From contig MKSR01000012.1 of assembly GCA_001898145.1 (NCBI GenBank), positions 248,001 to 312,000 of the forward strand: a stretch of 64,000 bases of DNA, given 5' to 3'. Shown one piece after another: positions 1 to 64,000 of the stretch. The translations under genes were made by a program, and so were the position numbers. Numbering within the stretch: position 1 is the stretch's first letter; every line of letters begins with the position of its first letter. Source of the stretch: Dyadobacter sp. 50-39 (GTDB taxonomy: Bacteria; Bacteroidota; Bacteroidia; Cytophagales; Spirosomataceae). The notes beneath the pieces are model-generated. The model saw nothing but the letters and a program-made list of their open reading frames with translations, searched no databases and was not told the DNA's origin.

Positions 1-349
1 TTTCCCAAACGGGCTGCATTTGTTCCACCAGGGACAAGGCTTTTGCCGAGAGCCGCACCATTCGCTTCCGCGTATCGCGCTCGTCCTTAAAAGATTCTGC
101 AAGCCCTTCCTTTTCAAGCTCCTTCAACAGACTGATCGTAGACGGATGCGCGTAACCGATTTCCTCGGAAAGCTCCATAATGCCCATCGGGCCTTTCGCA
201 TGAAGCGCATAAATGACCGGAAACCACTTCGGTTCAAAACTGATTCCATTGTGCTGGTAGATCAGCACGCCGTCCCTCCGAAACTGATCGCTCAGCCGCT
301 GCAAGCGTGTAGAAATAGCCAGTGCACCTACTTCATTGAAGATATTCAT
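1..349 (-). CDS. MarR-family winged-helix regulator, partial (3' end outside window)
   Basis: The first 116 codons are present, from an ATG at 347-349; the gene runs off the left edge. The protein starts MNIFNEVGALAISTRLQRL and contains a winged helix: IMELSEEIGYAHPSTISLLK (about residues 57-76) reads as the helix-turn-helix and DERDTRKRMVRLS (about 90-102) as the wing with the conserved D-x-R-x-x-R. This is the MarR pattern. In Bacteroidota such N-termini are often followed by a GNAT acetyltransferase domain, so the full gene may be a MarR-GNAT fusion; the window cannot show this. An inverted repeat over the predicted promoter suggests autoregulation. Family call is firm, target unknown. Confidence 0.8.
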   Translation of the reverse strand, partial: MNIFNEVGALAISTRLQRLSDQFRRDGVLIYQHNGISFEPKWFPVIYALHAKGPMGIMELSEEIGYAHPSTISLLKELEKEGLAESFKDERDTRKRMVRLSAKALSLVEQMQPVWE

Positions 350-374
350 TTACTAAGTCATTAAATTTTCGGTT

Positions 375-399
375 CAAATATACGTAGTGGACTACATAT
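375..399 (-). promoter_or_regulatory. Promoter -7 box with overlapping MarR-type operator
   Basis: On the minus strand the sequence TATATTTG (375-382) fits the Bacteroidota -7 consensus TAnnTTTG, 26 bases before the MarR ATG. It overlaps the inverted repeat ATACGTAGTGGACTACATAT (380-399), whose 9-base arms match at 8 positions. A dimeric repressor bound here would cover the -7 box, so autorepression by the MarR protein is the natural inference. Binding is not shown. Confidence 0.55.
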
Positions 400-470
400 T
401 ATCCAGCATTTGAGGAATTTTGGAGAGGTTTTTCCTTAGGTTTAAATTTGATGGAAAAGGAGAAACTGAC

Positions 471-1577
471 TTAAAGAAGGTACTTCACAATCAATCCTCC
501 GGTGCGCTCCGAAGCTCCCGCGCCGCCAACCAGCTTCGCAAGTTTTTCATAATCATGCATTTGCTGCGCATTTTTATCCCCGCCGGGAAGAATTCGCTTC
601 AATTCCGAAACCAAGTTCGTCTCATTTAATTCATCCTGGATCAGTTCCCGAACGGCCTCCTTTTCCAAAATCAGATTCACCAGCGAAATAAACGGAATGC
701 GGATAAGCCGCTTGGCCAAAGCGTAAGAAATAGCGCTGGTGCGGTAGCAAACTACTTCGGGTACTTTCAATAATGCGGTTTCCAAAGTAGCGGTACCCGA
801 CGTTACAAGCGCGGCGTCAGCTACGGAAAGCAAGTCGTAAGTACTTTCGTAAACGATGGTCGCCTTACCGCTGGACAAGTACTGATCATACAAGGCAGAC
901 GGCAGGTTCTTAACTCCCGCGATGACATACTGATAGCCGGTAAAATGCTTTTGCGTAGTAAGCATAGTATCGAGCATGCCAATGATTTCCTGCCTGCGGC
1001 TCCCGGGAAGCAATGCAATGATGGGTCGGTCGTCGAGGTTGTGTTTGCGGCGAAAATCCGGATCGGGACGGAATGCGGCAATGGCATCCATCAGCGGATT
1101 GCCCACGTAGTCGACCTTGTAATCGTATTTCTTGTAAAAATCGATTTCAAATGGAAAGATCACGAACATGTGATCCACATTGGCCTTGATCTTCCAGGCG
1201 CGCTTCTGGTTCCACGCCCACACCTTCGGAGAAATGTAGTAGAACACTTTCAGGCCCTTCGATTTCGCGAATGAGGCAATACGCAGATTAAAGCCCGGGT
1301 AGTCGATCAGTATCAATGCATCCGGCTGGTAATCGAGTATGTCTGCCTTGCATTTTTTGAGGAAACCGGTGATCGTGCGCAGGTTCATCACCACTTCCAG
1401 AAAACCCATGAATGCGGTGTCCTTGTAATGGGTCACCAGGTCCATGCCTTCGTTTTCCATCATATCACCACCCCAGCCGCGGAACTCCGCATGCGGGTCA
1501 TTGGCTTTGATGCCCTTAATGAGGTTGGAGCCGTGCAAGTCGCCCGAGCGCTCGCCTGCGATCAGATAGTATTTCAT
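471..1577 (-). CDS. lpxB: Lipid-A-disaccharide synthase LpxB
   Basis: 368 aa, the usual LpxB length. LpxB joins UDP-2,3-diacylglucosamine and lipid X to make the lipid A disaccharide at the inner face of the cytoplasmic membrane (GT19). Visible family features are the N-terminal GERSGDLHG loop, YISPKVWAWNQKR near residue 115, the LLPGSRRQEI segment near 190 and SGTATLETAL near 260. The ATG at 1575-1577 is preferred over an in-frame TTG two codons upstream. It lies 39 bp after queD on the same strand, so the two are probably co-transcribed. The gap holds a heptamer repeat that begins at the last base of the start codon. Confidence 0.95.
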   Translation of the reverse strand: MKYYLIAGERSGDLHGSNLIKGIKANDPHAEFRGWGGDMMENEGMDLVTHYKDTAFMGFLEVVMNLRTITGFLKKCKADILDYQPDALILIDYPGFNLRIASFAKSKGLKVFYYISPKVWAWNQKRAWKIKANVDHMFVIFPFEIDFYKKYDYKVDYVGNPLMDAIAAFRPDPDFRRKHNLDDRPIIALLPGSRRQEIIGMLDTMLTTQKHFTGYQYVIAGVKNLPSALYDQYLSSGKATIVYESTYDLLSVADAALVTSGTATLETALLKVPEVVCYRTSAISYALAKRLIRIPFISLVNLILEKEAVRELIQDELNETNLVSELKRILPGGDKNAQQMHDYEKLAKLVGGAGASERTGGLIVKYLL

Positions 1578-1611
1578 CGGCAATCGGCAACCGGCCGTCG
1601 GCTGTCGGCCC
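1577..1611. repeat. Degenerate heptamer array, TCGGCNN type (5 units)
   Basis: Read on the + strand the gap between queD and lpxB is five consecutive heptamers: TCGGCAA, TCGGCAA, CCGGCCG, TCGGCTG, TCGGCCC. The core (T/C)CGGC is kept while the last two bases vary. The seven-base period and variable final dinucleotide match the TARGCNN arrays at 52.7, 60.9 and 63.7 kb, but the core differs and there is no second, inverted arm. Confidence 0.6.
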
Positions 1612-1616
1612 TCACG

Positions 1617-2036
1617 TTATTCCCCATAGTACTCCACAAAGTTCTTCGGTGTTTCGATCAGCTTGATATAATGCAGTTTCGCATGCGGCGCGGCCTGCGC
1701 AATGGCCGGTTCCAGAATGTTCCAGATCTCCATCACGAATATTTCACAGGAAGCCATTTTGCCCTGCATGAAGTCCACGTCGAGGTTCAGATTCTTGTGG
1801 TCCACCTTGTCTACGACCTGCACTTTGATAATATCCCCGAGCACTTTCAGGTCGATCACAAAGCCCGTATCAGGGTCCGGCTTGCCTTTTACCGTAACAA
1901 TCAGCTCAAAATTATGCCCATGCCAGTTGTTGTTGGCACAGGGGCCAAACACTTCCTGGTTTTTCTCATCACTCCACGCCGGGTTGTAAAGCCGGTGCGC
2001 CGCATTGAAATGCTCTTTTCTTGTTACGTAAATCAT
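1617..2036 (-). CDS. queD: 6-carboxytetrahydropterin synthase (QueD/PTPS family)
   Basis: 139 aa, typical for QueD. It converts dihydroneopterin triphosphate to 6-carboxy-tetrahydropterin in queuosine/7-deazaguanine synthesis. Zinc ligands are visible as HFNAAH near the N-terminus and HGH about 30 residues later; the catalytic Cys is in FGPCANNNWHGHN. The C-terminal KLHYIKLIETPKNFVEYYGE contains the pterin-binding Glu region. The ATG at 2034-2036 gives the conserved start MIYVTRKEHFNAAH; a longer frame exists upstream but is not conserved-looking. Probably the first gene of a queD-lpxB transcript. Confidence 0.92.
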   Translation of the reverse strand: MIYVTRKEHFNAAHRLYNPAWSDEKNQEVFGPCANNNWHGHNFELIVTVKGKPDPDTGFVIDLKVLGDIIKVQVVDKVDHKNLNLDVDFMQGKMASCEIFVMEIWNILEPAIAQAAPHAKLHYIKLIETPKNFVEYYGE

Positions 2037-2066
2037 AAAACTTCCTGCCACTTGATAATTCTGGCG

Positions 2067-2074
2067 CAAAATTA
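2067..2074 (-). promoter_or_regulatory. Predicted -7 element for queD-lpxB
   Basis: Minus-strand TAATTTTG fits TAnnTTTG and lies 30 bases before the queD ATG. No clear -33 TTTG is seen at the usual distance, so support is moderate. Confidence 0.4.
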
Positions 2075-2136
2075 CACCTTGTATCCGTAGTTTTGTTTGT
2101 TAACAAGAGGATAACTAAAAAAAATCCTATTTCACC

Positions 2137-2176
2137 CTTAAAATTTAAGAGTAGATCGACACGGTTCGCTACTCTT
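2137..2176 (+). promoter_or_regulatory. Inverted repeats in the hldD upstream region
   Basis: Two overlapping structures lie 38-77 bp before the hldD ATG. CTTAAAATTTAAG (2137-2149) is a perfect odd palindrome. AAGAGTAG (2147-2154) pairs perfectly with CTACTCTT (2169-2176) around a 14-base loop. They may be an operator, a leader hairpin, or the promoter region between the divergent queD and hldD genes. No regulator can be named. Confidence 0.35.
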
Positions 2177-2213
2177 ATCTGGCATTCTTTTTACCGTTTA
2201 ACATATAATCTCG

Positions 2214-3179
2214 ATGATTATCGTAACAGGAGCAGCCGGCTTTATTGGCAGCGGGCTTATCAGCCGCCTCAATCAGGACGGCTTTAAAAACATTATTGCA
2301 GTGGATGATTTTTCCAAAATCGAAAAGGCAGAGAACCTTGAAGGGAAAATTATCAGGGAAAAAGTAGAAAGGAATGCACTTTTCGAATGGCTGGATGCCA
2401 ACAACCGCGATGTCGAATTCATTTTCCACATTGGCGCGCGCACCGACACTACGGAGTTCGACAAGGAAATTTTTGATGAACTGAATGTTAATTATTCCAA
2501 AGGCATTTGGGAAAAATGCGTGGCGTACCAGATTCCTCTCGTGTACGCGTCCTCCGCGGCCACTTACGGGCTCGGCGAGCATGGGTACGATGATAACGAG
2601 TCGACGATAGGACAGTTGAAACCCCTTAACCCCTACGGCGATTCCAAAAACGAGTTCGATAAATGGGCATTGGCACAGGAAAAAAAGCCGTTTTTCTGGG
2701 CGGGCCTGAAATTCTTCAACGTGTACGGCCCTAATGAGTACCACAAAGGCCGCATGGCATCTGTGATTTTCCATGCTTACAACCAGATCAAGGCTACTGA
2801 AAAAATGAAGCTCTTCCGCTCGCACAATCCCGATTTCAAGGACGGGGAGCAAATGCGCGATTTCATTTATGTAAAAGACCTGATCGACGTCTGCATTTTC
2901 TTCATGCACCACCGCAAAAACTCCGGCATCTACAACCTCGGCAGCGGAAAGGCCCGTACGTTCAAAGACCTGGTTACGAACACTTTCCATGCGATGGATA
3001 AAACACCGGACATTTCGTACATCGATACTCCGGCGGATATCCGCGACAAATACCAGTATTTCACGCAGGCCAATATGAGCAAGCTACGGTCCGTCGGATA
3101 TACCCGTCCGTTCAGCACGCTGGAAGAAGGTATCGATGATTATGTTAAGAACTATCTGTCGTCGAACACCTATTTGTAA
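2214..3179 (+). CDS. hldD: ADP-glyceromanno-heptose 6-epimerase
   Basis: 321 aa SDR-fold enzyme that inverts C6 of ADP-D-glycero-mannoheptose to supply L,D-heptose for the LPS inner core; cytoplasmic. The N-terminal GAAGFIGSG is the Rossmann GxxGxxG, the catalytic triad is visible as SSAAT plus YGDSK (Y-x-x-x-K), and FNVYGPNEYHKGRMASV is diagnostic for HldD among NAD(P)-sugar epimerases. ATG start follows 38 bp after a leader inverted repeat. Monocistronic, with a terminator right after the stop. It stands divergent from lpxB-queD, so lipid A and core genes are adjacent. Confidence 0.94.
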   Translation: MIIVTGAAGFIGSGLISRLNQDGFKNIIAVDDFSKIEKAENLEGKIIREKVERNALFEWLDANNRDVEFIFHIGARTDTTEFDKEIFDELNVNYSKGIWEKCVAYQIPLVYASSAATYGLGEHGYDDNESTIGQLKPLNPYGDSKNEFDKWALAQEKKPFFWAGLKFFNVYGPNEYHKGRMASVIFHAYNQIKATEKMKLFRSHNPDFKDGEQMRDFIYVKDLIDVCIFFMHHRKNSGIYNLGSGKARTFKDLVTNTFHAMDKTPDISYIDTPADIRDKYQYFTQANMSKLRSVGYTRPFSTLEEGIDDYVKNYLSSNTYL

Positions 3180-3203
3180 GTCGTTTGTCGCCACCGGAAA
3201 TAG

Positions 3204-3238
3204 AAAAGTGACCTGCTCCGGCGGGTCTCTTTTGTTTT
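3204..3238 (+). terminator. Rho-independent terminator after hldD
   Basis: Stem GACCTGC (3210-3216) with GCGGGTC (3221-3227), one G-U pair, tetraloop TCCG. It is extended by AAAAG/CTTTT across a T-T mismatch and runs into TTTTGTTTT. Confidence 0.7.
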
Positions 3239-3267
3239 CAGGCTGCCGGAATCTCCACAATTTTCCG

Positions 3268-3275
3268 TATTTTTG
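3268..3275 (+). promoter_or_regulatory. Predicted -7 element for sufB
   Basis: TATTTTTG fits TAnnTTTG. It lies after the hldD terminator and 73 bp before the sufB ATG, implying a leader of roughly 65 bases. Confidence 0.45.
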
Positions 3276-3348
3276 AACCTCTGAATAAACTCAATCCCAC
3301 TTCTCTGTGTTAGCATGATACCAACCAGAGTGTGACATTATTACGACT

Positions 3349-4794
3349 ATGAGCAAAGAAGAAGAATTGTTGGAGGAAATCACCAGTTCGGAATACAAAT
3401 ACGGCTTTGTGACTGATATTGAGGCAGATGAGGCTCCTGCGGGCCTTAATGACGACATTGTCAGGTTCATCTCAGCCAAAAAGAATGAACCCGAATGGAT
3501 GCTGCAATGGCGCCTGAAAGCGTTCCATTTGTGGCTTACCATGGAGGAACCCAAGTGGCCGAACGTGCATTATCCGCCCATCGAATTCCAGGCTATCAAA
3601 TACTATTCGGCGCCCAAGAAAAAGAAGGCGGTTGAAAGCATTGACGATATCGATCCTGAATTGCGCAATACTTTCGAAAGACTCGGGATTTCGTTGAATG
3701 AACAGAAAAGGATCTCCGGTATCGCGGTGGACGCGGTGATGGACTCCGAATCGGTTTTCACGACTTTCAAAGATACGCTCAAAGAAAAAGGCATCATTTT
3801 TTGCTCGATCAGCGAGGCGATCCGTGAGCATCCGGAGCTTGTAAAGAAATACCTAGGCTCGGTGGTACCGCCCAAAGACAATTACTATGCTGCGTTGAAC
3901 TCGGCGGTGTTTTCCGACGGATCATTTGTATACATTCCCAAAGGCGTTCGTTGCCCGATGGAACTCTCTACCTACTTTCGTATCAATGCTGCGGGAACAG
4001 GCCAGTTTGAAAGAACGCTGATCATCGGCGACGAGGACAGCCATGTTAGCTACCTCGAAGGCTGTACCGCTCCGATGCGTGACGAAAACCAGCTGCACGC
4101 CGCGGTGGTTGAAATCTTCGCACACGATAATGCGAACGTGAAATACTCGACCGTACAGAACTGGTATCCAGGGGATAAGGACGGAAAAGGCGGTATCTAC
4201 AACTTTGTAACAAAACGCGGCCTTTGCGACGGCCCGAACTCAAAAATCTCCTGGACGCAGGTAGAAACCGGCTCAGCGATTACCTGGAAATATCCTTCGG
4301 TGATCCTGAAAGGCGACAACTCGATCGGTGAGTTTTATTCGGTAGCTGTGACCAATAACATGCAGCAGGCCGATACGGGTACCAAAATGATCCACATCGG
4401 TAAAAACACCAAAAGCCGGATCGTTTCAAAAGGTATCTCTGCCGGAAAGAGCCAAAACTCCTACCGCGGACTGGTGCAGGTCTTCAAAAAAGCGGAGAAA
4501 GCGCGCAACTTCTCGCAATGCGACTCCCTGTTGCTTGGCGACAAATGCGGCGCGCACACATTCCCTTACATTGAAGTGAACAACCCGTCGGCGACCGTGG
4601 AGCACGAAGCGACCACTTCGAAGATCGGTGAAGACATTCTTTTCTACTGTAACCAACGCGGTATCCCAACGGAACAGGCGGTTGCATTGATCGTGAATGG
4701 CTATGCTAAAGAAGTATTAAACCAACTTCCGATGGAATTTGCAGTGGAAGCCCAAAAGCTACTGGAAATCAGCCTGGAAGGAAGTGTAGGTTAA
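3349..4794 (+). CDS. sufB: Fe-S cluster assembly scaffold SufB
   Basis: 481 aa, standard SufB length. SufB is the scaffold of the cytoplasmic SufBC(2)D complex on which Fe-S clusters are built. The conserved core is clear: [82 protein letters not shown] and the C-terminal [20 protein letters not shown]. The beta-helical domain is complete. Oddly, no sufC, sufD or sufS follows; a strong terminator comes directly after the stop, so here sufB is transcribed alone. The rest of the system must be elsewhere. Confidence 0.95.
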
Positions 4795-4818
4795 AACTTA
4801 CGATAAGATAAAACACAG

Positions 4819-4846
4819 AAAGCCTTTGATTCGTCGAAGGCTTTTT
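4819..4846 (+). terminator. Rho-independent terminator after sufB
   Basis: Perfect 8-bp stem AAAGCCTT (4819-4826) with AAGGCTTT (4837-4844), 10-base loop, then a T run. It separates sufB from the antiporter gene. Confidence 0.8.
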
Positions 4847-4893
4847 GTATTTTATTGATCTCAGTAAATTTTTCCATCAACGATTCCCCCTTC

Positions 4894-7167
4894 ATGACCC
4901 ACGTTCCGCAACTAATCATAGATCTGTCGCTCATTCTCACAATGGCCGGTATCATTACCGTCATCTTCAAGAAATTGAAGCAGCCCATTGTGTTGGGTTA
5001 CATTTTGGCTGGATTACTTGTAGGTCCCAATTTCCACTTGTTTCCCACGATCACCGACATTAAAACCATTGAAATATGGGCGGAAATCGGGGTGATATTT
5101 TTGCTTTTTAACCTGGGTCTGGAATTTAGTTTTAAAAAGCTGGTCAAAGTCGGCAACACGGCTGCCATTACGGGGCTTTTCGAGGTGTCCATGATGCTGG
5201 TAACGGGTTTCATTACCGGCCAGCTGCTCGGTTGGAGTAAAACCGACAGCCTCTTCCTGGGTGGTATCATCGCCATTTCATCCACTACCATCATCTTCCG
5301 TGCATTCGACGAACTGGGGCTGAAAACGCAGAAATTCACGCGCGTGGTATTGGGCATTCTTGTCATTGAGGATCTCACAGCGGTGTTGCTGATGGTTTTG
5401 CTTTCTACGTTGTCGCTAAGCCAGCAATTTGCAGGATTTGAATTGATCCAGTCCAGTCTAAAACTCTTCTTTTTCCTCACTATCTGGTTCCTGGGCGGAA
5501 TTTTCGTATTCCCTACCCTGCTCCGCCGCTACCGGCATCTGATGAACGACGAAAGCGTGCTGATCACCTCGGTCGCGCTATGCTTCGGAATGGTATTCCT
5601 GGTGACCAAAGCGGGCTTTTCTGCTGCATTAGGCGCATTTATCATGGGCTCTATTCTGGCGGAAACGACGCACGCGGAAAAGATCGAGCATTTGCTCAAA
5701 CCGGTGAAAGACCTTTTCGGGGCAGTATTCTTTATTTCTGTTGGAATGCTGATCAACCCGGGATTATTGCTTGAATACGCGGTACCCACCGCCATACTAG
5801 TGCTTGTGGTCATGCTGGGCAAAACGACATTTGTCACTTTGGGGGCCGTATTGTCAGGTCAGCCTCTGAAAAAATCGCTGCAATCGGGTATGAGCTTGTC
5901 GCAGATCGGGGAATTCTCTTTCATCATCGCCAATCTCGGCCTATCCCTGAAAGTAACGAGCGGATTTTTGTACCCAATCGCAGTCGGGGTTTCGGTGATA
6001 ACCACCTTTGCGACGCCTTACATGATGAAGGCCTCCGAACCGCTTTATGGATGGCTCGACAAGCGTCTGCCCGAAAAATGGCGGCTATATCTCAACCGTT
6101 ACAGCACCAGCACCGCAACGATAACGCAGACGACACAATGGAACGAGATCCTGAAATCCTACGCCCAAACGGTGATCCTCAACTCGGTGGTGGTAGTCGG
6201 CATTATCCTGGCATCTTCGCGCCAGCTCGCAGACCAGCTCCACACCCGCGTACCCGAGACGTTCATGACCAACTCGGTATTGTTTGCCATAACATTTCTG
6301 CTGATCTCGCCCTTCCTGTGGGCGCTGGTTTTCAAACGTGGTAACCGCAAGGCATACTCCGCCATCTGGCTCAGCCGCAAATACAGCCGCGGGCCGCTAT
6401 TGGTCCTCGAACTTTCAAGAGTAGTCATCGCAATCCTCCTGATGGCCTTCCTGCTCAATTCATTCTTTTCCACGAAAACGGCCTTCATTGTGGCGGGGGG
6501 TATTATGGTACTCGGCTTTGCGATTTTTTACCAAAGGCTGCAACAGTTTTACCATAAAATCGAAGACCGTTTCTTGCAAAACCTGAATGCGAGGCAGCTG
6601 GAAGGAAGCGGAAAATCCAAAAGAATTCTGCTGCCATGGGACGCGCATTTCGCGTTCCTGGAAGTAAGTCCCGACTCTAACCTCATCGGAAAAAGCTTGC
6701 AGGAGCTGAAAATCCGGGAAACATTCGGTATCAACGTCGTACTCATCGAGCGGGGTAGTAAAACCATTTACCTGCCCCGTCCCACAGAAGTACTTTACCC
6801 TTGCGACCGCATCGAGGTAATCGGTACGGACGACCAGCTGGACATTTTCAGAAGCCACATCGAAGTCAATACGAATGGGGACGTGTACATGGCGCACGAG
6901 GACACGGTCGTACTCGAACGCGTGGAAGTGAAGATGCATCACAATATCCGCGGTAAAACGATCCGCGACAGCCAAATCCGGGAAATGACGCACGGTATGA
7001 TTGTCGGCCTTGAACGAAATGGCGAGCGCATTCTCAACCCCGACTCATCGATGGTGATTGAAATTCAGGATGTGCTCTGGATTGCCGGCGACCGGGAGCT
7101 TATCAAGGAATTTATTGCCAATAAGCAGGCCAACAATGAAGAGGAAGTCGAGGTGGCTACGTCTTGA
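4894..7167 (+). CDS. CPA2-family cation:proton antiporter with two TrkA-C domains
   Basis: 757 aa inner-membrane protein. Residues about 5-385 form the Na+/H+ exchanger domain with some 12 hydrophobic segments, including LKQPIVLGYILAGLLVGPN and the GLEFSF and ISSTTIIFRAFDELG segments typical of KefB/CPA2. Two more membrane segments follow near 430 and 500. Two C-terminal TrkA-C (RCK_C) regulatory domains are seen at about 580-660 and 668-745; no TrkA-N domain is visible. It probably exchanges K+ or Na+ for protons under ligand control. ATG at 4894 was chosen over an upstream in-frame TTG, which would lie almost inside the sufB terminator tail. Its 3' end overlaps the convergent PLP-enzyme gene by 11 bp. 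Confidence 0.87.
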   Translation: MTHVPQLIIDLSLILTMAGIITVIFKKLKQPIVLGYILAGLLVGPNFHLFPTITDIKTIEIWAEIGVIFLLFNLGLEFSFKKLVKVGNTAAITGLFEVSMMLVTGFITGQLLGWSKTDSLFLGGIIAISSTTIIFRAFDELGLKTQKFTRVVLGILVIEDLTAVLLMVLLSTLSLSQQFAGFELIQSSLKLFFFLTIWFLGGIFVFPTLLRRYRHLMNDESVLITSVALCFGMVFLVTKAGFSAALGAFIMGSILAETTHAEKIEHLLKPVKDLFGAVFFISVGMLINPGLLLEYAVPTAILVLVVMLGKTTFVTLGAVLSGQPLKKSLQSGMSLSQIGEFSFIIANLGLSLKVTSGFLYPIAVGVSVITTFATPYMMKASEPLYGWLDKRLPEKWRLYLNRYSTSTATITQTTQWNEILKSYAQTVILNSVVVVGIILASSRQLADQLHTRVPETFMTNSVLFAITFLLISPFLWALVFKRGNRKAYSAIWLSRKYSRGPLLVLELSRVVIAILLMAFLLNSFFSTKTAFIVAGGIMVLGFAIFYQRLQQFYHKIEDRFLQNLNARQLEGSGKSKRILLPWDAHFAFLEVSPDSNLIGKSLQELKIRETFGINVVLIERGSKTIYLPRPTEVLYPCDRIEVIGTDDQLDIFRSHIEVNTNGDVYMAHEDTVVLERVEVKMHHNIRGKTIRDSQIREMTHGMIVGLERNGERILNPDSSMVIEIQDVLWIAGDRELIKEFIANKQANNEEEVEVATS

Positions 7168-8053
7168 TGAGACCTTGCAAACCACCGGTGTGCACAGCAA
7201 CTATCGTCGTTCCCGGTTTGAAATAGCCTTTCTGAATCAGGTCAAACAATCCGTAGAACATTTTGGCCGTATACACCTGCTCCAACTGTATCCCGAATTC
7301 GGACCGGAAATCCTGCATGAATGCAAGCAGTTCGTGGTTCCATTTGGCATAACCACCAAAATGGTAGTCCGTCAGCAATGTGAGATTTCCAGGGTTTTTA
7401 CATTCTGTCACGAACTGCTGAATGTCCTCACGGAGGAAATGCCCGCCCTTTAATGCCGAAAAAGCAAGCACATCGGCCCCTGCGGAAAGAATCCCTGCCG
7501 CCGTGCCGCCCGTACCGGCCGCGGTCGCGATGAAATCCGTCATTCCGCCCAACTGGCTGGCTACTTCCAATACCATTTCCGCAACGCCCTGCAATGCAAG
7601 GGCTGTGGAACCTCCCTCGGGGATCATATAAGGGTTGCCAAAACGCGCTGCGACCTCCCGGAGATAAGCATCCGAATGCCGTAGCCGGTACTCCTCGCGC
7701 GTGACGAATTGCAGTTGCATTCCCTGTGCGCGGCAGAACTGCAAAGTAGCATTGTCCTTGCTTTCCAGTTCCAGGCCGCGGACCATACCAATCGTCTTGA
7801 AACCTAGCGCGTTCCCGGCTGCGGCCGTCGCATACAAGTGATTGGAATATGCCCCTCCAAAGGTCAGTATAGTCCTTTCACCGCGTTCCTGCGCCTCTAT
7901 CAGGTTATATTTCAGTTTCCGCCATTTATTGCCCGAAACGGCGGGATGAATGAGGTCGTCCCGCTTAATGTACAGCTGCACGCCTGCCTTATCGATCTCC
8001 GCATTCGAGAGCCGTTGCAGCGGGGTAGGAATCGACGGGCTCAGTAAATCCAC
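7157..8053 (-). CDS. ACC deaminase / D-cysteine desulfhydrase family PLP enzyme
   Basis: 298 aa, fold type II PLP enzyme. The PLP lysine is in SGNKWRKLKYN (about residue 43) and the substrate-side Ser in GGAYSNHL (about 69). ATAAGTGGTAAGI is the phosphate-binding loop. Family members open aminocyclopropane carboxylate or release H2S from D-cysteine; the two cannot be separated from sequence alone, though D-cysteine desulfhydrase is the commoner activity of such short bacterial proteins. The start is GTG at 8051-8053, directly after an in-frame stop, and no ATG is available. Convergent with the antiporter gene, with an 11-bp overlap. Confidence 0.85.
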   Translation of the reverse strand: MDLLSPSIPTPLQRLSNAEIDKAGVQLYIKRDDLIHPAVSGNKWRKLKYNLIEAQERGERTILTFGGAYSNHLYATAAAGNALGFKTIGMVRGLELESKDNATLQFCRAQGMQLQFVTREEYRLRHSDAYLREVAARFGNPYMIPEGGSTALALQGVAEMVLEVASQLGGMTDFIATAAGTGGTAAGILSAGADVLAFSALKGGHFLREDIQQFVTECKNPGNLTLLTDYHFGGYAKWNHELLAFMQDFRSEFGIQLEQVYTAKMFYGLFDLIQKGYFKPGTTIVAVHTGGLQGLIKT

Positions 8054-8062
8054 TTATTTTGA

Positions 8063-8070
8063 TAATTTTG
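8063..8070 (+). promoter_or_regulatory. Predicted -7 element for the pseudouridine synthase gene
   Basis: TAATTTTG fits TAnnTTTG, 21 bp before the ATG at 8092, in the short divergent gap next to the PLP-enzyme start. Confidence 0.45.
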
Positions 8071-8091
8071 TTGATCGTAACTCCAAAACGA

Positions 8092-9123
8092 ATGTCCGTA
8101 GAACTTGTCGATGTAGCCTCCGAAGAGGACGATTTATTTGAACATTACCGCATTGTCGCCGACAAAGGCCAAAGCCTGATGCGGCTCGATAAATTCCTGA
8201 ATCTTCATGTCGCCAATGCTTCCAGGACAAAAATACAAAACGGGATCGAAGCGGAGGCCGTAAAGGTTAATGGCCAGCCTACGAAGGCCAGCTACAAGGT
8301 CAAGCCGCTGGATGTGATCACGCTTTCACTCCCCGAACCTCCGCGCGATACGGAGATCATTCCGGAGGACATCCCGCTGAATATCATTTACGAAGACGAC
8401 GTGCTGCTGATCGTCAACAAGCCGGCAGGAATGGTCGTACACCCTGCTTATGGCAACTGGACGGGCACATTGATCAATGCGCTCGTTTACCATTTCCAGC
8501 AATTGCCGACCGGCCGAAATGGCGAGGCCCGCCCGGGCCTGGTACACCGTATCGACAAGGACACTTCGGGCCTGCTCGTGATCGCGAAAACCGAATTTGC
8601 GATGACATTCCTCGCTAACCAGTTTGCAGACCATTCGATCGAACGGACTTATCACGCATTGATATGGGGCGAACCGAAAGCGGAGAAAGGTACCGTCACG
8701 GGCCACATCGGACGCAGCGTGCGCGACAGGCGTGTGATGGATGTGTACGTCGACGGCAGCCAGGGCAAGCATGCGGTGACGCATTACGAGGTAATCCAGC
8801 CACTTCGATATGTATCGATGATCAAATGCAACCTCGAAACCGGCCGCACGCATCAGATACGCGCACACATGAAGCATATCGGCCACCCCATTTTCAACGA
8901 TCCGATGTATGGAGGCGACAAGATATTGCGGGGCGTAACAAGCGGCAGTTACAAAGCCATGGTAGAAAATGGATTCAGTCTGATTCCCGGACAGGCGTTG
9001 CACGCCAAATCGCTGGGTTTTATCCACCCTACGAGCCGGCAATGGATCCAGTTCGATACCGAACTTCCCGAAAATTTCCAGGCAATCCTCGAAAAGTGGG
9101 AAAACTATGTGAACTCTCAGTAA
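8092..9123 (+). CDS. RluA-family pseudouridine synthase (RluD-like)
   Basis: 343 aa. An S4 RNA-binding domain (MRLDKFLNLHVANASRTKIQ, about residues 30-80) precedes the RluA catalytic domain. The catalytic Asp is in HRIDKDTSGLLVIAKT (about 155-170), and ETGRTHQIRAHMKHIGHPI is the second conserved block. Domain order and length fit RluD, which modifies helix 69 of 23S rRNA, but RluC-type or tRNA substrates cannot be excluded. ATG at 8092 is preferred to an upstream in-frame TTG that overlaps the predicted promoter. Confidence 0.9.
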   Translation: MSVELVDVASEEDDLFEHYRIVADKGQSLMRLDKFLNLHVANASRTKIQNGIEAEAVKVNGQPTKASYKVKPLDVITLSLPEPPRDTEIIPEDIPLNIIYEDDVLLIVNKPAGMVVHPAYGNWTGTLINALVYHFQQLPTGRNGEARPGLVHRIDKDTSGLLVIAKTEFAMTFLANQFADHSIERTYHALIWGEPKAEKGTVTGHIGRSVRDRRVMDVYVDGSQGKHAVTHYEVIQPLRYVSMIKCNLETGRTHQIRAHMKHIGHPIFNDPMYGGDKILRGVTSGSYKAMVENGFSLIPGQALHAKSLGFIHPTSRQWIQFDTELPENFQAILEKWENYVNSQ

Positions 9124-9174
9124 GAAATAGTATATTCTCGGTTCTTAACCTTTCTAATTAATAAAACGCTTATC

Positions 9175-9618
9175 ATGAATATCTCGACCAGGCAGGGCAC
9201 AGCAGAGGATATACCCGCAATTTTTGAATTGGTGAAAGAGCTTGCGATCTACGAACGGGCTTTGAACCAGGTGACCAACAATGTTGACAAAATGACCCGC
9301 GATTACCACGAAAAGTTATTTGACTTCTTCGTCGCCGAAGTGGATTCCAAAATTATCGGGCTTTGCTTGTACTATTACCGCTATTCTACCTGGAAAGGGA
9401 AGCGGCTTTATATGGAAGATATTATCGTAACCGAGTCGATGCGCGGTAACGGAATTGGCAAAATCCTTTTTGATGCCACGGTAGTGGCTGCGAAAAACGT
9501 AGGTTGCACAGGAATGATGTGGCAGGTGCTCGACTGGAATACGTCGGCAGTCAATTTCTATCGTAAGTACGGCACGAATTTCGACAATGAATGGATCAAC
9601 TGTAACCTGGATTTCTAA
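9175..9618 (+). CDS. GNAT acetyltransferase, diamine acetyltransferase-like
   Basis: 147 aa single GNAT domain. The acetyl-CoA loop is RGNGIG (motif A, about residues 90-95), preceded by RLYMEDIIV and followed by WQVLDWNTSAVNFYRKYG. This pattern is close to spermidine/spermine N-acetyltransferases (SSAT), so a small amine is a reasonable substrate. Starts at ATG 51 bp after the pseudouridine synthase and could share its transcript. The enzyme class is firm; the substrate is inference. Confidence 0.83.
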   Translation: MNISTRQGTAEDIPAIFELVKELAIYERALNQVTNNVDKMTRDYHEKLFDFFVAEVDSKIIGLCLYYYRYSTWKGKRLYMEDIIVTESMRGNGIGKILFDATVVAAKNVGCTGMMWQVLDWNTSAVNFYRKYGTNFDNEWINCNLDF

Positions 9619-9655
9619 GATTACAGCAACTTATAAGTGCAGGCCGGAGCCGCTG

Positions 9656-10330
9656 TCATTGCAGCAGATCCGGCCTTCTCTCTTTGGTTCTTTGGAGCGA
9701 TTGCTCGTAACGCCATTCTTCTATTTTCGCTTCATGCCCCGACATCAGGATTTCGGGTACTTTGTGGCCTTCGAAATCGGCGGGGCGTGAATATACCGGC
9801 GGTGCCAGCAGATTATCCTGAAATGAGTCCGTCAATGCGGAAGTTTCGTCATTCAATACGCCGGGAATAAGACGGATAATGGCATCCGCAAGTACCGCAG
9901 CTGCCAACTCCCCACCCGACAATACGTAGTCGCCTATACTGATCTCCTTCGTCACAAACAGGTCGCGCACGCGCTGGTCCACGCCCTTGTAATGCCCGCA
10001 TAGCATCATCAGGTTGCCTTTCAATGAAAGCTGATTGACCATACGCTGCTGCATTTGCTCCCCGTCCGGTGTAAGGTAAATGATCTCGTCATACACACGT
10101 TCACCCTGCAATGCACGAATGCAGCGCGCGATCGGCTCTATCTGCAACACCATTCCGGCACCGCCGCCAAATGCGTAGTCGTCGATCGTGCGGTGCTTAT
10201 TGGTGGAGTAGTCGCGAATGTCGTGAATGACCACTTCCACGTGATTAGCCTGCTGAGCCCGTTTCAATATCGAATGCGCGAAAAAGCTGTCGAGCAGGCT
10301 GGGGACGCAGCTCAATATATCAATCCGCAT
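9656..10330 (-). CDS. trmD: tRNA (guanine(37)-N1)-methyltransferase TrmD
   Basis: 224 aa SPOUT methyltransferase that adds m1G37 to tRNAs reading CNN codons, preventing +1 frameshifts. The knot region is complete: [12 protein letters not shown] and [18 protein letters not shown], with the following [11 protein letters not shown] containing the catalytic Asp. The ATG at 10328-10330 gives the conserved start [16 protein letters not shown] and overlaps the end of rimM by 11 bp, pointing to translational coupling. Confidence 0.95.
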
Positions 10331-10880
10331 CGTCAGGCGTATTTTCTGATGAATCATCGAGATAAACTTCCAGTAACCCTTCCGGCAGGTTTACCAGGAG
10401 GGATTTCGCTTCCTTATCCGCTTTGAGAACGATGTCATTTGCGGTGGGAATCAGCACTTCCGAGCCCTGGTAATCCATCGCGATCAGATCCTGGCCGTTC
10501 AGCGAGTACACTTCCCGCACAATGCCCAGCTCACCTTTCGTTTCATCCACCACCTTGAACCCTTTGATTTCATGGTAATAAAACTCGTCGTCGCCGAGCT
10601 CCTGCAAATCCTCCAACGGCAGATAAAGCGAGCTTCCTACCAGAGCCTGCGCCTTCACAATGGAATCAACGTCTTCAAAAGTCACGATCGCATTGCTCTG
10701 CTTCTGCAAATTGATTTCCTCGATAAAGTAAGGTACCAGTTCGCCTTTGATCTCGACGTAAACGGTTTCCAGATCTTCATAATCATCCGGATAGTCCACA
10801 TCCATATAAATTACCACATTACCGGCGGTGCCATGCGTCCGCACGATATAGCCCAATAAATAACAGTTATCCTGTGTCAT
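10320..10880 (-). CDS. rimM: 16S rRNA processing / ribosome maturation factor RimM
   Basis: 186 aa. RimM binds S19 and helps mature the 30S head. The N-terminal barrel begins [18 protein letters not shown] and the C-terminal PRC-barrel contains [18 protein letters not shown] and [10 protein letters not shown]. The start at ATG 10878-10880 is used because the protein then begins at the conserved region; a longer frame lacks family similarity. Middle gene of rpsP-rimM-trmD, 90 bp after rpsP. Confidence 0.93.
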
Positions 10881-10970
10881 TTGCGGGATTAAATATTTAG
10901 GTTCTGTATAAAACAATATGAGTCTGTACGGAATACCGACAGACTCATAGCGCAATGTATGTACATTAAA

Positions 10971-11546
10971 TTATTCTGCCGACTCTTCTGCGGGAGCCGC
11001 AGCTTCCGGAGCTTCTGCCGCGTCAGTAGTTTCCGCCGCATCAGCAGCTTCGTCAGCCACTTCTTCGGTAGCAACTTCTTCCACAGGAGGTGCGTTTTTC
11101 TTGGCGATAGCCTCAGCGCGAGCATCGTTAACTTTACGCTCAGCGTCGAGTTTCGCTTTCTTGTCAGCGTCTTTCTGTGCAGCCAAAGTATCGGCAGCAG
11201 TAGCTTTACGGTCTGTTTTAGAACCTTTCCACTCTTCGAAACGCGAATCAGCAACTTCCTGTGTGATCGCACCTTTCAAAACACCCACTTGCAAGTGTTT
11301 GCGGAGCAATACACCTTCGTGTTGCAAAATTGACCGAGCTGTGTCAGTTGGCTGAGCACCTTTCAAAAGCCAGTCAACTGCTTTGTCTGATTCCAAAACG
11401 ATGGAAGCAGGGTTGGTACCTGGGTTGTAGATACCCAATTTTTCGATGAAGCGACCATCACGTGGTGCTCTGGCATCTGCGACTACGATATCATAGATCG
11501 CTTTCTTTTTGCGTCCCCGACGCGCTAACCTGATTTTAACTGCCAT
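10971..11546 (-). CDS. rpsP: 30S ribosomal protein S16 with C-terminal extension
   Basis: 191 aa. The first ~80 residues are canonical S16 (MAVKIRLARRGRKKKAIYDI, PRDGRFIEKLGIYNP, DWLKGAQPTDTA-like segment). The remaining ~110 residues are a low-complexity Lys/Ala/Glu tail ending in an acidic Ala/Glu/Pro stretch. Such tails are known in Bacteroidota S16; E. coli S16 ends near residue 82. First gene of the rpsP-rimM-trmD operon. Confidence 0.95.
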   Translation of the reverse strand: MAVKIRLARRGRKKKAIYDIVVADARAPRDGRFIEKLGIYNPGTNPASIVLESDKAVDWLLKGAQPTDTARSILQHEGVLLRKHLQVGVLKGAITQEVADSRFEEWKGSKTDRKATAADTLAAQKDADKKAKLDAERKVNDARAEAIAKKNAPPVEEVATEEVADEAADAAETTDAAEAPEAAAPAEESAE

Positions 11547-11594
11547 TTTTGAATTTGTTATGGTTGGGAACTCGTCCCGTAATTAAACAGGGTG

Positions 11595-11602
11595 CAAATG
11601 TA
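11595..11602 (-). promoter_or_regulatory. Predicted -7 element for rpsP-rimM-trmD
   Basis: Minus-strand TACATTTG fits TAnnTTTG, 48 bases before the rpsP ATG and just after the terminator of the upstream gene. Confidence 0.5.
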
Positions 11603-11630
11603 CGCAAAATTTTCCTGCTACCGATATAGG

Positions 11631-11661
11631 AAAACAAAAAAGGAGGCAATTTCTTGCCTCC
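11631..11661 (-). terminator. Rho-independent terminator after the OmpA-family gene
   Basis: Perfect 8-bp stem GGAGGCAA/TTGCCTCC with a 4-base loop (11642-11661). On the minus strand it is followed by a T-rich run (complement of 11631-11641). It ends transcription from the gene whose stop is at 11686. Confidence 0.8.
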
Positions 11662-11685
11662 CCTTCGATGAACTTGCTGCAACTA

Positions 11686-13197
11686 CTAGCGGCGGAAACC
11701 AGCCGGGTAAGTAGAGCGGATTGTATTGTTAGGCAGGATCTTGATCTCAACACGACGGTTGGATTGAAGACCTTCCACAGTAGTATTTTCTGCAATCGGG
11801 CGATATTCACCGTAATATTCAGTAATGATACGGCTAGGATCTGTCAATCCGGCACGAACCAGGAAGCGCTTGGCAGCATCCACACGACGACGTGACAGGG
11901 AAACGTTGTAGCTGTCGGAAGCACGGGCATCCGTGTGACCTACGAGTACAATGCGGCAGTTGGTACGCATGTTCAGGAGTTCAACCACTTTGCTAAGTGT
12001 TTCTTTCGACGGGTTGCGGATAATCGCTTTGTCGGTATCGAATTCGATGTTGCTGAACAATGCTTCGCATTCGTCTTTCGGCAGGTTGTTTTTGATTGCG
12101 TCGCGGATGATCTTGTCAATATCCAGCGCTACACCACCCCCTGAAACAATGCTACCCGCAGGTGTATTGGCTTCTTTGTCGAACAGGTCGGCTACGCCGT
12201 CACCATCGGAGTCAGTGTAAAGACGCGGGTCAACCGGCTTAGGCATATTCGCTTTTGCGATGGAGTCCGCATCGTTCATAGTCGGGTTGTAAGGAACCGG
12301 GATCAGCTGCTGAGGATTAGCCCAACGCAGGTGGTAACGGCCTGCCGCAGCGTCGTACTTGCCATCCTTCGCTCTTACCGCATTTTTACCCAGCTTGTAA
12401 GTAAGTGCCAGCGACAGCATGCCGTAAGCATCATTTTTGGAATCACCTTTTGCGAAGGTCCAGATTCCCTGTTGGGTATCGTAGTCGCTCAATCCGCCTA
12501 CTGTTGCGTCCAGCTTTTCTGTATTCACAAAGTTGTGGGTGTAATCCAAACCAAGGTCGAACCGCGAGCTCAGTTCATAGTGGACTGTAAAACCCACAGG
12601 AACTACCCATTCACGGGTGTAAGTGGATCCGTTGCGTTCCCATTTACCGGCAGTTTTGGAGCTGGCGTCGGTGTTGGTAGAGAAATGCTTCTCTGCACCG
12701 CCTTTGGTGATGTTGAAGTAATCAACGTCGGTGTGGTAATAAATGATACCCCCTCCCAAGTGCGCATCTACTTTCCAGCGGCGCAATTTGTTGTATCCGA
12801 GCAGCAAACGGTTAACATTAAGTGTTCCGTCCAAAGTCAGCTGAACAAATGAAGGGCTGTTGAAAGTGGCACTGTAAGTATCACCGCTCAACGAGCTCTG
12901 GTGGTTGTCTTTGGCTCCCTGAAGACGTCCGTTATAACCTGTCAGCTGGATACCGAATAGTGGTGTAAGCTGCTTGTTCAACGAAAGCCCCCACGCACCT
13001 GTCAATTCTTCCCGGTCTCCACGCTTGAAGCCATTGTACTGGGTCAAATCTCCGAAGAATTTTGTAATACCTCCGTAACCGGTGATGGACCAGGTGTTCA
13101 TTTTGTTGGGTCCTTCATAAGTGCGGTTTTGAGCTTGCGCATTGTAGCTCAGGAGGGTAGAACAAAGTAAAGCAACGTAAAGATTCTTTTTCTTCAT
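11686..13197 (-). CDS. Outer-membrane OmpA-family protein with N-terminal beta-barrel
   Basis: 503 aa with signal peptide MKKKNLYVALLCSTLLSYNA (cut near AQAQ). About residues 25-290 read as an outer-membrane beta-barrel rich in aromatic alternating segments. DSDGDGVADLFDKE is a thrombospondin type 3 calcium repeat. The last ~115 residues are a peptidoglycan-binding OmpA domain: NIEFDTDKAIIR, LVGHTDARASDSYN with the binding Asp, and SRRRVDAAKRFLV. It links outer membrane and cell wall. ATG 13195-13197 is preferred to an upstream GTG because it begins the signal peptide with its lysines. Confidence 0.88.
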   Translation of the reverse strand: MKKKNLYVALLCSTLLSYNAQAQNRTYEGPNKMNTWSITGYGGITKFFGDLTQYNGFKRGDREELTGAWGLSLNKQLTPLFGIQLTGYNGRLQGAKDNHQSSLSGDTYSATFNSPSFVQLTLDGTLNVNRLLLGYNKLRRWKVDAHLGGGIIYYHTDVDYFNITKGGAEKHFSTNTDASSKTAGKWERNGSTYTREWVVPVGFTVHYELSSRFDLGLDYTHNFVNTEKLDATVGGLSDYDTQQGIWTFAKGDSKNDAYGMLSLALTYKLGKNAVRAKDGKYDAAAGRYHLRWANPQQLIPVPYNPTMNDADSIAKANMPKPVDPRLYTDSDGDGVADLFDKEANTPAGSIVSGGGVALDIDKIIRDAIKNNLPKDECEALFSNIEFDTDKAIIRNPSKETLSKVVELLNMRTNCRIVLVGHTDARASDSYNVSLSRRRVDAAKRFLVRAGLTDPSRIITEYYGEYRPIAENTTVEGLQSNRRVEIKILPNNTIRSTYPAGFRR

Positions 13198-13257
13198 GGG
13201 AAACACGCGTTATGTGATTCAATTCAATATAGCATTATACATAAATTCGAAATCAGA

Positions 13258-13676
13258 AAAAAGGCCAAAGCCTGTAAGCCGGGTTCTGTGACTTCGACCA
13301 GGAAACCTGATCTCCGCTCCTGCCATTTATCCAGGATTCCGGTCGCCCGGAACCTCTAACGATCTACCCGTGCCGGCGCCCCGGAGGAACAAAGACGAGT
13401 AGCCTTATTAGCCGACACCTATTTGATCTTTCAGCCCGTAAGGTTTACCATGCATTTCCTGTCACCAGGAAACCGGTGGGCTCTTACTCCACCTTTTCAC
13501 CCTTACCGAGGCATACAAAAAATATGCCAGGGCGGTATCTTTTCTGTGGCACTTGCTGTCAACGGACCGTCACCAGTACGTTGCCTTCCCGTTAGGAAGT
13601 ACGGCACTCTGTGCTGCCCGGACTTTCCTCCCCGGTTAAAAAAACCGCAGCGGCAGGACAGCTTGGACCTTTCCTC
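13258..13676 (-). ncRNA. rnpB: RNase P RNA, bacterial class A
   Basis: The minus strand carries the two universal P4 blocks: GAGGAAAGTCCGGGC near the 5' end (complement of about 13613-13630) and ACAGAACCCGGCTTACAGG near the 3' end (complement of about 13268-13290). The ends can pair: AAAGGTCCAAGC at the 5' side with GCTTTGGCCTTT at the 3' side, the expected P1 helix with one mismatch. A T run follows P1. This ribozyme trims the 5' leader of pre-tRNAs. Ends are estimated from P1 and the promoter; length is about 420 nt. Internal frames over this region are spurious. Confidence 0.95.
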
Positions 13677-13682
13677 TGACCA

Positions 13683-13690
13683 CAAAGCTA
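13683..13690 (-). promoter_or_regulatory. Predicted -7 element of rnpB
   Basis: Minus-strand TAGCTTTG fits TAnnTTTG and lies about 7 bases before the predicted 5' end of the RNase P RNA, an ideal distance. Confidence 0.55.
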
Positions 13691-13777
13691 AGAAATACTT
13701 TCTTTCGATCAGCAGTCAATATACCATAAAAAGTAAAAAATTATGGCACTTACACTGACTATTGTACAAATTTTTGA

Positions 13778-15211
13778 TCAGATTCCTTTCAACCCGTCGA
13801 CTTTCAAATTCACTTTCCCGGTCGCAAATACAACAGAATAAAGATGTTTCGGAGTGAGGTAAACCTTATCCGGTACAATATCGGAAAGTATTCCTTTTAC
13901 AACTACACCGTCGGTGACTTTATAGTTGGCGAGTGTCTTCTGAATGGTATTCTTGGCATCGGCGATCTGGCCGCCCACCGGAAAAACCATCCGCTTTTCC
14001 ATCATCCGGCTGAACTGCCCCTGCAAGAGCCATCCGGCCGTCCGAACGATCGAGTTTTTCGTATCCAGGTCATAGTCAAGGCTTTTGAGCGACAGCTGCT
14101 GCGTGGCGGGATCATAGTAAGGGATTCCCTTTAAGTAAATATCACCGCTGATGCTTCCCTTCAATCCGGCCTTAATAACCAGCCGGTCGTTCTGCCCGTA
14201 CATTTCAATCGAAGTAACTTCGACGGAATATTTCCCTCCAAGGAACGAGAATTTTTCCCCGGCAAACTGCCTGGTCGCCAGCCTCGCCGCGTCCTCGTAG
14301 GAGACAAGACTGATCAGTCCGATTTTAAAGTCATCCTGCACCTTTTCCACAATGCGCAGGTCCGGCAGTTTCTGCGCCGCCGGCATGGGCGGTTTCACGG
14401 CTGACGTAATAGTTTGAGTGTAACCTTTGATACCAATGACTGAACGGAGGATATTATTTTTCGAAAGTAATGGCGTCATCTCCACGCCGGTAGGCATAAT
14501 CACCAGCCAGGTATCGTATTCCTTCGCAAGCATCACGGGCTGACGGGCAATATTCCAGGCCAGCTCCGCACTCTTTTTCAGTTCGAGATTGGACGCTACC
14601 TGCTCGTCGATAGCGTCGGTTATCTTATCGAAATTTTTGCTCAGCATGCGGCTGACCATTCCCTTGATGGGAATGTTGATACCCGCCACACGGATGTTCG
14701 GTTCAGTAAGCCAGTCGTAACTATCCACATACGTCTCCGAATGGATCTGCCAAGAGGGCGTAATGCCTATTTTCGAGATCAGCCGGATGCGGATCGAGAA
14801 CTCGGTGTCCTTGTAGCCCGACATCGTCATACCCAGCGGACTTACCTTGTACCCGGCACTCACCCAGATTTTCAACGGTACCTCGAAAAGAAAGGACGAA
14901 TCAATCGCAACGACTTTGATCGGGCTGATCTTCCAGACTTTCGCTTTCAGGTTGTCGTTATTCTCATCCTCATAGCTGTTGTCATCGTAGATCAACCCCT
15001 TGATCTTGTTATTGATCTGTTTTTCGATCTCCGCTACCGGAATCTCTACCGGCACGTTCAGTACCGACAAATGCTTCTCGTTCTGGATCTCCTTATCCGA
15101 ATATTTGTACTCTTCCATAGGGGCCTTAGGGGAGGTTTTTTTAGAACCGCAGCTCCAAAAAACAACGGCTGCCAAAGCGATTACCAGACAATAACCGCGC
15201 CTGACGTACAT
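13778..15211 (-). CDS. DUF4403 family lipoprotein
   Basis: 477 aa. The N-terminus YCLVIALAAVVFWSCGSK is a lipoprotein signal with a lipobox Cys at about residue 21. The rest reads as DUF4403, with paired repeats of the type LNVPVEIPVAEIEKQINNKI and PIKGMVSRMLSKNFDKITDA; the family resembles the lipid-carrying TULIP/SMP folds, but the function is not established. The start ATG 15209-15211 follows the stop of the Smr gene with a one-base gap, so the two are surely co-transcribed. Envelope location is inferred from the signal. Confidence 0.8.
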   Translation of the reverse strand: MYVRRGYCLVIALAAVVFWSCGSKKTSPKAPMEEYKYSDKEIQNEKHLSVLNVPVEIPVAEIEKQINNKIKGLIYDDNSYEDENNDNLKAKVWKISPIKVVAIDSSFLFEVPLKIWVSAGYKVSPLGMTMSGYKDTEFSIRIRLISKIGITPSWQIHSETYVDSYDWLTEPNIRVAGINIPIKGMVSRMLSKNFDKITDAIDEQVASNLELKKSAELAWNIARQPVMLAKEYDTWLVIMPTGVEMTPLLSKNNILRSVIGIKGYTQTITSAVKPPMPAAQKLPDLRIVEKVQDDFKIGLISLVSYEDAARLATRQFAGEKFSFLGGKYSVEVTSIEMYGQNDRLVIKAGLKGSISGDIYLKGIPYYDPATQQLSLKSLDYDLDTKNSIVRTAGWLLQGQFSRMMEKRMVFPVGGQIADAKNTIQKTLANYKVTDGVVVKGILSDIVPDKVYLTPKHLYSVVFATGKVNLKVDGLKGI

Positions 15212-15212
15212 G

Positions 15213-16196
15213 TTACTTGATTTTGACGAGGGTTGCACCGTATCCGAATTTCTCTTTTAATGCATCTTTAAAAAATTGCACATGCTGGTTCTTGCCGAGC
15301 CTGCGGTGCAGCTCGTTTTTCAGAACGCCGCTGCCTGCGCCATGTATGAATGTAATTTCTTCCATCCCATTTGCAATGGCCGATTCCAGACTACTCTCGA
15401 AAACGTCGAGCTGCTTTTTCAGGATCGCGTCATTCGAGAGGCTTTTAGGATTGTTAGCCAGCTTCTCGATGTGCAGGTCGATCACTTGCTCCGGCTTAGG
15501 AAGCGTATTTTGCCCCGCCGCCGACTGGCCCATCATGCTGGCTTTGATTTCACCTGCTATGTCTTCAGAAATGCCCGGCGCCTCGCGTTTCAGGTTCTCT
15601 TCATCCAGCTGATACACAAATCCATCCTTCGCCAGCACGGGCACTTTACCCTTATTCTTGTAAAACGATTGGGCGCGGCAGCGAATGCGCTTGTTCAATG
15701 CAAGCGGAAGCTGGTAGTTGCCCGCCCTGAAATACAGTATTTTAATATCAAACACCGGCCAGGATTCGAAGTCCTTCATCAATACTTCGGTAAGCTTGTG
15801 CGAACTGCGGGGTTGCAGCACACCGGCTGCCAGCCCTGCACTGGATGACTCCGAGGCGGCTACCGCCGTAAAGGGTAACGTCCAGTCGGTATTGTTGATC
15901 ACGTGCACGGTCAATGCCCGGTCGTTCACGGAGATGAATGCCAGGTAAATACCCTTTTCTGCAAACGGCGCATTGCGCGGCACGATGACGTCCGCACGGG
16001 ATGCTGCCGCCTTCGTTTCTTCGGGCTTCACCATCCGGTGCGATTCGACCGGCGAGATGGTCACAATTTCATTTTTCAGGACCGGAATGCGAAAACCGTC
16101 CTCGATCTCGATTTCAACCACATTACCAGGCAAAAAAGCGTAAATAACACCCTCTTCCCTGCCGTGTACCATTCGTACTTTATCTCCGATATTCAT
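15213..16196 (-). CDS. DUF2027 and Smr domain protein
   Basis: 327 aa. About residues 1-60 form a small beta domain (NIGDKVRMVHGREEGVIYAF); the middle ~70-230 is DUF2027; the last ~90 residues form an Smr domain with IDLHIEKL (LDxH motif) and FIHGAGSGVLKNELHRRL (HGxGxG-like motif). Smr domains nick or bind nucleic acid, as in MutS2. No signal peptide, so cytoplasmic. Genomic context is an envelope cluster, and the biological role is unknown. Confidence 0.83.
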   Translation of the reverse strand: MNIGDKVRMVHGREEGVIYAFLPGNVVEIEIEDGFRIPVLKNEIVTISPVESHRMVKPEETKAAASRADVIVPRNAPFAEKGIYLAFISVNDRALTVHVINNTDWTLPFTAVAASESSSAGLAAGVLQPRSSHKLTEVLMKDFESWPVFDIKILYFRAGNYQLPLALNKRIRCRAQSFYKNKGKVPVLAKDGFVYQLDEENLKREAPGISEDIAGEIKASMMGQSAAGQNTLPKPEQVIDLHIEKLANNPKSLSNDAILKKQLDVFESSLESAIANGMEEITFIHGAGSGVLKNELHRRLGKNQHVQFFKDALKEKFGYGATLVKIK

Positions 16197-16248
16197 AAGT
16201 AAGTGTTGCTTGCTGACATTAGAACCGATTCCGGTTCTAATAAATTGA

Positions 16249-17187
16249 TTAAAAATAAAACGGCTTAAAATCGACGCCTTTCCTGCTGATCTGCAAAGCC
16301 GGCGCGGGGATTTTCAGGGAATTGGCGAGAAAACCCAGCGTCTTAACAAACTTGCTCCGCGTTTTGATCTTCGTGAGGTCGATATCCAGCGACAAATAAT
16401 ACTGCCGGTAGGGCCGGTACCCCATTTCAATACTCTTGTCGCGTTCCGCCGAAACCATATTCTGGATACCATAACCTACTGAAAAACATAGCCACGCGGG
16501 CCAGTTGGAACCCCGGAAAAATGATTTAGGACTCGCGGAAAACCAATATGTCTGCCCATTGTAATCTTTCAGCCAGCGCTCCGACCAGGTGCTCCCGAGC
16601 AATTGCGGCCGCACCTGCGCCAGCGAGGTGTAATGGAATGAGAACTTGGGCTGTATACGCACCTCGTCCCACAATGCCACCTGCCCCAGGTACAGTACCG
16701 ACCCGCCCAGATTCGCGATCATATCGCCGGGCGAAAAACCGTAGTCGGGAGAAAAGCCGTCGAGGATTTCAATCGGAGTTTGAAAAATAACCCCGGAAAT
16801 GGCTCCGTAAACCAGCATTTGCCTTTTTGAAATACCTGTTTTTTTATACAATGCGGCGGTGTGCCGGGCAATCTGGTAGGATGTGTAAAGGTGCCCCATT
16901 TTGTCCATTTGTAACCACTCGCGGCTGTCGTCCTCGATGGTGAATTGGGTCAGCGGGTTCTTGTACCACGATTTGCTGAGCCCGTAAAGCGTTCCCAGGT
17001 ACACAGCCGACTGAGCGGCGAAAATACCACGGAGCAGTTTGTAGTTGGGGCGAATTACAGGTACTGAATCCCGCACCAGCGAGTCGCGGACAAGGGTGTC
17101 CGCAGGCGGTACAGGTACCTGCGCGTACGCGGGAACTTCCGCTACGGCCAACAGGCAAATCAACAGGCAATCAAGAATAAAACGCAT
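16249..17187 (-). CDS. DUF2279 family envelope protein (YfiM-like)
   Basis: 312 aa with signal peptide MRFILDCLLICLLAVAEVPA cut near AYAQ. The core MDKMGHLYTSYQIAR, followed by a hydrophobic segment and FSPGDMIANLGGSVLY, is the DUF2279/YfiM signature; hydrophobic segments suggest the membrane or periplasm. An alternative ATG at 17221-17223 would overlap the VWA gene by 14 bp but places 12 polar residues before the signal, so 17187 is preferred. Function unknown. Confidence 0.78.
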   Translation of the reverse strand: MRFILDCLLICLLAVAEVPAYAQVPVPPADTLVRDSLVRDSVPVIRPNYKLLRGIFAAQSAVYLGTLYGLSKSWYKNPLTQFTIEDDSREWLQMDKMGHLYTSYQIARHTAALYKKTGISKRQMLVYGAISGVIFQTPIEILDGFSPDYGFSPGDMIANLGGSVLYLGQVALWDEVRIQPKFSFHYTSLAQVRPQLLGSTWSERWLKDYNGQTYWFSASPKSFFRGSNWPAWLCFSVGYGIQNMVSAERDKSIEMGYRPYRQYYLSLDIDLTKIKTRSKFVKTLGFLANSLKIPAPALQISRKGVDFKPFYF

Positions 17188-17209
17188 TCGATCAGTTCGG
17201 GACCAGAGC

Positions 17210-19282
17210 TTAATAGCCTCCATGGTATTTTCTCAATCCCCATTCCGCACCCAGCAACACGACGATCAGGAAGAACAGCCATTTCAGATGGATCAGCTCC
17301 ACCATGTCTTCGGTGCTCTCCAGCCTGTCGGCCGGGCGGTCAGTTTTTAGTTTTTGAATAAATTGTTGCAGCGAAGCCGGTGTGATAAAGGCACCACCCG
17401 ACCGCCGGGCAAGGTCCCGCAGCATTCCGAAATCCGCTGTGGTATTGCTCAATTCAAGGTCCGCATTCCGGATCACAAACTGGCCCGATACATTTTCCTG
17501 CTTCCCTTTCAACGTCGTGGAAGCCGAGTAACGGTAAACGCCGTCTGCCAGTCCGCTCACATTGAAGCGCGGTGTTTCCTTGGCGTGCGTGTAGGTAAAT
17601 TGTTTGCTCTTGCCCTTCTCATCGACCAGTTGCAATTTCACTTCCTGACCGAAAATCGGTTCGTAAATATCATTGTAAACTTCCGTCTGAAAAGCTACCT
17701 GTTCACCCGCTTCGAACTCGTTACTGATCGGATAAACCCGGAATTTGCGGCGGTCTTCCTTCACCGAAAGCACCTGGATCAACTTCTGGAACAGGTTATC
17801 CACCACTTCCTGCTTGCTGGTTTGAGCAAATTCCTCCTGTCTCCATTGCCAGATCCCCTCCCCTGCCAGTACGGCTGTCTTCTGGTCACCATTGGTATTC
17901 AGAACGAGCAGCGGCTTGTTCGTATTCAGCGTTCCCACTTTTTGATACAGTATCGTTTCGGTACCGGCCGATATATTGTATTCGCCAAAAGGAACTGACA
18001 GCGGCGGAAGCCTTTCGAGCAGTTTCAGGCTTTCGGGGTCCAGGTTCAGCTGGGTGAATGAGGGATTGAACCGAGCCGTAACCTTGTCGATCTGGTTGTT
18101 CGCCGAAGCGTTAATGAACAGCGACCGGTTCAGTGAGCTCGCCAGCGGCACGGCCGACTGGTTTCCCAAAATAAAAAACAAAGGCATTTTGGCATCCAGT
18201 AGCTTCCTGACCTGTGCATTACCCAGCCCAAGTACATTCGGAATCTGGTGCAGGATCACGAGGTCGTAGGGCTTGGTGCTGGCGGGCGGGTTATTGGCGA
18301 TAGACAAAATATTGATGTCCAGCTCATAATTGTCGTTGGCCTCGATCACGCTCCGGATACTTTTGATATCGGGATGCGGTGCGAGCGCCATGAGCAGGAT
18401 CTTCTGCCGGCCGTCGATGATTTCGATATAAACGTCTTTCCGGTTGTTCCTTCCGGACGTCTCGCCGGAAACCGCTCCCAGCTCAATGGTATAATGCTGA
18501 ACGCCTTTCTGCGCGGAAGAAGTTTTAAAATCAAATGCCTTGAAATAGTCCGCATGGTCGATCACCACCGGCTGGCTCTGGATCACACGGCCATTCTGCT
18601 TCAAAGTAACCGTGGTGCTTTTGCCCTGCAAGCCATTCGCAGCAATTTCAGCCCTGAGCGGAAACTCGTTCCCCAGGTACGCAATGCGGTTGCTCACCAC
18701 ATCTTTCACCCGGATATCGAGCTTCGGCACCGAATCACCTACCGCCAATGCATTCACCCGGAACGGATAACGGTTATAGGCCGGCGAAACGCCCTGATTC
18801 ACGATTCCATCCGAAAGCAGCACGACGTCAGTCAGGTTACGGCCTTCGAAATTGGTGCGGACGCTTTGCAGCAGTCCAGCCAGATCGGTTTTGTTTTGAT
18901 CAAATACAAGGGAATCCGCATTGTTGCGCGTCCCGTCCAGCGTTTCGATAGTGACTTCGAAGCCTGCGTCGTTCAGGTCGCGGGCGGCGGTCTTCAACTG
19001 GTCCATCGCGGCCTGCCCGTACTTACCCACAGATTCGGAGTTATCGATCGCGAAAACGATCTTGGCCTTATCGACCGAAGTTTGCGTGCGCCGCACCAGC
19101 GGGCTCAGCAGCAGGAAACAGATCAGCGCCACCACAATTCCCCGCACGGCTGCCAGCGCGTAGTTCAGTTTCTTACCCCAGGCCGGTTGCGGCTGATACA
19201 GCAGCCAGGCATAGGCCAGGCCGGCAAGCACACAGAATAGGATGAACCAGTAAGGGGTTTGGAATATGAGCTCTGACCGCAT
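17210..19282 (-). CDS. Membrane protein with von Willebrand factor A-like domain
   Basis: 690 aa. Two N-terminal transmembrane helices (about 9-27 and 40-60) are followed by a VWA fold: FAIDNSESVGK supplies a MIDAS D-x-S-x-S, and VVLLSDGIVNQG the later metal-site segment. The large C-terminal part is extracytoplasmic and beta-rich; a last helix (HLKWLFFLIVVLLGAEWGL) anchors the C-terminus. The layout resembles Bacteroidota BatA/BatB-like or VWA/glutamine amidotransferase-like membrane proteins. ATG at 19280-19282 (MRSELIFQ) is preferred to a longer start lacking support. Function unproven. Confidence 0.78.
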   Translation of the reverse strand: MRSELIFQTPYWFILFCVLAGLAYAWLLYQPQPAWGKKLNYALAAVRGIVVALICFLLLSPLVRRTQTSVDKAKIVFAIDNSESVGKYGQAAMDQLKTAARDLNDAGFEVTIETLDGTRNNADSLVFDQNKTDLAGLLQSVRTNFEGRNLTDVVLLSDGIVNQGVSPAYNRYPFRVNALAVGDSVPKLDIRVKDVVSNRIAYLGNEFPLRAEIAANGLQGKSTTVTLKQNGRVIQSQPVVIDHADYFKAFDFKTSSAQKGVQHYTIELGAVSGETSGRNNRKDVYIEIIDGRQKILLMALAPHPDIKSIRSVIEANDNYELDINILSIANNPPASTKPYDLVILHQIPNVLGLGNAQVRKLLDAKMPLFFILGNQSAVPLASSLNRSLFINASANNQIDKVTARFNPSFTQLNLDPESLKLLERLPPLSVPFGEYNISAGTETILYQKVGTLNTNKPLLVLNTNGDQKTAVLAGEGIWQWRQEEFAQTSKQEVVDNLFQKLIQVLSVKEDRRKFRVYPISNEFEAGEQVAFQTEVYNDIYEPIFGQEVKLQLVDEKGKSKQFTYTHAKETPRFNVSGLADGVYRYSASTTLKGKQENVSGQFVIRNADLELSNTTADFGMLRDLARRSGGAFITPASLQQFIQKLKTDRPADRLESTEDMVELIHLKWLFFLIVVLLGAEWGLRKYHGGY

Positions 19283-19294
19283 GTGTTGGGATTC

Positions 19295-19338
19295 AATAGC
19301 TGGCGACGTTACAATATACAACGAAACGGCCAGCTATT
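19295..19338. repeat. 10-bp perfect inverted repeat between fabG and the VWA gene
   Basis: AATAGCTGGC (19295-19304) and GCCAGCTATT (19329-19338) are perfect reverse complements around a 24-base loop. There is no T run on the minus strand, so a simple terminator is unlikely. It could be an RNA hairpin or an operator. Confidence 0.45.
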
Positions 19339-19356
19339 TACTAACGAAGAAAGACT

Positions 19357-20103
19357 CTATGTTAACATACCGCCATCGACCTGGATAACCTGGCCGGTGA
19401 TGTAGCGCGACATGTCAGAAGCCAGAAATACGCATGCGTCTGCCACTTCCTCGGGCTGACCTCCGCGCTTCATCGGGATCGACTGCTTCCAATCTTCCAC
19501 CGCTTTTGCGTCTACCGCGTCGGTCATTTCAGTTTCGATGAACCCGGGGGCTACCGCATTCGAGCGGATGTTTCTGGAACCCAGTTCCAATGCGATCGAT
19601 TTGGTAAAACCAATAATACCGGCCTTCGAAGCAGCGTAGTTCGACTGCCCTGCATTTCCGCGTATACCGACTACCGATGTGATATTGATGATTGACCCGC
19701 TTTTAGCGCGGATCATGGATTTCGTAGCGGCTTTGGTAAGGTTAAAAACCGACTTCAGGTTGATGTTCACCACCGTGTCCCACTGCTCCTCGCTCATGCG
19801 CATGAGCAGCCCGTCGCGGGTAACACCCGCGTTGTTGATTAGCACGTCGAGCTTGCCGAAATCAGCAATCACGTCGGTAACGAGCTGGTCGGCCGCCTGA
19901 AAATCGGAAGCATCCGAGCGGTAGCCTTTCGCCTTCACACCGAACGATTGCAGTTCTTTGGCCAGTGCTTCGCCTTTTTCGACGCTGGACAGGTATGTAA
20001 ATGCGACATCAGCACCTTCCTGAGCCAGGCGCAGCGCGATCGACCGTCCGATACCCCGCGAAGCCCCTGTTACCAATGCAACTTTATTTGCTACTAACTT
20101 CAT
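19357..20103 (-). CDS. fabG: 3-oxoacyl-[acyl-carrier-protein] reductase FabG
   Basis: 248 aa SDR, the usual FabG length. It reduces beta-ketoacyl-ACP with NADPH in fatty acid elongation. The nucleotide loop is VTGASRGIGRSIA, NNAGVTRDGLLMRM is the FabG-specific segment, and the Ser-Tyr-Lys set is in INITSVVG and YAASKAG. The end IQVDGGML is also typical. Other SDRs look alike, but the combined motifs make FabG most likely. Confidence 0.88.
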   Translation of the reverse strand: MKLVANKVALVTGASRGIGRSIALRLAQEGADVAFTYLSSVEKGEALAKELQSFGVKAKGYRSDASDFQAADQLVTDVIADFGKLDVLINNAGVTRDGLLMRMSEEQWDTVVNINLKSVFNLTKAATKSMIRAKSGSIINITSVVGIRGNAGQSNYAASKAGIIGFTKSIALELGSRNIRSNAVAPGFIETEMTDAVDAKAVEDWKQSIPMKRGGQPEEVADACVFLASDMSRYITGQVIQVDGGMLT

Positions 20104-20253
20104 AAATTGGATTAGAATCTGTCAAAATATATACTGCCGGCAAAAATAGGATATTGGGCAGAGACCGGCAAATAAACGACGTATGGTACTTTATGACAAA
20201 ATGATGTAATATTCAGGCAAAAAGCCTTCTCCAACCATTTAACTTACACTAAC

Positions 20254-20688
20254 ATGAACACTACAAATGTCCAGAAAACATCAGGAGCCTTCATTGCCGC
20301 GTCATGGATCGCATTGGGCGTGGGAATGGCCGGCTTCATCATCGGCCTGTGGCGGTCGGAAATGCTGCTCAGCGAAAAAGGATATTATTTTACGGTATTA
20401 ATGTACGGACTTTTCGCTGCGGTGTCGGTGCAAAAAAGCGTTCGCGACCGCCTCGAAGGCATTCCGGTAACAGCCATTTACTATGGCATCAGCTGGTTTT
20501 CCACTATCCTTGCCATTGTTCTGCTCATCGTTGGCCTCTGGAACGCGACATTGCTCCCGAGCGAAAAAGGCTTCTACGCATTCGCCTTCCTTTTAGGCAT
20601 TTTCGGAGCCATCGCCGTTCAGAAAAACACCCGCGATACCGCGATTTTTGAAACCGGCGGCTCATTTTCCAAACCTTCTGATCATTGA
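20254..20688 (+). CDS. YiaA/YiaB family inner-membrane protein
   Basis: 144 aa with four hydrophobic helices formed by an internal duplication: IGLWRSEMLLSEKGYYFTVL in the first half matches VGLWNATLLPSEKGFYAFAF in the second, each followed by VQK-x-x-RD. This two-helix unit is the YiaA/YiaB domain. Function is unknown. It lies divergent from fabG and 45 bp before an SDR gene that may share its transcript. Confidence 0.82.
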   Translation: MNTTNVQKTSGAFIAASWIALGVGMAGFIIGLWRSEMLLSEKGYYFTVLMYGLFAAVSVQKSVRDRLEGIPVTAIYYGISWFSTILAIVLLIVGLWNATLLPSEKGFYAFAFLLGIFGAIAVQKNTRDTAIFETGGSFSKPSDH

Positions 20689-20733
20689 TGCTGTTAAGCC
20701 GTTACGTATAAATTTTCAAACTAAACTCAGGTA

Positions 20734-21444
20734 ATGGCAGAATCAACAAAAACAGCCCTGATCACAGGCGGTTCCAAAGGAATAGGATACGGCATTGCCG
20801 AAGCGCTCATCCGCGACGGTATCCGCGTGGCCGTCACGAGCCGCTCGCAGCAGAATGCCGACGAAGCCGCCACCGCATTGAACAAGGTCCGCGAAGGCTA
20901 TGCGCTGGCCATCGAATCGGATGTGAGAAGCCTCGCTTCCCAGGAACAAGCGGTACAAATCGTGCTAGACAAATGGGGACGGCTCGATTACTTCATCGCC
21001 AATGCGGGCGTAGGCCATTTCGCGCCGATCCAGGAGCTTAGCGCCGAACATTGGCAGGAGACGATCGACATCAACCTTACCGGCGTATTTTTCAGCGCAA
21101 AAGCATCCATCGCCGCATTAACCGAATCGAAAGGCTATTTTATCAATATCGCGAGCCTCGCCGGTACCAACTTCTTCGCGAATGGTACTGCTTACAATGC
21201 CAGTAAATTCGGCCTGGTCGGTTTCTCGCAGGCAATGATGCTCGATGTCCGCAATGCAGGAATCAAAGTGACCACCATCATGCCCGGCTCGGTTGCCACG
21301 GAATTCAATAACCACGAGCCGTCGGAAAAAGATGCCTGGAAAATCCAGCCGGAAGACATCGGTCAGATCGTTTCGGACCTCATTAAAATGCCGGCTCGGA
21401 CACTCCCAAGCAAAATAGAGGTTCGCCCTACAACGCCGAAATAG
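20734..21444 (+). CDS. SDR-family oxidoreductase
   Basis: 236 aa classical short-chain dehydrogenase: TGGSKGIGYGIAEAL (cofactor loop), NAGVGHFAP, INIASLAG with the catalytic Ser and YNASKFG with Tyr and Lys. The residue after the second beta strand (VTSRSQ) favours NADPH. It resembles 3-ketoacyl reductases and sugar or steroid dehydrogenases equally; no substrate can be named. Confidence 0.85.
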   Translation: MAESTKTALITGGSKGIGYGIAEALIRDGIRVAVTSRSQQNADEAATALNKVREGYALAIESDVRSLASQEQAVQIVLDKWGRLDYFIANAGVGHFAPIQELSAEHWQETIDINLTGVFFSAKASIAALTESKGYFINIASLAGTNFFANGTAYNASKFGLVGFSQAMMLDVRNAGIKVTTIMPGSVATEFNNHEPSEKDAWKIQPEDIGQIVSDLIKMPARTLPSKIEVRPTTPK

Positions 21445-21468
21445 GTTCCGTTTTGGGGATTGGTAATG

Positions 21469-21523
21469 AGGTATGGTCAGGTGTTGTCACGGATAGTGAG
21501 TGCAATTAACCCCGACCATACCT
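21469..21523. repeat. Inverted repeat between convergent genes, possible bidirectional terminator
   Basis: AGGTATGGTCAGG (21469-21481) pairs with CCGACCATACCT (21512-21523) through a 10-bp perfect core. A second pair, GGATAGT (21491-21497) and ACTATCC (21525-21531), could form instead. The position between the stops of the SDR and ABC permease genes suggests transcription end for both, though no long T run is seen. Confidence 0.45.
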
Positions 21524-21525
21524 GA

Positions 21526-22596
21526 CTATCCCCTGGCCCTAGGCCAAGATGCGTACGCCGAAAACAGCAGTCCGCAAACCAACAGTGCCAGCAACGGGAT
21601 TTTGTATAAAATCAACAAGGTAAGTCCCACAAAGCCGAACAGGAACACCTGCATGGCATTTTCCGGCATTCCCGCCCTTTTGTATAAATATGTATGACAA
21701 ACTATGAGGATGGTTAGGCCCAGCAGGTACAACTGTGCCACGTCCGCAAAGGCGAGGGCGCGACTACGAAACAATACAAGCGTTTCAGGAACGATCAGTA
21801 TGGCGTGCGCCGCAATGATCCTGGCCAGGCGTTTCCAGACCGACACCGGCAGCGACCTTCCCCACAGCCATATTTCTCCTTCCCATCGATATAATTCGAA
21901 CGAAAGCCCGAGGTTTAGCAGGTAAGCCAGTGACATACCCACCGCGGGCATTCTGATATCATATTCACCCGTGCTGTAATAAAGCATCGTTCCTGCCGCC
22001 ACGAGCATTGCCCCCATTTTACCAACCAGCAAGGTAATCCCCCGCTCCCGGACGAGCCATTCCATCGACCAGTACAGCCACGAGGCGGGCCTGGGAAACG
22101 GCCACTTCACAATGCTCCTACCCTTGACAGCAACATACAAAACCGGTTTCCTGATGCGCCATTCCGCGGCTGCGGCTAGCATCAGGGTTAGTACCATGTA
22201 AAAGGGAAGAACCGGCCACAACCGGGAAAGCAGCTTGTCCTGAATGCCGATAATGAACAGGTAGGCACCATAACCAAGAATGGGTTGCATAAAGCCCAGC
22301 GCCTGTACCGCGAACCTCCGCATACGTACGGACGCAGGCCACGTGCGCGCATGATAAATGAAGGTATACTCTGGCAGTTTCCAGGTATTGATTACAAACT
22401 GAACACACAACAGGCTATAAGTTAACCAAATCACAAAAAGAGCCAGCATTCCGTATGTCCCTGTCAGGAAAAATACGGCGAAGGCGTGATGCTCATTTGC
22501 GCTGAGAAACCCGAACAGGACGCCGAGCAACACGAGGAACGTACCGGCCCGCTGCCTGAAAAATGCCGAAACGGTGGAAACCAGCAGCATTTTCAT
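21526..22596 (-). CDS. Multi-pass membrane protein, probable ABC transporter permease
   Basis: 356 aa with about 8-9 hydrophobic segments (for example near residues 17-33, 42-65, 105-125 and several in the last third). No family was recognised by motif. Its start ATGA overlaps the stop of the ABC ATPase gene by 4 bp, which strongly suggests that it is the membrane partner of that ATPase. Likely role is export or membrane stress, but no substrate is known. Confidence 0.65.
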   Translation of the reverse strand: MKMLLVSTVSAFFRQRAGTFLVLLGVLFGFLSANEHHAFAVFFLTGTYGMLALFVIWLTYSLLCVQFVINTWKLPEYTFIYHARTWPASVRMRRFAVQALGFMQPILGYGAYLFIIGIQDKLLSRLWPVLPFYMVLTLMLAAAAEWRIRKPVLYVAVKGRSIVKWPFPRPASWLYWSMEWLVRERGITLLVGKMGAMLVAAGTMLYYSTGEYDIRMPAVGMSLAYLLNLGLSFELYRWEGEIWLWGRSLPVSVWKRLARIIAAHAILIVPETLVLFRSRALAFADVAQLYLLGLTILIVCHTYLYKRAGMPENAMQVFLFGFVGLTLLILYKIPLLALLVCGLLFSAYASWPRARG

Positions 22597-23231
22597 AATG
22601 TATCGGTAGCTGCGAGCGTCTTGTTGACCAACCGGAAACTTCGCGAAACGTGCAACCCTTCCTGCTCGAAGAGCTGGTGCGACGATAGCAGAAATGTGAC
22701 GCCATTGCGGTGGTAATCCTTAATCAGTTCAAAAAGCACGTCGCGTGCTTCGCGGTCAATGGTGATGAGTGGTTCGTCGAGAATAATGACCGAAGGTTCT
22801 CCCAGGAATGCGAGCAGCAGCGACACTTTCTTTACCATCCCGCTTGAACAGCTGCCGAACGGGTTTTGCAGGTAGTTGATCCCGAATGCATCAATGAGTT
22901 TGCCGCTTTGCCCGGAGTCCGCCTTTTGTGCTTCGGCAACGAAGGCGATCAGGTCAGCGGGTGTTAAAAATGAGGGATATAATGGCTCCGCTTCTCCAAG
23001 GTTCAGGCGCAGGCGGTATCCAATGGGGTCCTTTTTTAAATCATACCGGCCATCCAGTGTGATATTCCCCTCGAAAGGCAGCATACCGGCCAGCGTCCGG
23101 AAAAGCGTAGACTTACCGGTCCCGTTTTCTCCCTGTATCCAGTAAATCCCTCTTTCAATTCCAAAAGACGGGATTGAAAGGATTTCTCGCTCGCCATACC
23201 GCTGCCTCAGCTGATTGATTTCCAATACCAT
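22593..23231 (-). CDS. ABC transporter ATP-binding protein
   Basis: 212 aa single ATPase domain: Walker A GENGTGKST (about 35-43), signature CSSGMVKKVSLLLAF in place of canonical LSGGQ (about 127-141), Walker B VIILDEPLITID and the H-loop LLSSHQ. The signature is degenerate but keeps S-G-x-x-K-K. Forms an overlapping pair with the permease-like gene downstream; no substrate-binding protein is seen, so it is more likely an exporter. Confidence 0.88.
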   Translation of the reverse strand: MVLEINQLRQRYGEREILSIPSFGIERGIYWIQGENGTGKSTLFRTLAGMLPFEGNITLDGRYDLKKDPIGYRLRLNLGEAEPLYPSFLTPADLIAFVAEAQKADSGQSGKLIDAFGINYLQNPFGSCSSGMVKKVSLLLAFLGEPSVIILDEPLITIDREARDVLFELIKDYHRNGVTFLLSSHQLFEQEGLHVSRSFRLVNKTLAATDTL

Positions 23232-23252
23232 ATCGCAGAACGGCCGTTTACA

Positions 23253-24143
23253 TTAGGGGTGGATGTTAAATTCGTCTTTCAGCTGCTGTAACGCCACCGA
23301 CTCTTCGTATTTATACAAATCCTTGTTGAACAGCGCATTATGACCGGCATTCTGCAAACTGATCCAGCTATGCATTGCGTAAGGATCATAGTTGAAATGC
23401 TTGAAACGGTGCCCCATATTATTCATGTCCGCAAACCACTTTACGCCCACGTCCAGGCGATCGTAAGCACCGAATGCGGCACCTTTGCCGACGGGCATCG
23501 TATCGTTGCGCGTCTTTTCCAGGTCGATCATGGCCACATACTCATTCAGCCTGCATTCCGGCAGCGGCCAGGGCGCTTTCCGGTCCACCACGAGCTTGTA
23601 CTCGCCCGTCCGCGCCTGCGGGTACGTGGCTGCAAGTTGCATCAGCTCGTCATAGCCTGGTTTATACTGGGTATATTTTTCAGAATCGCAGAGTCCGGCT
23701 TCCTTCGCGGGGCACACCCAGCATTGCCCGATGCTCCCGATCCCGGCAGCGTCACCGATGCCATTGACGTACTCCCCTACCAGGTCGCCCTTGAAATACA
23801 CATCATTATGGATCACGAGCAGGTACTGTTGATCCGACTTTTCCCAAGCGTACTGGTAGCGCACCGCATGCCGGTAACGCTTGAAACCCAGCAGAAAATC
23901 GAACTTCACATTCTTCGTCCAGAGCCAGACATTCGGTTTGTAGTAGACGATCTTGTCGCCGAAATGATCGAAAATGAATTTGAAATTCGGTGGTTCCGGC
24001 TGTTTGGCTTCCTCTACAAAATAGATTTTATTGATCCATTGGTGCGAATGTTTCATGAGTGTCAGCAACGTAATCGCCGTTTGATACGGCTTGCCATATG
24101 CATTAATCGCCACATCTACACATGCTCTCGGAGAGTTCGTCAT
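23253..24143 (-). CDS. Protein of unrecognised family, glycosyltransferase-like
   Basis: 296 aa, no signal peptide. Not recognised with certainty. The start VDVAINAYGKPYQTAITLLT looks like the first strand and helix of a GT-A nucleotide-sugar fold, and LLVIHNDVYFKGDLV carries an acidic motif in the place of the DxD metal site. WVCPAKEAGLCDSEKYTQ and PLPECRLNEYVAMIDLE contain several Cys. A GT2-like transferase is the best guess. ATG 24141-24143 is preferred to an upstream TTG. It sits 21 bp upstream of the ABC genes on the same strand and may share their transcript. Confidence 0.5.
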   Translation of the reverse strand: MTNSPRACVDVAINAYGKPYQTAITLLTLMKHSHQWINKIYFVEEAKQPEPPNFKFIFDHFGDKIVYYKPNVWLWTKNVKFDFLLGFKRYRHAVRYQYAWEKSDQQYLLVIHNDVYFKGDLVGEYVNGIGDAAGIGSIGQCWVCPAKEAGLCDSEKYTQYKPGYDELMQLAATYPQARTGEYKLVVDRKAPWPLPECRLNEYVAMIDLEKTRNDTMPVGKGAAFGAYDRLDVGVKWFADMNNMGHRFKHFNYDPYAMHSWISLQNAGHNALFNKDLYKYEESVALQQLKDEFNIHP

Positions 24144-24313
24144 CGTGTGTTCCGTTCGTTTTCTAAAACAAGTAGCCAAAGGTTGCCATTAAATCAGAAA
24201 CCACCTGTTCTTCGGTTGAAAAAATTAGTAAGTGTTCACCACGCTTCACAGCTGCCTGCGTTTGGCCGTTTTTGCTCAAATATTTCAAAATAAGCTACTT
24301 CGACCAACAGATC

Positions 24314-24365
24314 ATATGAAATTTCATATTTTCATTGATCACAAATTTCGCGGGATGTATATTTG
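24314..24365 (+). promoter_or_regulatory. Palindrome and promoter upstream of the glycosylasparaginase gene
   Basis: The ~307-bp gap at 24144-24450 holds a perfect 16-bp palindrome ATATGAAATTTCATAT (24314-24329), then ATTG (24334-24337) as a weak -33, 20 bases, and TATATTTG (24358-24365), an exact TAnnTTTG. The palindrome just upstream of the promoter is a likely regulator site for the aspG-like gene and the GH29 gene behind it. The rest of the gap is AT-rich and holds nothing else I can name. Confidence 0.5.
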
Positions 24366-24450
24366 AAAAAATTTTAATTATGCCGCGGAAGTATTTTTAA
24401 AATTTTACAAAACTGCACTTTTATCCATAAACCCGTTATTCCGGACACCC

Positions 24451-25479
24451 ATGAGAACGAACCGTCGATCCTTCCTGCGCCTGTCGGCCATTGCCCTCCC
24501 CTTCACCCGGGTCAATCAATTATTCGCAGGCACACCTGCCGCGAACAAGCCCGTCGTGATATCTACGTGGGACAGCGGGCAGATCGCGAACGCCGCCGCA
24601 TGGCCGGTGCTGGAAAAAGGAGGCCGTGCCCTCGATGCCGTAGAGCAAGCCGCTATCGCCATTGAAAACGATATCAATTGCTGCGTAGGCCTGGGCGGTA
24701 ACCCCGACCGCGACGGGCATGTAACGCTGGATGCGTGCATTATGGATGAAAAGTCGAACTGCGGCGCTGTGGCGTTCCTCGAAAGGATCAAACACCCGGT
24801 ATCCGTCGCCCGGAAACTGATGGAAACCACGCCGCACGTGTTTCTCGTTGGCGCAGGTGCGCAGCAGTTTGCATTGGCCAACGGTTTCAAACTGGAATCC
24901 GGCAAGCTTTCGCCCGACGCGGAAAAAGAATATAAAAAGTGGCTTCAAAAGGCTGAATACAAGCCTGTAATCAACATAGAACATAAACAATCGAAAGGTC
25001 ACGGCCCTTTTGCACCGGCAAGGCTCGACAACGGCGATTTCAACCACGATACTATGGGAACTCTGGCCCTGGATGCGCAGGGTAACCTCTCGGGCATGTG
25101 CACCACGAGCGGTATGGGCTTCAAAATGCGCGGTCGCGTGGGCGATTCCCCCATTATCGGCGCAGGGCTGTTTGTCGACAACGAGATCGGCGCGGCTACA
25201 TCCTCCGGCCAGGGCGAGGAAGTGATCCGTGTCGCCGGAACCCATTTGGTGGTCGAATTCATGCGCAACGGCGCTTCGCCGGAAGAAGCGTGCAAAAAGG
25301 CGGTAGAGCGGATTGTAAACCGTGATCCGGAGCGTGCAAAAACGTTCCAGGTTGGCTTTCTGGCTGTCAATAAGCAGGGCGAAGTCGGTGCCTATTCGGT
25401 GCAGCCGGGATTTGCCTACACCATTACCACCGGCGACGGCAAGGGCAAGGTAGTTCCTTCCAAAAGTCATTTCTCGTAA
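24451..25479 (+). CDS. N4-(beta-N-acetylglucosaminyl)-L-asparaginase (glycosylasparaginase), Tat-exported
   Basis: 342 aa Ntn-hydrolase. The N-terminus MRTNRRSFLRLSAIALPF is a twin-arginine signal. The chain self-cleaves at HDTMGTLALD: Thr201 becomes the nucleophile of the beta subunit, and RGRVGDSPIIGAGLFVDN is the conserved substrate-binding segment. The enzyme splits the GlcNAc-Asn bond of N-glycoproteins after the protein is degraded. The GH29 fucosidase gene follows after 41 bp, probably in the same operon, which fits removal of N-glycan core structures. Other asparaginase 2 family activities are less likely given the HDT motif context. Confidence 0.87.
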   Translation: MRTNRRSFLRLSAIALPFTRVNQLFAGTPAANKPVVISTWDSGQIANAAAWPVLEKGGRALDAVEQAAIAIENDINCCVGLGGNPDRDGHVTLDACIMDEKSNCGAVAFLERIKHPVSVARKLMETTPHVFLVGAGAQQFALANGFKLESGKLSPDAEKEYKKWLQKAEYKPVINIEHKQSKGHGPFAPARLDNGDFNHDTMGTLALDAQGNLSGMCTTSGMGFKMRGRVGDSPIIGAGLFVDNEIGAATSSGQGEEVIRVAGTHLVVEFMRNGASPEEACKKAVERIVNRDPERAKTFQVGFLAVNKQGEVGAYSVQPGFAYTITTGDGKGKVVPSKSHFS

Positions 25480-25520
25480 ACCCTCATATAGCAGTATTTA
25501 CCAAACACCTAACCATTACA

Positions 25521-26942
25521 ATGAATCTTAAATCGACGGCGGTCCTCCTCGCAGGGCTGCTATGGGGGTCCGGATCGTATGCACAGCAGCATTCGGAGCA
25601 AAACCATTCCAAATATGTAGCACCTTCCGACCCGCTGGTGCAGCAGAAACTGTCCAAATGGCAGGATATCAAATTCGGCCTCCTGATGCACTGGGGCACT
25701 TACAGCCAATGGGGGATTGTGGAATCGTGGTCGCTATGCCCGGAAGACGAGGGCTGGTGCGAGCGCCGCGGGCCGCATTCTCACGACTGGTATGAGTACA
25801 AAAAGGCTTACGAAGACATTGCCAAGACTTTCAATCCCGTCAAATTCAACCCCGATCGCTGGGCAAAGGCCGCCAAAGGTGCAGGTATGAAATATGTCGT
25901 TTTCACCACCAAGCACCACGACGGGTTTTCGATGTTCGATTCGAAATACACCGATTACAAAATCACCAACACGCCGTTCAAAAGCAATCCCAAGGCCAAC
26001 GTGACCAAGGAAGTACTTGCCGCTTTCCGCAACGAAGGCTTTATGACGGGCACCTATTTCTCCAAACCCGACTGGCATACCGATTCGTACTGGTGGCCTT
26101 ACTTCCCACCCAAAGACCGCAATGTGTCGTATGACCCGAAAAAGCGTCCTGAGCTGTGGAACAAGTTCAAGGACTTTACTTACAACCAGATCGAAGAGCT
26201 GATGTCGGACTATGGCTCGGTAGATATTCTCTGGCTCGACGGCGGATGGGTACGTCCTAAAAGCACCATCGACACGACGATCAGCTGGCAGAAAACCATC
26301 CCTTACGACCAGGATATCGATATGGCGCGCATTGCCAAAATGGCCCGCTCGCATCAACCAGGACTTCTCGTGGTGGACCGTACCGTTACCGGCGAGTTCG
26401 AGAACTACGTCACGCCCGAACAATCGATTCCGGATCACTACATGTCGATCCCCTGGGAATCCTGCATGACCATGGGCGATTCCTGGTCCTACATTCCGAA
26501 AGAGAATTTTAAATCGACCCAGAAACTGGTTCACACGCTCGTCGATATCGTGGCCAAAGGAGGTAACCTGCTCCTGAACGTAGCGCCCGGCCCCGACGGC
26601 GAATGGCACGAAGAAGCTTATACGCGCCTCGAAGAAATGGGTAAATGGATGAATGTGAATGGCATCGGTATCTACGAGACCAAACCGCTCGCACCTTACC
26701 GCGCCGGCAAATGGGCCTACACCAAAAAGGGCAACACCACCTACGCATTCTATCTCGCCGAAGCGGGAGAAAAGCTGCCCGCCAGCCTGAAACCGGAAGG
26801 TTTGGACATTCCGGCGAAAGCGAAAATCACCTTTGCAGGAAACAAAAAGGCCTTGAAATTGAAAAACGGGTCCATCGAGCTGCCTGCGAAAACGATCGCC
26901 GAAATAGGCGCGCAGCCTGCTTATTTATTTGTGATTAATTAA
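25521..26942 (+). CDS. GH29 alpha-L-fucosidase, secreted
   Basis: 473 aa with signal peptide MNLKSTAVLLAGLLWGSGSY cut at AQQ. The GH29 barrel is clear: KFGLLMHWGTYSQWG, VFTTKHHDGFSMFDSKYTDY and DILWLDGGWV, in which Asp (about residue 239) is the nucleophile. It releases alpha-L-fucose from glycans in the periplasm or outside. It follows the glycosylasparaginase gene by 41 bp. The stop overlaps the stop of the convergent RelE-like gene through TTAATTAA. Confidence 0.92.
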   Translation: MNLKSTAVLLAGLLWGSGSYAQQHSEQNHSKYVAPSDPLVQQKLSKWQDIKFGLLMHWGTYSQWGIVESWSLCPEDEGWCERRGPHSHDWYEYKKAYEDIAKTFNPVKFNPDRWAKAAKGAGMKYVVFTTKHHDGFSMFDSKYTDYKITNTPFKSNPKANVTKEVLAAFRNEGFMTGTYFSKPDWHTDSYWWPYFPPKDRNVSYDPKKRPELWNKFKDFTYNQIEELMSDYGSVDILWLDGGWVRPKSTIDTTISWQKTIPYDQDIDMARIAKMARSHQPGLLVVDRTVTGEFENYVTPEQSIPDHYMSIPWESCMTMGDSWSYIPKENFKSTQKLVHTLVDIVAKGGNLLLNVAPGPDGEWHEEAYTRLEEMGKWMNVNGIGIYETKPLAPYRAGKWAYTKKGNTTYAFYLAEAGEKLPASLKPEGLDIPAKAKITFAGNKKALKLKNGSIELPAKTIAEIGAQPAYLFVIN

Positions 26943-27214
26943 GGGAATGATTTATAGATTTCACCCCGGCTTAAAACTCTTAGAAGTGTGACGTCGGGGT
27001 GAATGTATTCCACGCCTATCCGCCAGTCACCAATACGAATCCGGTAATAATGTTCGTGGCTCTTTTGTCCTTCCATTTTGCGACAATCGAGTCCGGATTT
27101 TTCGAGACTTTCAGCGGCTTCCAATTTCTGAATAACGTCGAAGACCTTTTTCCGGACATTTTGAGGTACACTTTTCAGATCCTTTCTGAACCTGTTCACG
27201 AAAAGTACTACCAT
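26939..27214 (-). CDS. RelE/HigB-type toxin
   Basis: 91 aa. RelE fold features: FVNRFRKDLKSVPQNVRKKV helix pair, then YYRIRIGDWRIGVEY, the core strand motif of RelE/ParE mRNA interferases, and a short C-terminal strand with Arg. RelE-type toxins cleave mRNA on the ribosome. The gene overlaps its upstream HTH partner by 7 bp; antitoxin first, toxin second. Its stop overlaps the fucosidase stop. Confidence 0.8.
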   Translation of the reverse strand: MVVLFVNRFRKDLKSVPQNVRKKVFDVIQKLEAAESLEKSGLDCRKMEGQKSHEHYYRIRIGDWRIGVEYIHPDVTLLRVLSRGEIYKSFP

Positions 27215-27495
27215 CCCATTTCCTTTTTCAAGTCTGATATCGGGAATTGAGGTTCATCCTTTTCAGCGCGCATAAGTTCAAGCAGGAAATAGTCGTTCAG
27301 TTTCTCATTTTCAATAATTGACAGAATTTGCAGCATTTCGCGCTCGCTCCAATTGCCGCGTTGTTTTTTTACGCTGAACGTTGGTGCCGGAATTCCGATT
27401 TGTTGGGCCAGGTAGGCGTTCTTATAACCCGATTTATTAATCAATGCAGCCATGTTCTTTTTCAAGGCGATGTAATTTTCAACAATGTTCAGCAT
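27208..27495 (-). CDS. HTH-type antitoxin partner of the RelE-like toxin
   Basis: 95 aa. About residues 14-50 (MAALINKSGYKNAYLAQQIG followed by IPAPTFSVKKQ) look like an XRE-type helix-turn-helix; the rest is helical and probably binds the toxin. It overlaps the toxin gene by 7 bp. The start codon lies inside one arm of a long inverted repeat, which supports autoregulation by the toxin-antitoxin complex. Confidence 0.7.
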   Translation of the reverse strand: MLNIVENYIALKKNMAALINKSGYKNAYLAQQIGIPAPTFSVKKQRGNWSEREMLQILSIIENEKLNDYFLLELMRAEKDEPQFPISDLKKEMGW

Positions 27496-27563
27496 AACGA
27501 TCTTAATTGACGGGAAGTTGATAGCTTCTATTTTCTAAATTAAAATTAAGATTTTTGTTATGC
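27492..27563. promoter_or_regulatory. Inverted-repeat operator of the RelE-type toxin-antitoxin operon
   Basis: Left arm GCATAACGATCTTAATT (27492-27508) and right arm AATTAAGATTTTTGTTATGC (27544-27563) are inverted copies apart from 3 extra bases in the right arm. The left arm contains the antitoxin start codon (27493-27495 on the minus strand), so binding would block both promoter and translation start. The same 215-bp gap also serves the divergent second fucosidase gene, for which I see no exact TAnnTTTG. Confidence 0.6.
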
Positions 27564-27710
27564 ATTATCAAGTTTTCAAACAGTACCCAATAATGATCCC
27601 ACGGTGATCGGAGAGGAACATGGACAAAAAATTTGTGAACTCTTCTAAAAAAACGATCTTCACTTTTGATTTGCATCACCCTATCTGTATCATCAGAAAC
27701 ACCTTTTCAA

Positions 27711-29174
27711 ATGATCAAAAAAATAACCGGTCTCCTTTGCCTGACGGCGTCGATCGCTTTTGCCCAGACACCTCCGAAACCTTACGGCGCATTGCCTGCA
27801 CCGCGGCAGCTTGCTTGGCATGAAACCGAAGTTTACGGCATTATGCACTTTACGCCTACAACATTCGAAAACAAGGAATGGGGTTATGGCGATGCAGATC
27901 CCAAGACATTCAATCCAAGCGATTTCAATGCCGACCAGATCGTGCTGGCCGCCAAAGCCGGCGGGTTGCGTGGTATCGTGCTCGTGGCGAAACACCACGA
28001 CGGCTTTTGCCTCTGGCCCACTAAAACAACCGACTACAATATCACCAAAAGCCCGTTTCGCAGCGGAAAGGGCGATCTCGTGCGCGAGGTGGCGGACGCC
28101 GCACGCAAGCACGGGCTGAAATTCGGGGTATACTGCTCGCCGTGGGACCGTAACAATGCCCAATATGGCACACCGGAGTACCTGAAGATATACCGTGAGC
28201 AGCTTCGCGAGCTTTATACCAATTATGGCGACCTGTTCATGTCGTGGCACGATGGGGCGAACGGCGGCGACGGCTACTACGGCGGAGCCCGCGAAAAACG
28301 CTCGATTGACAATACTACGTATTACCAGTGGGATTCCACCTGGACCAATTATACCCGCAAACTCCAACCCAATGCCAACATTTTCAGCGACATCGGCTGG
28401 GACGTACGCTGGGCCGGCAATGAGGATGGCAGCGTAAACCCGACTTCATGGGCCACATTGACGCCGAAACCTTCCGAAGGGCAAAACGTAGCGGTGCCTG
28501 GCCAGGCCAATGCGACCGAAAACCCAGGCGGAACGCGTGGCGGGAAGTTCTGGATACCGGCAGAATGCGACGTACCCTTGCGCAAAGGCTGGTTCTACCA
28601 CGCCAACGAGAAGCCGAAAACACCTGAGAAACTGTTCGACCTCTACCTGAAAAGTGTAGGGCGCGGTGCGGCACTGGACCTCGGCCTTGCCCCCGATACC
28701 CGCGGCCAGCTGCATAGCGACGACGTGGCAGCCCTGAAAACCTTCGGTGACCGTGTCAAGAATACCTTTGCTACCAACCTGATCTCCCGCGCCTCATCGA
28801 AAGCAGTGAACGTTCGCGGTTATAATTCTATTTACAGCGCCAAAAACCTGCTCGACGGCAAACCAGAAACCTACTGGGCAACCGACGACGATTTTAAAAC
28901 CCCTGAGGTGGTTATCGAAATGACGCAGCCGGTTGTATTCGACGTCATCAGTTTGCAGGAGTACATCAAACTCGGCCAGCGCATTGAAGAATTCGCGGTT
29001 GACGCCTGGATCGGAAACGAATGGAAGGAAATTTACAAAGGAACGAGCGTCGGTGCGAAGCGCCTCGCCAGACTCGACGTGCCGATCACTTCCAACAAAG
29101 TTCGCCTGCGGATCACCAAATCGCCGGTTAGCATCGCCATCAGCGAATTCGGTGTTTATAAGGATACAGAATAG
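27711..29174 (+). CDS. GH29 alpha-L-fucosidase with C-terminal discoidin-like domain
   Basis: 487 aa, signal peptide MIKKITGLLCLTASIAFAQT. GH29 barrel: YGIMHFTPTTF, LVAKHHDGFCLWPTKTTDYN, FGVYCSPWDRN and FMSWHDGAN with the nucleophile Asp (about residue 179). From about residue 345 a galactose-binding or F5/8 type C domain follows (YNSIYSAKNLLDGKPETYWA). Distinct subfamily from the first fucosidase (HFTPTTF rather than HWGTYSQ), so probably a different fucose linkage. ATG 27711 chosen because it begins the signal peptide. A strong terminator follows. Confidence 0.92.
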   Translation: MIKKITGLLCLTASIAFAQTPPKPYGALPAPRQLAWHETEVYGIMHFTPTTFENKEWGYGDADPKTFNPSDFNADQIVLAAKAGGLRGIVLVAKHHDGFCLWPTKTTDYNITKSPFRSGKGDLVREVADAARKHGLKFGVYCSPWDRNNAQYGTPEYLKIYREQLRELYTNYGDLFMSWHDGANGGDGYYGGAREKRSIDNTTYYQWDSTWTNYTRKLQPNANIFSDIGWDVRWAGNEDGSVNPTSWATLTPKPSEGQNVAVPGQANATENPGGTRGGKFWIPAECDVPLRKGWFYHANEKPKTPEKLFDLYLKSVGRGAALDLGLAPDTRGQLHSDDVAALKTFGDRVKNTFATNLISRASSKAVNVRGYNSIYSAKNLLDGKPETYWATDDDFKTPEVVIEMTQPVVFDVISLQEYIKLGQRIEEFAVDAWIGNEWKEIYKGTSVGAKRLARLDVPITSNKVRLRITKSPVSIAISEFGVYKDTE

Positions 29175-29193
29175 ATATTGAAACACAAAATTC

Positions 29194-29231
29194 AAAAGCG
29201 CCGGCTGACTCGTTCAACCGGCGCTTTTTTT
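29194..29231 (+). terminator. Terminator after the second fucosidase gene
   Basis: Perfect 11-bp stem AAAAGCGCCGG (29194-29204) with CCGGCGCTTTT (29218-29228), then further T. A-rich sequence upstream means it could also work for the convergent PIN-domain gene. Confidence 0.85.
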
Positions 29232-29235
29232 GGTA

Positions 29236-29646
29236 TTATAGCAATGTAATTTTAAGATTGGTATGGAGCTGGATTTTCGAAAAGTCCGCTTTGTTGAAAG
29301 TAATTAACTCATCACAATGCCGTTCGGAAATCGCAGTGTGTAGGCAATCATTGAAATGCTGAAAACCAACACGCTCCGCCAGATTTACCGCCCGATAATA
29401 TTCGCCAGTCTGGTAAGAATACGGCTTCAACAATGCAAGGGCATTCACGTTGTCCCTGACCTCAGACATCGGCATATTCAGCTTTGCAAGTACAAATGAC
29501 AACTCCTGCAACACGAGGAAGGACATAAACACTGATCCCTTTTTTGAGGCATTTTCATAAATCCTTCCTGCCAGCTCATGCTTTTCCCGACTTTGCTCTA
29601 CGAAAAAATTAACAAGCACATCGGTATCGAAGTAGATCATGCTCAT
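29236..29646 (-). CDS. PIN-domain toxin (VapC-like)
   Basis: 136 aa. PIN-domain RNase: first acidic residues in IYFDTDVLVNFF, LVLQELSFVLAK with the second acid, FNDCLHTAISERHCDELITF with the last ones. VapC toxins cut tRNA or rRNA. Its ATG overlaps the stop of the upstream small gene (ATGA), the usual antitoxin-toxin arrangement. Confidence 0.83.
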   Translation of the reverse strand: MSMIYFDTDVLVNFFVEQSREKHELAGRIYENASKKGSVFMSFLVLQELSFVLAKLNMPMSEVRDNVNALALLKPYSYQTGEYYRAVNLAERVGFQHFNDCLHTAISERHCDELITFNKADFSKIQLHTNLKITLL

Positions 29647-29888
29647 ATACCAACATCATTCGCGTCATCCGCCAATCGGGACAAATCGATGTTTTCATCC
29701 ACCTTTATGGGTGGGAATTGCTTTTGTGAAGCCTTTAATTGAAGATACACATCGTACTGACTGCCCGGGACGGCATTGTCAATTTCCTCTACTGTCACAC
29801 GCACCCGCCTCTGTCCGAACGAATCCATGACCCTTTGCCAGAACCCTTCCGTCCATTCGCCCGGGCCTATTTCAAATGTTGTTTGCAT
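29643..29888 (-). CDS. Probable antitoxin partner of the PIN-domain toxin
   Basis: 81 aa, no family recognised. It starts at ATG 29886-29888 (MQTTFEIGPGEWTEGFWQRV) and ends in an acidic tail (IDLSRLADDANDVGI) that could fill the toxin active site. The assignment rests mainly on its position: immediately upstream of a vapC-like gene with a 4-bp ATGA overlap. Confidence 0.62.
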   Translation of the reverse strand: MQTTFEIGPGEWTEGFWQRVMDSFGQRRVRVTVEEIDNAVPGSQYDVYLQLKASQKQFPPIKVDENIDLSRLADDANDVGI

Positions 29889-29928
29889 TACCAATCGGGT
29901 TGTTCTTATTCAAAGATAACATTTAAAA

Positions 29929-31005
29929 TCACTCCTTAGTCAGCCGTTCCAGCCGCGCGTACATTTCAAGCATGGCGCCCTGGTCGATGAGGGTTTTTAC
30001 GGGTTTCCGGCCTAGCAGGCCTTTCGAATCGCGCTCTTCGTTCCAGATCCGCTCGGCATCGGCGATGAAAATCCGGTAATCGCCGGCCTGGGGATCAACT
30101 TTGTGCAGCTCTTCAAAACCACGCAGCAATACCACGTTGAACCAATAGTTGTCCGGTAACCTGTTGTTCTTGTAAAAATGCTTTTTGGAGCCTTCTGCCA
30201 ATGCCCTGGCCTCATCCAGATACTCGGCTTCGCCCGTAATCGTGTGCAGCAAAACAGCCGATTGCAGCATGGTACCGGTATTATAGGTGTACTTGGCCGA
30301 ATCAATTTTCAACGACGGAACCTTGATCGCGTCATAGTAAGTGCCGTCTGCTGCGCGGAGGTTCTTTTTCGTCCAGTCGTACAGGCTGACCGCTGTTTTT
30401 AAATACTCGGGCTCCTTTTTGATCTGGTATAATTGCAGCGCCACGAGTATGCCGGGGCCATTCGAGCAGGTATTTTTGGTATTCTTTTCATCCTCCTTCC
30501 AGTAAAGCCCTCCGCCGGCCTGGTCGTCGTGGCCCGTCATCATAAAACGAAAAATTTCCTCGGCAATTGCCAGGTAACCCTTCTCTCCTGTACGGTTATA
30601 GGCGTCCAGGCAGGCAATCGCAATCCATTGGTTATCGTCGTAGAAGCGCGAATCCTTCTGTTCGCTCGTTACATACGCCTGGTAACCGGGTGCCGGTGCG
30701 CTCGTGTTATAGTATTGCCGGATCGCCCCAAGTACCGGCTTCATGTATTGCTTCCCCGGACTCACCGCCTCCGACTCGGTGGCCGCTTGGAGCAATGCAC
30801 AAAGCGGCCACAGGTAGGAATGCGGCTTTTCATTTTTGCCATTGGTCTCAATAAAAAGGCCGGTAGACGATTCATAGAATACCCCTTCAATGTTGGAGAG
30901 AATCTGGCCGCGACGTGATTTGTAATCAGGTACGGATTGTGATACGGCGACTTCTACACGGGTGAAACCCAGCAAAACCAGCGCCATTGCATACATTCTT
31001 TTCAT
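29929..31005 (-). CDS. GH76-like secreted alpha-mannanase
   Basis: 358 aa with signal peptide MKRMYAMALVLLGFTRVEVA. The (alpha/alpha)6 pattern and DSRFYDDNQWIAIACLDAY, with the paired Asp residues of GH76, followed by GGGLYWKEDEKNTKNTCSNG, match endo-alpha-1,6-mannanases. GH76 enzymes cut the backbone of fungal mannans or mannose-rich glycans. Transcribed away from the ECF sigma gene, from a shared 216-bp gap. AGE-type epimerases share the fold but lack the DD motif in this context. Confidence 0.82.
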   Translation of the reverse strand: MKRMYAMALVLLGFTRVEVAVSQSVPDYKSRRGQILSNIEGVFYESSTGLFIETNGKNEKPHSYLWPLCALLQAATESEAVSPGKQYMKPVLGAIRQYYNTSAPAPGYQAYVTSEQKDSRFYDDNQWIAIACLDAYNRTGEKGYLAIAEEIFRFMMTGHDDQAGGGLYWKEDEKNTKNTCSNGPGILVALQLYQIKKEPEYLKTAVSLYDWTKKNLRAADGTYYDAIKVPSLKIDSAKYTYNTGTMLQSAVLLHTITGEAEYLDEARALAEGSKKHFYKNNRLPDNYWFNVVLLRGFEELHKVDPQAGDYRIFIADAERIWNEERDSKGLLGRKPVKTLIDQGAMLEMYARLERLTKE

Positions 31006-31116
31006 AATTAGTTTCGATTTTTTTGAGTAGAAGGAGTCTCCGAGAGGTTCTCTACTTGAAAGATCCTCCTCGGAATTGCCGGTTCCGGGATTACAACCAA
31101 CGGCTTTCTGGTAAAA

Positions 31117-31142
31117 TAGAATAATAAAATTTGGTTATTCTA
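31117..31142. promoter_or_regulatory. Inverted repeat between the GH76 and sigma-factor genes
   Basis: TAGAATAA (31117-31124) and TTATTCTA (31135-31142) are perfect inverted copies spaced by 10 bases, in the divergent gap. A likely protein site for regulating either gene. Confidence 0.4.
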
Positions 31143-31183
31143 ATAATATACAAAACACTATTTCATATCCGATTCACACCGCC

Positions 31184-31191
31184 TATTTTTG
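31184..31191 (+). promoter_or_regulatory. Predicted -7 element of the ECF sigma gene
   Basis: TATTTTTG fits TAnnTTTG and lies 30 bases before the TTG start at 31222, giving a short leader and supporting that start. Confidence 0.45.
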
Positions 31192-31221
31192 ACTAAATCC
31201 CCATTAACCTGACTAACCTTT

Positions 31222-31827
31222 TTGGCTGCATTCGACACACATACCGACGATGCCGAACTATGGAATTCGTTCCGCGGTGGGGACGAGCACGCATATACGG
31301 AACTGGCCCGGCTACATTACCGGACGCTCTTCCAGTATGGCCAGCGGTTTACCCACAACATGCAGCTGATCGAAGATGTGATACAGGATTTGCTGATACA
31401 TCTCTGGCTGCACCGCGCTACCGTCAGGGACACTCCTTCGGTGAAATTCTACCTTCTGAAGGCATTCAGGCACCGGATGTTGAAAACCATTAAACCACTC
31501 GCCGAAGAAACCGCGCTGACAGACGAATGCAACCAACTGCTTTCCGAGTTTTCGAGTGAGGAAAGCTGGATAGTCCGTGAAAATGACCTTTCGCTGAAAA
31601 ACCGGGTCCGCACGGCCATTCACCAGCTACCGGCGCGCCAGCAGGAGGTTATCTACCTGCGCTTTTTCCAGAATCTCATGCCCGAGGAAATCGCAGGCCT
31701 ATTGGCTATCAATGCACAATCGGTGAGCAATATCATCCAGCGGGCGCTCGCCAATCTGCGCGGGCTGTGGCGCATGCCCCCCTCCATTTCAGTCATTATT
31801 TGCTCATTTTGCCAAATATTCTGCTGA
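31222..31827 (+). CDS. ECF RNA polymerase sigma factor (FecI/SusC-associated type)
   Basis: 201 aa. Region 2 (HYRTLFQYGQRFTHNMQLIE, then DVIQDLLIHLWLHR) and region 4 (LPARQQEVIYLRF, then EIAGLLAINAQSVSNIIQRA) are complete; region 3 is absent, as in ECF factors. It recruits core polymerase to a small regulon, most likely the SusC/SusD genes just downstream. The start is TTG at 31222: the frame opens after a stop at 31210-31212 and no early ATG exists. Followed after 84 bp by its FecR-type anti-sigma gene. Confidence 0.88.
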   Translation: MAAFDTHTDDAELWNSFRGGDEHAYTELARLHYRTLFQYGQRFTHNMQLIEDVIQDLLIHLWLHRATVRDTPSVKFYLLKAFRHRMLKTIKPLAEETALTDECNQLLSEFSSEESWIVRENDLSLKNRVRTAIHQLPARQQEVIYLRFFQNLMPEEIAGLLAINAQSVSNIIQRALANLRGLWRMPPSISVIICSFCQIFC

Positions 31828-31911
31828 TCGCAGGCTTCCTGAAAAAATTTTCCCCTCCAACCGAGTATTCCGGCCGAAGAAACGGATAATGTGTAAAAAA
31901 CGCATTATTCA

Positions 31912-32994
31912 ATGTCACCCGACCATTCCGACCATTTGCTGCAATCACTCCTTACCAACCCCGCATTCAGGTGCTGGGCGGAGGGCAAATGCCCTGGAGA
32001 TGATGCGGTCTGGGAAGAATGGGCCGCCGGGCATGAAGACGGCCAGGCAATTCTGAAACAAGCGGCCGGGCTCGTGCGCGCATTACCGGTTCGAGACGAG
32101 CATCTGACGGATGAATACATCCGCCGGAAGGTCCATGAAACATTGCAGGCAGCCAAAAGGGAAGAGCAGGCGCAAGCGGGCGACAAACGGGATTCGTTTT
32201 TCCCGGTGTTCCTTTCAGGCTGGAATGTAGCGGCCAGCCTGCTGATTGTTGCCGGACTTTGCTTCGCATTGCTGCGCATTTACAATCGCCCTCAGCCTGC
32301 CGCAAAGCCGGTAGCAGCGCTCGCGCCGGTACACACATGGAAGGAAGTAGCAAATCTGGAACGACCGTTCAAATATGTGCAGCTTCCGGATGGTAGCTCC
32401 GTCGTATTGCACCGCAACAGCACCCTAAAATACCCCCAGGCATTTGCAGGTGCGAAGCGGGAAGTACACCTCACGGGAGAAGCATTCTTTGAGGTAACCA
32501 AAAATCCCAACCAGCCATTTATTGTATATGCCGGCGAGCTGATAGCCAAAGTGCATGGTACCAGTTTCAGCATCAAAGCCGTTGCCGACGAAAAGGACAT
32601 TACCGTTGCCGTGAAAACCGGAAAAGTATCCGTTTCCGGCGGGCGTGCCACTTCCCCCCTCCTCCTCACCCGCAATCAGCAAGCTACCTTCGAGCGTGCC
32701 CAGGCAAGGCTTGTGCGGTCGGCCCTGAAAAGCCCTGTGTTACTGAATATCCCGATTGAAGACCTGGAATTCAACTATTCCGAAACGCCGGCGTCCGAAG
32801 TTTTCGACGCACTCGGGAAGGCTTATGGCGTCAATATCACATTTGACCGAAACAGCCTGGCGCATTGCAGCATTACCGCAACGCTCGGCGACGAGCCGCT
32901 GGAAAACAAGCTGAGATGGCTGTGTACGATCCTGGAAGCCAATTACACGATGAAAGAAGACAGCATAACCATTACCGGAAACCCATGTAAATGA
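31912..32994 (+). CDS. FecR-family anti-sigma factor
   Basis: 360 aa inner-membrane protein. A cytoplasmic N-terminal region (about 1-95), one helix (NVAASLLIVAGLCFALLRIY, about 104-123), then a periplasmic FecR domain (YVQLPDGSSVVLHRNSTLKY, GEAFFEVTKNPNQPFIVYA) and a C-terminal DUF4974 region (ASEVFDALGKAYGVNITFDR). It holds the sigma factor until the STN domain of the downstream SusC signals across the periplasm. Gene order sigma, anti-sigma, STN-SusC is the classic trans-envelope set. Confidence 0.9.
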   Translation: MSPDHSDHLLQSLLTNPAFRCWAEGKCPGDDAVWEEWAAGHEDGQAILKQAAGLVRALPVRDEHLTDEYIRRKVHETLQAAKREEQAQAGDKRDSFFPVFLSGWNVAASLLIVAGLCFALLRIYNRPQPAAKPVAALAPVHTWKEVANLERPFKYVQLPDGSSVVLHRNSTLKYPQAFAGAKREVHLTGEAFFEVTKNPNQPFIVYAGELIAKVHGTSFSIKAVADEKDITVAVKTGKVSVSGGRATSPLLLTRNQQATFERAQARLVRSALKSPVLLNIPIEDLEFNYSETPASEVFDALGKAYGVNITFDRNSLAHCSITATLGDEPLENKLRWLCTILEANYTMKEDSITITGNPCK

Positions 32995-33037
32995 TCATTC
33001 ACTTCAAAACCCGACTATTTGGATAAAAACAAAACAA

Positions 33038-33118
33038 GGTGAACGATGCTACCAACATCATTCACCCGTATGAAATCCCCTCTTTCTGTGCTGGCGCTAA
33101 GAAGGTCCCCAAAGGGAC
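33038..33118 (+). promoter_or_regulatory. Structured leader of the first susC gene
   Basis: Two hairpins lie between fecR and susC. GGTGAA (33038-33043) pairs with TTCACC (33061-33066), with an inner GATG/CATC pair. GTCCC (33105-33109) pairs with GGGAC (33114-33118) over a CAAA loop. No T run follows, so they read as a 5' leader structure rather than terminators. No exact promoter box was found in the 173-bp gap. Confidence 0.45.
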
Positions 33119-33167
33119 ACGGGAATTATTTTGCCGATTTTTTTAAACCTACAAAACAGACAAAAGT

Positions 33168-36100
33168 ATGAAAAAAACCTTTTACCGGCAGAGTTACCTG
33201 CTCAAAATTATGAGAATCAGCCTCATACAATTGTTCATCATCATTCAGGTCTCCGGACTCGCCGTCGCATTCGACGGCTTCGGGCAGGAGGTACTCAACC
33301 GTCGTCTGACGATCACCATCCGTGAGCAAAAGATCGGCGCCGCGCTGGAACAGATCGGCAAAATGTCCGGCGTGCATTTCATGTACAGCCCGGAGCTCAT
33401 CCGCTCGCAGCGCAAGGTCACTTTCAGCGCCCGGGAAGAAAAGTTGGAGACCATTCTTGATAATTTCCTAACCCCCTTGCAGGTTTCCTACGAAGTGTCG
33501 GGCAAACAGATTTTGCTCAAAAGGGCTGCTTCCAAACCGGCCACAAGCCTGCCGGAGGGCACCGGCACTTCCATTAAAACAATCCAGTCCATTGATTTTC
33601 AGATCAAGGGAAAGGTAAAAGATGCAACAGGCGGCACCATTCCCGGCGCGACGGTTGTCCTGAAAGGCAGCACATCGATCGGCACTACTACCGATGCGGA
33701 CGGCGGCTTTGCATTGAATGTGCCTGATGGCAGCACAACCCTCGTCGTTTCGTCGATCGGGTTCCTTACACAGGAGATCGACATTGCGAACAAAACCATG
33801 GTGGAGGTGACACTCCAGTCCGACATCAAGTCGCTCACCGAAGTAGTGGTGACGGGCTATTCATCCCAATCCAAGCGCGACATTACCGGCGCCGTGTCGA
33901 CCGTTGACGCTACCGAACTGACCAAAGTTGCCGCTCCCAATGTGGCCCAACAGTTGCAGGGACGCGTAGCCGGTGTGACCGTGACCTCCAACAATACACC
34001 CGGCGGCGAAGCAACCGTGCGTATCCGCGGCTTCGGTACGATCAATAATAATGACCCGCTTTACGTGATCGACGGAGTGCCTACCAAAGGCGGACTGAAC
34101 AGCATTAACCCGAACAATATCGAATCGATGCAGGTGCTGAAAGATGCCTCTTCCGCTTCAATTTACGGCTCCCGCGCCGCCAACGGGGTGATTATCATTA
34201 CCACAAAAAAAGGAAAAGTAGGTGCCCCGAGATTTACATTCAATTCCCGCGCAGGTTTTCAGACAGGCAAAGTGGACCTTGACCTCATCAAAGACCCGCA
34301 GCAATTCGGCGACCTTCTGTGGACCCAGCGTAAAAACGCCGGCGTGCTTACAAATGGCAATCCTTCCCACCAGCAATATGGTAACGGCCCCACGGCGGTT
34401 GTCCCAGACTATATCCTCGCAGGTTCCAGCTACGGGCTTTTTGAAGGCGATCCCCGCACCAATCCTTCCCTTTACAACTACAATCGCACCGGTTTTTACC
34501 AGATCGTAAAGGCCAACAAGGAAGGTACCGACTGGCACAAGGAAATCCTTCGCCCGGCTGCCATTCAGGAATACAACATCGGAGCAAACGGAGGCACGGA
34601 GAATGGCCGCTACGCCATTGCACTCAACTATTTCAAACAGGACGGCGTATTGATCCACACGTCGTTCGACCGCTATTCGATCCGCTCCAACACTGAATTC
34701 ACTTTTAAAAAGCGCATCCGTCTTGGGGAGAACCTGGAATTGAGCTATACTGAAAACAAAGGCTACTACAATGCAAACGGCACGGCCAGCAGTACCAACA
34801 ACCAGGACGGTAACCCGATCGGCAACGGCTACCGCATTCCGTCCATCATTCCGGTGTACGACATTATGGGCAACTTCGCGGCTACCCGCGCTGCCGGCCT
34901 TGGTCCTGCCACGAACCCGGTTGCGCAACTCTGGAGAAGCCGTAACAACCAGACCAACACGCTGCGCGCATTCGGCAATGCGTATCTCGAAGTAGACATT
35001 TTAAAAGACCTGACTGCCAAGTCGAGCATAGGTATCGACTTCATCAATGCCAACCGCGTGAGCTACACCCTGCTCGACCTCGAAGAAGCCGAAATCGAAG
35101 CGGCCAATGCGATGACGAACGGCAATGCTTACGATATTAACTGGACGTGGTCGAATACATTGAACTATACCAAAAACCTGGGCAAATCGCACAAGATCAG
35201 CGTGCTCGCAGGTACGGAAGCAATTAAAGGTACCGGCCGCGACTTCTCCGGCACGCGCACCACGTTTTTCTCCGAAGATCCATTATATATGTATCTCAAC
35301 TCCGGTACTGCGGGCATTGCCAACACCGGCGCGGGTTATCAGTGGGCTTTGTTCTCCGTTTTCGGAAAACTCAACTATGCGCTCAAAGACCGCTATCTGC
35401 TCGAAGCGACCGTACGTCGCGACGGCTCCTCGCGCTTCGGACAAAACAACCGCTACGGTACCTTCCCGGCATTCAGTGCGGGATGGCGTTTATCGGAGGA
35501 GAGTTTCATGAAGAGCATTCCCTGGTTGGATGACCTGAAACTCCGCGCGGGCTGGGGCCAGACCGGTAACCAGGAAATCGGTAACTACAATGGTTTCAGC
35601 ACCTATCGTTCTAGTTTGAGCCAGTCGTCGTACGCCATCGATGGATCGAACAATGCAGTGCAGCCCGGCTTTGACACCGAGGCATTCGGTAACCAGAACG
35701 CAAAATGGGAAACTACTACCCAGACCAACGTGGGGATCGACGCGACTTTCCTGAAAGGTATGTTCGGCCTGAACCTCGATTTGTACAACCGCACCACTTC
35801 CGACATGCTTTACCAGGTGGCATTGCCTGCGACGCAGGGCGTGGCGACCATTCCATTCGTGAATGTGGGTGAAATGAACAATAAGGGTATCGATCTCGGC
35901 CTCGATTTCCATAATAAAGCTTTGAATGGCGACCTTACCTACTCCCTGGGCGTCAATTTTTCTACCTATAAAAATGAGGTTAAAAAGCTGAACAACAGTG
36001 CCACGGCCGTACTCCTCGGCCCGGCGATCCGCAGCTACACCTGGACCCGCTCGGTGGCCGGAATGCCGCTTTACTCCTTCTACGGCTTGCAGATAGATGG

Positions 36101-36746
36101 CATTTACCAAAACCAGGGCGAAGTGGACAACGGACCGAAATACCCCGGCTACGCAGCTGTGGGTAAATACAAATACCACGATACCGACGGCGACGGCACC
36201 ATTACCGACAACGACCGCAAGTTCCTCGGCAACCCGCACCCTGATTTCACCTACGGTATCAACCTGAATGTGGGCTACAAGAACTTCGATTTGTCGGCAT
36301 TCTTCCAGGGTGTGAAGGGCAACCAGATCATCAACATGGTGAAACGCTGGGTGGATTTCAACAACCAGGCCGGTAACAGAAGCCTCCGCATGCTCAACGA
36401 TTCATGGACGCCGCAAAACCCCGACGCCGTGCTGCCTATCCTCGACGCGAACGACAGCCGCAGCCAGCAGCCTTCAAGCTATTTCATTGAGGACGGTTCG
36501 TATTTCCGCATGAAAAACCTGACGCTCGGCTACACATTACCGGCGGGCGTATTGTCCAAAATCGGTTTCGAGAGCGCACGCGTGTACTTGCAGGCACAAA
36601 ACCTGTTTACGATCACGAAATACAGCGGCATCGATCCCGAGGTCACGTCGGTGGGCTCTACGCCGGGCAGCACCGTCCTGGGTGTGGATCAGGGTAATTA
36701 TCCCAATTCAAAGATGTACCAGATCGGTATCAATTTCGGGTTCTAG
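33168..36746 (+). CDS. SusC/RagA TonB-dependent transporter with STN signalling domain
   Basis: 1192 aa outer-membrane transporter. After a hydrophobic signal (about 15-35) comes an STN domain (LTITIREQKIGAALEQIGKM, about 47-115), a carboxypeptidase-D-like beta domain (about 144-225, GKVKDATGGTIPGATVVLKG), the plug (about 230-345, with GSRAANGVIIITTKKGK) and the barrel ending GINFGF. Energised by TonB, it imports glycans captured by the SusD partner. The STN domain links transport to the FecR/sigma pair just upstream, so substrate passage should induce the locus. SusD follows after 47 bp. Confidence 0.95.
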   Translation: MKKTFYRQSYLLKIMRISLIQLFIIIQVSGLAVAFDGFGQEVLNRRLTITIREQKIGAALEQIGKMSGVHFMYSPELIRSQRKVTFSAREEKLETILDNFLTPLQVSYEVSGKQILLKRAASKPATSLPEGTGTSIKTIQSIDFQIKGKVKDATGGTIPGATVVLKGSTSIGTTTDADGGFALNVPDGSTTLVVSSIGFLTQEIDIANKTMVEVTLQSDIKSLTEVVVTGYSSQSKRDITGAVSTVDATELTKVAAPNVAQQLQGRVAGVTVTSNNTPGGEATVRIRGFGTINNNDPLYVIDGVPTKGGLNSINPNNIESMQVLKDASSASIYGSRAANGVIIITTKKGKVGAPRFTFNSRAGFQTGKVDLDLIKDPQQFGDLLWTQRKNAGVLTNGNPSHQQYGNGPTAVVPDYILAGSSYGLFEGDPRTNPSLYNYNRTGFYQIVKANKEGTDWHKEILRPAAIQEYNIGANGGTENGRYAIALNYFKQDGVLIHTSFDRYSIRSNTEFTFKKRIRLGENLELSYTENKGYYNANGTASSTNNQDGNPIGNGYRIPSIIPVYDIMGNFAATRAAGLGPATNPVAQLWRSRNNQTNTLRAFGNAYLEVDILKDLTAKSSIGIDFINANRVSYTLLDLEEAEIEAANAMTNGNAYDINWTWSNTLNYTKNLGKSHKISVLAGTEAIKGTGRDFSGTRTTFFSEDPLYMYLNSGTAGIANTGAGYQWALFSVFGKLNYALKDRYLLEATVRRDGSSRFGQNNRYGTFPAFSAGWRLSEESFMKSIPWLDDLKLRAGWGQTGNQEIGNYNGFSTYRSSLSQSSYAIDGSNNAVQPGFDTEAFGNQNAKWETTTQTNVGIDATFLKGMFGLNLDLYNRTTSDMLYQVALPATQGVATIPFVNVGEMNNKGIDLGLDFHNKALNGDLTYSLGVNFSTYKNEVKKLNNSATAVLLGPAIRSYTWTRSVAGMPLYSFYGLQIDGIYQNQGEVDNGPKYPGYAAVGKYKYHDTDGDGTITDNDRKFLGNPHPDFTYGINLNVGYKNFDLSAFFQGVKGNQIINMVKRWVDFNNQAGNRSLRMLNDSWTPQNPDAVLPILDANDSRSQQPSSYFIEDGSYFRMKNLTLGYTLPAGVLSKIGFESARVYLQAQNLFTITKYSGIDPEVTSVGSTPGSTVLGVDQGNYPNSKMYQIGINFGF

Positions 36747-36793
36747 TTTGGGTCAACAAAATCTTTTAACACGGTATCATTCTTATTATCGAT

Positions 36794-38458
36794 ATGAAAA
36801 AGAGCGTATTAGCATTAACAGCCATGGTCTGCATAGGTGTACTCACCTCCTGCGGGGATAGTTTCCTGGAAACCACGCCGCTGGGTGTGGGCAACGAGGC
36901 CATGCTCGCGAATAAAACCGGCGTCAACGCGGTATTAATTGGCGCATACAGCCTGCTCGACGGCGTCGGTTCCGGACCGGTGAACACCTCCTCCGTCAGC
37001 AACTGGATTTACGGCTCCATCGCCTCCGACGACGCCTATAAGGGCAGCGACGTGGGCGACCAGGCGCAGATCACGACCATCGAACGCTACATTGCCCAGG
37101 CCGACATCGGTGCTTACAACGACAAATGGGTTTCCGTTTACGACGGTGTTTCACGTTCCAACGACGTGATCAGGCTCATTGGCAAGACTACCGACATGAC
37201 CGAGGCCGAAAAAGCACAGGCCCTCGGCGAAGCCCGCTTCCTGCGTGCCTGGTACCATTTCGAAGCCAAAAAGCTTTGGAACATGGTGCCTTACGTAGAC
37301 GAGACTGTGACCGATTACATCAACCTGCCCAACGACAAGGATATCTGGCCCAACATCGAAGCCGACGTTCAGTTCGCGATCGACAACGTTTCGGCCACCA
37401 AGGCACAAGTTGGCCGCGCCAGCAAATGGACGGCCAAGGCGTTCCTGGCCAAGGTACATATGTACCAGCAGGATTATCAGGCTGCCAAACCGCTGCTCGA
37501 CGATGTGATCAACAATGGCCCTTTCTCGCTCGTGAACAGCTTTCACGACAATTTCCGCATTGCTACGGAGAACAATTCCGAATCCATTTTTGAAGTACAA
37601 ATGTCGGTAGCCGATGGTGGCGCAGGGCAAAACGGCAGCTGGGGTGACAACTATAACTTCCCCTACGGCTCGGCACCAGGCGGTTGCTGCGGCTTTTTCC
37701 AGCCTTCTCAAAACCTGGTAAACGCATTCAAGACTGACGCCAGCGGGCTTCCCCTGCACGATACATTCAATGACGCGGATGTCAAAAACGATGAAGGGCT
37801 GTCGTCCTCCGACGCGTTTACGCCTTACGAGGGTACATTGGACCCGCGCCTGGACTGGACTGTGGGCCGTCGCGGGCTGCCGTTCCTGAACTGGGGTGTT
37901 CATCCCGGTAAAAACTGGATCCGCGACCAGAGCTTCGGCGGGCCTTACACTTTCAAAAAGTTTTTTGCGTACAGTGGTGAAAATGCAGGTGCCGAGTCAC
38001 CCCGCGCCAATGCGAACAACTACCGCGCCATTCGCCTGGCCGATATCCTGCTGATGCGCGCCGAAGTGGCCGCGGAAGAAAACGACCTTGCTACCGCATT
38101 GAAACTGGTGAACCAGGTGCGTACCCGCGCGGCCAATGTAGTAGTGCTCGATGCCGCCGGCAAACCGGCGGCCAACTACCTGGTAAAACCCTACCCGGCC
38201 TTTGCCAACCAGGAATATGCGCGCAAGGCCGTCCGGTTCGAGCGTCGCCTGGAACTGGCCATGGAAGGGCACCGGCATTTCGACCTCGTGCGCTGGGGCA
38301 ATGCGGATGTGGTGCTCAATGCCTATCTCAATAAAGAAAGTAAGAAACGTACTTACCTCTCCGGTGCCACTTTCATGAAAGGCAAAAGTGAGTATTTCCC
38401 GATCCCTCAGGCGCAGATCGATATCATGGGTGCAAACGTTTTGAAGCAAAATCCATAA
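36794..38458 (+). CDS. SusD/RagB glycan-binding lipoprotein
   Basis: 554 aa lipoprotein: MKKSVLALTAMVCIGVLTSC with the lipid-bearing Cys at residue 20. The TPR-like helical SusD fold is seen in ARFLRAWYHFEAKKLWNMVP and the C-terminal NYRAIRLADILLMRAEVAAE and ERRLELAMEGHRHFDLVRWG. It forms the lid of the SusC pore and captures glycan at the cell surface. It pairs with the STN-SusC gene 47 bp upstream. Confidence 0.95.
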   Translation: MKKSVLALTAMVCIGVLTSCGDSFLETTPLGVGNEAMLANKTGVNAVLIGAYSLLDGVGSGPVNTSSVSNWIYGSIASDDAYKGSDVGDQAQITTIERYIAQADIGAYNDKWVSVYDGVSRSNDVIRLIGKTTDMTEAEKAQALGEARFLRAWYHFEAKKLWNMVPYVDETVTDYINLPNDKDIWPNIEADVQFAIDNVSATKAQVGRASKWTAKAFLAKVHMYQQDYQAAKPLLDDVINNGPFSLVNSFHDNFRIATENNSESIFEVQMSVADGGAGQNGSWGDNYNFPYGSAPGGCCGFFQPSQNLVNAFKTDASGLPLHDTFNDADVKNDEGLSSSDAFTPYEGTLDPRLDWTVGRRGLPFLNWGVHPGKNWIRDQSFGGPYTFKKFFAYSGENAGAESPRANANNYRAIRLADILLMRAEVAAEENDLATALKLVNQVRTRAANVVVLDAAGKPAANYLVKPYPAFANQEYARKAVRFERRLELAMEGHRHFDLVRWGNADVVLNAYLNKESKKRTYLSGATFMKGKSEYFPIPQAQIDIMGANVLKQNP

Positions 38459-38499
38459 AAGTGACAAATTTTTAATATTATTATCCAAATTTATCACAA

Positions 38500-39450
38500 A
38501 TGGAACACCACGAACAGGATACCACCTCCCGGCGCGACTGGCTCAAAACCATTGCGCTCGGCGGCGCAGCGGCCATGACCGGCCACGTTGCACAGGCAGA
38601 AACAGCGCCTGCGCCTGCCGCACGCCGGATTCCCATTGCTGTATCGACGTACTCTTACTGGCATTTCCAGGAACAAAAGTATCCGATCGACAAGGTGATC
38701 GAGGATGCTGCTCGTCTGGGCTTCGATGGCGTGGAGATCCTGCACCGGCAAATGGAGAATGAGACCGTTCCGTATATGAACAAACTGAAAAGGCTCGCAT
38801 TCGACAACGGACTGGCGCTTCCCCTTCTTTCTATCCATCAGAGCTTTGTGCAGCCGAAGCCGGAAGATCGGAAAAAGGACATTGAACATACTTTAAAATG
38901 TATTAACCTTGCGACCCAAATGGGCATTCCGGCGATCCGGATGAATACCGGAAGCTGGCGCACCGTGAAGCGCGATGCCAACTATTACAAGGATGGCAAA
39001 GAGCCGCCGATCCAGGGTTTCACAGACCAGGATGCCATCAAATGGTGCATAGAATCGATGCAGGAATGCCTGATGGCTGCCGAGAAAGCGGGGATCGTTC
39101 TGGCGATCGAAAACCATTGGGGGCTATCATCGAACATCGACTACCTGCTCGAAATCTACAAGCCGCTGGCTTCGTCGCCAGCGATGGGTATGAATGTGGA
39201 CACAGGTAATTTCGTCGGTGATCCGTACCCGCAATTCGAACGCCTGGCACCCTACGCAACGATCGTTCAGGCCAAAACCTATTACGGCGGCGGCCATTAT
39301 TATGACCTCGATCTGGATTACAAAAGGATCGCAGGCATTTTAAGAAAAGCGAATTTCAAAGGTTATGTATCGCTGGAAATGGAAGGAAAGGAAGATCCGG
39401 CCACGGCGGTACCCAAAAGCCTGAAAATACTAAGGGAAGCGCTCAGTTAG
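38500..39450 (+). CDS. Tat-exported sugar phosphate isomerase/epimerase-like TIM barrel
   Basis: 316 aa. The N-terminus [20 protein letters not shown] is a twin-arginine signal. The AP-endonuclease-2/xylose isomerase-like barrel has metal ligands in [32 protein letters not shown] and [12 protein letters not shown]. Export suggests that the substrate is a free sugar or glycoside, not a phosphate; related exported barrels act on keto-glycosides or as sugar isomerases. It follows SusD by 41 bp and ends in a terminator, so it closes the first SusCD operon. Confidence 0.82.
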
Positions 39451-39488
39451 CCTTTCCACGATTTTCATAATTATATTCTGTAGTTAAT

Positions 39489-39520
39489 AAAGTGCAGCTT
39501 CTCTGGGGCCGCACTTTTTT
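39489..39520 (+). terminator. Terminator of the first SusCD operon
   Basis: AAAGTGC (39489-39495) pairs with GCACTTT (39511-39517), followed by further T. The inner loop can pair partly. It precedes a separate long inverted repeat. Confidence 0.7.
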
Positions 39521-39585
39521 TATGCCACGAAGGCACGAAGGAACACAAAGCTTATATTCGTGTTCCTTCGTGCCTTCGTGGCATA
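39521..39585. repeat. Perfect 26-bp inverted repeat (CACGAAGG units)
   Basis: The left arm (39521-39546, starting TATGCCACGAAGGCACGAAG) and right arm (39560-39585) are exact reverse complements around a 13-base loop. Each arm contains two CACGAAGG octamers. It lies between the operon terminator and the end of the broken yoeB gene. The strong symmetry suggests a mobile palindromic repeat or a strong bidirectional hairpin. Confidence 0.7.
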
Positions 39586-39589
39586 ATCT

Positions 39590-39840
39590 TCAATAATGGT
39601 ATTTACCTTGAGCGATGATAATGCACCCATCCGCAACCTTATAGACCAACCGATGTTCGTCGGTGATCCTCCGAGACCAGTAACCTGAATAGTTTGAGCG
39701 TAGCAATTCCGGTTTCCCTTGCCTTCGAACGGGGTCCGCAAACACTCCTTGATCAATTCGTTGATTCGTTTTGCAATGTTCCGGTCTACCCGTTGCCATT
39801 CGACATAATCCTCCCACGCATGAGGATGCCACGAGAGCAT
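39590..39840 (-). pseudogene. yoeB: YoeB-family toxin gene with a frameshift
   Basis: The first frame, from ATG 39838-39840, encodes SWHPHAWEDYVEWQRVDRNI and runs to TPFEGKG. The matching C-terminal half, KPELLRSNYSGYWSRRITDE then HRLVYKVADGCIIIAQGKYHY-like residues, is in another frame ending at 39590. One base is missing near GGGAAA (39713-39718); adding one restores a normal YoeB of about 83 residues, including the catalytic Arg and C-terminal His-Tyr. YoeB cleaves mRNA at the ribosome. As read, only an inactive fragment can be made, unless this is a sequencing error in the G run. The antitoxin-like gene upstream is intact. Confidence 0.78.
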
Positions 39841-40043
39841 CACAGGTCGGTAAGGTCGCGGGAGAAGATGTGATTTCCGGATTCGATGTCCTTCATTGCT
39901 TCCAGCAAACGGGCTTTATTCGCCGGACTTTTCATCAAGTAGGCAGTCGTATCCATCTCCTGCTGCGTCTCTGCAGGACGGTGCAGGAATTTGAAAAGGT
40001 TAAGAATCGATTGCCGCTTTTTCAATGGGAGAGCGAGTTTCAT
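39840..40043 (-). CDS. YefM-like antitoxin, short
   Basis: 67 aa. The C-terminal half TTAYLMKSPANKARLLEAMK resembles the YefM/Phd toxin-neutralising tail (ETAYLLxSPxNAxRL). The N-terminal half, MKLALPLKKRQSILNLFKFL, does not look like the Phd DNA-binding fold, so the protein may be a truncated or variant antitoxin. Its stop overlaps the yoeB start (TGATG). It remains intact while the toxin is broken. Confidence 0.68.
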   Translation of the reverse strand: MKLALPLKKRQSILNLFKFLHRPAETQQEMDTTAYLMKSPANKARLLEAMKDIESGNHIFSRDLTDL

Positions 40044-40100
40044 TTTTCTGATTTTAAGTGTTTTATGAAAAAAAATGATAGTTTAAAGATACACAAAAAT

Positions 40101-41267
40101 TCAATTGCTCCGCCGCGACGACCCCCTCACTACCAGTTCCGTACTCAGTACCCGCTTTTCATTCACGATGATTTCATCTGCGTCTACCAGTTGCAAGACC
40201 CACTCCGCGGTCGTACGGCCGATCTGGTTTGTGGGTTGGCGAACGGTGGTGAGACCAGGGCCGATATAGGCCGATTCCGCATTATCGCTGAAACCGACCA
40301 CGCCAAGTTCGTCAGGAATGGAAATGCCTTTTTCCATGGCCATAAGCATGATTTCGATGGCCGAAGAATCGTTGACGGCGAAGATGGCGTCGGGGCGCTC
40401 GGACAGGTCGAGCAGGTACTGCCCGTAAATACGGGCTTTTTGCTGGGTGAGCATGCCCTGGATAATCATATGGTCCTGAATGGGCTTGCCGTACTTTTCC
40501 ATCGCCGCCTTGTAGCCGCGCAGGCGCTCCTGGCTTACCTGCAGGGTGAGCGGCCCGCCCAGGTGCGCAATGCGCTCGTAACCATTCAATATCAAATGCT
40601 CCACGGCTTTGAACGAAGCCTCAAAGTCGTTCACCACCACTTTGGGTACGTCGATCTGATCGCATACCCGGTTGAACTGGATCAGCGGAATGCCCCGCTT
40701 CGCAAAAAGGCTCAGGTGATCGAAGTTATTCGTCTCCTGGGTAAGGGAAATCAACAAGCCGTCGATCCGGTTGGCCAGCATGGCTTTCGTATTCGAGATT
40801 TCGACCTGGTACGACTCGTTACTCTGCATAATAGTGAGATTGTACCCGGCCTCGGTCAGTACCTCGTGGGCACCGATGATCACGTTTGGGAAAAACTGGT
40901 TCTGGAATTCTGGAACGATCATTCCAATTGTGTTCGTCCTGCTCTTTACAAGATTATAGGCGAGCTGATTGGGCTGGTAGTCGAGCTGGGCAGCCTTGTC
41001 AAGCACAGCCTGGCGCGTCTCCGGGCTGATGTCCGCGTGCCCGTGAAGCGCTCGCGAGACCGTCGAATTGGACACACCGAGTGATCTGGCGATGTCGATA
41101 ATGGTTGTCTGGTGGCGCTTACGCTTGACGAGCGATTCGACCGAATCATCCTTTTCGGAATGCGTGAAATAGTAGTTGCACCATTTGCACAGGTAGCGCT
41201 GCTTTCCCCGGACATACCCCGCTTTCATGATGCCGTCTACCTGCGCACATTTCACACATTGAATCAT
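40101..41267 (-). CDS. LacI-family repressor fused to an InsA-like zinc ribbon
   Basis: 388 aa. Residues 1-35 form a zinc ribbon with C4-x2-C7 and C27-x2-C30 (KAGYVRGKQRYLCKWCNYYF), the pattern found at the N-terminus of IS1 InsA transposase proteins. A LacI helix-turn-helix follows at about 54-76 (IIDIARSLGVSNSTVSRALH) and then a full periplasmic-binding-like effector domain (TNTIGMIVPEFQNQFFPNVI, AIFAVNDSSAIEIM, TTVRQPTNQIGR). It probably controls the divergent SusCD operon from the palindrome at 41378-41409; the effector is likely a sugar. ATG 41265-41267 is the start that begins just before the first Cys pair. Confidence 0.85.
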   Translation of the reverse strand: MIQCVKCAQVDGIMKAGYVRGKQRYLCKWCNYYFTHSEKDDSVESLVKRKRHQTTIIDIARSLGVSNSTVSRALHGHADISPETRQAVLDKAAQLDYQPNQLAYNLVKSRTNTIGMIVPEFQNQFFPNVIIGAHEVLTEAGYNLTIMQSNESYQVEISNTKAMLANRIDGLLISLTQETNNFDHLSLFAKRGIPLIQFNRVCDQIDVPKVVVNDFEASFKAVEHLILNGYERIAHLGGPLTLQVSQERLRGYKAAMEKYGKPIQDHMIIQGMLTQQKARIYGQYLLDLSERPDAIFAVNDSSAIEIMLMAMEKGISIPDELGVVGFSDNAESAYIGPGLTTVRQPTNQIGRTTAEWVLQLVDADEIIVNEKRVLSTELVVRGSSRRSN

Positions 41268-41335
41268 ACTACTTGTACTTTTTAAATAAAAACCCTTTTC
41301 AATACCGAACCAGCCCCGCATTTCAACACGGTTCA

Positions 41336-41343
41336 CAAAAATA
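41336..41343 (-). promoter_or_regulatory. Predicted -7 element of the LacI-type regulator gene
   Basis: Minus-strand TATTTTTG fits TAnnTTTG, 68 bases before the regulator ATG. It lies within the 339-bp divergent gap 41268-41606. Confidence 0.45.
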
Positions 41344-41377
41344 TAAAAATCTCCTATTAATCATCAGCAAAACCATA

Positions 41378-41409
41378 TATCGGTATCGTTTCCGCAAACG
41401 TTACCGATA
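41378..41409. promoter_or_regulatory. LacI-type operator palindrome
   Basis: A 32-bp palindrome: TATCGGTA (41378-41385) and TACCGATA (41402-41409) are exact inverted copies, and the inner CGTTT/AAACG also pair; 14 of 16 arm positions match. The centre sequence with GTTT...AAACG and flanking GGTA/TACC is typical of LacI-family sites. It sits between the LacI-type gene and the second susC gene, upstream of both predicted promoters. Sugar release of the repressor would induce the operon. Confidence 0.65.
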
Positions 41410-41449
41410 CTTTTTGTTCAATTCCCGGAAATTTCTGGCCTAAAATCAC

Positions 41450-41507
41450 ATTGCTATCGCCTGCCACCGGGCCTATATTTAGGTAAAAACCGTATTTCAG
41501 TACGGTT
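41450..41507 (+). promoter_or_regulatory. Promoter and 5'-terminal hairpin of the second SusCD operon
   Basis: ATTG (41450-41453), a 20-base spacer and TATATTTA (41474-41481, one mismatch to TAnnTTTG) form a Bacteroidota promoter. Six bases further, AACCGTA (41488-41494) pairs with TACGGTT (41501-41507), a 7-bp stem with 6-base loop at the expected transcript start. The remaining ~100 bp before the susC ATG hold nothing else I recognise. Confidence 0.5.
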
Positions 41508-41606
41508 GTACGACAGTTCAACCCGTCTTCAACCAAGCTGGTTTAATGAATAAAAATTGTACTATTTCAATTTACCTGTTTTGATCAAACCCTAATATTT
41601 AACTAC

Positions 41607-44600
41607 ATGAAGAAAAAAATACGTGACTTGTTCCTGCTCGGCTTTCTCTGCCTGGGCATCACCCAGTCGCTGCTTGCGCAAAACGTAACGGTGAAGGGCA
41701 AAGTGACAGACGATAAGGGTGAGATGATCCCCGGCGCGAGCGTGACGGTGAAAGGCTCACAGCAAGGAACACTGACCGACGCGGAAGGCATGTACTCGGT
41801 TGAGGTGGAAGGCAATGCAACACTGGTGTTCTCGTTTCTCGGTTACCTGAGACAGGAAGTGGCTGTTTCCAACCGGTCTACGATCAACGTTTCGCTCCAA
41901 ACCGACACCAAAGCATTGGAAGAGGTAGTAGTTGTAGGCTACGGAACCCAGCGTAAAGTCGAAACGACAGGCTCCATTGCCTCCGTAAAAGCGGCCGATC
42001 TCGTGCAGACGCCCGTTGCGAACATCGCACAAGGCTTGCAGGCACGGGTGGCAGGGGTTCAGATCAACCAGAACTCCGGCTCTCCCGGCGGTAACATCAG
42101 CGTACGTATCCGCGGTACCAATTCCATCAATGGGTCGTCCGAACCCCTTTATGTTATCGACGGTATCCAGGTTTCCAATGGCGGCGGGATCACCGATGTC
42201 AGCCCCCTTTCCACGATCAACCCTAATGATATCGAGTCGGTTGAAGTCCTGAAAGATGCATCCGCGTCGGCCATTTACGGAGCTAGGGCCGCCAACGGTG
42301 TAATCCTCATCACCACCAAACGAGGTAAAAACGGCGCTACACGGGTTACTTACGACGGATACTATGGTTCGCAGAAAGTAAACAAAACACTGGATGTGCT
42401 GAATGCGTCACAGTTTGCACAGCTTGAAAACGAAGTATTCAAGAACAACTATTATCCAGACCCGGCATCGCTCGGCGAGGGTGTTAACTGGCAAAAACTC
42501 ATTTTCCGGAAGGCGCCTATCCAGAACCATCAGTTGTCTATCAACGGCGGCAGCGAAAAAACGCAGCTCGCTATCTCGCTCAATTATTTCGACCAGGACG
42601 GAACGTTGATCGGCTCTCAGTTCCAGCGTTATTCCTACCGGCTGAACCTGGATCACCGTATCAGCAAAAACATTAAAATAGGTACCAGCATTCTGGGGAG
42701 CTATTCCATTGCGAACGGTATACAGACAGGCGGCACCAACATCGGCGATGGCGGCGCGGTACTCTCGTCCGTTCTGGGAGCGGCGATCGGGGCACCTCCC
42801 ACCCTGCAACCCTACCGTGCCGACGGCAGCATTTTCCCCTTCGGCGAGCAAGCCGGCGGCCAATACCGTGAAGTGGTCAACCCATTGAATTTCTCGGCCG
42901 TACTCAACAAACGTTCAATCAAGCGGACGCTGGCGAATATTTACGGAGAAGTAGCGCTTTTTAAAGGCCTTACCTACCGTGCATCATTTAACCTCGACCA
43001 GAAAGGTGAGCTGTTCGACGGCTATTCACCGCGTTCGATCGTCAACAAAAGCGACCTGAACGATAATTCCGGCTCCGGCACGAAAGCCAACTCCAACTAC
43101 CTCGCATTGCTTCACGAAAGCATCCTGACTTACAGCACCACGTTTGCTAAAAACCATTCTTTCAAAGCCACTGCCGTATTTGGTACGCAGCTTGAACAGG
43201 GTAATTCCAATACCATGAATGCATCGGGATTCCCGAACGATGCGACGAAAAACGAGGCAATGCAGCTCGCATTGACCCGCACGATCAGCAGCGGCCGGAG
43301 CTCCCAGCGACTGGATTCGTACATGGCCCGGGTTAACTACGGTTTCAAGGATAAGTTCTTCATCGACGTCACCGCCCGTGCCGACGGATCGAGCAAGTTC
43401 GGGGCCAATCATAAATACGGGGTATTCCCCGCCGTATCGGCCGCTTACCGGATCATCGAGGAGTCATTTATGAAGGATCTAAGCTGGCTTTCCGATTTCA
43501 AACTGCGCGGTAGCTATGGTATCACAGGAAATGCAGGCGGGATCGACCCTTACCAGTCGCTGGCCACGGTAGCTTCCGGGAACAGCTACATGATCAACCA
43601 CACCTATGTAACAGGTATCGAACCCACCGGCATTGCAAATCCAGACCTGCGCTGGGAACGGTCGAAACAGGCTAACATCGGGGTCGACATCAGTTTGCTG
43701 AACAACCGGATCAGCGTGATCGCCGATGTTTACCACAAAAAGACGGATGATCTGCTGTATGTAAAAACACTTCCGCTAAGCTCGGGCTATGGTGCCATTA
43801 CCGGGAACTTCGCCGCATTGCAGAACAAAGGGCTCGAACTGGCCGTGAATGCCCGTATCCTGGATGGGAAACTGAAATGGGATGTTTCGGCGAATTCGAC
43901 CATCAACCGTAACAAGGTGCTCGGCCTGGATGGCGGCGTTACCACCGAGCGCTTCATGACAACCTACACGATCCTCAAAGTAGGGCAGCCGCTGGGTATG
44001 TTTAAAACCTATGTTTTCGACGGCGTTAATCAAACCGGTGAAACCATTCTGCCGGGTTATGACGGCCGTGTGGGTGGCCACAAGGTGAAAGACGTAACCG
44101 GCGACGGCCAGATCACCGCAGCCGACCAGGTTATCGTGGGCAACCCGAACCCCAAGTTCATCTACGGCCTTTCCACCAACCTGTCCTATGCCGGATTTGA
44201 CTTCGCTGCATTCCTCTCAGGTTCACAAGGCAATGATATTTACAATGCCAGCCGCCTGTCATTCGAAAACCCGCTCGGACAGCGCAACCTGCTGGCCGGT
44301 GTTGCCGACCGCTGGTCGCCGACCAACCCCAACAATCAGTATGTCAGCGGCTTCCAGGGCGGCCGGTTGCCGATCACCAATTACGTGGTAGAAAACGGCT
44401 CTTACCTGCGTTGCAAAAACCTGACGCTGGGCTATACCGTGCCGAGGTTCAAGGGCGTGCAGGCTATCCGTTTGTACGTGAGTGCGAACAACCTGTTCAC
44501 GATCACCAAATACAGCGGATACGACCCGGAAGTTAATACCTATGCAGGCTCCAACACGGTGATCGGGGTCGACAACTTCGTGTACCCGCAGTCTAAATCA

Positions 44601-44630
44601 TTCCTGGGAGGTATCCAGGTTACATTCTGA
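41607..44630 (+). CDS. SusC/RagA TonB-dependent transporter (no STN domain)
   Basis: 1007 aa. Signal peptide KIRDLFLLGFLCLGITQSLL to about residue 24, then a carboxypeptidase-D-like domain (VKGKVTDDKGEMIPGASVTV, about 27-110), plug (GARAANGVILITTKRGK near 235) and barrel. The missing STN domain means that it does not signal to FecR, consistent with control by the divergent LacI-type repressor. Imports an unknown glycan with the SusD partner 35 bp downstream. Confidence 0.95.
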   Translation: MKKKIRDLFLLGFLCLGITQSLLAQNVTVKGKVTDDKGEMIPGASVTVKGSQQGTLTDAEGMYSVEVEGNATLVFSFLGYLRQEVAVSNRSTINVSLQTDTKALEEVVVVGYGTQRKVETTGSIASVKAADLVQTPVANIAQGLQARVAGVQINQNSGSPGGNISVRIRGTNSINGSSEPLYVIDGIQVSNGGGITDVSPLSTINPNDIESVEVLKDASASAIYGARAANGVILITTKRGKNGATRVTYDGYYGSQKVNKTLDVLNASQFAQLENEVFKNNYYPDPASLGEGVNWQKLIFRKAPIQNHQLSINGGSEKTQLAISLNYFDQDGTLIGSQFQRYSYRLNLDHRISKNIKIGTSILGSYSIANGIQTGGTNIGDGGAVLSSVLGAAIGAPPTLQPYRADGSIFPFGEQAGGQYREVVNPLNFSAVLNKRSIKRTLANIYGEVALFKGLTYRASFNLDQKGELFDGYSPRSIVNKSDLNDNSGSGTKANSNYLALLHESILTYSTTFAKNHSFKATAVFGTQLEQGNSNTMNASGFPNDATKNEAMQLALTRTISSGRSSQRLDSYMARVNYGFKDKFFIDVTARADGSSKFGANHKYGVFPAVSAAYRIIEESFMKDLSWLSDFKLRGSYGITGNAGGIDPYQSLATVASGNSYMINHTYVTGIEPTGIANPDLRWERSKQANIGVDISLLNNRISVIADVYHKKTDDLLYVKTLPLSSGYGAITGNFAALQNKGLELAVNARILDGKLKWDVSANSTINRNKVLGLDGGVTTERFMTTYTILKVGQPLGMFKTYVFDGVNQTGETILPGYDGRVGGHKVKDVTGDGQITAADQVIVGNPNPKFIYGLSTNLSYAGFDFAAFLSGSQGNDIYNASRLSFENPLGQRNLLAGVADRWSPTNPNNQYVSGFQGGRLPITNYVVENGSYLRCKNLTLGYTVPRFKGVQAIRLYVSANNLFTITKYSGYDPEVNTYAGSNTVIGVDNFVYPQSKSFLGGIQVTF

Positions 44631-44665
44631 TCCAATCCTCTTGTCGACTTCGAGTCCCATTTGAT

Positions 44666-46159
44666 ATGAAAAAGCTTTTAAAAATAACGACATACCTCAG
44701 CGCTGCCGGCGTAGCGCTGCTCGCTCCTTCCTGCCAGCTGGACGAAACGATTTACTCTTCCATTTACACGGAGGATTTCTACAAAACGGCTGCTGACGCG
44801 GAAAAAGGGCTGATTTCCGTTTACGGCGCATTGGGCAGCCTCGGTGGCGGTCCGGCACTTACGCTGATTGCCGATTTCAGCGACGACCAGACCTATCCAC
44901 GCGGGGTGGTAGGGCGCAACACGCTGACACTCTTCACCTACGATGTAAATTACACCACGCAAAAAAGTAATTCCCGGACCAACGAATCGCCCCAGCAGAT
45001 ATGGGCATCGTGTTACAACGGTATCGAAAAGGCCAACTGGGTGATCGCGAAAGTACCCGGCGCGAATATGGACGAAACCCGCAAAAAGCAGATCATTGGT
45101 GAAGCGTATTTCCTGCGGGCATTTTACCACTGGTTCCTGACGAAAAATTTCGGCGATGTGCCGGTCAAGATCACGCCGAGCTACACGGCGGAGGAAGCGC
45201 TGACTGCCAAAAGTTCAAAGGCCGACGTATACAAGCAGATTTACGCCGACCTCGACCAGGCATTGGCGGCGGGATTACCTTCGTACCCCAACGTAGACAA
45301 GGGACGTGTTGCCAAAGAAGTAGTGAGCGCATTGTACGCAAAGGCCGCTCTTTACAACGAGGACTGGGCCAAAGCATTGGAAAAAGCCAAAGAAGTGATC
45401 AGCTCCGGCAAATACGCGCTGATGGCGGATGTACGGGATGTATACAAATACGATAAGGAAGATGCCGCACGGATAGAAAACATGTGGGCGTTCGAAGCCG
45501 ATCCGGTTTCTCCGGGGCTGGGCCACCAGCTTACCGGCCTTTGCGGCCCTCCGGGAAGCGCCGGACCGGAATTCGCCCGCACTTCGTTCGGGTCGATGTT
45601 TGCATACCAGGCTTTCTTCGATTCATTTGAACCGGCCGACAAGCGCCGCACCCTGCTGGATACAAACTATGTAAACAAAGCCGGCGCCATTGTTCCCCAG
45701 AAAAGCATTACCCCTATTACGACCAAAGGTGTACTGATCAAGAAGTACCAGGACCCCGTTTCGACCATCGGCATGATACCGAACATACCGATTTTCCGGC
45801 TTCCCGACGTGTACCTGATCGCGGCCGAAGCCGAGGCACGGCTGAACGGTGCTACGGCAACTGCCTATGAGTTTATCAATCCTGTCAGAAAGCGTGCCGG
45901 CCTGGCCGAGCTGAAAACCGGCCTCACCAAAGACGCATTCATTGAAGCGGTTTTGCAGGAACGTGCATGGGAATTCTTCGCCGAGGGAGACCGTTGGTAT
46001 GACCTCACCCGCACCGGCAAATTCCTGACGGTGATCCCGAAAGCGGTGAATGACGTGTATCCGACCCGCAACGTTACCGCCAAAAACAAGTATTTCCCCA
46101 TTCCGCAGGACGAAATCAATGCCAATCCGAAGCTCGAACAGAACCCGGACTGGAAATAA
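44666..46159 (+). CDS. SusD/RagB glycan-binding lipoprotein
   Basis: 497 aa lipoprotein with signal ending LLAPSC (Cys at about residue 23). SusD features: EAYFLRAFYHWFLTKNFGDV in the helical core and RLPDVYLIAAEAEARLNG and ERAWEFFAEGDRWYDLTRTG near the C-terminus, which ends with FPIPQDEINANP. Partner of the SusC encoded 35 bp upstream; the redox genes follow 18 bp later on the same strand. Confidence 0.95.
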   Translation: MKKLLKITTYLSAAGVALLAPSCQLDETIYSSIYTEDFYKTAADAEKGLISVYGALGSLGGGPALTLIADFSDDQTYPRGVVGRNTLTLFTYDVNYTTQKSNSRTNESPQQIWASCYNGIEKANWVIAKVPGANMDETRKKQIIGEAYFLRAFYHWFLTKNFGDVPVKITPSYTAEEALTAKSSKADVYKQIYADLDQALAAGLPSYPNVDKGRVAKEVVSALYAKAALYNEDWAKALEKAKEVISSGKYALMADVRDVYKYDKEDAARIENMWAFEADPVSPGLGHQLTGLCGPPGSAGPEFARTSFGSMFAYQAFFDSFEPADKRRTLLDTNYVNKAGAIVPQKSITPITTKGVLIKKYQDPVSTIGMIPNIPIFRLPDVYLIAAEAEARLNGATATAYEFINPVRKRAGLAELKTGLTKDAFIEAVLQERAWEFFAEGDRWYDLTRTGKFLTVIPKAVNDVYPTRNVTAKNKYFPIPQDEINANPKLEQNPDWK

Positions 46160-46177
46160 CGATTTTCACTTGAAACA

Positions 46178-47110
46178 ATGATCCAACTACTGCTTTTGTA
46201 TTCACTGTGCTGCACCTCCCCAAACCGGGAAGGACGCATACGTGAATACAAAGTCGTCGAAAACGATACGCTCAGCTACACCCTGAAACTCGCGCTCGAC
46301 GACAAAGGACAGCCGCAATACTTTTTCAGGAACATCTTCACACCGGTTTGCTATACCAATGAATGCAAGCCGGTGTATATCAATTTCTATTGGGATTTGC
46401 TGGGTAACTATCAGCGCTATGACCTGCCCGAGGGCAAAGTGCTCACAAAAGTGGATCACGACGAGTTCAAGGAAGAGGATTACCAGAAATTACAGGATAT
46501 CCTCGCGCAGAACAATTCCATTTTCGCAGACCTCAAAATGGAAGACCTGATCGCGAAAGGCACCGATAACCTGACGGACTCTGTCGATGCGAAAGCCGGT
46601 GCGACTTTAAAAACCATTAAAAACCAGGTGATCGACGGCGCGGTTTACACCTGCTACACCCTCTGGCACATTGCTTACGGAAAAGCGGTGCCGGAAATGC
46701 AGAAAATCATCGAAACGTATTCCAACGATGCCCTGCTGCACCGGTTTCTGGAAAGCAAAAACCATCATTACCAATACTGGGCAATGGACAAGGTTATGGA
46801 TAAAAATGGCCGCGTGCAAAAGCCTTTTGAAAGGGATATCGAAACGATCATCGCAGGCAGGAATGGCTTCATCGCCAAATATGCCTTGCAGCATGTAGGC
46901 AATGATTTTTTAAAAACGGAGCAACGACAGAACTGGCTTTGGGAGACCTATCAAAAAACAGGTTATGCCATGCAAATAGCCATCCTGAAAAAGCTGAATA
47001 CCAGCAAAATCCCCATTTCCAAATCCTTGGCAGCAAGCCTGCAAACCAGCCTGCCCAATGCCAATGAAGAACAAACTTTACTAATCCAAAACATCCTGCA
47101 AAAACAATGA
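46178..47110 (+). CDS. Unrecognised exported protein with a flavinylation-like motif
   Basis: 310 aa, no family recognised with confidence. A short hydrophobic N-terminus (MIQLLLLYSLCCTSP) with Cys11/Cys12 suggests a lipoprotein, though the lipobox is not canonical. Residues 137-143, DAKAGAT, followed by LKT, resemble the ApbE target motif Dxx(S/T)GAT, where FMN is attached to the Thr (here Thr143). The following NQVIDGAVYTCYTLWHIAYG resembles the helix after the motif in FMN-binding domains. The second half is helical, perhaps HEAT-like. The ApbE gene two positions downstream in the same operon supports a covalent flavin; the position before GAT is Ala rather than Ser/Thr. The stop overlaps the oxidoreductase start (ATGA). 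Confidence 0.6.
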   Translation: MIQLLLLYSLCCTSPNREGRIREYKVVENDTLSYTLKLALDDKGQPQYFFRNIFTPVCYTNECKPVYINFYWDLLGNYQRYDLPEGKVLTKVDHDEFKEEDYQKLQDILAQNNSIFADLKMEDLIAKGTDNLTDSVDAKAGATLKTIKNQVIDGAVYTCYTLWHIAYGKAVPEMQKIIETYSNDALLHRFLESKNHHYQYWAMDKVMDKNGRVQKPFERDIETIIAGRNGFIAKYALQHVGNDFLKTEQRQNWLWETYQKTGYAMQIAILKKLNTSKIPISKSLAASLQTSLPNANEEQTLLIQNILQKQ

Positions 47111-49026
47111 ACATCTCCCATATCCCCGGACTAAAGTCCGGGGCAATAGATTATTCTCAATTGCCTTCGGCAACGTTGCCGGGAGCAAAAAAATCCCTTT
47201 GCCCCGGGTTTCAACCCGGGGATCACAGCAAGTTGTTGGGGATTATTATTTTGATGTTTTTGATGTTTCCTGTTCTGGCGCAAAATCATGTTTTTGTGGA
47301 AACAGAATCTTTTGAGGACAAGGGCGGCTGGGTGATCGACCAGCAATCTTTTGTGGTGATGAATTCTTCCTACATCATGGCGCATGGAATGGGCCGGCCG
47401 GTGAAGGACGCTGTTACCTCGGTAAAATTCCCGAAAACCGGCAAGTACCGTTTGTGGGTCCGCACGAAGGACTGGGCGCCGTTTCCGAAAGGACCGGGTA
47501 AGTTCCAGGTGATTCTGGATGGTAAACCGACCGGACAAACTTTTGGAGAAAGCGGTTCTGACACCTGGAAATGGTACGACGGCGGTGTGATAGATATTAA
47601 GAATGCCGATACAAAACTCGCATTGAAAGACCTTACCGGGTTCAATGGCCGCTGCGATGCACTGCTTTTCACCGACGATGTGAAATTCACGCCGCCTAAC
47701 GAGCTCGAAGCATTGACCGCATTCCGCAGAAAGCTCCTCAACCTGACCGACAAACCCCAGGATGCCGGCAGGTATGACCTCGTAGTGGTAGGCGGCGGCA
47801 TTGCAGGTACTTGCGCGGCTATTTCGGCAGCGCGGATGGGCCTTACGGTGGCGCTGATCCAGGACCGGCCCGTCCTCGGCGGCAACAATAGTTCAGAAGT
47901 ACGTGTACACTTGATGGGTGATGTGGACAAAAACCATTTTCCCAAACTCGGCCGCATTGTGCGCGAAATGGACAACGGCGACCCGGGCAATGGCAACCCG
48001 GATGCGAAAGAATATGGCGATGCCCGCAAAATCTCCATCGTAAAAGCAGAGAAGAACATTTCGCTTTTCCTGAATACCCACGTTTTTAAAGTTGAAAAAG
48101 AAAACGACATTATAACCGCAGTGGTGGGTCGCGATATTGCTACCAACCAGGAGCGCCGCTTTTCGGGCTCGTTCTTCTCGGATTGCACCGGCGACGGCAC
48201 CGTGGGCTTCCTGGCCGGCGCGGAGTTTCGCATGGGGCGCGAAAGCAAGGCCGAGACCGGCGAATCGCTCGCGGCCGAGAAGAGCGACGATTTTACCTTA
48301 GGCACTTCCAATTTGTGGGCTTCTGCGGACCGTGATACCGTCTCGTCCTTTCCCGAAACGCCCTGGGCAATGCAGTTTTCAGACGAATACCATATCGACG
48401 AACCTAAATCCGACTGGCAGTGGGAAACCGGGTTCGGCAACTTCAATACCATCACCCAGGCCGAGCAGATCCGCGACCATAACCTCCGCGCCATTTACGG
48501 CAACTGGTCGTATCTGAAAAAGAACAAGGCTGCCAAGTACGGCAAAAAGGAACTGGCATGGGTGGCCTACATCGGCGGCAAACGCGAGTCGCGCCGGATC
48601 ATCGGCGATTATGTACTCAATCAAATGGACATCCAGGAAGGTAAATTTTACCCCGATGGCTCGGTAACCGCCACCTGGACCATCGACTTGCATTTTCCCG
48701 ATGCCAAAAACAGCAAGTATTTCGAAGGGCAGGAGTTCTTCGCGGGTACCAAGCACATTAAAGTAGCGCCCTACACGATTCCCTACCGCTGCCTTTATTC
48801 CAAAAACATCCAAAATCTCTTCATGGCGGGACGCAACATCAGCACTACACACGTGGCGTTCGGAAGCACCCGCGTAATGCGTACGTGCGGGATGATGGGC
48901 GAGGTAGTGGGCTTTGCTTCCTACATCGCGAACAAATACAAAACCAGCCCGCGCGGCGTGTACAAAGACCATTTGCCCGAACTCACCGGCATCCTGAAAG
49001 GCGAAACGCTCGCGCCCCAACCCTGA
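47107..49026 (+). CDS. Secreted FAD-dependent oxidoreductase with N-terminal beta domain
   Basis: 639 aa from the ATG that overlaps the previous stop. Residues about 43-60 (LLGIIILMFLMFPVLAQ) are a signal peptide, about 65-185 a carbohydrate-binding-like beta domain, and the rest an FAD_oxidored (PF12831-type) domain: DLVVVGGGIAGTCAAISAAR dinucleotide loop, LGGNNSSEVRVHLMGD, GKRESRRIIGDYV and NLFMAGRNISTTHVAFGSTR. Substrate unknown; related proteins occur in glycan loci. The first ~42 codons translate a palindromic repeat (47123-47222), so real translation may begin at TTG 47233 or 47236 instead. Likely extracytoplasmic partner of the flavin proteins beside it. Confidence 0.82.
   Translation: MNISHIPGLKSGAIDYSQLPSATLPGAKKSLCPGFQPGDHSKLLGIIILMFLMFPVLAQNHVFVETESFEDKGGWVIDQQSFVVMNSSYIMAHGMGRPVKDAVTSVKFPKTGKYRLWVRTKDWAPFPKGPGKFQVILDGKPTGQTFGESGSDTWKWYDGGVIDIKNADTKLALKDLTGFNGRCDALLFTDDVKFTPPNELEALTAFRRKLLNLTDKPQDAGRYDLVVVGGGIAGTCAAISAARMGLTVALIQDRPVLGGNNSSEVRVHLMGDVDKNHFPKLGRIVREMDNGDPGNGNPDAKEYGDARKISIVKAEKNISLFLNTHVFKVEKENDIITAVVGRDIATNQERRFSGSFFSDCTGDGTVGFLAGAEFRMGRESKAETGESLAAEKSDDFTLGTSNLWASADRDTVSSFPETPWAMQFSDEYHIDEPKSDWQWETGFGNFNTITQAEQIRDHNLRAIYGNWSYLKKNKAAKYGKKELAWVAYIGGKRESRRIIGDYVLNQMDIQEGKFYPDGSVTATWTIDLHFPDAKNSKYFEGQEFFAGTKHIKVAPYTIPYRCLYSKNIQNLFMAGRNISTTHVAFGSTRVMRTCGMMGEVVGFASYIANKYKTSPRGVYKDHLPELTGILKGETLAPQP
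47123..47222. repeat. Composite REP-like palindromic element
   Basis: Three palindromes in 100 bp: CCCCGGACTAAAGTCCGGGG (47124-47143), CGGCAACGTTGCCG (47168-47181) and CCCCGGGTTTCAACCCGGGG (47202-47221). The outer two also form a larger inverted pair (TCCCCGG...CCGGGGCAA against TTGCCCCGG...CCGGGGA). This looks like a REP/BIME-type element inserted between two coupled genes. No RAYT transposase gene is in the window. Confidence 0.72.
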
Positions 49027-49032
49027 CCGACA

Positions 49033-50091
49033 TTGAAAAACGTTGTGACACATATTGCCGGAGTAATGTCCACCCTCTTCACCGTGCTGCCGTTGGCGAC
49101 AATGGCAGCCACGCGGGAGGATGTGCCCATGATTTCGATCGATGGCGAGGCACAGGGCACCACGTATCACATCCGCTATTTTGACCCGCAAAACCGCAAT
49201 TTCAAGCATTCGATCGACTCCCTGCTGACGGAATTCGACAAATGCCTCTCGCTGTACCGGGCTGATTCCGAGCTTTCTGCATTCAATGCCGGCGCACAGC
49301 ATGCCAACCTGAAACATACCATCCGGTCGCCGTGGTTTTATGAGGTTTTGGTTAAATCAAAAGAGATCCATACTGCTACCGGTGGCGCATTTGATCCTAC
49401 CATCATGCCGCTTTCGGAGGCTTATGGCTTTGGTAACCAAAAGAATACGGACCCCGAGCATGTGAACGCCGATTCGCTGCTGCAATGGGTGGGTTTTAAA
49501 CAAATTGAATTTGACGCGAAAGAAATCCGGACACGGCCGGGCGTACGGCTGGACTTCAATGGCATTGCGCAAGGCTATTCTGTGGACGTTCTCGGAAGCT
49601 TCCTGAAAAGCCGCCAGGTCAGTCGCTTCATGGTCGAGATCGGCGGGGAGGTGGTTTGTTCCGGCACTAAAAACGGGGGTACCAGTTGGGTAGCGGGCAT
49701 CGAAAATCCGCTTCAACCCAACGCATTCGCCGCAACGGTGCGCCTTACCGACCGCGCCATGACCACCGCCGGCAATTACCATAACCGTATCACCCGCAAC
49801 GGCATTACCTTCAATCACATTATAGACCCTCGGACGGGCGACCCGCGTACGGGCGATCCGCGGGCGGACACCCATGCAGAGCCTGCGCTGCTGAGCGTGA
49901 CGGTGTTTGCCAAGGATGCCATCACCGCCGATGGCTACGACACCGCATTCTTCGTAATGGGCCTTGAAACGACCAAAAGCTTTTTAAAAAACCGGAAAGA
50001 TATCGACGTGTACGTGCTTTACACCAATGAGGAAGGGCAGCTAATGTCTTTCGCCTCCGATGGTATCAAAGACCTTATCCAGGAAAAATGA
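49033..50091 (+). CDS. apbE: FAD:protein FMN transferase ApbE
   Basis: 352 aa, exported (MKNVVTHIAGVMSTLFTVLP signal). ApbE uses FAD to attach FMN to Thr of target proteins outside the cytoplasm. Motifs: AQGTTYHIRY, GGAFDPTIMPL, VRLDFNGIAQGYSVD, FNHIIDPRTG, and DGYDTAFFVMGL near the C-terminus with the Mg-binding Asp. The start is TTG at 49033, which gives a proper signal peptide; ATG 49066 is possible. Odd: HIIDPRTG is extended into two and a half tandem DPRTG units (about 49824-49865). Sits between the FAD oxidoreductase and a toroid-like protein in one operon; ATGA overlap with the next gene. Confidence 0.93.
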   Translation: MKNVVTHIAGVMSTLFTVLPLATMAATREDVPMISIDGEAQGTTYHIRYFDPQNRNFKHSIDSLLTEFDKCLSLYRADSELSAFNAGAQHANLKHTIRSPWFYEVLVKSKEIHTATGGAFDPTIMPLSEAYGFGNQKNTDPEHVNADSLLQWVGFKQIEFDAKEIRTRPGVRLDFNGIAQGYSVDVLGSFLKSRQVSRFMVEIGGEVVCSGTKNGGTSWVAGIENPLQPNAFAATVRLTDRAMTTAGNYHNRITRNGITFNHIIDPRTGDPRTGDPRADTHAEPALLSVTVFAKDAITADGYDTAFFVMGLETTKSFLKNRKDIDVYVLYTNEEGQLMSFASDGIKDLIQEK

Positions 50092-52667
50092 GAAGAATAA
50101 CCCTGTTACTACCGATTTTAATTACCGTCCTGACGGTTCTGCACGCCCCGGCACAGCGAACGTCCGTGAAAGCCCTGACGAACAATTCGATCCGCCTGCA
50201 ATGGCGCGAAACCGGCGGCGCATTGAAGATGGAAGAAATGGCCGTGAACAAAAACGGCCAATGGTCCCAGGTGGCTGCACCTTCGGGAGAATATACCTTG
50301 CTGTATTCCGAAAGCAAACCGTCAACCGAATCTGCCGAAACGTTTGAGAAGATAACCGGGGGCAAATTTCCCGAAGATGCCTATCATTATCAGCAAACGC
50401 AATGGAAGGAGAGTACCACCGGCGTGGCGCTGAATACCGCCGGTCAGGCATTCCACTTTTTCCCGCAAACCGCCGCCGCGAAGGATAACGGCCTTGAATT
50501 CAAGTCGGAAACGGATGTAGCGACGGTAACAGCTCATTGGAAGATCGATCCGCGTTTTCCGAGCGACATTCAGGTTATGATGACGCTGACTGCCAGGAAA
50601 AAGGGCTTTTTCTCCCTCGCAACCCCTACCCTGGCCGCGTTGCCCGTCGACCAGATGAGCTGGGTGTCGGTACCGGGGTATTTTCAGGGGAATTTCATGC
50701 AGGAAAATTTTGCGCTGGCCTATGCTTACGGCCACGGCATTCCAACGCGTCCGGCGGTGTACCGCGAACGTTGTGCGTCGACATTGAGCCCGCTCGTGAG
50801 CAACAAGATCGGCATTACCTGGGCCGTGATCCCGGAACCCGGACTTGCGCGTGATCCCTGGGCGAAGGACCAGATTACCCAGATCGACTGGCATCTCGGC
50901 TTATCGCATATGAACCGGAAGGCGCAGCTTTCGCCTACATTATATTACCCTGTGCTGGGTGAAGACAAGTCGGAAATGCAGGCAGGGCAATCGGTTTCTT
51001 ACACGTTCCGTTATAGCCTTGTAGCCGGCGACTGGTTCGAGGTTACCCGGCATGCCGCCGTCGATATTTACAAGTTCCGCGAGACGCTGGCCTTGCGCCA
51101 GAGCAAGCAGGCATTGACCGATCGCATTGAGAAAATGCACCATTACCTCACCGACCCCAAGACTTCACTCTGGAATATCGAGGAGTACAAAGGCAAGCAG
51201 ATCGGCGCGCAGTCGTACCTCGGCGGCGTGGTGGGCTCGGATAGGGATGCGATGAAAAACTCCGATTACGGTGCCATGTGGATGCTCGCCAATGCCACCC
51301 AAGACCCGGAATTAACCCAAAAAGTACTTCCGCCTGCCGAAAACTTCAAACTCGTACAGCAGCAGACCGACGAAGGTTTCTTCAAGGGCGCCGTTGAAGG
51401 CCAGTATTATCTAGCCAAAAAGAAAAAGTTTGTCGAAGAATGGGGCGAGGTGGTGGAGCCGATTGCATTGACCTACTATGTGATGCTCGACGTGGGTAAT
51501 ATGCTGCTTTTCGAACCGGAAAATACGGAATTGAAGGAGCGCTTGCGGATTGGAGCTGAAAAGCTGCTGAGCTGGCAGCGCGAGGACGGCAGTTTTGCCG
51601 TGGCCTACGACCGCAAGACAGAGCAGGAAACTTTCAAGGATATTAAAGATGTGCGGCCTACATTCTACGGGCTGATCGTCGCCCACCGCATTCTTAAAGA
51701 CGACAAGTATTTGAAAGCCGCCGAAAAGGGAGCAGACTGGTTTCTCCAAAACGCTGTGGAAACCGGCGCCTTCCTGGGCGTATGCGGGGACGCACGCTAC
51801 GCACCGGACTTCGCCACGGGCCAGTCGGCACAGGCATTGCTCGATTTATTTGATCTAACCCAAAACAAAAGGTACCGGGACGCCGCCGTAACCTGCGCGA
51901 AGATTTACACTTCGTCTATCTACACACACCCGATTGCCGACCACAAACCCAAAACCGTGAACGGCGCGGCACGAGAAGACTGGGAGATCAGCCAGACAGG
52001 CCTTAGCTTTGAGCACGGCGGTATTTTCGGCTCGGCTACCCGGCACGGGCCCATTCAGCTGGCCAGTCATGCGGGCATGTTCATCCGCATTTACCAGCTT
52101 ACCGGCGAGCAGCTTTTCGCCGATATGGCACGCGCCGCCGCCATTGGCCGGGATGCATTTGTGGACAGCAAAACCAGTGTGGCTTCTTATTACTGGAATG
52201 CCATGAACCGCGGCGCCGGGCCTTACCCGCACCACGCCTGGTGGCAGATCGGCTGGATCACCGACTACCTCCTTTCCGAAGCGGCGTTGCGCTCGAACGG
52301 CAAGGTTACATTCCCGCGCGGCTTTGTGACGCCCAAAGTCGGCCCGCACCAGACCTACGGCTTCGCGCCGGGCGATGTGTTCGGCGACAAGGCTAATCTC
52401 ACCATTAAAGAAGGGTTCGTAGTGGCGGATAGTCCGTCTATCGACCCGATTATTTCAAAATCCACCACCAAAAACACCTATTACATCACACTGCTCAACA
52501 ACAGTCCGCAGCCGACGGCATTCAACCTGAAAATCGACGGCAGCAAGGTTTCGGAAACCAATGCCCCGGCGATGAAATGGGCCGAAACAGGACAAAAAGG
52601 GGCTATTACCAATATCAAACTGCCCGCATTCGGCGCGCGGACGTTGGTAGTGAGCTATAAGCAGTAG
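50088..52667 (+). CDS. Large secreted protein with predicted (alpha/alpha) toroid domain
   Basis: 859 aa, signal peptide MRRITLLLPILITVLTVLHA. No family recognised. About residues 25-330 look beta-rich; about 340-760 contain repeated helices with WLANA-, GAEKLLSWQREDGSFAVAYD- and QSAQALLDLFDLTQNKRYRD-like pairs that suggest a six-hairpin glycosidase or lyase toroid; the end is a small beta domain. It may act on the same glycan as the SusCD pair. ATGA overlap with apbE. Its stop TAG is the start of a heptamer repeat unit. Confidence 0.6.
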   Translation: MRRITLLLPILITVLTVLHAPAQRTSVKALTNNSIRLQWRETGGALKMEEMAVNKNGQWSQVAAPSGEYTLLYSESKPSTESAETFEKITGGKFPEDAYHYQQTQWKESTTGVALNTAGQAFHFFPQTAAAKDNGLEFKSETDVATVTAHWKIDPRFPSDIQVMMTLTARKKGFFSLATPTLAALPVDQMSWVSVPGYFQGNFMQENFALAYAYGHGIPTRPAVYRERCASTLSPLVSNKIGITWAVIPEPGLARDPWAKDQITQIDWHLGLSHMNRKAQLSPTLYYPVLGEDKSEMQAGQSVSYTFRYSLVAGDWFEVTRHAAVDIYKFRETLALRQSKQALTDRIEKMHHYLTDPKTSLWNIEEYKGKQIGAQSYLGGVVGSDRDAMKNSDYGAMWMLANATQDPELTQKVLPPAENFKLVQQQTDEGFFKGAVEGQYYLAKKKKFVEEWGEVVEPIALTYYVMLDVGNMLLFEPENTELKERLRIGAEKLLSWQREDGSFAVAYDRKTEQETFKDIKDVRPTFYGLIVAHRILKDDKYLKAAEKGADWFLQNAVETGAFLGVCGDARYAPDFATGQSAQALLDLFDLTQNKRYRDAAVTCAKIYTSSIYTHPIADHKPKTVNGAAREDWEISQTGLSFEHGGIFGSATRHGPIQLASHAGMFIRIYQLTGEQLFADMARAAAIGRDAFVDSKTSVASYYWNAMNRGAGPYPHHAWWQIGWITDYLLSEAALRSNGKVTFPRGFVTPKVGPHQTYGFAPGDVFGDKANLTIKEGFVVADSPSIDPIISKSTTKNTYYITLLNNSPQPTAFNLKIDGSKVSETNAPAMKWAETGQKGAITNIKLPAFGARTLVVSYKQ

Positions 52668-52762
52668 GCTGTAAGCTTTAAGCCGCAAGGATTAGATAAC
52701 TATAAACAAGAACCATCAATCATACAACAGCTTAAAGCCTATCGCCTAAAGCCTACAGCATA
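52658..52762. repeat. Inverted heptamer array, TARGCNN type (site A)
   Basis: Left arm: TAAGCAG, TAGGCTG, TAAGCTT, TAAGCCG (52658-52685), beginning inside the last codons of the upstream gene, whose TAG stop (52665-52667) opens the second unit. Right arm (52728-52762), on the other strand: TATGCTG, TAGGCTT, TAGGCGA, TAGGCTT, TAAGCTG. The arms can pair over a 42-base centre. The array ends 5 bases before the symporter ATG. Confidence 0.7.
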
Positions 52763-52766
52763 TATT

Positions 52767-54491
52767 ATGAACAACACCACCGATACCATTGTCATTCTCG
52801 TATTCTCTGCATTCGTGATGGGCATTGGGATGCTTTTTGCCCGGACGGGGCGCAACCTTAAATCGTTTTTCGCCGGTGGTGAAGCCGTGCCCTGGTTCAT
52901 CGGCGGGCTATCGCTGTTTATGAGCTTCTTCTCGGCCGGTACTTTTGTGGCCTGGGGTTCCATTGCTTACAAACACGGCTGGGTAGCCATCACCATCCAA
53001 TGGACCATGTGCATTGGTGCGCTCATTACCGCCGTGTACCTCGCTCCGCGCTGGAAACGTACCGGCGCATTGACAGCAGCCGAATTCATCCGCGAGCGCC
53101 TTGGGTTGCCTGTTCAGAAGACTTACATCTTCATTTTCACATTGGTTTCGGTGTTTATCAAAGGTTCGGTGCTCTATCCTGTCGCCAAGCTGGTGAGCGC
53201 CTCGCTGGATCTGCCTCTGGTACCCTGCACAGTTGGTTTGGGCATTTTCATGATAGCCTACACCGCGGTGGGAGGTCTTTGGGCGGTGATGGTGACCGAT
53301 ATTCTCCAATTCGTGGTACTGTCCGCCGCAGTGTTCATTCTGCTGCCGCTTTCATTTAATAAAGTTGGCGGCTGGGAGGGGTTCACAAGCCGCATTCCGG
53401 ATGACTTTTTCAACCTGCTCAACGGCGAGTACACGCTCGGCTTCGTGGCTGCATTTGTGATTTACCATATCTGCTACATCGGCGGCAACTGGACGATGGT
53501 TCAGCGCTACACGAGTGTCGACAGCGAGAAATCGGCCAAAAAAGTGGCGTTCCTCTTTGCCGGCCTATATCTCATCAGCCCGGTGATATGGATGTTCCCG
53601 CCGATGATTTACAAGGCCATTAACCCTGCATTGACCGGCCTGGATACGGAAAACGCCTACCTGATGATCTGCAAGCTGGTATTGCCTCCCGGTCTGCTCG
53701 GCCTGATGCTTACCGGCATGTACTTCTCCACCTCCGCCAGCGCCAACACCGCATTGAACGTCGTGTCCGCGGTGTTCACCAATGACATTTACAAGGGGAT
53801 GGTTAACCCGGCTGCTTCCGACAGGCAGCTCATCCGCGTCGCCCGGGGCTCTTCCTGGTTTTTCGGGCTGGGGATGATCGGCATTGCATTGCTGGTACCG
53901 TCCGCGGGTGGTATTGTGGAAGTGGTGCTCAGTATTTCGGCGATTTCCGGTGGTCCGCTGCTGGCCCCGCCGCTGTGGGCATTGTTTTCCAAAAGGCTGA
54001 ATGGCAGGACCACGCTATGGGTTACCGGCATCGGATTGTGTGTCAACCTGTTTTTCAAAACACTCGCTCCGCTCCTGCTCGATTTCAAACTCTCCCGTGG
54101 AATGGAAACCATTGTGGGCGTGGGGCTGCCGCTGCTGCTATTACTCGCTTATGAGCTATGGGCAAGGTCCAAAAACATAGTGGCCGATGAATATACGATC
54201 TACATGCTGTCCAGAGACCAGCGCAAACAGGAAGCAGCTACAGCCGATCCCGAAGAGGCATTTGAGATTAAAAAGCAGAACCGCTTCGGCTTGCAGGTAA
54301 TCGCCGCGGCGCTGCTATTCACAGCGATGATGCTGTTTATTCTAAGCTTTCTGACGACTGATGGGACGGTGATTACGGCCTGTGTGGCGGTGGTAGTGCT
54401 GCTCTCGGCGGCGATACCGTTTTCGGCGGCGCGGAAGGTGGTGCTTACGGCTCAGGAGTATTCAGCATTTGAAGAAACTCGTCCACTTTAA
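52767..54491 (+). CDS. Sodium:solute symporter (SSS family)
   Basis: 574 aa with about 13-14 transmembrane helices. SSS features: KSFFAGGEAVPWFIGGLSLF, SAGTFVAWGSIAYKHGW, GGLWAVMVTDILQFVV and YFSTSASANTALNVVSAVFT. It moves a small solute with Na+ across the inner membrane, here probably the sugar or acid released by this locus. Placed 99 bp after the toroid-like gene, behind heptamer site A. Its 3' end overlaps the convergent PIN gene by 47 bp. Confidence 0.9.
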   Translation: MNNTTDTIVILVFSAFVMGIGMLFARTGRNLKSFFAGGEAVPWFIGGLSLFMSFFSAGTFVAWGSIAYKHGWVAITIQWTMCIGALITAVYLAPRWKRTGALTAAEFIRERLGLPVQKTYIFIFTLVSVFIKGSVLYPVAKLVSASLDLPLVPCTVGLGIFMIAYTAVGGLWAVMVTDILQFVVLSAAVFILLPLSFNKVGGWEGFTSRIPDDFFNLLNGEYTLGFVAAFVIYHICYIGGNWTMVQRYTSVDSEKSAKKVAFLFAGLYLISPVIWMFPPMIYKAINPALTGLDTENAYLMICKLVLPPGLLGLMLTGMYFSTSASANTALNVVSAVFTNDIYKGMVNPAASDRQLIRVARGSSWFFGLGMIGIALLVPSAGGIVEVVLSISAISGGPLLAPPLWALFSKRLNGRTTLWVTGIGLCVNLFFKTLAPLLLDFKLSRGMETIVGVGLPLLLLLAYELWARSKNIVADEYTIYMLSRDQRKQEAATADPEEAFEIKKQNRFGLQVIAAALLFTAMMLFILSFLTTDGTVITACVAVVVLLSAAIPFSAARKVVLTAQEYSAFEETRPL

Positions 54492-54861
54492 TCACTGACA
54501 ATTTAGGAAAGTCTATGTCCCTGAGAATTTTAAAATGGCGGTCTTCCGATACGAGATGGTCTGCATTGGCAACAATCGCGCAGTTCACGTATTTGTTATC
54601 GTCCTCATCGTTATGCATTAATCCCCATTCGAAGAATGTAGACTGCAATAGGCAGTTTTCAAGTGAAAGGATGAATTTAAGAACATTATCGGCAACCTCA
54701 GCTGATGCCTTCTCTGAAATCTTCTCGTGGTATTCCAATAAAATGTCAGTACTGACGACCATTTCAAAGTCACCTTTTCTCAATGCATTAAATATTGGGC
54801 GGTACCTGGATTTAATGGAAAGAGAAATCAGCAGGACATTGATATCAAGCACAATTCTCAT
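54445..54861 (-). CDS. PIN-domain toxin, putative TA system (COG1569-like)
   Basis: 138 aa. MRIVLDINVLLISL gives the first PIN acid, STDILLEYHEKI the second, NDEDDNKYVNCAIVANADHL and VSEDRHFK the last. Such proteins are annotated as putative toxin components of the PIN family. The 3' 47 bp overlap the symporter gene on the other strand. Start ATGA overlaps the upstream small gene. Confidence 0.8.
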   Translation of the reverse strand: MRIVLDINVLLISLSIKSRYRPIFNALRKGDFEMVVSTDILLEYHEKISEKASAEVADNVLKFILSLENCLLQSTFFEWGLMHNDEDDNKYVNCAIVANADHLVSEDRHFKILRDIDFPKLSVIKVDEFLQMLNTPEP

Positions 54862-55094
54862 TGCGAAGATTTGCTACGCATATGCTCCGATTTCCACGAT
54901 TCGATGGTCGTGTCGTCCCAATTATTCGCTTCCCATAACTGGTCCATTTCTGCATCGATTTTTCCTGCAAAATAGTCGGCCAGCATTTTACGGATATCTT
55001 TCAATTGGGCATCCGATACATTATAAGCATACAGTTTAAGTAATTCGCTTTGAAGATTACTCAAACGGGTGGGGACGGTGTGTGAAGCAGCCAT
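54858..55094 (-). CDS. Probable antitoxin of the PIN-domain toxin
   Basis: 78 aa: SNLQSELLKLYAYNVSDAQL, then a helix DIRKMLADYFAGKIDAEMDQ and WEANNWDDTTIESW. No exact family recognised, but the size, helical nature and 4-bp overlap with a PIN toxin gene make an antitoxin role likely. Confidence 0.65.
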   Translation of the reverse strand: MAASHTVPTRLSNLQSELLKLYAYNVSDAQLKDIRKMLADYFAGKIDAEMDQLWEANNWDDTTIESWKSEHMRSKSSQ

Positions 55095-55171
55095 AGTTGA
55101 AAACGCTTTTTACAAATTAAACAAAAATCGACCTCTAATAAAACAAAAACGTAACCGAACGACATCACATA

Positions 55172-57232
55172 ATGAAGCGATTAACCCTTATAACTTTCTC
55201 ATTAATACTCCTGTTAACCGGCACAAGGTCGACGGCTCAGTCGGGCGCGAGCCAGCTTAATGCGCCCCGGTACCACATTCGGCAGCCGGATGCCATTCCG
55301 CTGCACGGCGAGTGGTGGTTCCTGCTTGATCCCGCGGGGCTGGGTATTGCCAACCAGTGGTACCGCGATGGCATCGCGCAGGAAAGCCGGCAAGACAAAG
55401 TAACAGTGCCGCACTGCTTCTCAACGGACCGGCGTTACGAGTTTTATTCCGGTATGGCCTGGTACCGTAAGGCATTTGCGTGGAAAAAGACTTCCGGCAA
55501 GCGTGTAATCCTGCATTTCGACGGCGCCTACTATAAAACCGATGTATGGATGAACGGGCAGAAGGTTGGCGAACACGAGGGCGGCTACACTCCATTCCGT
55601 TTCGATGTGACGGATCAGCTGAAAGACGGCGATAACCAGCTGGTAGTGGCGGTGAACAACGATACCTGGAAAACGAATACAATCCCCGGCATCAAGGATA
55701 CGGGCGGCGTCAACGACGGTTTCATCGGGTGGGTGAACTATGGCGGCATTACCCGGCCGGTGTACCTGACGATCGAGCCGGAAGTGTATACTGAAAATGT
55801 GAAGATCGAAACCGTGCCCGATCTGGCGAAAGGGACAGCGGTAGTGAAAGCGAAAATAAGGGTGCGGAATGCATCAGCCAATGCGGCTACGCCCAAAACA
55901 GATATAGTTGTTTTATGGGATAAAAAGCCCCTCCCTTTGAAATGGAAAACCAATGCGGCAAGCATACCTGCCGGGCAGACTGCACTCCTCGAAACCGAGG
56001 CAACATTGACGGCTGCGCAAACCAGGCTATGGGACCTGGACCAACCGAATCTGTATGAAATGAGAACGGTGGTGGGAGCAGATACACTCGCGACGCAGTT
56101 TGGAATCAGGAAGATTGAAGTAAGCGGCGTACAACTGTTGTTGAATGGGAAGCCCGTCAAAGTTGGTGGCGGCAACCGGGTGATCGATTATCCGGAACTG
56201 GGCTCGCTGGAACCCGACTGGCTCGTTGAGAAGGACTTCCGCCTGATGAAAGAAGCAGGTATGGAATTCCAGCGCCTTACACATTACACGCCTTCGGAGT
56301 ACTTCTACGACCTGGCCGACCGCTATGGCATGCTCATCATCACCGAAGCAGGCAACTGGCAGCTTACGCCCAGGCAAATGGACAACGATTCGATGCGCAC
56401 CAAATTCCGTTCGCAGTTCCGTGAAATGGCGGAGCGCGACTGGAACCACCCGAGTGTGATCGCTTACAGCGTTGGAAATGAATATGGTTCTACAACCGCC
56501 TCCGGCCAGCGCTGGACCAAAGATATGATCGCCTATGCACGCGAGCTCGACCCTACGCGGTTGTACACCTTCGCGAGTATGCTGTTGAATTCACTGCCTG
56601 CCAGGCCGGAGGACGAGGCGAGCCAGTATGTCGATTTCGTATCTACCAATACTTATGGCGGCCATGCGAAGTCGCTCGACCACATTCACAAGCTTTACCC
56701 GGACAAACCGGTGTTTATCAGCGAATGGGGGACCCGTTCGGATGGCAAGGGCGGCGAGGCCGGGCAGGCACAGCATTTAAGCGACGTGATGGTGGAAATC
56801 CGGAAGCGGCCGTTTGTGGTCGGTGCCTCGTGGTGGACCTATAATGACTATCGAAGCAAGCTGTTCGGTACCAATGTGAACGGCTTCCGGCCTTGGGGCA
56901 TTGTAGGGCCAGACCGCTCGCCGAGACTGGCCTACGCGGTCCATCAGAAGGAATTCTCGCCGGTTGTGATCGAGAAGGTAAACTTCCGGACGGGGGATGC
57001 AGGAGTTCACCAGTTGACGCTGAAAATCACTTCACGCGGCGACTTCCCTACCCGTCCGCTGAAAGGTTATACCCTGAAAGCCGGGGAAACCAGCATTGCG
57101 CTGCCCGACCTGAACCCGGGAGAAAGCGAAGAAGTGACGGTACCGGTCCGCGGATTCGACAAACAAATCCATGTGACCGTCCACAAACCGACCGGTTTCC
57201 TGACAACACAGACTGACATCGAACTAAAATAA
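55172..57232 (+). CDS. GH2 glycoside hydrolase (beta-galactosidase/glucuronidase type), secreted
   Basis: 686 aa, signal peptide MKRLTLITFSLILLLTGTRS cut near TAQ. Sugar-binding domain first (GMAWYRKAFAW, HFDGAYYKTDVWMNG), an immunoglobulin-like domain, then the catalytic barrel: YSVGNEYG holds the acid/base Glu (about 435) and PVFISEWGTRSDG the nucleophile Glu (about 517). Removes a beta-linked hexose or uronic acid; the exact sugar cannot be read from sequence. Followed by the second FAD oxidoreductase after 63 bp. Confidence 0.9.
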   Translation: MKRLTLITFSLILLLTGTRSTAQSGASQLNAPRYHIRQPDAIPLHGEWWFLLDPAGLGIANQWYRDGIAQESRQDKVTVPHCFSTDRRYEFYSGMAWYRKAFAWKKTSGKRVILHFDGAYYKTDVWMNGQKVGEHEGGYTPFRFDVTDQLKDGDNQLVVAVNNDTWKTNTIPGIKDTGGVNDGFIGWVNYGGITRPVYLTIEPEVYTENVKIETVPDLAKGTAVVKAKIRVRNASANAATPKTDIVVLWDKKPLPLKWKTNAASIPAGQTALLETEATLTAAQTRLWDLDQPNLYEMRTVVGADTLATQFGIRKIEVSGVQLLLNGKPVKVGGGNRVIDYPELGSLEPDWLVEKDFRLMKEAGMEFQRLTHYTPSEYFYDLADRYGMLIITEAGNWQLTPRQMDNDSMRTKFRSQFREMAERDWNHPSVIAYSVGNEYGSTTASGQRWTKDMIAYARELDPTRLYTFASMLLNSLPARPEDEASQYVDFVSTNTYGGHAKSLDHIHKLYPDKPVFISEWGTRSDGKGGEAGQAQHLSDVMVEIRKRPFVVGASWWTYNDYRSKLFGTNVNGFRPWGIVGPDRSPRLAYAVHQKEFSPVVIEKVNFRTGDAGVHQLTLKITSRGDFPTRPLKGYTLKAGETSIALPDLNPGESEEVTVPVRGFDKQIHVTVHKPTGFLTTQTDIELK

Positions 57233-57295
57233 CCAGCTGCATGGCCCAAAACGCACAGGGCGATGCAAACCATGACATTATAAAGACCTGACAAG

Positions 57296-59569
57296 ATGAT
57301 AATCGGAGAATCGACACACAAAAGAGAACCAAAAACCATTTCGCTGGCAGCAGACCTTGTGATTACGGGGGGCGGGCTTACGGGCACCTGCGCGGCAATT
57401 ACCGCGGCGAGGGCAGGATTGAAAGTGATATTGGTACAGGACAGGCCTGTGCTGGGAGGCAACTGCTCGAGCGAGGTGAGGCTCTGGATCCTGGGGGCCA
57501 CCTCGCACATGGGCAACAACAACCGCTGGGCACGCGAGGGCGGCGTAATCGACGAAATTATGCTCGAAAATGCCTACCGAAACCCCGACGGCAACCCGCT
57601 GATCTTCGATACGGTGCTGCTGGAAAAGGTAAGCCGGGAACCTGGTATCACGCTGCTGCTCAACACGGCTGTCTACGATCTGGATAAAGCACAAACTGGC
57701 GACCAAATCGAAGCTCTGCATGCATTTTGCAGCCAGAACAGTACCAAATACACGCTGAGCGCTCCCCTGTTCTGCGACGCATCGGGCGATGGCATTGTCG
57801 GGTTTCTGGCCGGCGCCGCGTTCCGGATGGGCGCGGAGTCCGCGGAGGAGTTTGGTGAAAAATTTGCACCGGACAAGGCTTACGGCGAGTTGCTGGGGCA
57901 CTCTATGTATTTCTATTCCAAAGACATAGGCCGGCCGGTGAAGTTTGTACCGCCTTCCTTTGCCTTGCAGGACATTACGGATATTCCGCGCTACAAGACT
58001 TTCAACCCCAAAGATTTCGGTTGCCGGTTGTGGTGGCTGGAATACGGCGGCAGAATGGACACCGTGCACGATACCGAGCAGATCAAATGGGAGCTTTGGA
58101 AGGTCGTTTACGGTGCCTGGAATTATATCAAAAATTCAGGGGAGTTCCCGGAAGCAGAGAACATGACGCTGGAATGGGTGGGAGCCATTCCCGGAAAGCG
58201 CGAAAGCCGGCGCTTCGAGGGCGACTATCTATTGAAACAGCAGGATGTGGTTGAACAGCGCGTGTTTCCCGATACGGTTGCATTCGGCGGATGGAGCCTC
58301 GACCTCCACCCAGCCGACGGCGTCTACTCCGATCAGGCCGGTTGCAACCAGTGGCACAGCAAAGGTGTTTACAGCATCCCCTACCGCTGTTTTTACAGCA
58401 AAAACATTGAAAATCTGTTCATTGCAGGTCGCATTATCAGTGCCACGCACGTTGCATTCGCATCCACCCGTGTGATGGCCACCAGCGCTACGGGCGGCCA
58501 GGCGGTCGCAATTGCGGCGGCGGTGGCGCATAAACACCATTGCACGCCCCGCGAAGTAGGCGAAAAGTATCTGGCCGAACTGCAACTGGAACTCTGGCGT
58601 TCGGGCCAGTACTTACCCCAAACAGCGATCTCCGACCCGGATAACCTCGTGAATGATGCGCAAATCACGGCTTCGTCCACATTGGAACTGCAAGAGCTGT
58701 CCGGCTCCGACCATTGGAATACCATCCGGCACTCGGTGGCGCAAATGCTGCCCGTCAAAGGCGAAATGCCCTCGGTAACGGTTTGGGTAGAAGCGTCCCA
58801 CGACACCGAGCTGCATGTCGAACTCCGCAAAAGCAGCAAGCCGTTCAACCACACACCGGATGTCACATTGGAAACCCAAAGCTACCGCCTGATCGCCGGT
58901 AAACATGAACTGACGATCGAATGGAACGCCCACTTTCCCGAAGAGTGCTACGCCTTCGTGTGCTTCATGAAAAATGAGCAAGTGAAAATCCAGTACAGCG
59001 AACAACGCGTAACCGGATTGGTAACGGTTTTCAACGCCACCAATCCCGCTGTTTCCAACTATGGGAAGCAGGAACCGACCGAGGACCTTGGCGTAGACAC
59101 ATTTGAATTCTGGTGTCCGCAGCGACGCCCTGCGGGGTTGAATTTTGCATTCAGGCTAAGTGAGCCGCTCCGCCTTTTCGGAACGGAAAACCTTAAAAAT
59201 GGCTGGCACCGGCCCATCGCCGGCCCTAATGCATGGGTAGCCACGATCGACGACCGAAATCCGGAACTGCAACTGAAATGGAATGAAAGTCAACGCATTT
59301 CCCAAATCGAATTCGTATTCGATACCGATTTCGACCACCCGATGGAGAACGTGATTTACGTCCACCCCGAAACCGTCATGCCTTTTTGTGCGCAAGAAAT
59401 CGAGGTGCTGGATGATGCAGACAATGTAATTGGAACAATAAATGACAATCACCTGACCAAAAGGACTTTGGTACTCCCCCAACCGGTAACAACGCGTTCA
59501 CTGAAAATCAGGCTGCAAAACAGCCACACGCACGTGCCCGTATCGCTCATGGAAGTCCGCGTTTATTAG
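57296..59569 (+). CDS. FAD-dependent oxidoreductase, cytoplasmic paralogue with C-terminal beta domains
   Basis: 757 aa, no signal peptide, unlike the paralogue at 47107. FAD_oxidored features are shared: LVITGGGLTGTCAAITAARA, QDRPVLGGNCSSEVRLWI, GKRESRRFEGDYLLKQQDV, NLFIAGRIISATHVAFASTR. About residues 440-757 are extra beta-rich domains (SVTVWVEASHDTELHVELRK and a discoidin-like end) absent from the other protein. The pair suggests two related oxidation steps, outside and inside the membrane. Electron acceptor and substrate are not known. Confidence 0.82.
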   Translation: MIIGESTHKREPKTISLAADLVITGGGLTGTCAAITAARAGLKVILVQDRPVLGGNCSSEVRLWILGATSHMGNNNRWAREGGVIDEIMLENAYRNPDGNPLIFDTVLLEKVSREPGITLLLNTAVYDLDKAQTGDQIEALHAFCSQNSTKYTLSAPLFCDASGDGIVGFLAGAAFRMGAESAEEFGEKFAPDKAYGELLGHSMYFYSKDIGRPVKFVPPSFALQDITDIPRYKTFNPKDFGCRLWWLEYGGRMDTVHDTEQIKWELWKVVYGAWNYIKNSGEFPEAENMTLEWVGAIPGKRESRRFEGDYLLKQQDVVEQRVFPDTVAFGGWSLDLHPADGVYSDQAGCNQWHSKGVYSIPYRCFYSKNIENLFIAGRIISATHVAFASTRVMATSATGGQAVAIAAAVAHKHHCTPREVGEKYLAELQLELWRSGQYLPQTAISDPDNLVNDAQITASSTLELQELSGSDHWNTIRHSVAQMLPVKGEMPSVTVWVEASHDTELHVELRKSSKPFNHTPDVTLETQSYRLIAGKHELTIEWNAHFPEECYAFVCFMKNEQVKIQYSEQRVTGLVTVFNATNPAVSNYGKQEPTEDLGVDTFEFWCPQRRPAGLNFAFRLSEPLRLFGTENLKNGWHRPIAGPNAWVATIDDRNPELQLKWNESQRISQIEFVFDTDFDHPMENVIYVHPETVMPFCAQEIEVLDDADNVIGTINDNHLTKRTLVLPQPVTTRSLKIRLQNSHTHVPVSLMEVRVY

Positions 59570-59588
59570 CGTCGCATCCGTTTTATTC

Positions 59589-59653
59589 TTTGAAAACTAA
59601 TAAATTGATCTTAAATTTGCCGTCCTGAAATAGCAAACATTAGTTTGCTATTT
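59589..59653 (+). promoter_or_regulatory. Promoter and +1 hairpin of the sulfate-assimilation operon
   Basis: TTTG (59589-59592), a 19-base spacer and TAAATTTG (59612-59619) form a full Bacteroidota promoter. AAATAGCAAAC (59628-59638) pairs perfectly with GTTTGCTATTT (59643-59653) over ATTA, placing an 11-bp palindrome at the expected transcript start. It may be an operator for a sulfur regulator, a 5'-end stabiliser or an attenuator. Confidence 0.6.
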
Positions 59654-59695
59654 TCTTGAAAGTTTACTCTATAATAATAGTATACTACATAGACT

Positions 59696-60874
59696 TTGAA
59701 GGAAGCGGCGGATTTTACACCCTCAACTGAAAACACCGAAAAGAATTGGGAATCGCTACAAGTTGCTTATATCGCAAGTGGTGACCCTGAGGAAGATCGG
59801 CGTTTGGCTGCGCTAGCGCGTGAGCAAGGGAAGGCAGTTTTTCTCCGCGACCTCCCGGAAGAATCCGACGACATCTTTCAATCGGGCGTCGCCAGCCCCG
59901 GAAATGCTGCCCAGGCGTTTCCAGTTTCCAGAAATAATACAAAAACGCCGCTCACCTGGGAGACCATTCAGCAAAAGCTTTGGGCTGCCACGGTACGAAA
60001 AAGAAGCCGTACCGAAATCGCGGTTAACATCTTCTCGGCGATCGCATTGATGGTCATCGGGCATTTGCTCTTTACCTTTTTCACTTACGACCGCCTTACC
60101 ATTTTGTGGAATGAGCTCGAAGTGAGCGAGGGTTTCTTTTATTATGTTCTCGGCGGCTTTGTGGCGCAGATGATCGACGGGGCGCTGGGTATGGCATATG
60201 GCGTCACCGCGTCGACATTCCTGCTCACTGTGGGCGTGCCGCCTTCGGCCGTCAGCGCGAGTGTACATACTTCTGAGATCTTTACGAGCGGCGTATCGGG
60301 TTATATGCACCTGAAATTCGGGAATGTGAACAGCAAGTTGTTCAAGAAGATACTCTTCCCCGGCGTGCTGGGAGCGATTGTCGGCGCCTATGCCCTGTCG
60401 TCCCTGGAAAAATACATTTATATTATTAAGCCGTTGGTGGCAATATATACGCTGATACTGGGAATCCTTATTATCCAGAAAGCGTTAAAGAAACGAGTTG
60501 AAAAAAGGCCGATAAAAAAGATCGGCTGGCTGGCGATGGCAGGTGGTACGCTCGATTCTATCGGCGGAGGCGGCTGGGGGCCCATTGTAACTTCGACGCT
60601 CATTGCGCGGGGAAGGCATCCCAAGTACACCATCGGGTCCGTGAACCTCGCGGAGTTTTTCGTGTCGCTGGCAAGCTCGGTAACATTCATCAGCATTATC
60701 GGATTTTCACACTGGCAAGTGGTGCTCGGCCTGATCCTCGGTGGTATGGTCTCCGCTCCTATCGCCGCCACACTATCCCGCCGTTTACCGATCAAGACCA
60801 TGATGATCATGGTAGGAACCATCGTCATCATCGTAAGCCTGAGGATTATTTATATGGTTTTGAAAGGGTTGTAA
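59696..60874 (+). CDS. TSUP (TauE/SafE) transporter with siroheme-synthase-like N-terminal remnant
   Basis: 392 aa. About residues 25-95 (VAYIASGDPEEDRRLAALAR, then EQGKAVFLRDLPEESDDIF) resemble the second half of the NAD-binding precorrin-2 dehydrogenase (CysG N-terminal) fold, but its dinucleotide loop is missing. From about 110 on there are 8 or so membrane helices of the TSUP family (GGFVAQMIDGALGMAYGVTA, SVHTSEIFTSGVSGY, DSIGGGGWGPIVTSTLIARG). Likely moves sulfate or sulfite for the operon. The frame opens at TTG 59696, one codon after an in-frame TAG, and no ATG exists before the membrane part. So the gene appears to be a 5'-truncated fusion. Confidence 0.78.
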   Translation: MKEAADFTPSTENTEKNWESLQVAYIASGDPEEDRRLAALAREQGKAVFLRDLPEESDDIFQSGVASPGNAAQAFPVSRNNTKTPLTWETIQQKLWAATVRKRSRTEIAVNIFSAIALMVIGHLLFTFFTYDRLTILWNELEVSEGFFYYVLGGFVAQMIDGALGMAYGVTASTFLLTVGVPPSAVSASVHTSEIFTSGVSGYMHLKFGNVNSKLFKKILFPGVLGAIVGAYALSSLEKYIYIIKPLVAIYTLILGILIIQKALKKRVEKRPIKKIGWLAMAGGTLDSIGGGGWGPIVTSTLIARGRHPKYTIGSVNLAEFFVSLASSVTFISIIGFSHWQVVLGLILGGMVSAPIAATLSRRLPIKTMMIMVGTIVIIVSLRIIYMVLKGL

Positions 60875-61011
60875 GCGATAGGCTTTAGGCGATAAGCTTT
60901 AAGCAATAGGCTGAGGGCTAAATCAGAACCGCGTTATTGAATGATATTAATTTGATTGACAATAGATTAACAAAAAAAGCCTAAAGCTTACAGCTTAAAG
61001 CCTACTGCCAT
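60872..61011. repeat. Inverted heptamer array, TARGCNN type (site B)
   Basis: Six perfect units in the left arm: TAAGCGA, TAGGCTT, TAGGCGA, TAAGCTT, TAAGCAA, TAGGCTG (60872-60913). The TAA of the first unit is the stop codon of the TSUP gene. Right arm (60977-61011), on the other strand: ATGGCAG, TAGGCTT, TAAGCTG, TAAGCTT, TAGGCTT. The 63-base centre is AT-rich. It ends 2 bases before the metZ ATG. Confidence 0.75.
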
Positions 61012-61013
61012 TT

Positions 61014-62201
61014 ATGAAAAAACAAACCAAAGCGATACGTACGCAGACCAGTAAAACCAAGTACCGCGAACATTCGACTCCGCTTTTCCTGACCAGCAGC
61101 TTCACATTCGACAGCGCGGAGCAGGGAAAAGCACTTTTTGAGGAAACCGAAGAAGGTAACATATACAGCCGCTTCTCGAACCCGAGTGTGCAGGAGTTTG
61201 TGGATAAGGTTTGTATGCTTGAAGGGTTGGAAGACGGCGTGGCAACGGCAACCGGTATGGCGGCCGTGTTCGCCAGCATGGGTGCATTGCTGAAAAGCGG
61301 CGACCACATCCTGGCCTGCCGTGCATTGTTTGGCTCTGCGCATCAGATCATTACGCAGATATTGCCGAAATGGGGCATCTCGCACACGTACCTGGATGCC
61401 GACGCGAGCGAGGCGGAATGGGAAGCGGCGGTGCAGCCTAATACCCGCATGATCTACCTGGAAACGCCGTCCAATCCCGGACTTGACCTGGTAGACCTCG
61501 CGATGATCGGGCGCATCACTAAAAAACACAATATTATTTTCAACGTAGATAACTGCTTTGCCTCACCTGCATTGCAAACGCCAGCCGATTTCGGTGCCGA
61601 CCTCGTGCTGCATTCTGCCACGAAGTTCATGGACGGACAGGGCCGCGTGCTGGGTGGTGTGGTGGTAGGTAAAAAAGAATATATCAAGGAACTGCGATTC
61701 TTCTGCCGCCAGACGGGACCGTCGATGTCGCCGTTCAATGCTTGGGTTTTGAGCAAAAGCCTGGAAACACTGCACCTGAGGATGGAGAAACATGCTTCCA
61801 ATGCGTTGGCACTGGCTACCGCTTTGGAAAAACACCCTGACGTAAAATCGGTAAAGTATCCGTTCCTCGAATCGCACCCGCAGCATGCTCTTGCGAAACA
61901 GCAAATGAGCGCCGGCGGGTCTATCGTGACGATCGAACTGGAAGGCGGTTTCGAACGTGTCGCGGCATTTATGGATGCATTGGAGATCGCATCGCTGTCG
62001 TCCAACCTTGGCGACACCCGCACGATCGTTACAAACCCAAACACGACGACCCACGCCAAATTGAAGCCGGAAGAAAAAGCCGCATTGGGCATTACCGAGG
62101 GTTTGATCCGCGTTTCTGTCGGTTTGGAAGACATTGAAGATCTCATTGAGGATTTCACCCACGCGGTGGAGGTGTCGGTGAAAAGTGATATATTGGAGTA
62201 G
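61014..62201 (+). CDS. metZ: O-succinylhomoserine sulfhydrylase (Cys/Met metabolism PLP enzyme)
   Basis: 395 aa. The PLP Lys is in LVLHSATKFMDGQGRVLGG (about residue 203); TGMAAVFASMGALLKSGDHI and YLETPSNPGLDLVDL are conserved family segments. It inserts sulfide into activated homoserine to give homocysteine. MetZ is favoured over cystathionine gamma-synthase or MetY because of length and the sulfate-assimilation context, but the activating group (succinyl or acetyl) is not certain. Starts 139 bp after the TSUP gene. Confidence 0.87.
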   Translation: MKKQTKAIRTQTSKTKYREHSTPLFLTSSFTFDSAEQGKALFEETEEGNIYSRFSNPSVQEFVDKVCMLEGLEDGVATATGMAAVFASMGALLKSGDHILACRALFGSAHQIITQILPKWGISHTYLDADASEAEWEAAVQPNTRMIYLETPSNPGLDLVDLAMIGRITKKHNIIFNVDNCFASPALQTPADFGADLVLHSATKFMDGQGRVLGGVVVGKKEYIKELRFFCRQTGPSMSPFNAWVLSKSLETLHLRMEKHASNALALATALEKHPDVKSVKYPFLESHPQHALAKQQMSAGGSIVTIELEGGFERVAAFMDALEIASLSSNLGDTRTIVTNPNTTTHAKLKPEEKAALGITEGLIRVSVGLEDIEDLIEDFTHAVEVSVKSDILE

Positions 62202-62228
62202 GATTTTTTCACTTAAACCCAATTATAT

Positions 62229-62561
62229 ATGCACACTGTAACGATCGAAATACCGGATGAACTGAGCAAAGAGGAAGTATTGCTTCCGATTGTGAAAGAA
62301 CTGTTCGATAAGGGTCTTTTGTCTGCCAAGCAGGCAGCGAAGATGGCCGGTGTTAATGAAAAGGAATTTATTACGAGTGAATTGCCAAAAGACCAGTCGT
62401 CGAGAACTGAAAAGCGATATGAAACGATGGAGGAAGTCCTGCAAGAGCAAATAAAGAGACAGGGCTATACCGGTTTGAACAAGGAGAAAATGGATGCCAT
62501 AAGAGATAGACTGGACATTCAGGAGCCTTTTGAACTGTTGCTTTCACAGTTGACTAAATGA
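62229..62561 (+). CDS. Antitoxin-like protein, partner of the PIN-domain toxin
   Basis: 110 aa. VTIEIPDELSKEEVLLPIVK and LFDKGLLSAKQAAKMAGVNE resemble the UPF0175-type antitoxin (small helical repeat with SxxxAAxxxG). The C-terminal 50 residues are charged and probably bind the toxin. ATGA overlap with the PIN gene. It lies between metZ and cysH. Confidence 0.72.
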   Translation: MHTVTIEIPDELSKEEVLLPIVKELFDKGLLSAKQAAKMAGVNEKEFITSELPKDQSSRTEKRYETMEEVLQEQIKRQGYTGLNKEKMDAIRDRLDIQEPFELLLSQLTK

Positions 62562-63004
62562 GATATGTACTCGATACAAACATCATAATCGCCTATTTGA
62601 GAAAGCAACCTTTCTGGTATAGAATACAAGAAACTTTTGGTCTTTTTGAAACCGGAAATGAGGTAATGCTTCCGGCAGTTATTATAGGTGAATTGCGTTC
62701 GCTGAGTATTCAGAATAATTGGGGAGAACGCAGAAAAGCTGAGATGGAGGAATTGATTAATGAATTTGTTCCTCTTTTTCAACTGGCTGAGGACGCAATC
62801 AATCGCTACGCCGAGATTGACGCATTCAGTCAGGGAAGATTACCGGGGCTCAGGCTGGAATGTTCAGCAAGGAATATGGGGAAGAATGATTTGTGGATTG
62901 CGGCGGTGGCGAGCGCGTTGAATGCTACACTGGTTACGACCGACGGCGATTTTGATCATTTGAATAACCGGTTCCTGAATGTCGCCCGATTTGAATTGAA
63001 ATAA
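62558..63004 (+). CDS. PIN-domain toxin (VapC-like)
   Basis: 148 aa. MRYVLDTNIIIAYL, LPAVIIGELRSLSI, ARNMGKNDLWIAAVASALNA and TLVTTDGDFDHL supply the acidic PIN residues in the usual order. VapC RNases cut tRNA or rRNA. The pair is inside the sulfate-assimilation operon, on the same strand as its neighbours, 9 bp before cysH. Confidence 0.85.
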   Translation: MRYVLDTNIIIAYLRKQPFWYRIQETFGLFETGNEVMLPAVIIGELRSLSIQNNWGERRKAEMEELINEFVPLFQLAEDAINRYAEIDAFSQGRLPGLRLECSARNMGKNDLWIAAVASALNATLVTTDGDFDHLNNRFLNVARFELK

Positions 63005-63012
63005 TTTACACC

Positions 63013-63714
63013 ATGAACGAAACATTAGCATCTTTAAACGCTGCCATCGAGGGCAAAAGTGAAACAGAGTCGCTTGCGATACTGGCGGAGCTTTTTCCCG
63101 GTGAAGTCGTTTTTTCAACCAGCCTGGGGTATGAAGATCAGGTGATCAGCGACCTCATTTTAAAGAACGGCATCAATATCGGGATCTTCACGCTCGATAC
63201 CGGAAGGCTTTTTGCTGAGACTTACATGACTTTGCAAAAGACCAACAACCGCTACGACACTAAAATAAAAGTGTACTACCCGCAAACCGACGCGGTAGAG
63301 AACCTGGTGAGCACGAAAGGACCGCTTAGCTTCTACGAATCCATTGAAAACCGTAAGGAGTGCTGCTTTATCCGCAAGGTGGAGCCGCTGAATCGTGCAT
63401 TGGCAGGTGCGAAAATCTGGGTGACGGGTATCCGGGCAGAACAGTCGGGAAACCGTCATGATATGCCGAGGCTCGAATGGGACGAGGCACACCAGCTCTT
63501 CAAGTTCCACCCGATTTTGCATTGGTCGTTCGAAGAGGTAAAACAATACGTGAAATCAAACGGCATACCTTATAACCCGCTGCATGACAAAGGCTTCGTG
63601 AGCATTGGCTGCGCACCATGTACCCGCGCGATCCAGGAAGGCGAAGATTTCCGCGCCGGAAGATGGTGGTGGGAGGACGAATCGAAGAAAGAATGCGGGT
63701 TGCATGCGAAATAG
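63013..63714 (+). CDS. cysH: Thioredoxin-dependent APS reductase (CysH family, Fe-S type)
   Basis: 233 aa. The CysH fold reduces activated sulfate to sulfite. A Cys-Cys pair (117-118, RKECCFIRKVEPL) and C200-x2-C203 (GCAPCTRAIQEG) are the ligands of a [4Fe-4S] cluster, and C228 in ECGLH is the catalytic Cys. The cluster type uses adenylyl sulfate (APS) rather than PAPS. STSLGYEDQVISDL is the substrate-binding start region. In an operon with TSUP, metZ and cysD. The stop codon TAG opens heptamer site C. Confidence 0.92.
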   Translation: MNETLASLNAAIEGKSETESLAILAELFPGEVVFSTSLGYEDQVISDLILKNGINIGIFTLDTGRLFAETYMTLQKTNNRYDTKIKVYYPQTDAVENLVSTKGPLSFYESIENRKECCFIRKVEPLNRALAGAKIWVTGIRAEQSGNRHDMPRLEWDEAHQLFKFHPILHWSFEEVKQYVKSNGIPYNPLHDKGFVSIGCAPCTRAIQEGEDFRAGRWWWEDESKKECGLHAK

Positions 63715-63790
63715 CCGTAGGCTATAAGCATTAGGCTTTAAGCTTAGAGAATATTTGGCTTACAGCTTATAGCCTAAAGCTTACAGCTAT
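63712..63790. repeat. Inverted heptamer array, TARGCNN type (site C)
   Basis: Left arm: TAGCCG (six bases, one missing), TAGGCTA, TAAGCAT, TAGGCTT, TAAGCTT (63712-63745); the first TAG is the cysH stop. Right arm (63756-63790), on the other strand: ATAGCTG, TAAGCTT, TAGGCTA, TAAGCTG, TAAGCCA. The centre is only about 10 bases. It ends 25 bases before the cysD ATG. Confidence 0.7.
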
Positions 63791-63815
63791 TAACAAAAAA
63801 TCAATAACCAAAAAT

Positions 63816-64000
63816 ATGTCAATTTCAGTGAACGAGGCCTCCGACATCCAACGGGAGATTAGTGAACGCAGCGCTCCGGATTACCTGGATCAGCTGGAAG
63901 CAGAGGCCATTTACATTATGCGTGAAGTAGCCGGCCAGTTTGAGCGCCCTGCCCTGTTGTTTTCAGGAGGTAAGGATTCGATCACATTGGTTCATTTGGC
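63816..64000 (+). CDS. cysD: Sulfate adenylyltransferase subunit 2 (CysD), partial
   Basis: The first 61 codons are present before the window ends. YLDQLEAEAIYIMREVAGQF leads into the PP-loop LLFSGGKDSITLVHL, the ATP pyrophosphatase motif of CysD. CysD with CysN makes APS from sulfate and ATP, feeding the APS reductase upstream. ATG 63816 follows heptamer site C. Confidence 0.92.
   Translation, partial: MSISVNEASDIQREISERSAPDYLDQLEAEAIYIMREVAGQFERPALLFSGGKDSITLVHL

Follow-up and report, generated by a model that had tools for sequence, protein, structure and literature searches.

A candidate FMN-carrier family paired with exported PF12831 oxidoreductases in SusCD operons of Bacteroidota

An operon of Dyadobacter sp. 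50-39 that begins with a SusC/SusD pair appears, with reasonable likelihood, to encode an extracytoplasmic redox module of two flavoproteins, in which a 310-aa exported protein, here named FMNP, would be flavinylated and an exported FAD-dependent oxidoreductase would oxidise a captured sugar or glycoside. Gene order, export signals, an invariant threonine, conservation of the FMNP/oxidoreductase pair, and linkage to ApbE could be read from the sequences, and from these we infer flavinylation, electron transfer, and a glycan substrate.

Organization of the operon

The window, i.e., the whole stretch of 64,000 nucleotides that was analysed (contig MKSR01000012.1, positions 248,001 to 312,000), belongs to a genome of 7.72 Mb. 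The relevant features, numbered from the first letter of the window, were as follows.

38500-39450, + strand: xylose-isomerase-like TIM barrel protein (AP_endonuc_2) with a Tat-like N-terminus, upstream
40101-41336, - strand: LacI-type regulator (Pfam), divergent and upstream of SusC
41607-44630, + strand: SusC/RagA TonB-linked outer-membrane transporter (TIGR04056, E 5.6e-267)
44666-46159, + strand: SusD-like protein (SusD_RagB, E 3.6e-36)
46178-47110, + strand: FMNP, candidate covalent-FMN carrier (open reading frame, family alignment, and predicted structure)
46586-46606, + strand: codons of the DAKAGAT motif of FMNP, residues 137-143, with the putative acceptor Thr143 (computed from residue numbers)
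47107-49026, + strand: exported FAD-dependent oxidoreductase (PF12831, E 4.3e-75), overlapping the FMNP open reading frame by 4 bp
49033-50091, + strand: exported ApbE flavin transferase (PF02424, E 1.4e-68), 6 bp after the oxidoreductase
50088-52667, + strand: 859-aa GH127-like protein with a signal-type N-terminus, overlapping ApbE by 4 bp (PF07944, 25.4 bits, just above the cut-off of 24.9)
52767-54491, + strand: sodium/solute symporter (PF00474)
55172-57232, + strand: GH2 family glycosidase with a signal-type N-terminus, downstream
57296-59569, + strand: second PF12831 oxidoreductase, with no FMNP partner, the Rossmann motif at the extreme N-terminus and no signal peptide seen, probably cytosolic

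From SusC to the symporter, the intergenic gaps were 35, 18, -4, 6, -4, and 99 bases. A check of the open reading frames gave the gene order and overlaps that the original prediction had described, with FMNP, oxidoreductase, and ApbE in a tight run after SusC/SusD, and the identities it had assigned to the two exported enzymes were borne out by the PF12831 and PF02424 matches. The TIGR04056 match with an adjacent SusD_RagB protein, plus the GH127-like and GH2 proteins, marked the region as a SusCD polysaccharide utilisation locus. Both kinds of PF12831 protein were represented in the window, namely the FMNP-paired exported enzyme and the unpaired enzyme at 57296-59569.

The PF12831 match of the exported oxidoreductase scored 254 bits (cut-off 27) and covered residues 224-619; the Rossmann motif lies near residue 224 and is preceded by an N-terminal beta-rich domain. 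The listed start at 47107 adds about 40 residues, and the coding DNA there holds two REP-like palindromes; the alternative starts TTG 47233 and ATG 47254 lie nearer the hydrophobic stretch, and one of these two is possibly the real start. ApbE scored 231.8 bits (cut-off 25.6), with a start at TTG 49033 or ATG 49066, and its residues H262, D295, D300, T304, and T245, which we take to have catalytic roles, were kept in more than 95% of 55 aligned rows.

The FMNP family and its motif

The FMNP set comprised 133 proteins over two collections, 14 proteins being common to both and 118 distinct. In all, 212 stretches matching FMNP were counted, representing some two hundred Bacteroidota proteins, and the closest named relatives were from Dyadobacter species (84% to 93% identity). 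A weak match (G090:C1:2323772, E 1.8e-4) was left out of the set, 4 of 12 genomes, matching FMNP in the helical part only (E 3e-5 to 8e-4), were taken as chance, and locus L070, which contains a run of N, stood outside the neighbourhood set, its FMNP piece reading DAMSGAT.

The N-terminus of the window FMNP was hydrophobic, with a helix at residues 2-10, and the predicted structure consisted of a beta domain at about residues 20-82, a low-confidence stretch at residues 134-139, and a C-terminal half of ARM/HEAT-like helices. The "lipoprotein-like" character given to this protein in the original prediction was not supported: only 1 of 135 family rows fitted a crude lipobox pattern in the N-terminal region, and the sequence YSLCC of the window protein, inspected by eye, forms no classical lipobox. 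FMNP is therefore described here as a signal-peptide protein.

The motif DAKAGAT was present at residues 137-143 as predicted, but its Ala at position 4 departs from the form Dxx(S/T)GAT under which it had been presented, and from the Ser/Thr of the consensus D-x-x-[S/T]-G-A-[S/T] given in an excerpt of a published account (PMC12052999). Among the 119 unique FMNP sequences spanning the motif (window included), the acceptor Thr was found in all 119, Asp137 in 118, and Gly141 in 114; the canonical D-x-x-[ST]-G-A-T occurred in 78, Ala at position 4 in 35, and SAT in place of GAT in 5. An FMN_bind protein met in this analysis (L190) also reads DAIAGAT. Homologues that keep ApbE and lose the motif had been named beforehand as a finding that would speak against flavinylation; no sequence covering the motif was without the Thr. 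When the FMNP sequence was shuffled as a chance test, D..[AST]GA[ST] appeared in 16 of 20000 shuffles, and the invariance of the Thr among aligned relatives is a stronger test than shuffling.

A quite unlikely alternative is that FMNP is unflavinylated, DxxxGAT being a helix cap and the protein an adaptor or assembly factor, built of helical repeats, for holding or maturing the oxidoreductase, while ApbE serves other targets or the loading of FAD in the periplasm. An ARM/HEAT-like C-terminal half is a binding fold, as an adaptor would have, and a motif off the consensus at position 4 would be in keeping with it. However, the two x positions vary among FMNP sequences while Asp and Thr stay, which is the pattern that recognition by ApbE predicts.

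Comparison of FMNP with known flavinylation domains and folds

The FMNP family falls outside all Pfam and NCBIfam models. A match to an FMN-binding domain, looked for by HMM as the original prediction had proposed, was not obtained, the window FMNP giving no Pfam match at E 1 to FMN_bind (PF04205), DUF2271, or DUF3570. Among 58 FMNP relatives, FMN_bind was matched by 2 (best E 0.075), and DUF2271 and DUF3570 by none at E 0.1. Stray matches of relatives were to Cnd1, a helical-repeat family (1 of 58, E 0.00028), and to OrtA (9 of 58, best E 0.009).

In a profile alignment with 6 FMN_bind sequences, 75 columns ending in the motif were aligned (E 0.003, probability 10.5%); with 19 FMN_bind sequences (hhalign), the alignment was confined to 16 columns around the motif (E 0.0016, probability 16%), and removal of the motif left E 0.31. 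FMNP is thus not claimed as a remote member of FMN_bind, since in the better profile test only the motif aligned and nothing remained without it. With the full-length FMNP model, no Foldseek match reached E 0.001, and VIA-align listed helical repeats, which filled the lists, with no FMN_bind among them, an absence that carries no weight against a shared fold.

Pairing of FMNP with an exported oxidoreductase

In the neighbour comparison of FMNP homologues that had been proposed at the outset, each of the 80 named loci had an oxidoreductase homologue next to FMNP and on its strand. Among distinct FMNPs, 113 of 118 adjoined a same-strand homologue, 3 adjoined a split or contig-edge copy of the oxidoreductase, and 2 had none; without de-duplication, 128 of 133 had a homologue no shorter than 400 aa within 1.2 kb, and 3 of the 5 others had a split or contig-edge copy. 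The loci truly lacking the oxidoreductase were L061 and L066. Of the 80 fetched FMNP loci, 74 had SusC and 75 had SusD.

FMNP-paired enzymes were of several architectures: a signal plus the N-terminal beta domain (window type), Tat plus an F5/8-type C domain, proteins of 453-454 aa, and a form of 1054 aa. By a crude hydrophobicity and RR rule, applied to scorable entries that were not de-duplicated, 110 of 118 paired enzymes had a Sec/Tat-like N-terminus and 0 began at the Rossmann motif, versus 22 of 26 unpaired PF12831 enzymes in the same loci that began at the Rossmann motif and thus look cytosolic. One of the 3 unpaired exported rows (L170, 4963) sits 65 bp from an FMNP.

These sequence comparisons make it very likely that FMNP is the electron partner of the exported oxidoreductase. 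It is considered very improbable that a flavinylated FMNP belongs to a general envelope electron chain and stands beside the oxidoreductase by shared regulation only, as the pair recurs in paralogous loci that differ in their SusCD pair, in the architecture of the oxidoreductase, and in the order of the two genes.

Oxidoreductases without FMNP

The window oxidoreductase was searched in 291 genomes of the order, with the best four candidates per genome, and at least 37 matches spanned its N-terminal domain (one partial contig-end match was set aside). Among the matches listed, 22 shared 71% to 100% identity with the window oxidoreductase, and FMNP adjoined all 22 (window included); 15 shared 43% to 52% identity, among which FMNP was present at 4 (L067, L068, L072, and L075), a Gfo/Idh/MocA protein with DGISGAT took the place of FMNP at 2 (L218 and L220), and 9 had neither FMNP nor another motif protein nearby. 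These 9 enzymes, 48% to 50% identical to the window enzyme, all had Tat-type N-termini; at one of their loci (L308), the flanking sequence on one side amounts to only about 2 kb. In the host genome, three further strong PF12831 proteins (333 to 397 bits) had signal-like N-termini and no FMNP, which follows from the presence of a single FMNP in this genome; they are distant from the window oxidoreductase (97 to 144 bits).

The notion that every exported PF12831 protein needs FMNP was ruled out by the 9 exported relatives and the three proteins of the same genome. FMNP implies the oxidoreductase, but the oxidoreductase does not imply FMNP. Since nine exported Tat-type relatives have no motif partner, the oxidoreductase family can work without FMNP.

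Linkage to ApbE

Of the 80 named FMNP loci, 36 had a same-strand apbE gene no more than 8 kb away, and these loci came from 7 of the 27 genus labels; by chance, one of three apbE genes would fall within this distance and on this strand with a probability of about 0.003 per locus. In the oxidoreductase loci lacking FMNP (12-16 kb fetched), ApbE was found in 0 of 9 (Fisher P 0.0096 versus 36 of 80). Thus, ApbE tracks the motif protein rather than the enzyme, which argues against FMNP as an unflavinylated adaptor. The 44 named loci that have no ApbE nearby would suit an adaptor, and an ApbE encoded elsewhere would have to act there in trans; a Treponema ApbE relative described as hydrolysing FAD in an excerpted report (PMC4767422) would suit an adaptor as well. 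In an exploratory comparison that ignores kinship, ApbE was in the locus for 19 of 27 FMNPs with Ala140 and 20 of 57 with Ser/Thr (Fisher P 0.004). The presence of ApbE anywhere in the genome was dropped as evidence, as 71 of 74 genomes have it (35 of 35 with FMNP and 36 of 39 others).

The host genome carries three apbE genes and gave no match to FMN_bind, DUF2271, or DUF3570, the three substrate domains searched for, so that these usual ApbE targets are missing from it. ApbE substrates are in general exported proteins with apbE in the genome and usually in the cluster, and FMNP is exported with ApbE encoded two genes downstream. Given the Thr in 119 of 119 sequences, the contrast in ApbE linkage, and a genome without these three domains, Thr143 of FMNP is very probably flavinylated. 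The part of the original prediction that made FMNP the flavinylated partner of the oxidoreductase is well supported by comparison (motif, ApbE linkage, and pairing), whereas its lipoprotein nature is not.

Other neighbours and a parallel in Gfo/Idh/MocA proteins

To look for a conserved third component, we clustered the 293 neighbours within 5.5 kb that had no classification; 7 representatives were scanned and the others judged from their first 60 residues. The largest groups were an 848-aa secreted protein without a Pfam match (19 loci), sulfatases (19), and CelD_N/GH9-like proteins (12); anti-sigma (11) and sigma factors (9) were recognised by eye, and a weak thioredoxin-like protein was near FMNP in 2 loci. 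No cytochrome, heme protein, or membrane electron carrier was recognised among the recurring neighbours.

On contig C40 of the same genome, apbE overlaps the end of a gene for a Gfo/Idh/MocA oxidoreductase that carries a Tat signal and DGVTGAT; the genes for SusC and SusD come next. Among 24 aligned Gfo/Idh proteins (the C40 protein included), 20 had DG[VI][STA]GA[ST] at that place and 4 did not. ApbE was in the fetched stretch for 5 of the 20 motif-bearing proteins (L063, L215, L219, L220, and L271); it likewise adjoined each of the 4 proteins lacking the motif (L272-L275), which speaks against a simple rule. In two genomes, an oxidoreductase of the window type has a Gfo/Idh/MocA protein carrying DGISGAT as its neighbour, once with ApbE adjoining. 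The motif-bearing Gfo/Idh/MocA line is regarded as a lead, not a result.

Proposed mechanism

After export, ApbE would transfer FMN from FAD to Thr143 of FMNP, a residue predicted at the start of a helix, after the low-confidence and probably flexible stretch between the beta domain and the helical-repeat half. The exported PF12831 enzyme would oxidise a sugar or glycoside of the material captured by SusCD, with reduction of its FAD, from which electrons would pass to the FMN on FMNP and then to an acceptor encoded outside the operon. The GH127-like and GH2 enzymes would process the products, and the symporter would take them up.

Glycan oxidation by the module is given an even chance or slightly better, oxidation rather than reduction and the acceptor being the least certain elements. 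The oxidoreductase is a flavoprotein of the two-dinucleotide-binding fold, whose nearest folds include FrdA (quinol:fumarate reductase), flavocytochrome c3, and urocanate reductase, and since the fold is common to urocanate and fumarate reductases, electrons could flow either way. Oxidation is judged clearly likelier in view of the SusCD pair, the glycosidases, and the symporter encoded in the operon. It is unlikely that the same flavinylated pair works in reverse, with membrane or periplasmic donors passing electrons through FMNP to a PF12831 reductase that acts on a compound imported by SusCD, even though these nearest folds accord with a reductase and the flavinylation of fumarate and urocanate reductases has been described, in an excerpt, as helping respiratory-chain electrons reach the enzyme (PMC8238504).

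Comparison with known systems

The 2021 flavinylation survey mentions, in the excerpt used, genomes with apbE and no known target, and less prevalent substrates still to be identified (PMC8238504). The host genome is of that type, and FMNP is a concrete candidate substrate. If the proposed reading is true, it would explain how exported flavin enzymes in sugar-uptake operons hand off electrons, would give a role to the some two hundred Bacteroidota proteins of this family, and would extend a known protein modification to a new role. Somewhat more tentatively, exported glycan oxidoreductases of Bacteroidota may have been linked to SusCD operons through ApbE-attached FMN at least twice independently, by FMNP for PF12831 enzymes and by a motif inside exported Gfo/Idh/MocA proteins; FMNP would then be a substrate class missing from present surveys, and extracytoplasmic glycan oxidation would join respiration and iron reduction among the processes that flavinylation serves.

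ApbE-flavinylated extracytosolic systems, as described in excerpts of two surveys (PMC8238504 and PMC11334425), likewise combine an exported D-x-x-x-GA-[ST] protein, apbE in the cluster, and an adjoining redox enzyme. They differ in that their proteins carry FMN_bind, DUF2271, DUF3570, and other domains, none of which is matched by FMNP, whereas the present module lies in a SusCD operon with no transmembrane electron-transfer gene recognised. Neither "SusC" nor "polysaccharide" occurs in the main text of either paper. Flavinylated fumarate and urocanate reductases resemble the module in having an FMN carrier and an FAD enzyme of the two-dinucleotide-binding fold outside the cytoplasm, but here the two are encoded by separate genes, with an enzyme of PF12831 and a carrier that does not match FMN_bind.

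Among 11 window proteins scanned, no GMC, cytochrome, or DUF1080 domain was found, and the window enzyme is of a different family from LacA, a GMC enzyme with a cytochrome subunit. Periplasmic oxidation of glycosides has been reported for LacABC-type glycoside 3-dehydrogenases with DUF1080 hydrolases, including those of Bacteroidetes such as Pedobacter (excerpt of PMC9007349). Gfo/Idh/MocA glycoside oxidoreductases, e.g., DgpA (excerpt of PMC11239390), are sugar oxidoreductases as well, and a Bacteroidota branch with Tat-like N-termini carries DG[VI][STA]GA[ST], sometimes beside apbE; however, they are unrelated in sequence, occupy other loci, and were found only twice beside an oxidoreductase of the window type.

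A Brucella flavoproteome study combines flavinylation and PF12831 as terms (excerpt of PMC9045290). Among the matches listed in open-access literature, none joined flavinylation or ApbE with SusC or SusD, and none described a system of this composition. Extracytosolic ApbE-dependent redox systems and periplasmic glycoside oxidation were already known, and what is new is the carrier family FMNP, its oxidoreductase partner, and the SusCD setting.

Motif-bearing Gfo/Idh/MocA proteins and apbE genes

Besides the apbE of the window, the genome contained two further apbE genes. One, on contig C40, overlapped the gene for a Tat-signal oxidoreductase of the Gfo/Idh/MocA family that carried a DGVTGAT motif, and lay beside a SusC/SusD pair other than that of the window.

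L063:8874-11110, apbE and overlapping gene for the Tat-signal Gfo/Idh/MocA oxidoreductase (contig C40)
L063:3726-8611, SusC/SusD pair beside these genes (contig C40)
L062:9065-10114, third apbE gene, about 8 kb before the window
L218:7211-10512, exported PF12831 enzyme adjoining a motif-bearing Gfo/Idh protein
L220:4267-8441, exported PF12831 enzyme adjoining a motif-bearing Gfo/Idh protein

When 24 Gfo/Idh proteins were aligned, 20 of them, that of L063 included, had DG[VI][STA]GA[ST] at the equivalent place, and the four others, all apbE-adjacent, had no motif there. The PF12831 enzymes of L218 and L220, which shared 48-52% identity with the FAD enzyme of the window, had no FMNP (the 310-aa exported protein, a candidate covalent-FMN carrier) in the place held by the Gfo/Idh protein. 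In L220, an ApbE gene lay alongside this pair, and the Gfo/Idh reading frame was broken. Around the third apbE, a 19-kb stretch contained no open frame of at least 90 codons with D..[AST]GA[ST]. The translated ApbE of the window (49033-50091) showed a short tandem duplication, RTGDPRTGDP, shortly after His262, by the conserved HIIDP.

Neighbouring secreted protein and the oxidoreductase ORF

In 19 loci, the strand that encodes FMNP also carried, close by, a gene for a type of secreted protein without Pfam match; relatives of this protein in L312 and L313 (60-61% identity) adjoined exported oxidoreductases lacking an FMNP.

L152:7326-9872, 848-aa secreted protein
L312:8728-11196, relative
L313:9766-12294, relative

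The part of the window's oxidoreductase ORF that encodes its N-terminal extension contained two REP-like 20-bp palindromes; their pattern occurred at 11 places genome-wide, versus none for the reversed control pattern.

47124-47143, REP-like palindrome
47202-47221, REP-like palindrome

Residues of FMNP

In the family alignment, an ApbE was present in the locus for 19 of 27 proteins with Ala at FMNP residue 140 (motif position 4) versus 20 of 57 with Ser/Thr, an association that might reflect either a dedicated transferase or relatedness. Cys58 and Cys63 were invariant (134/134 family rows covering both positions) and flanked a beta hairpin in the structure model. The two residues probably form a disulfide, and the pair is possibly redox-active.
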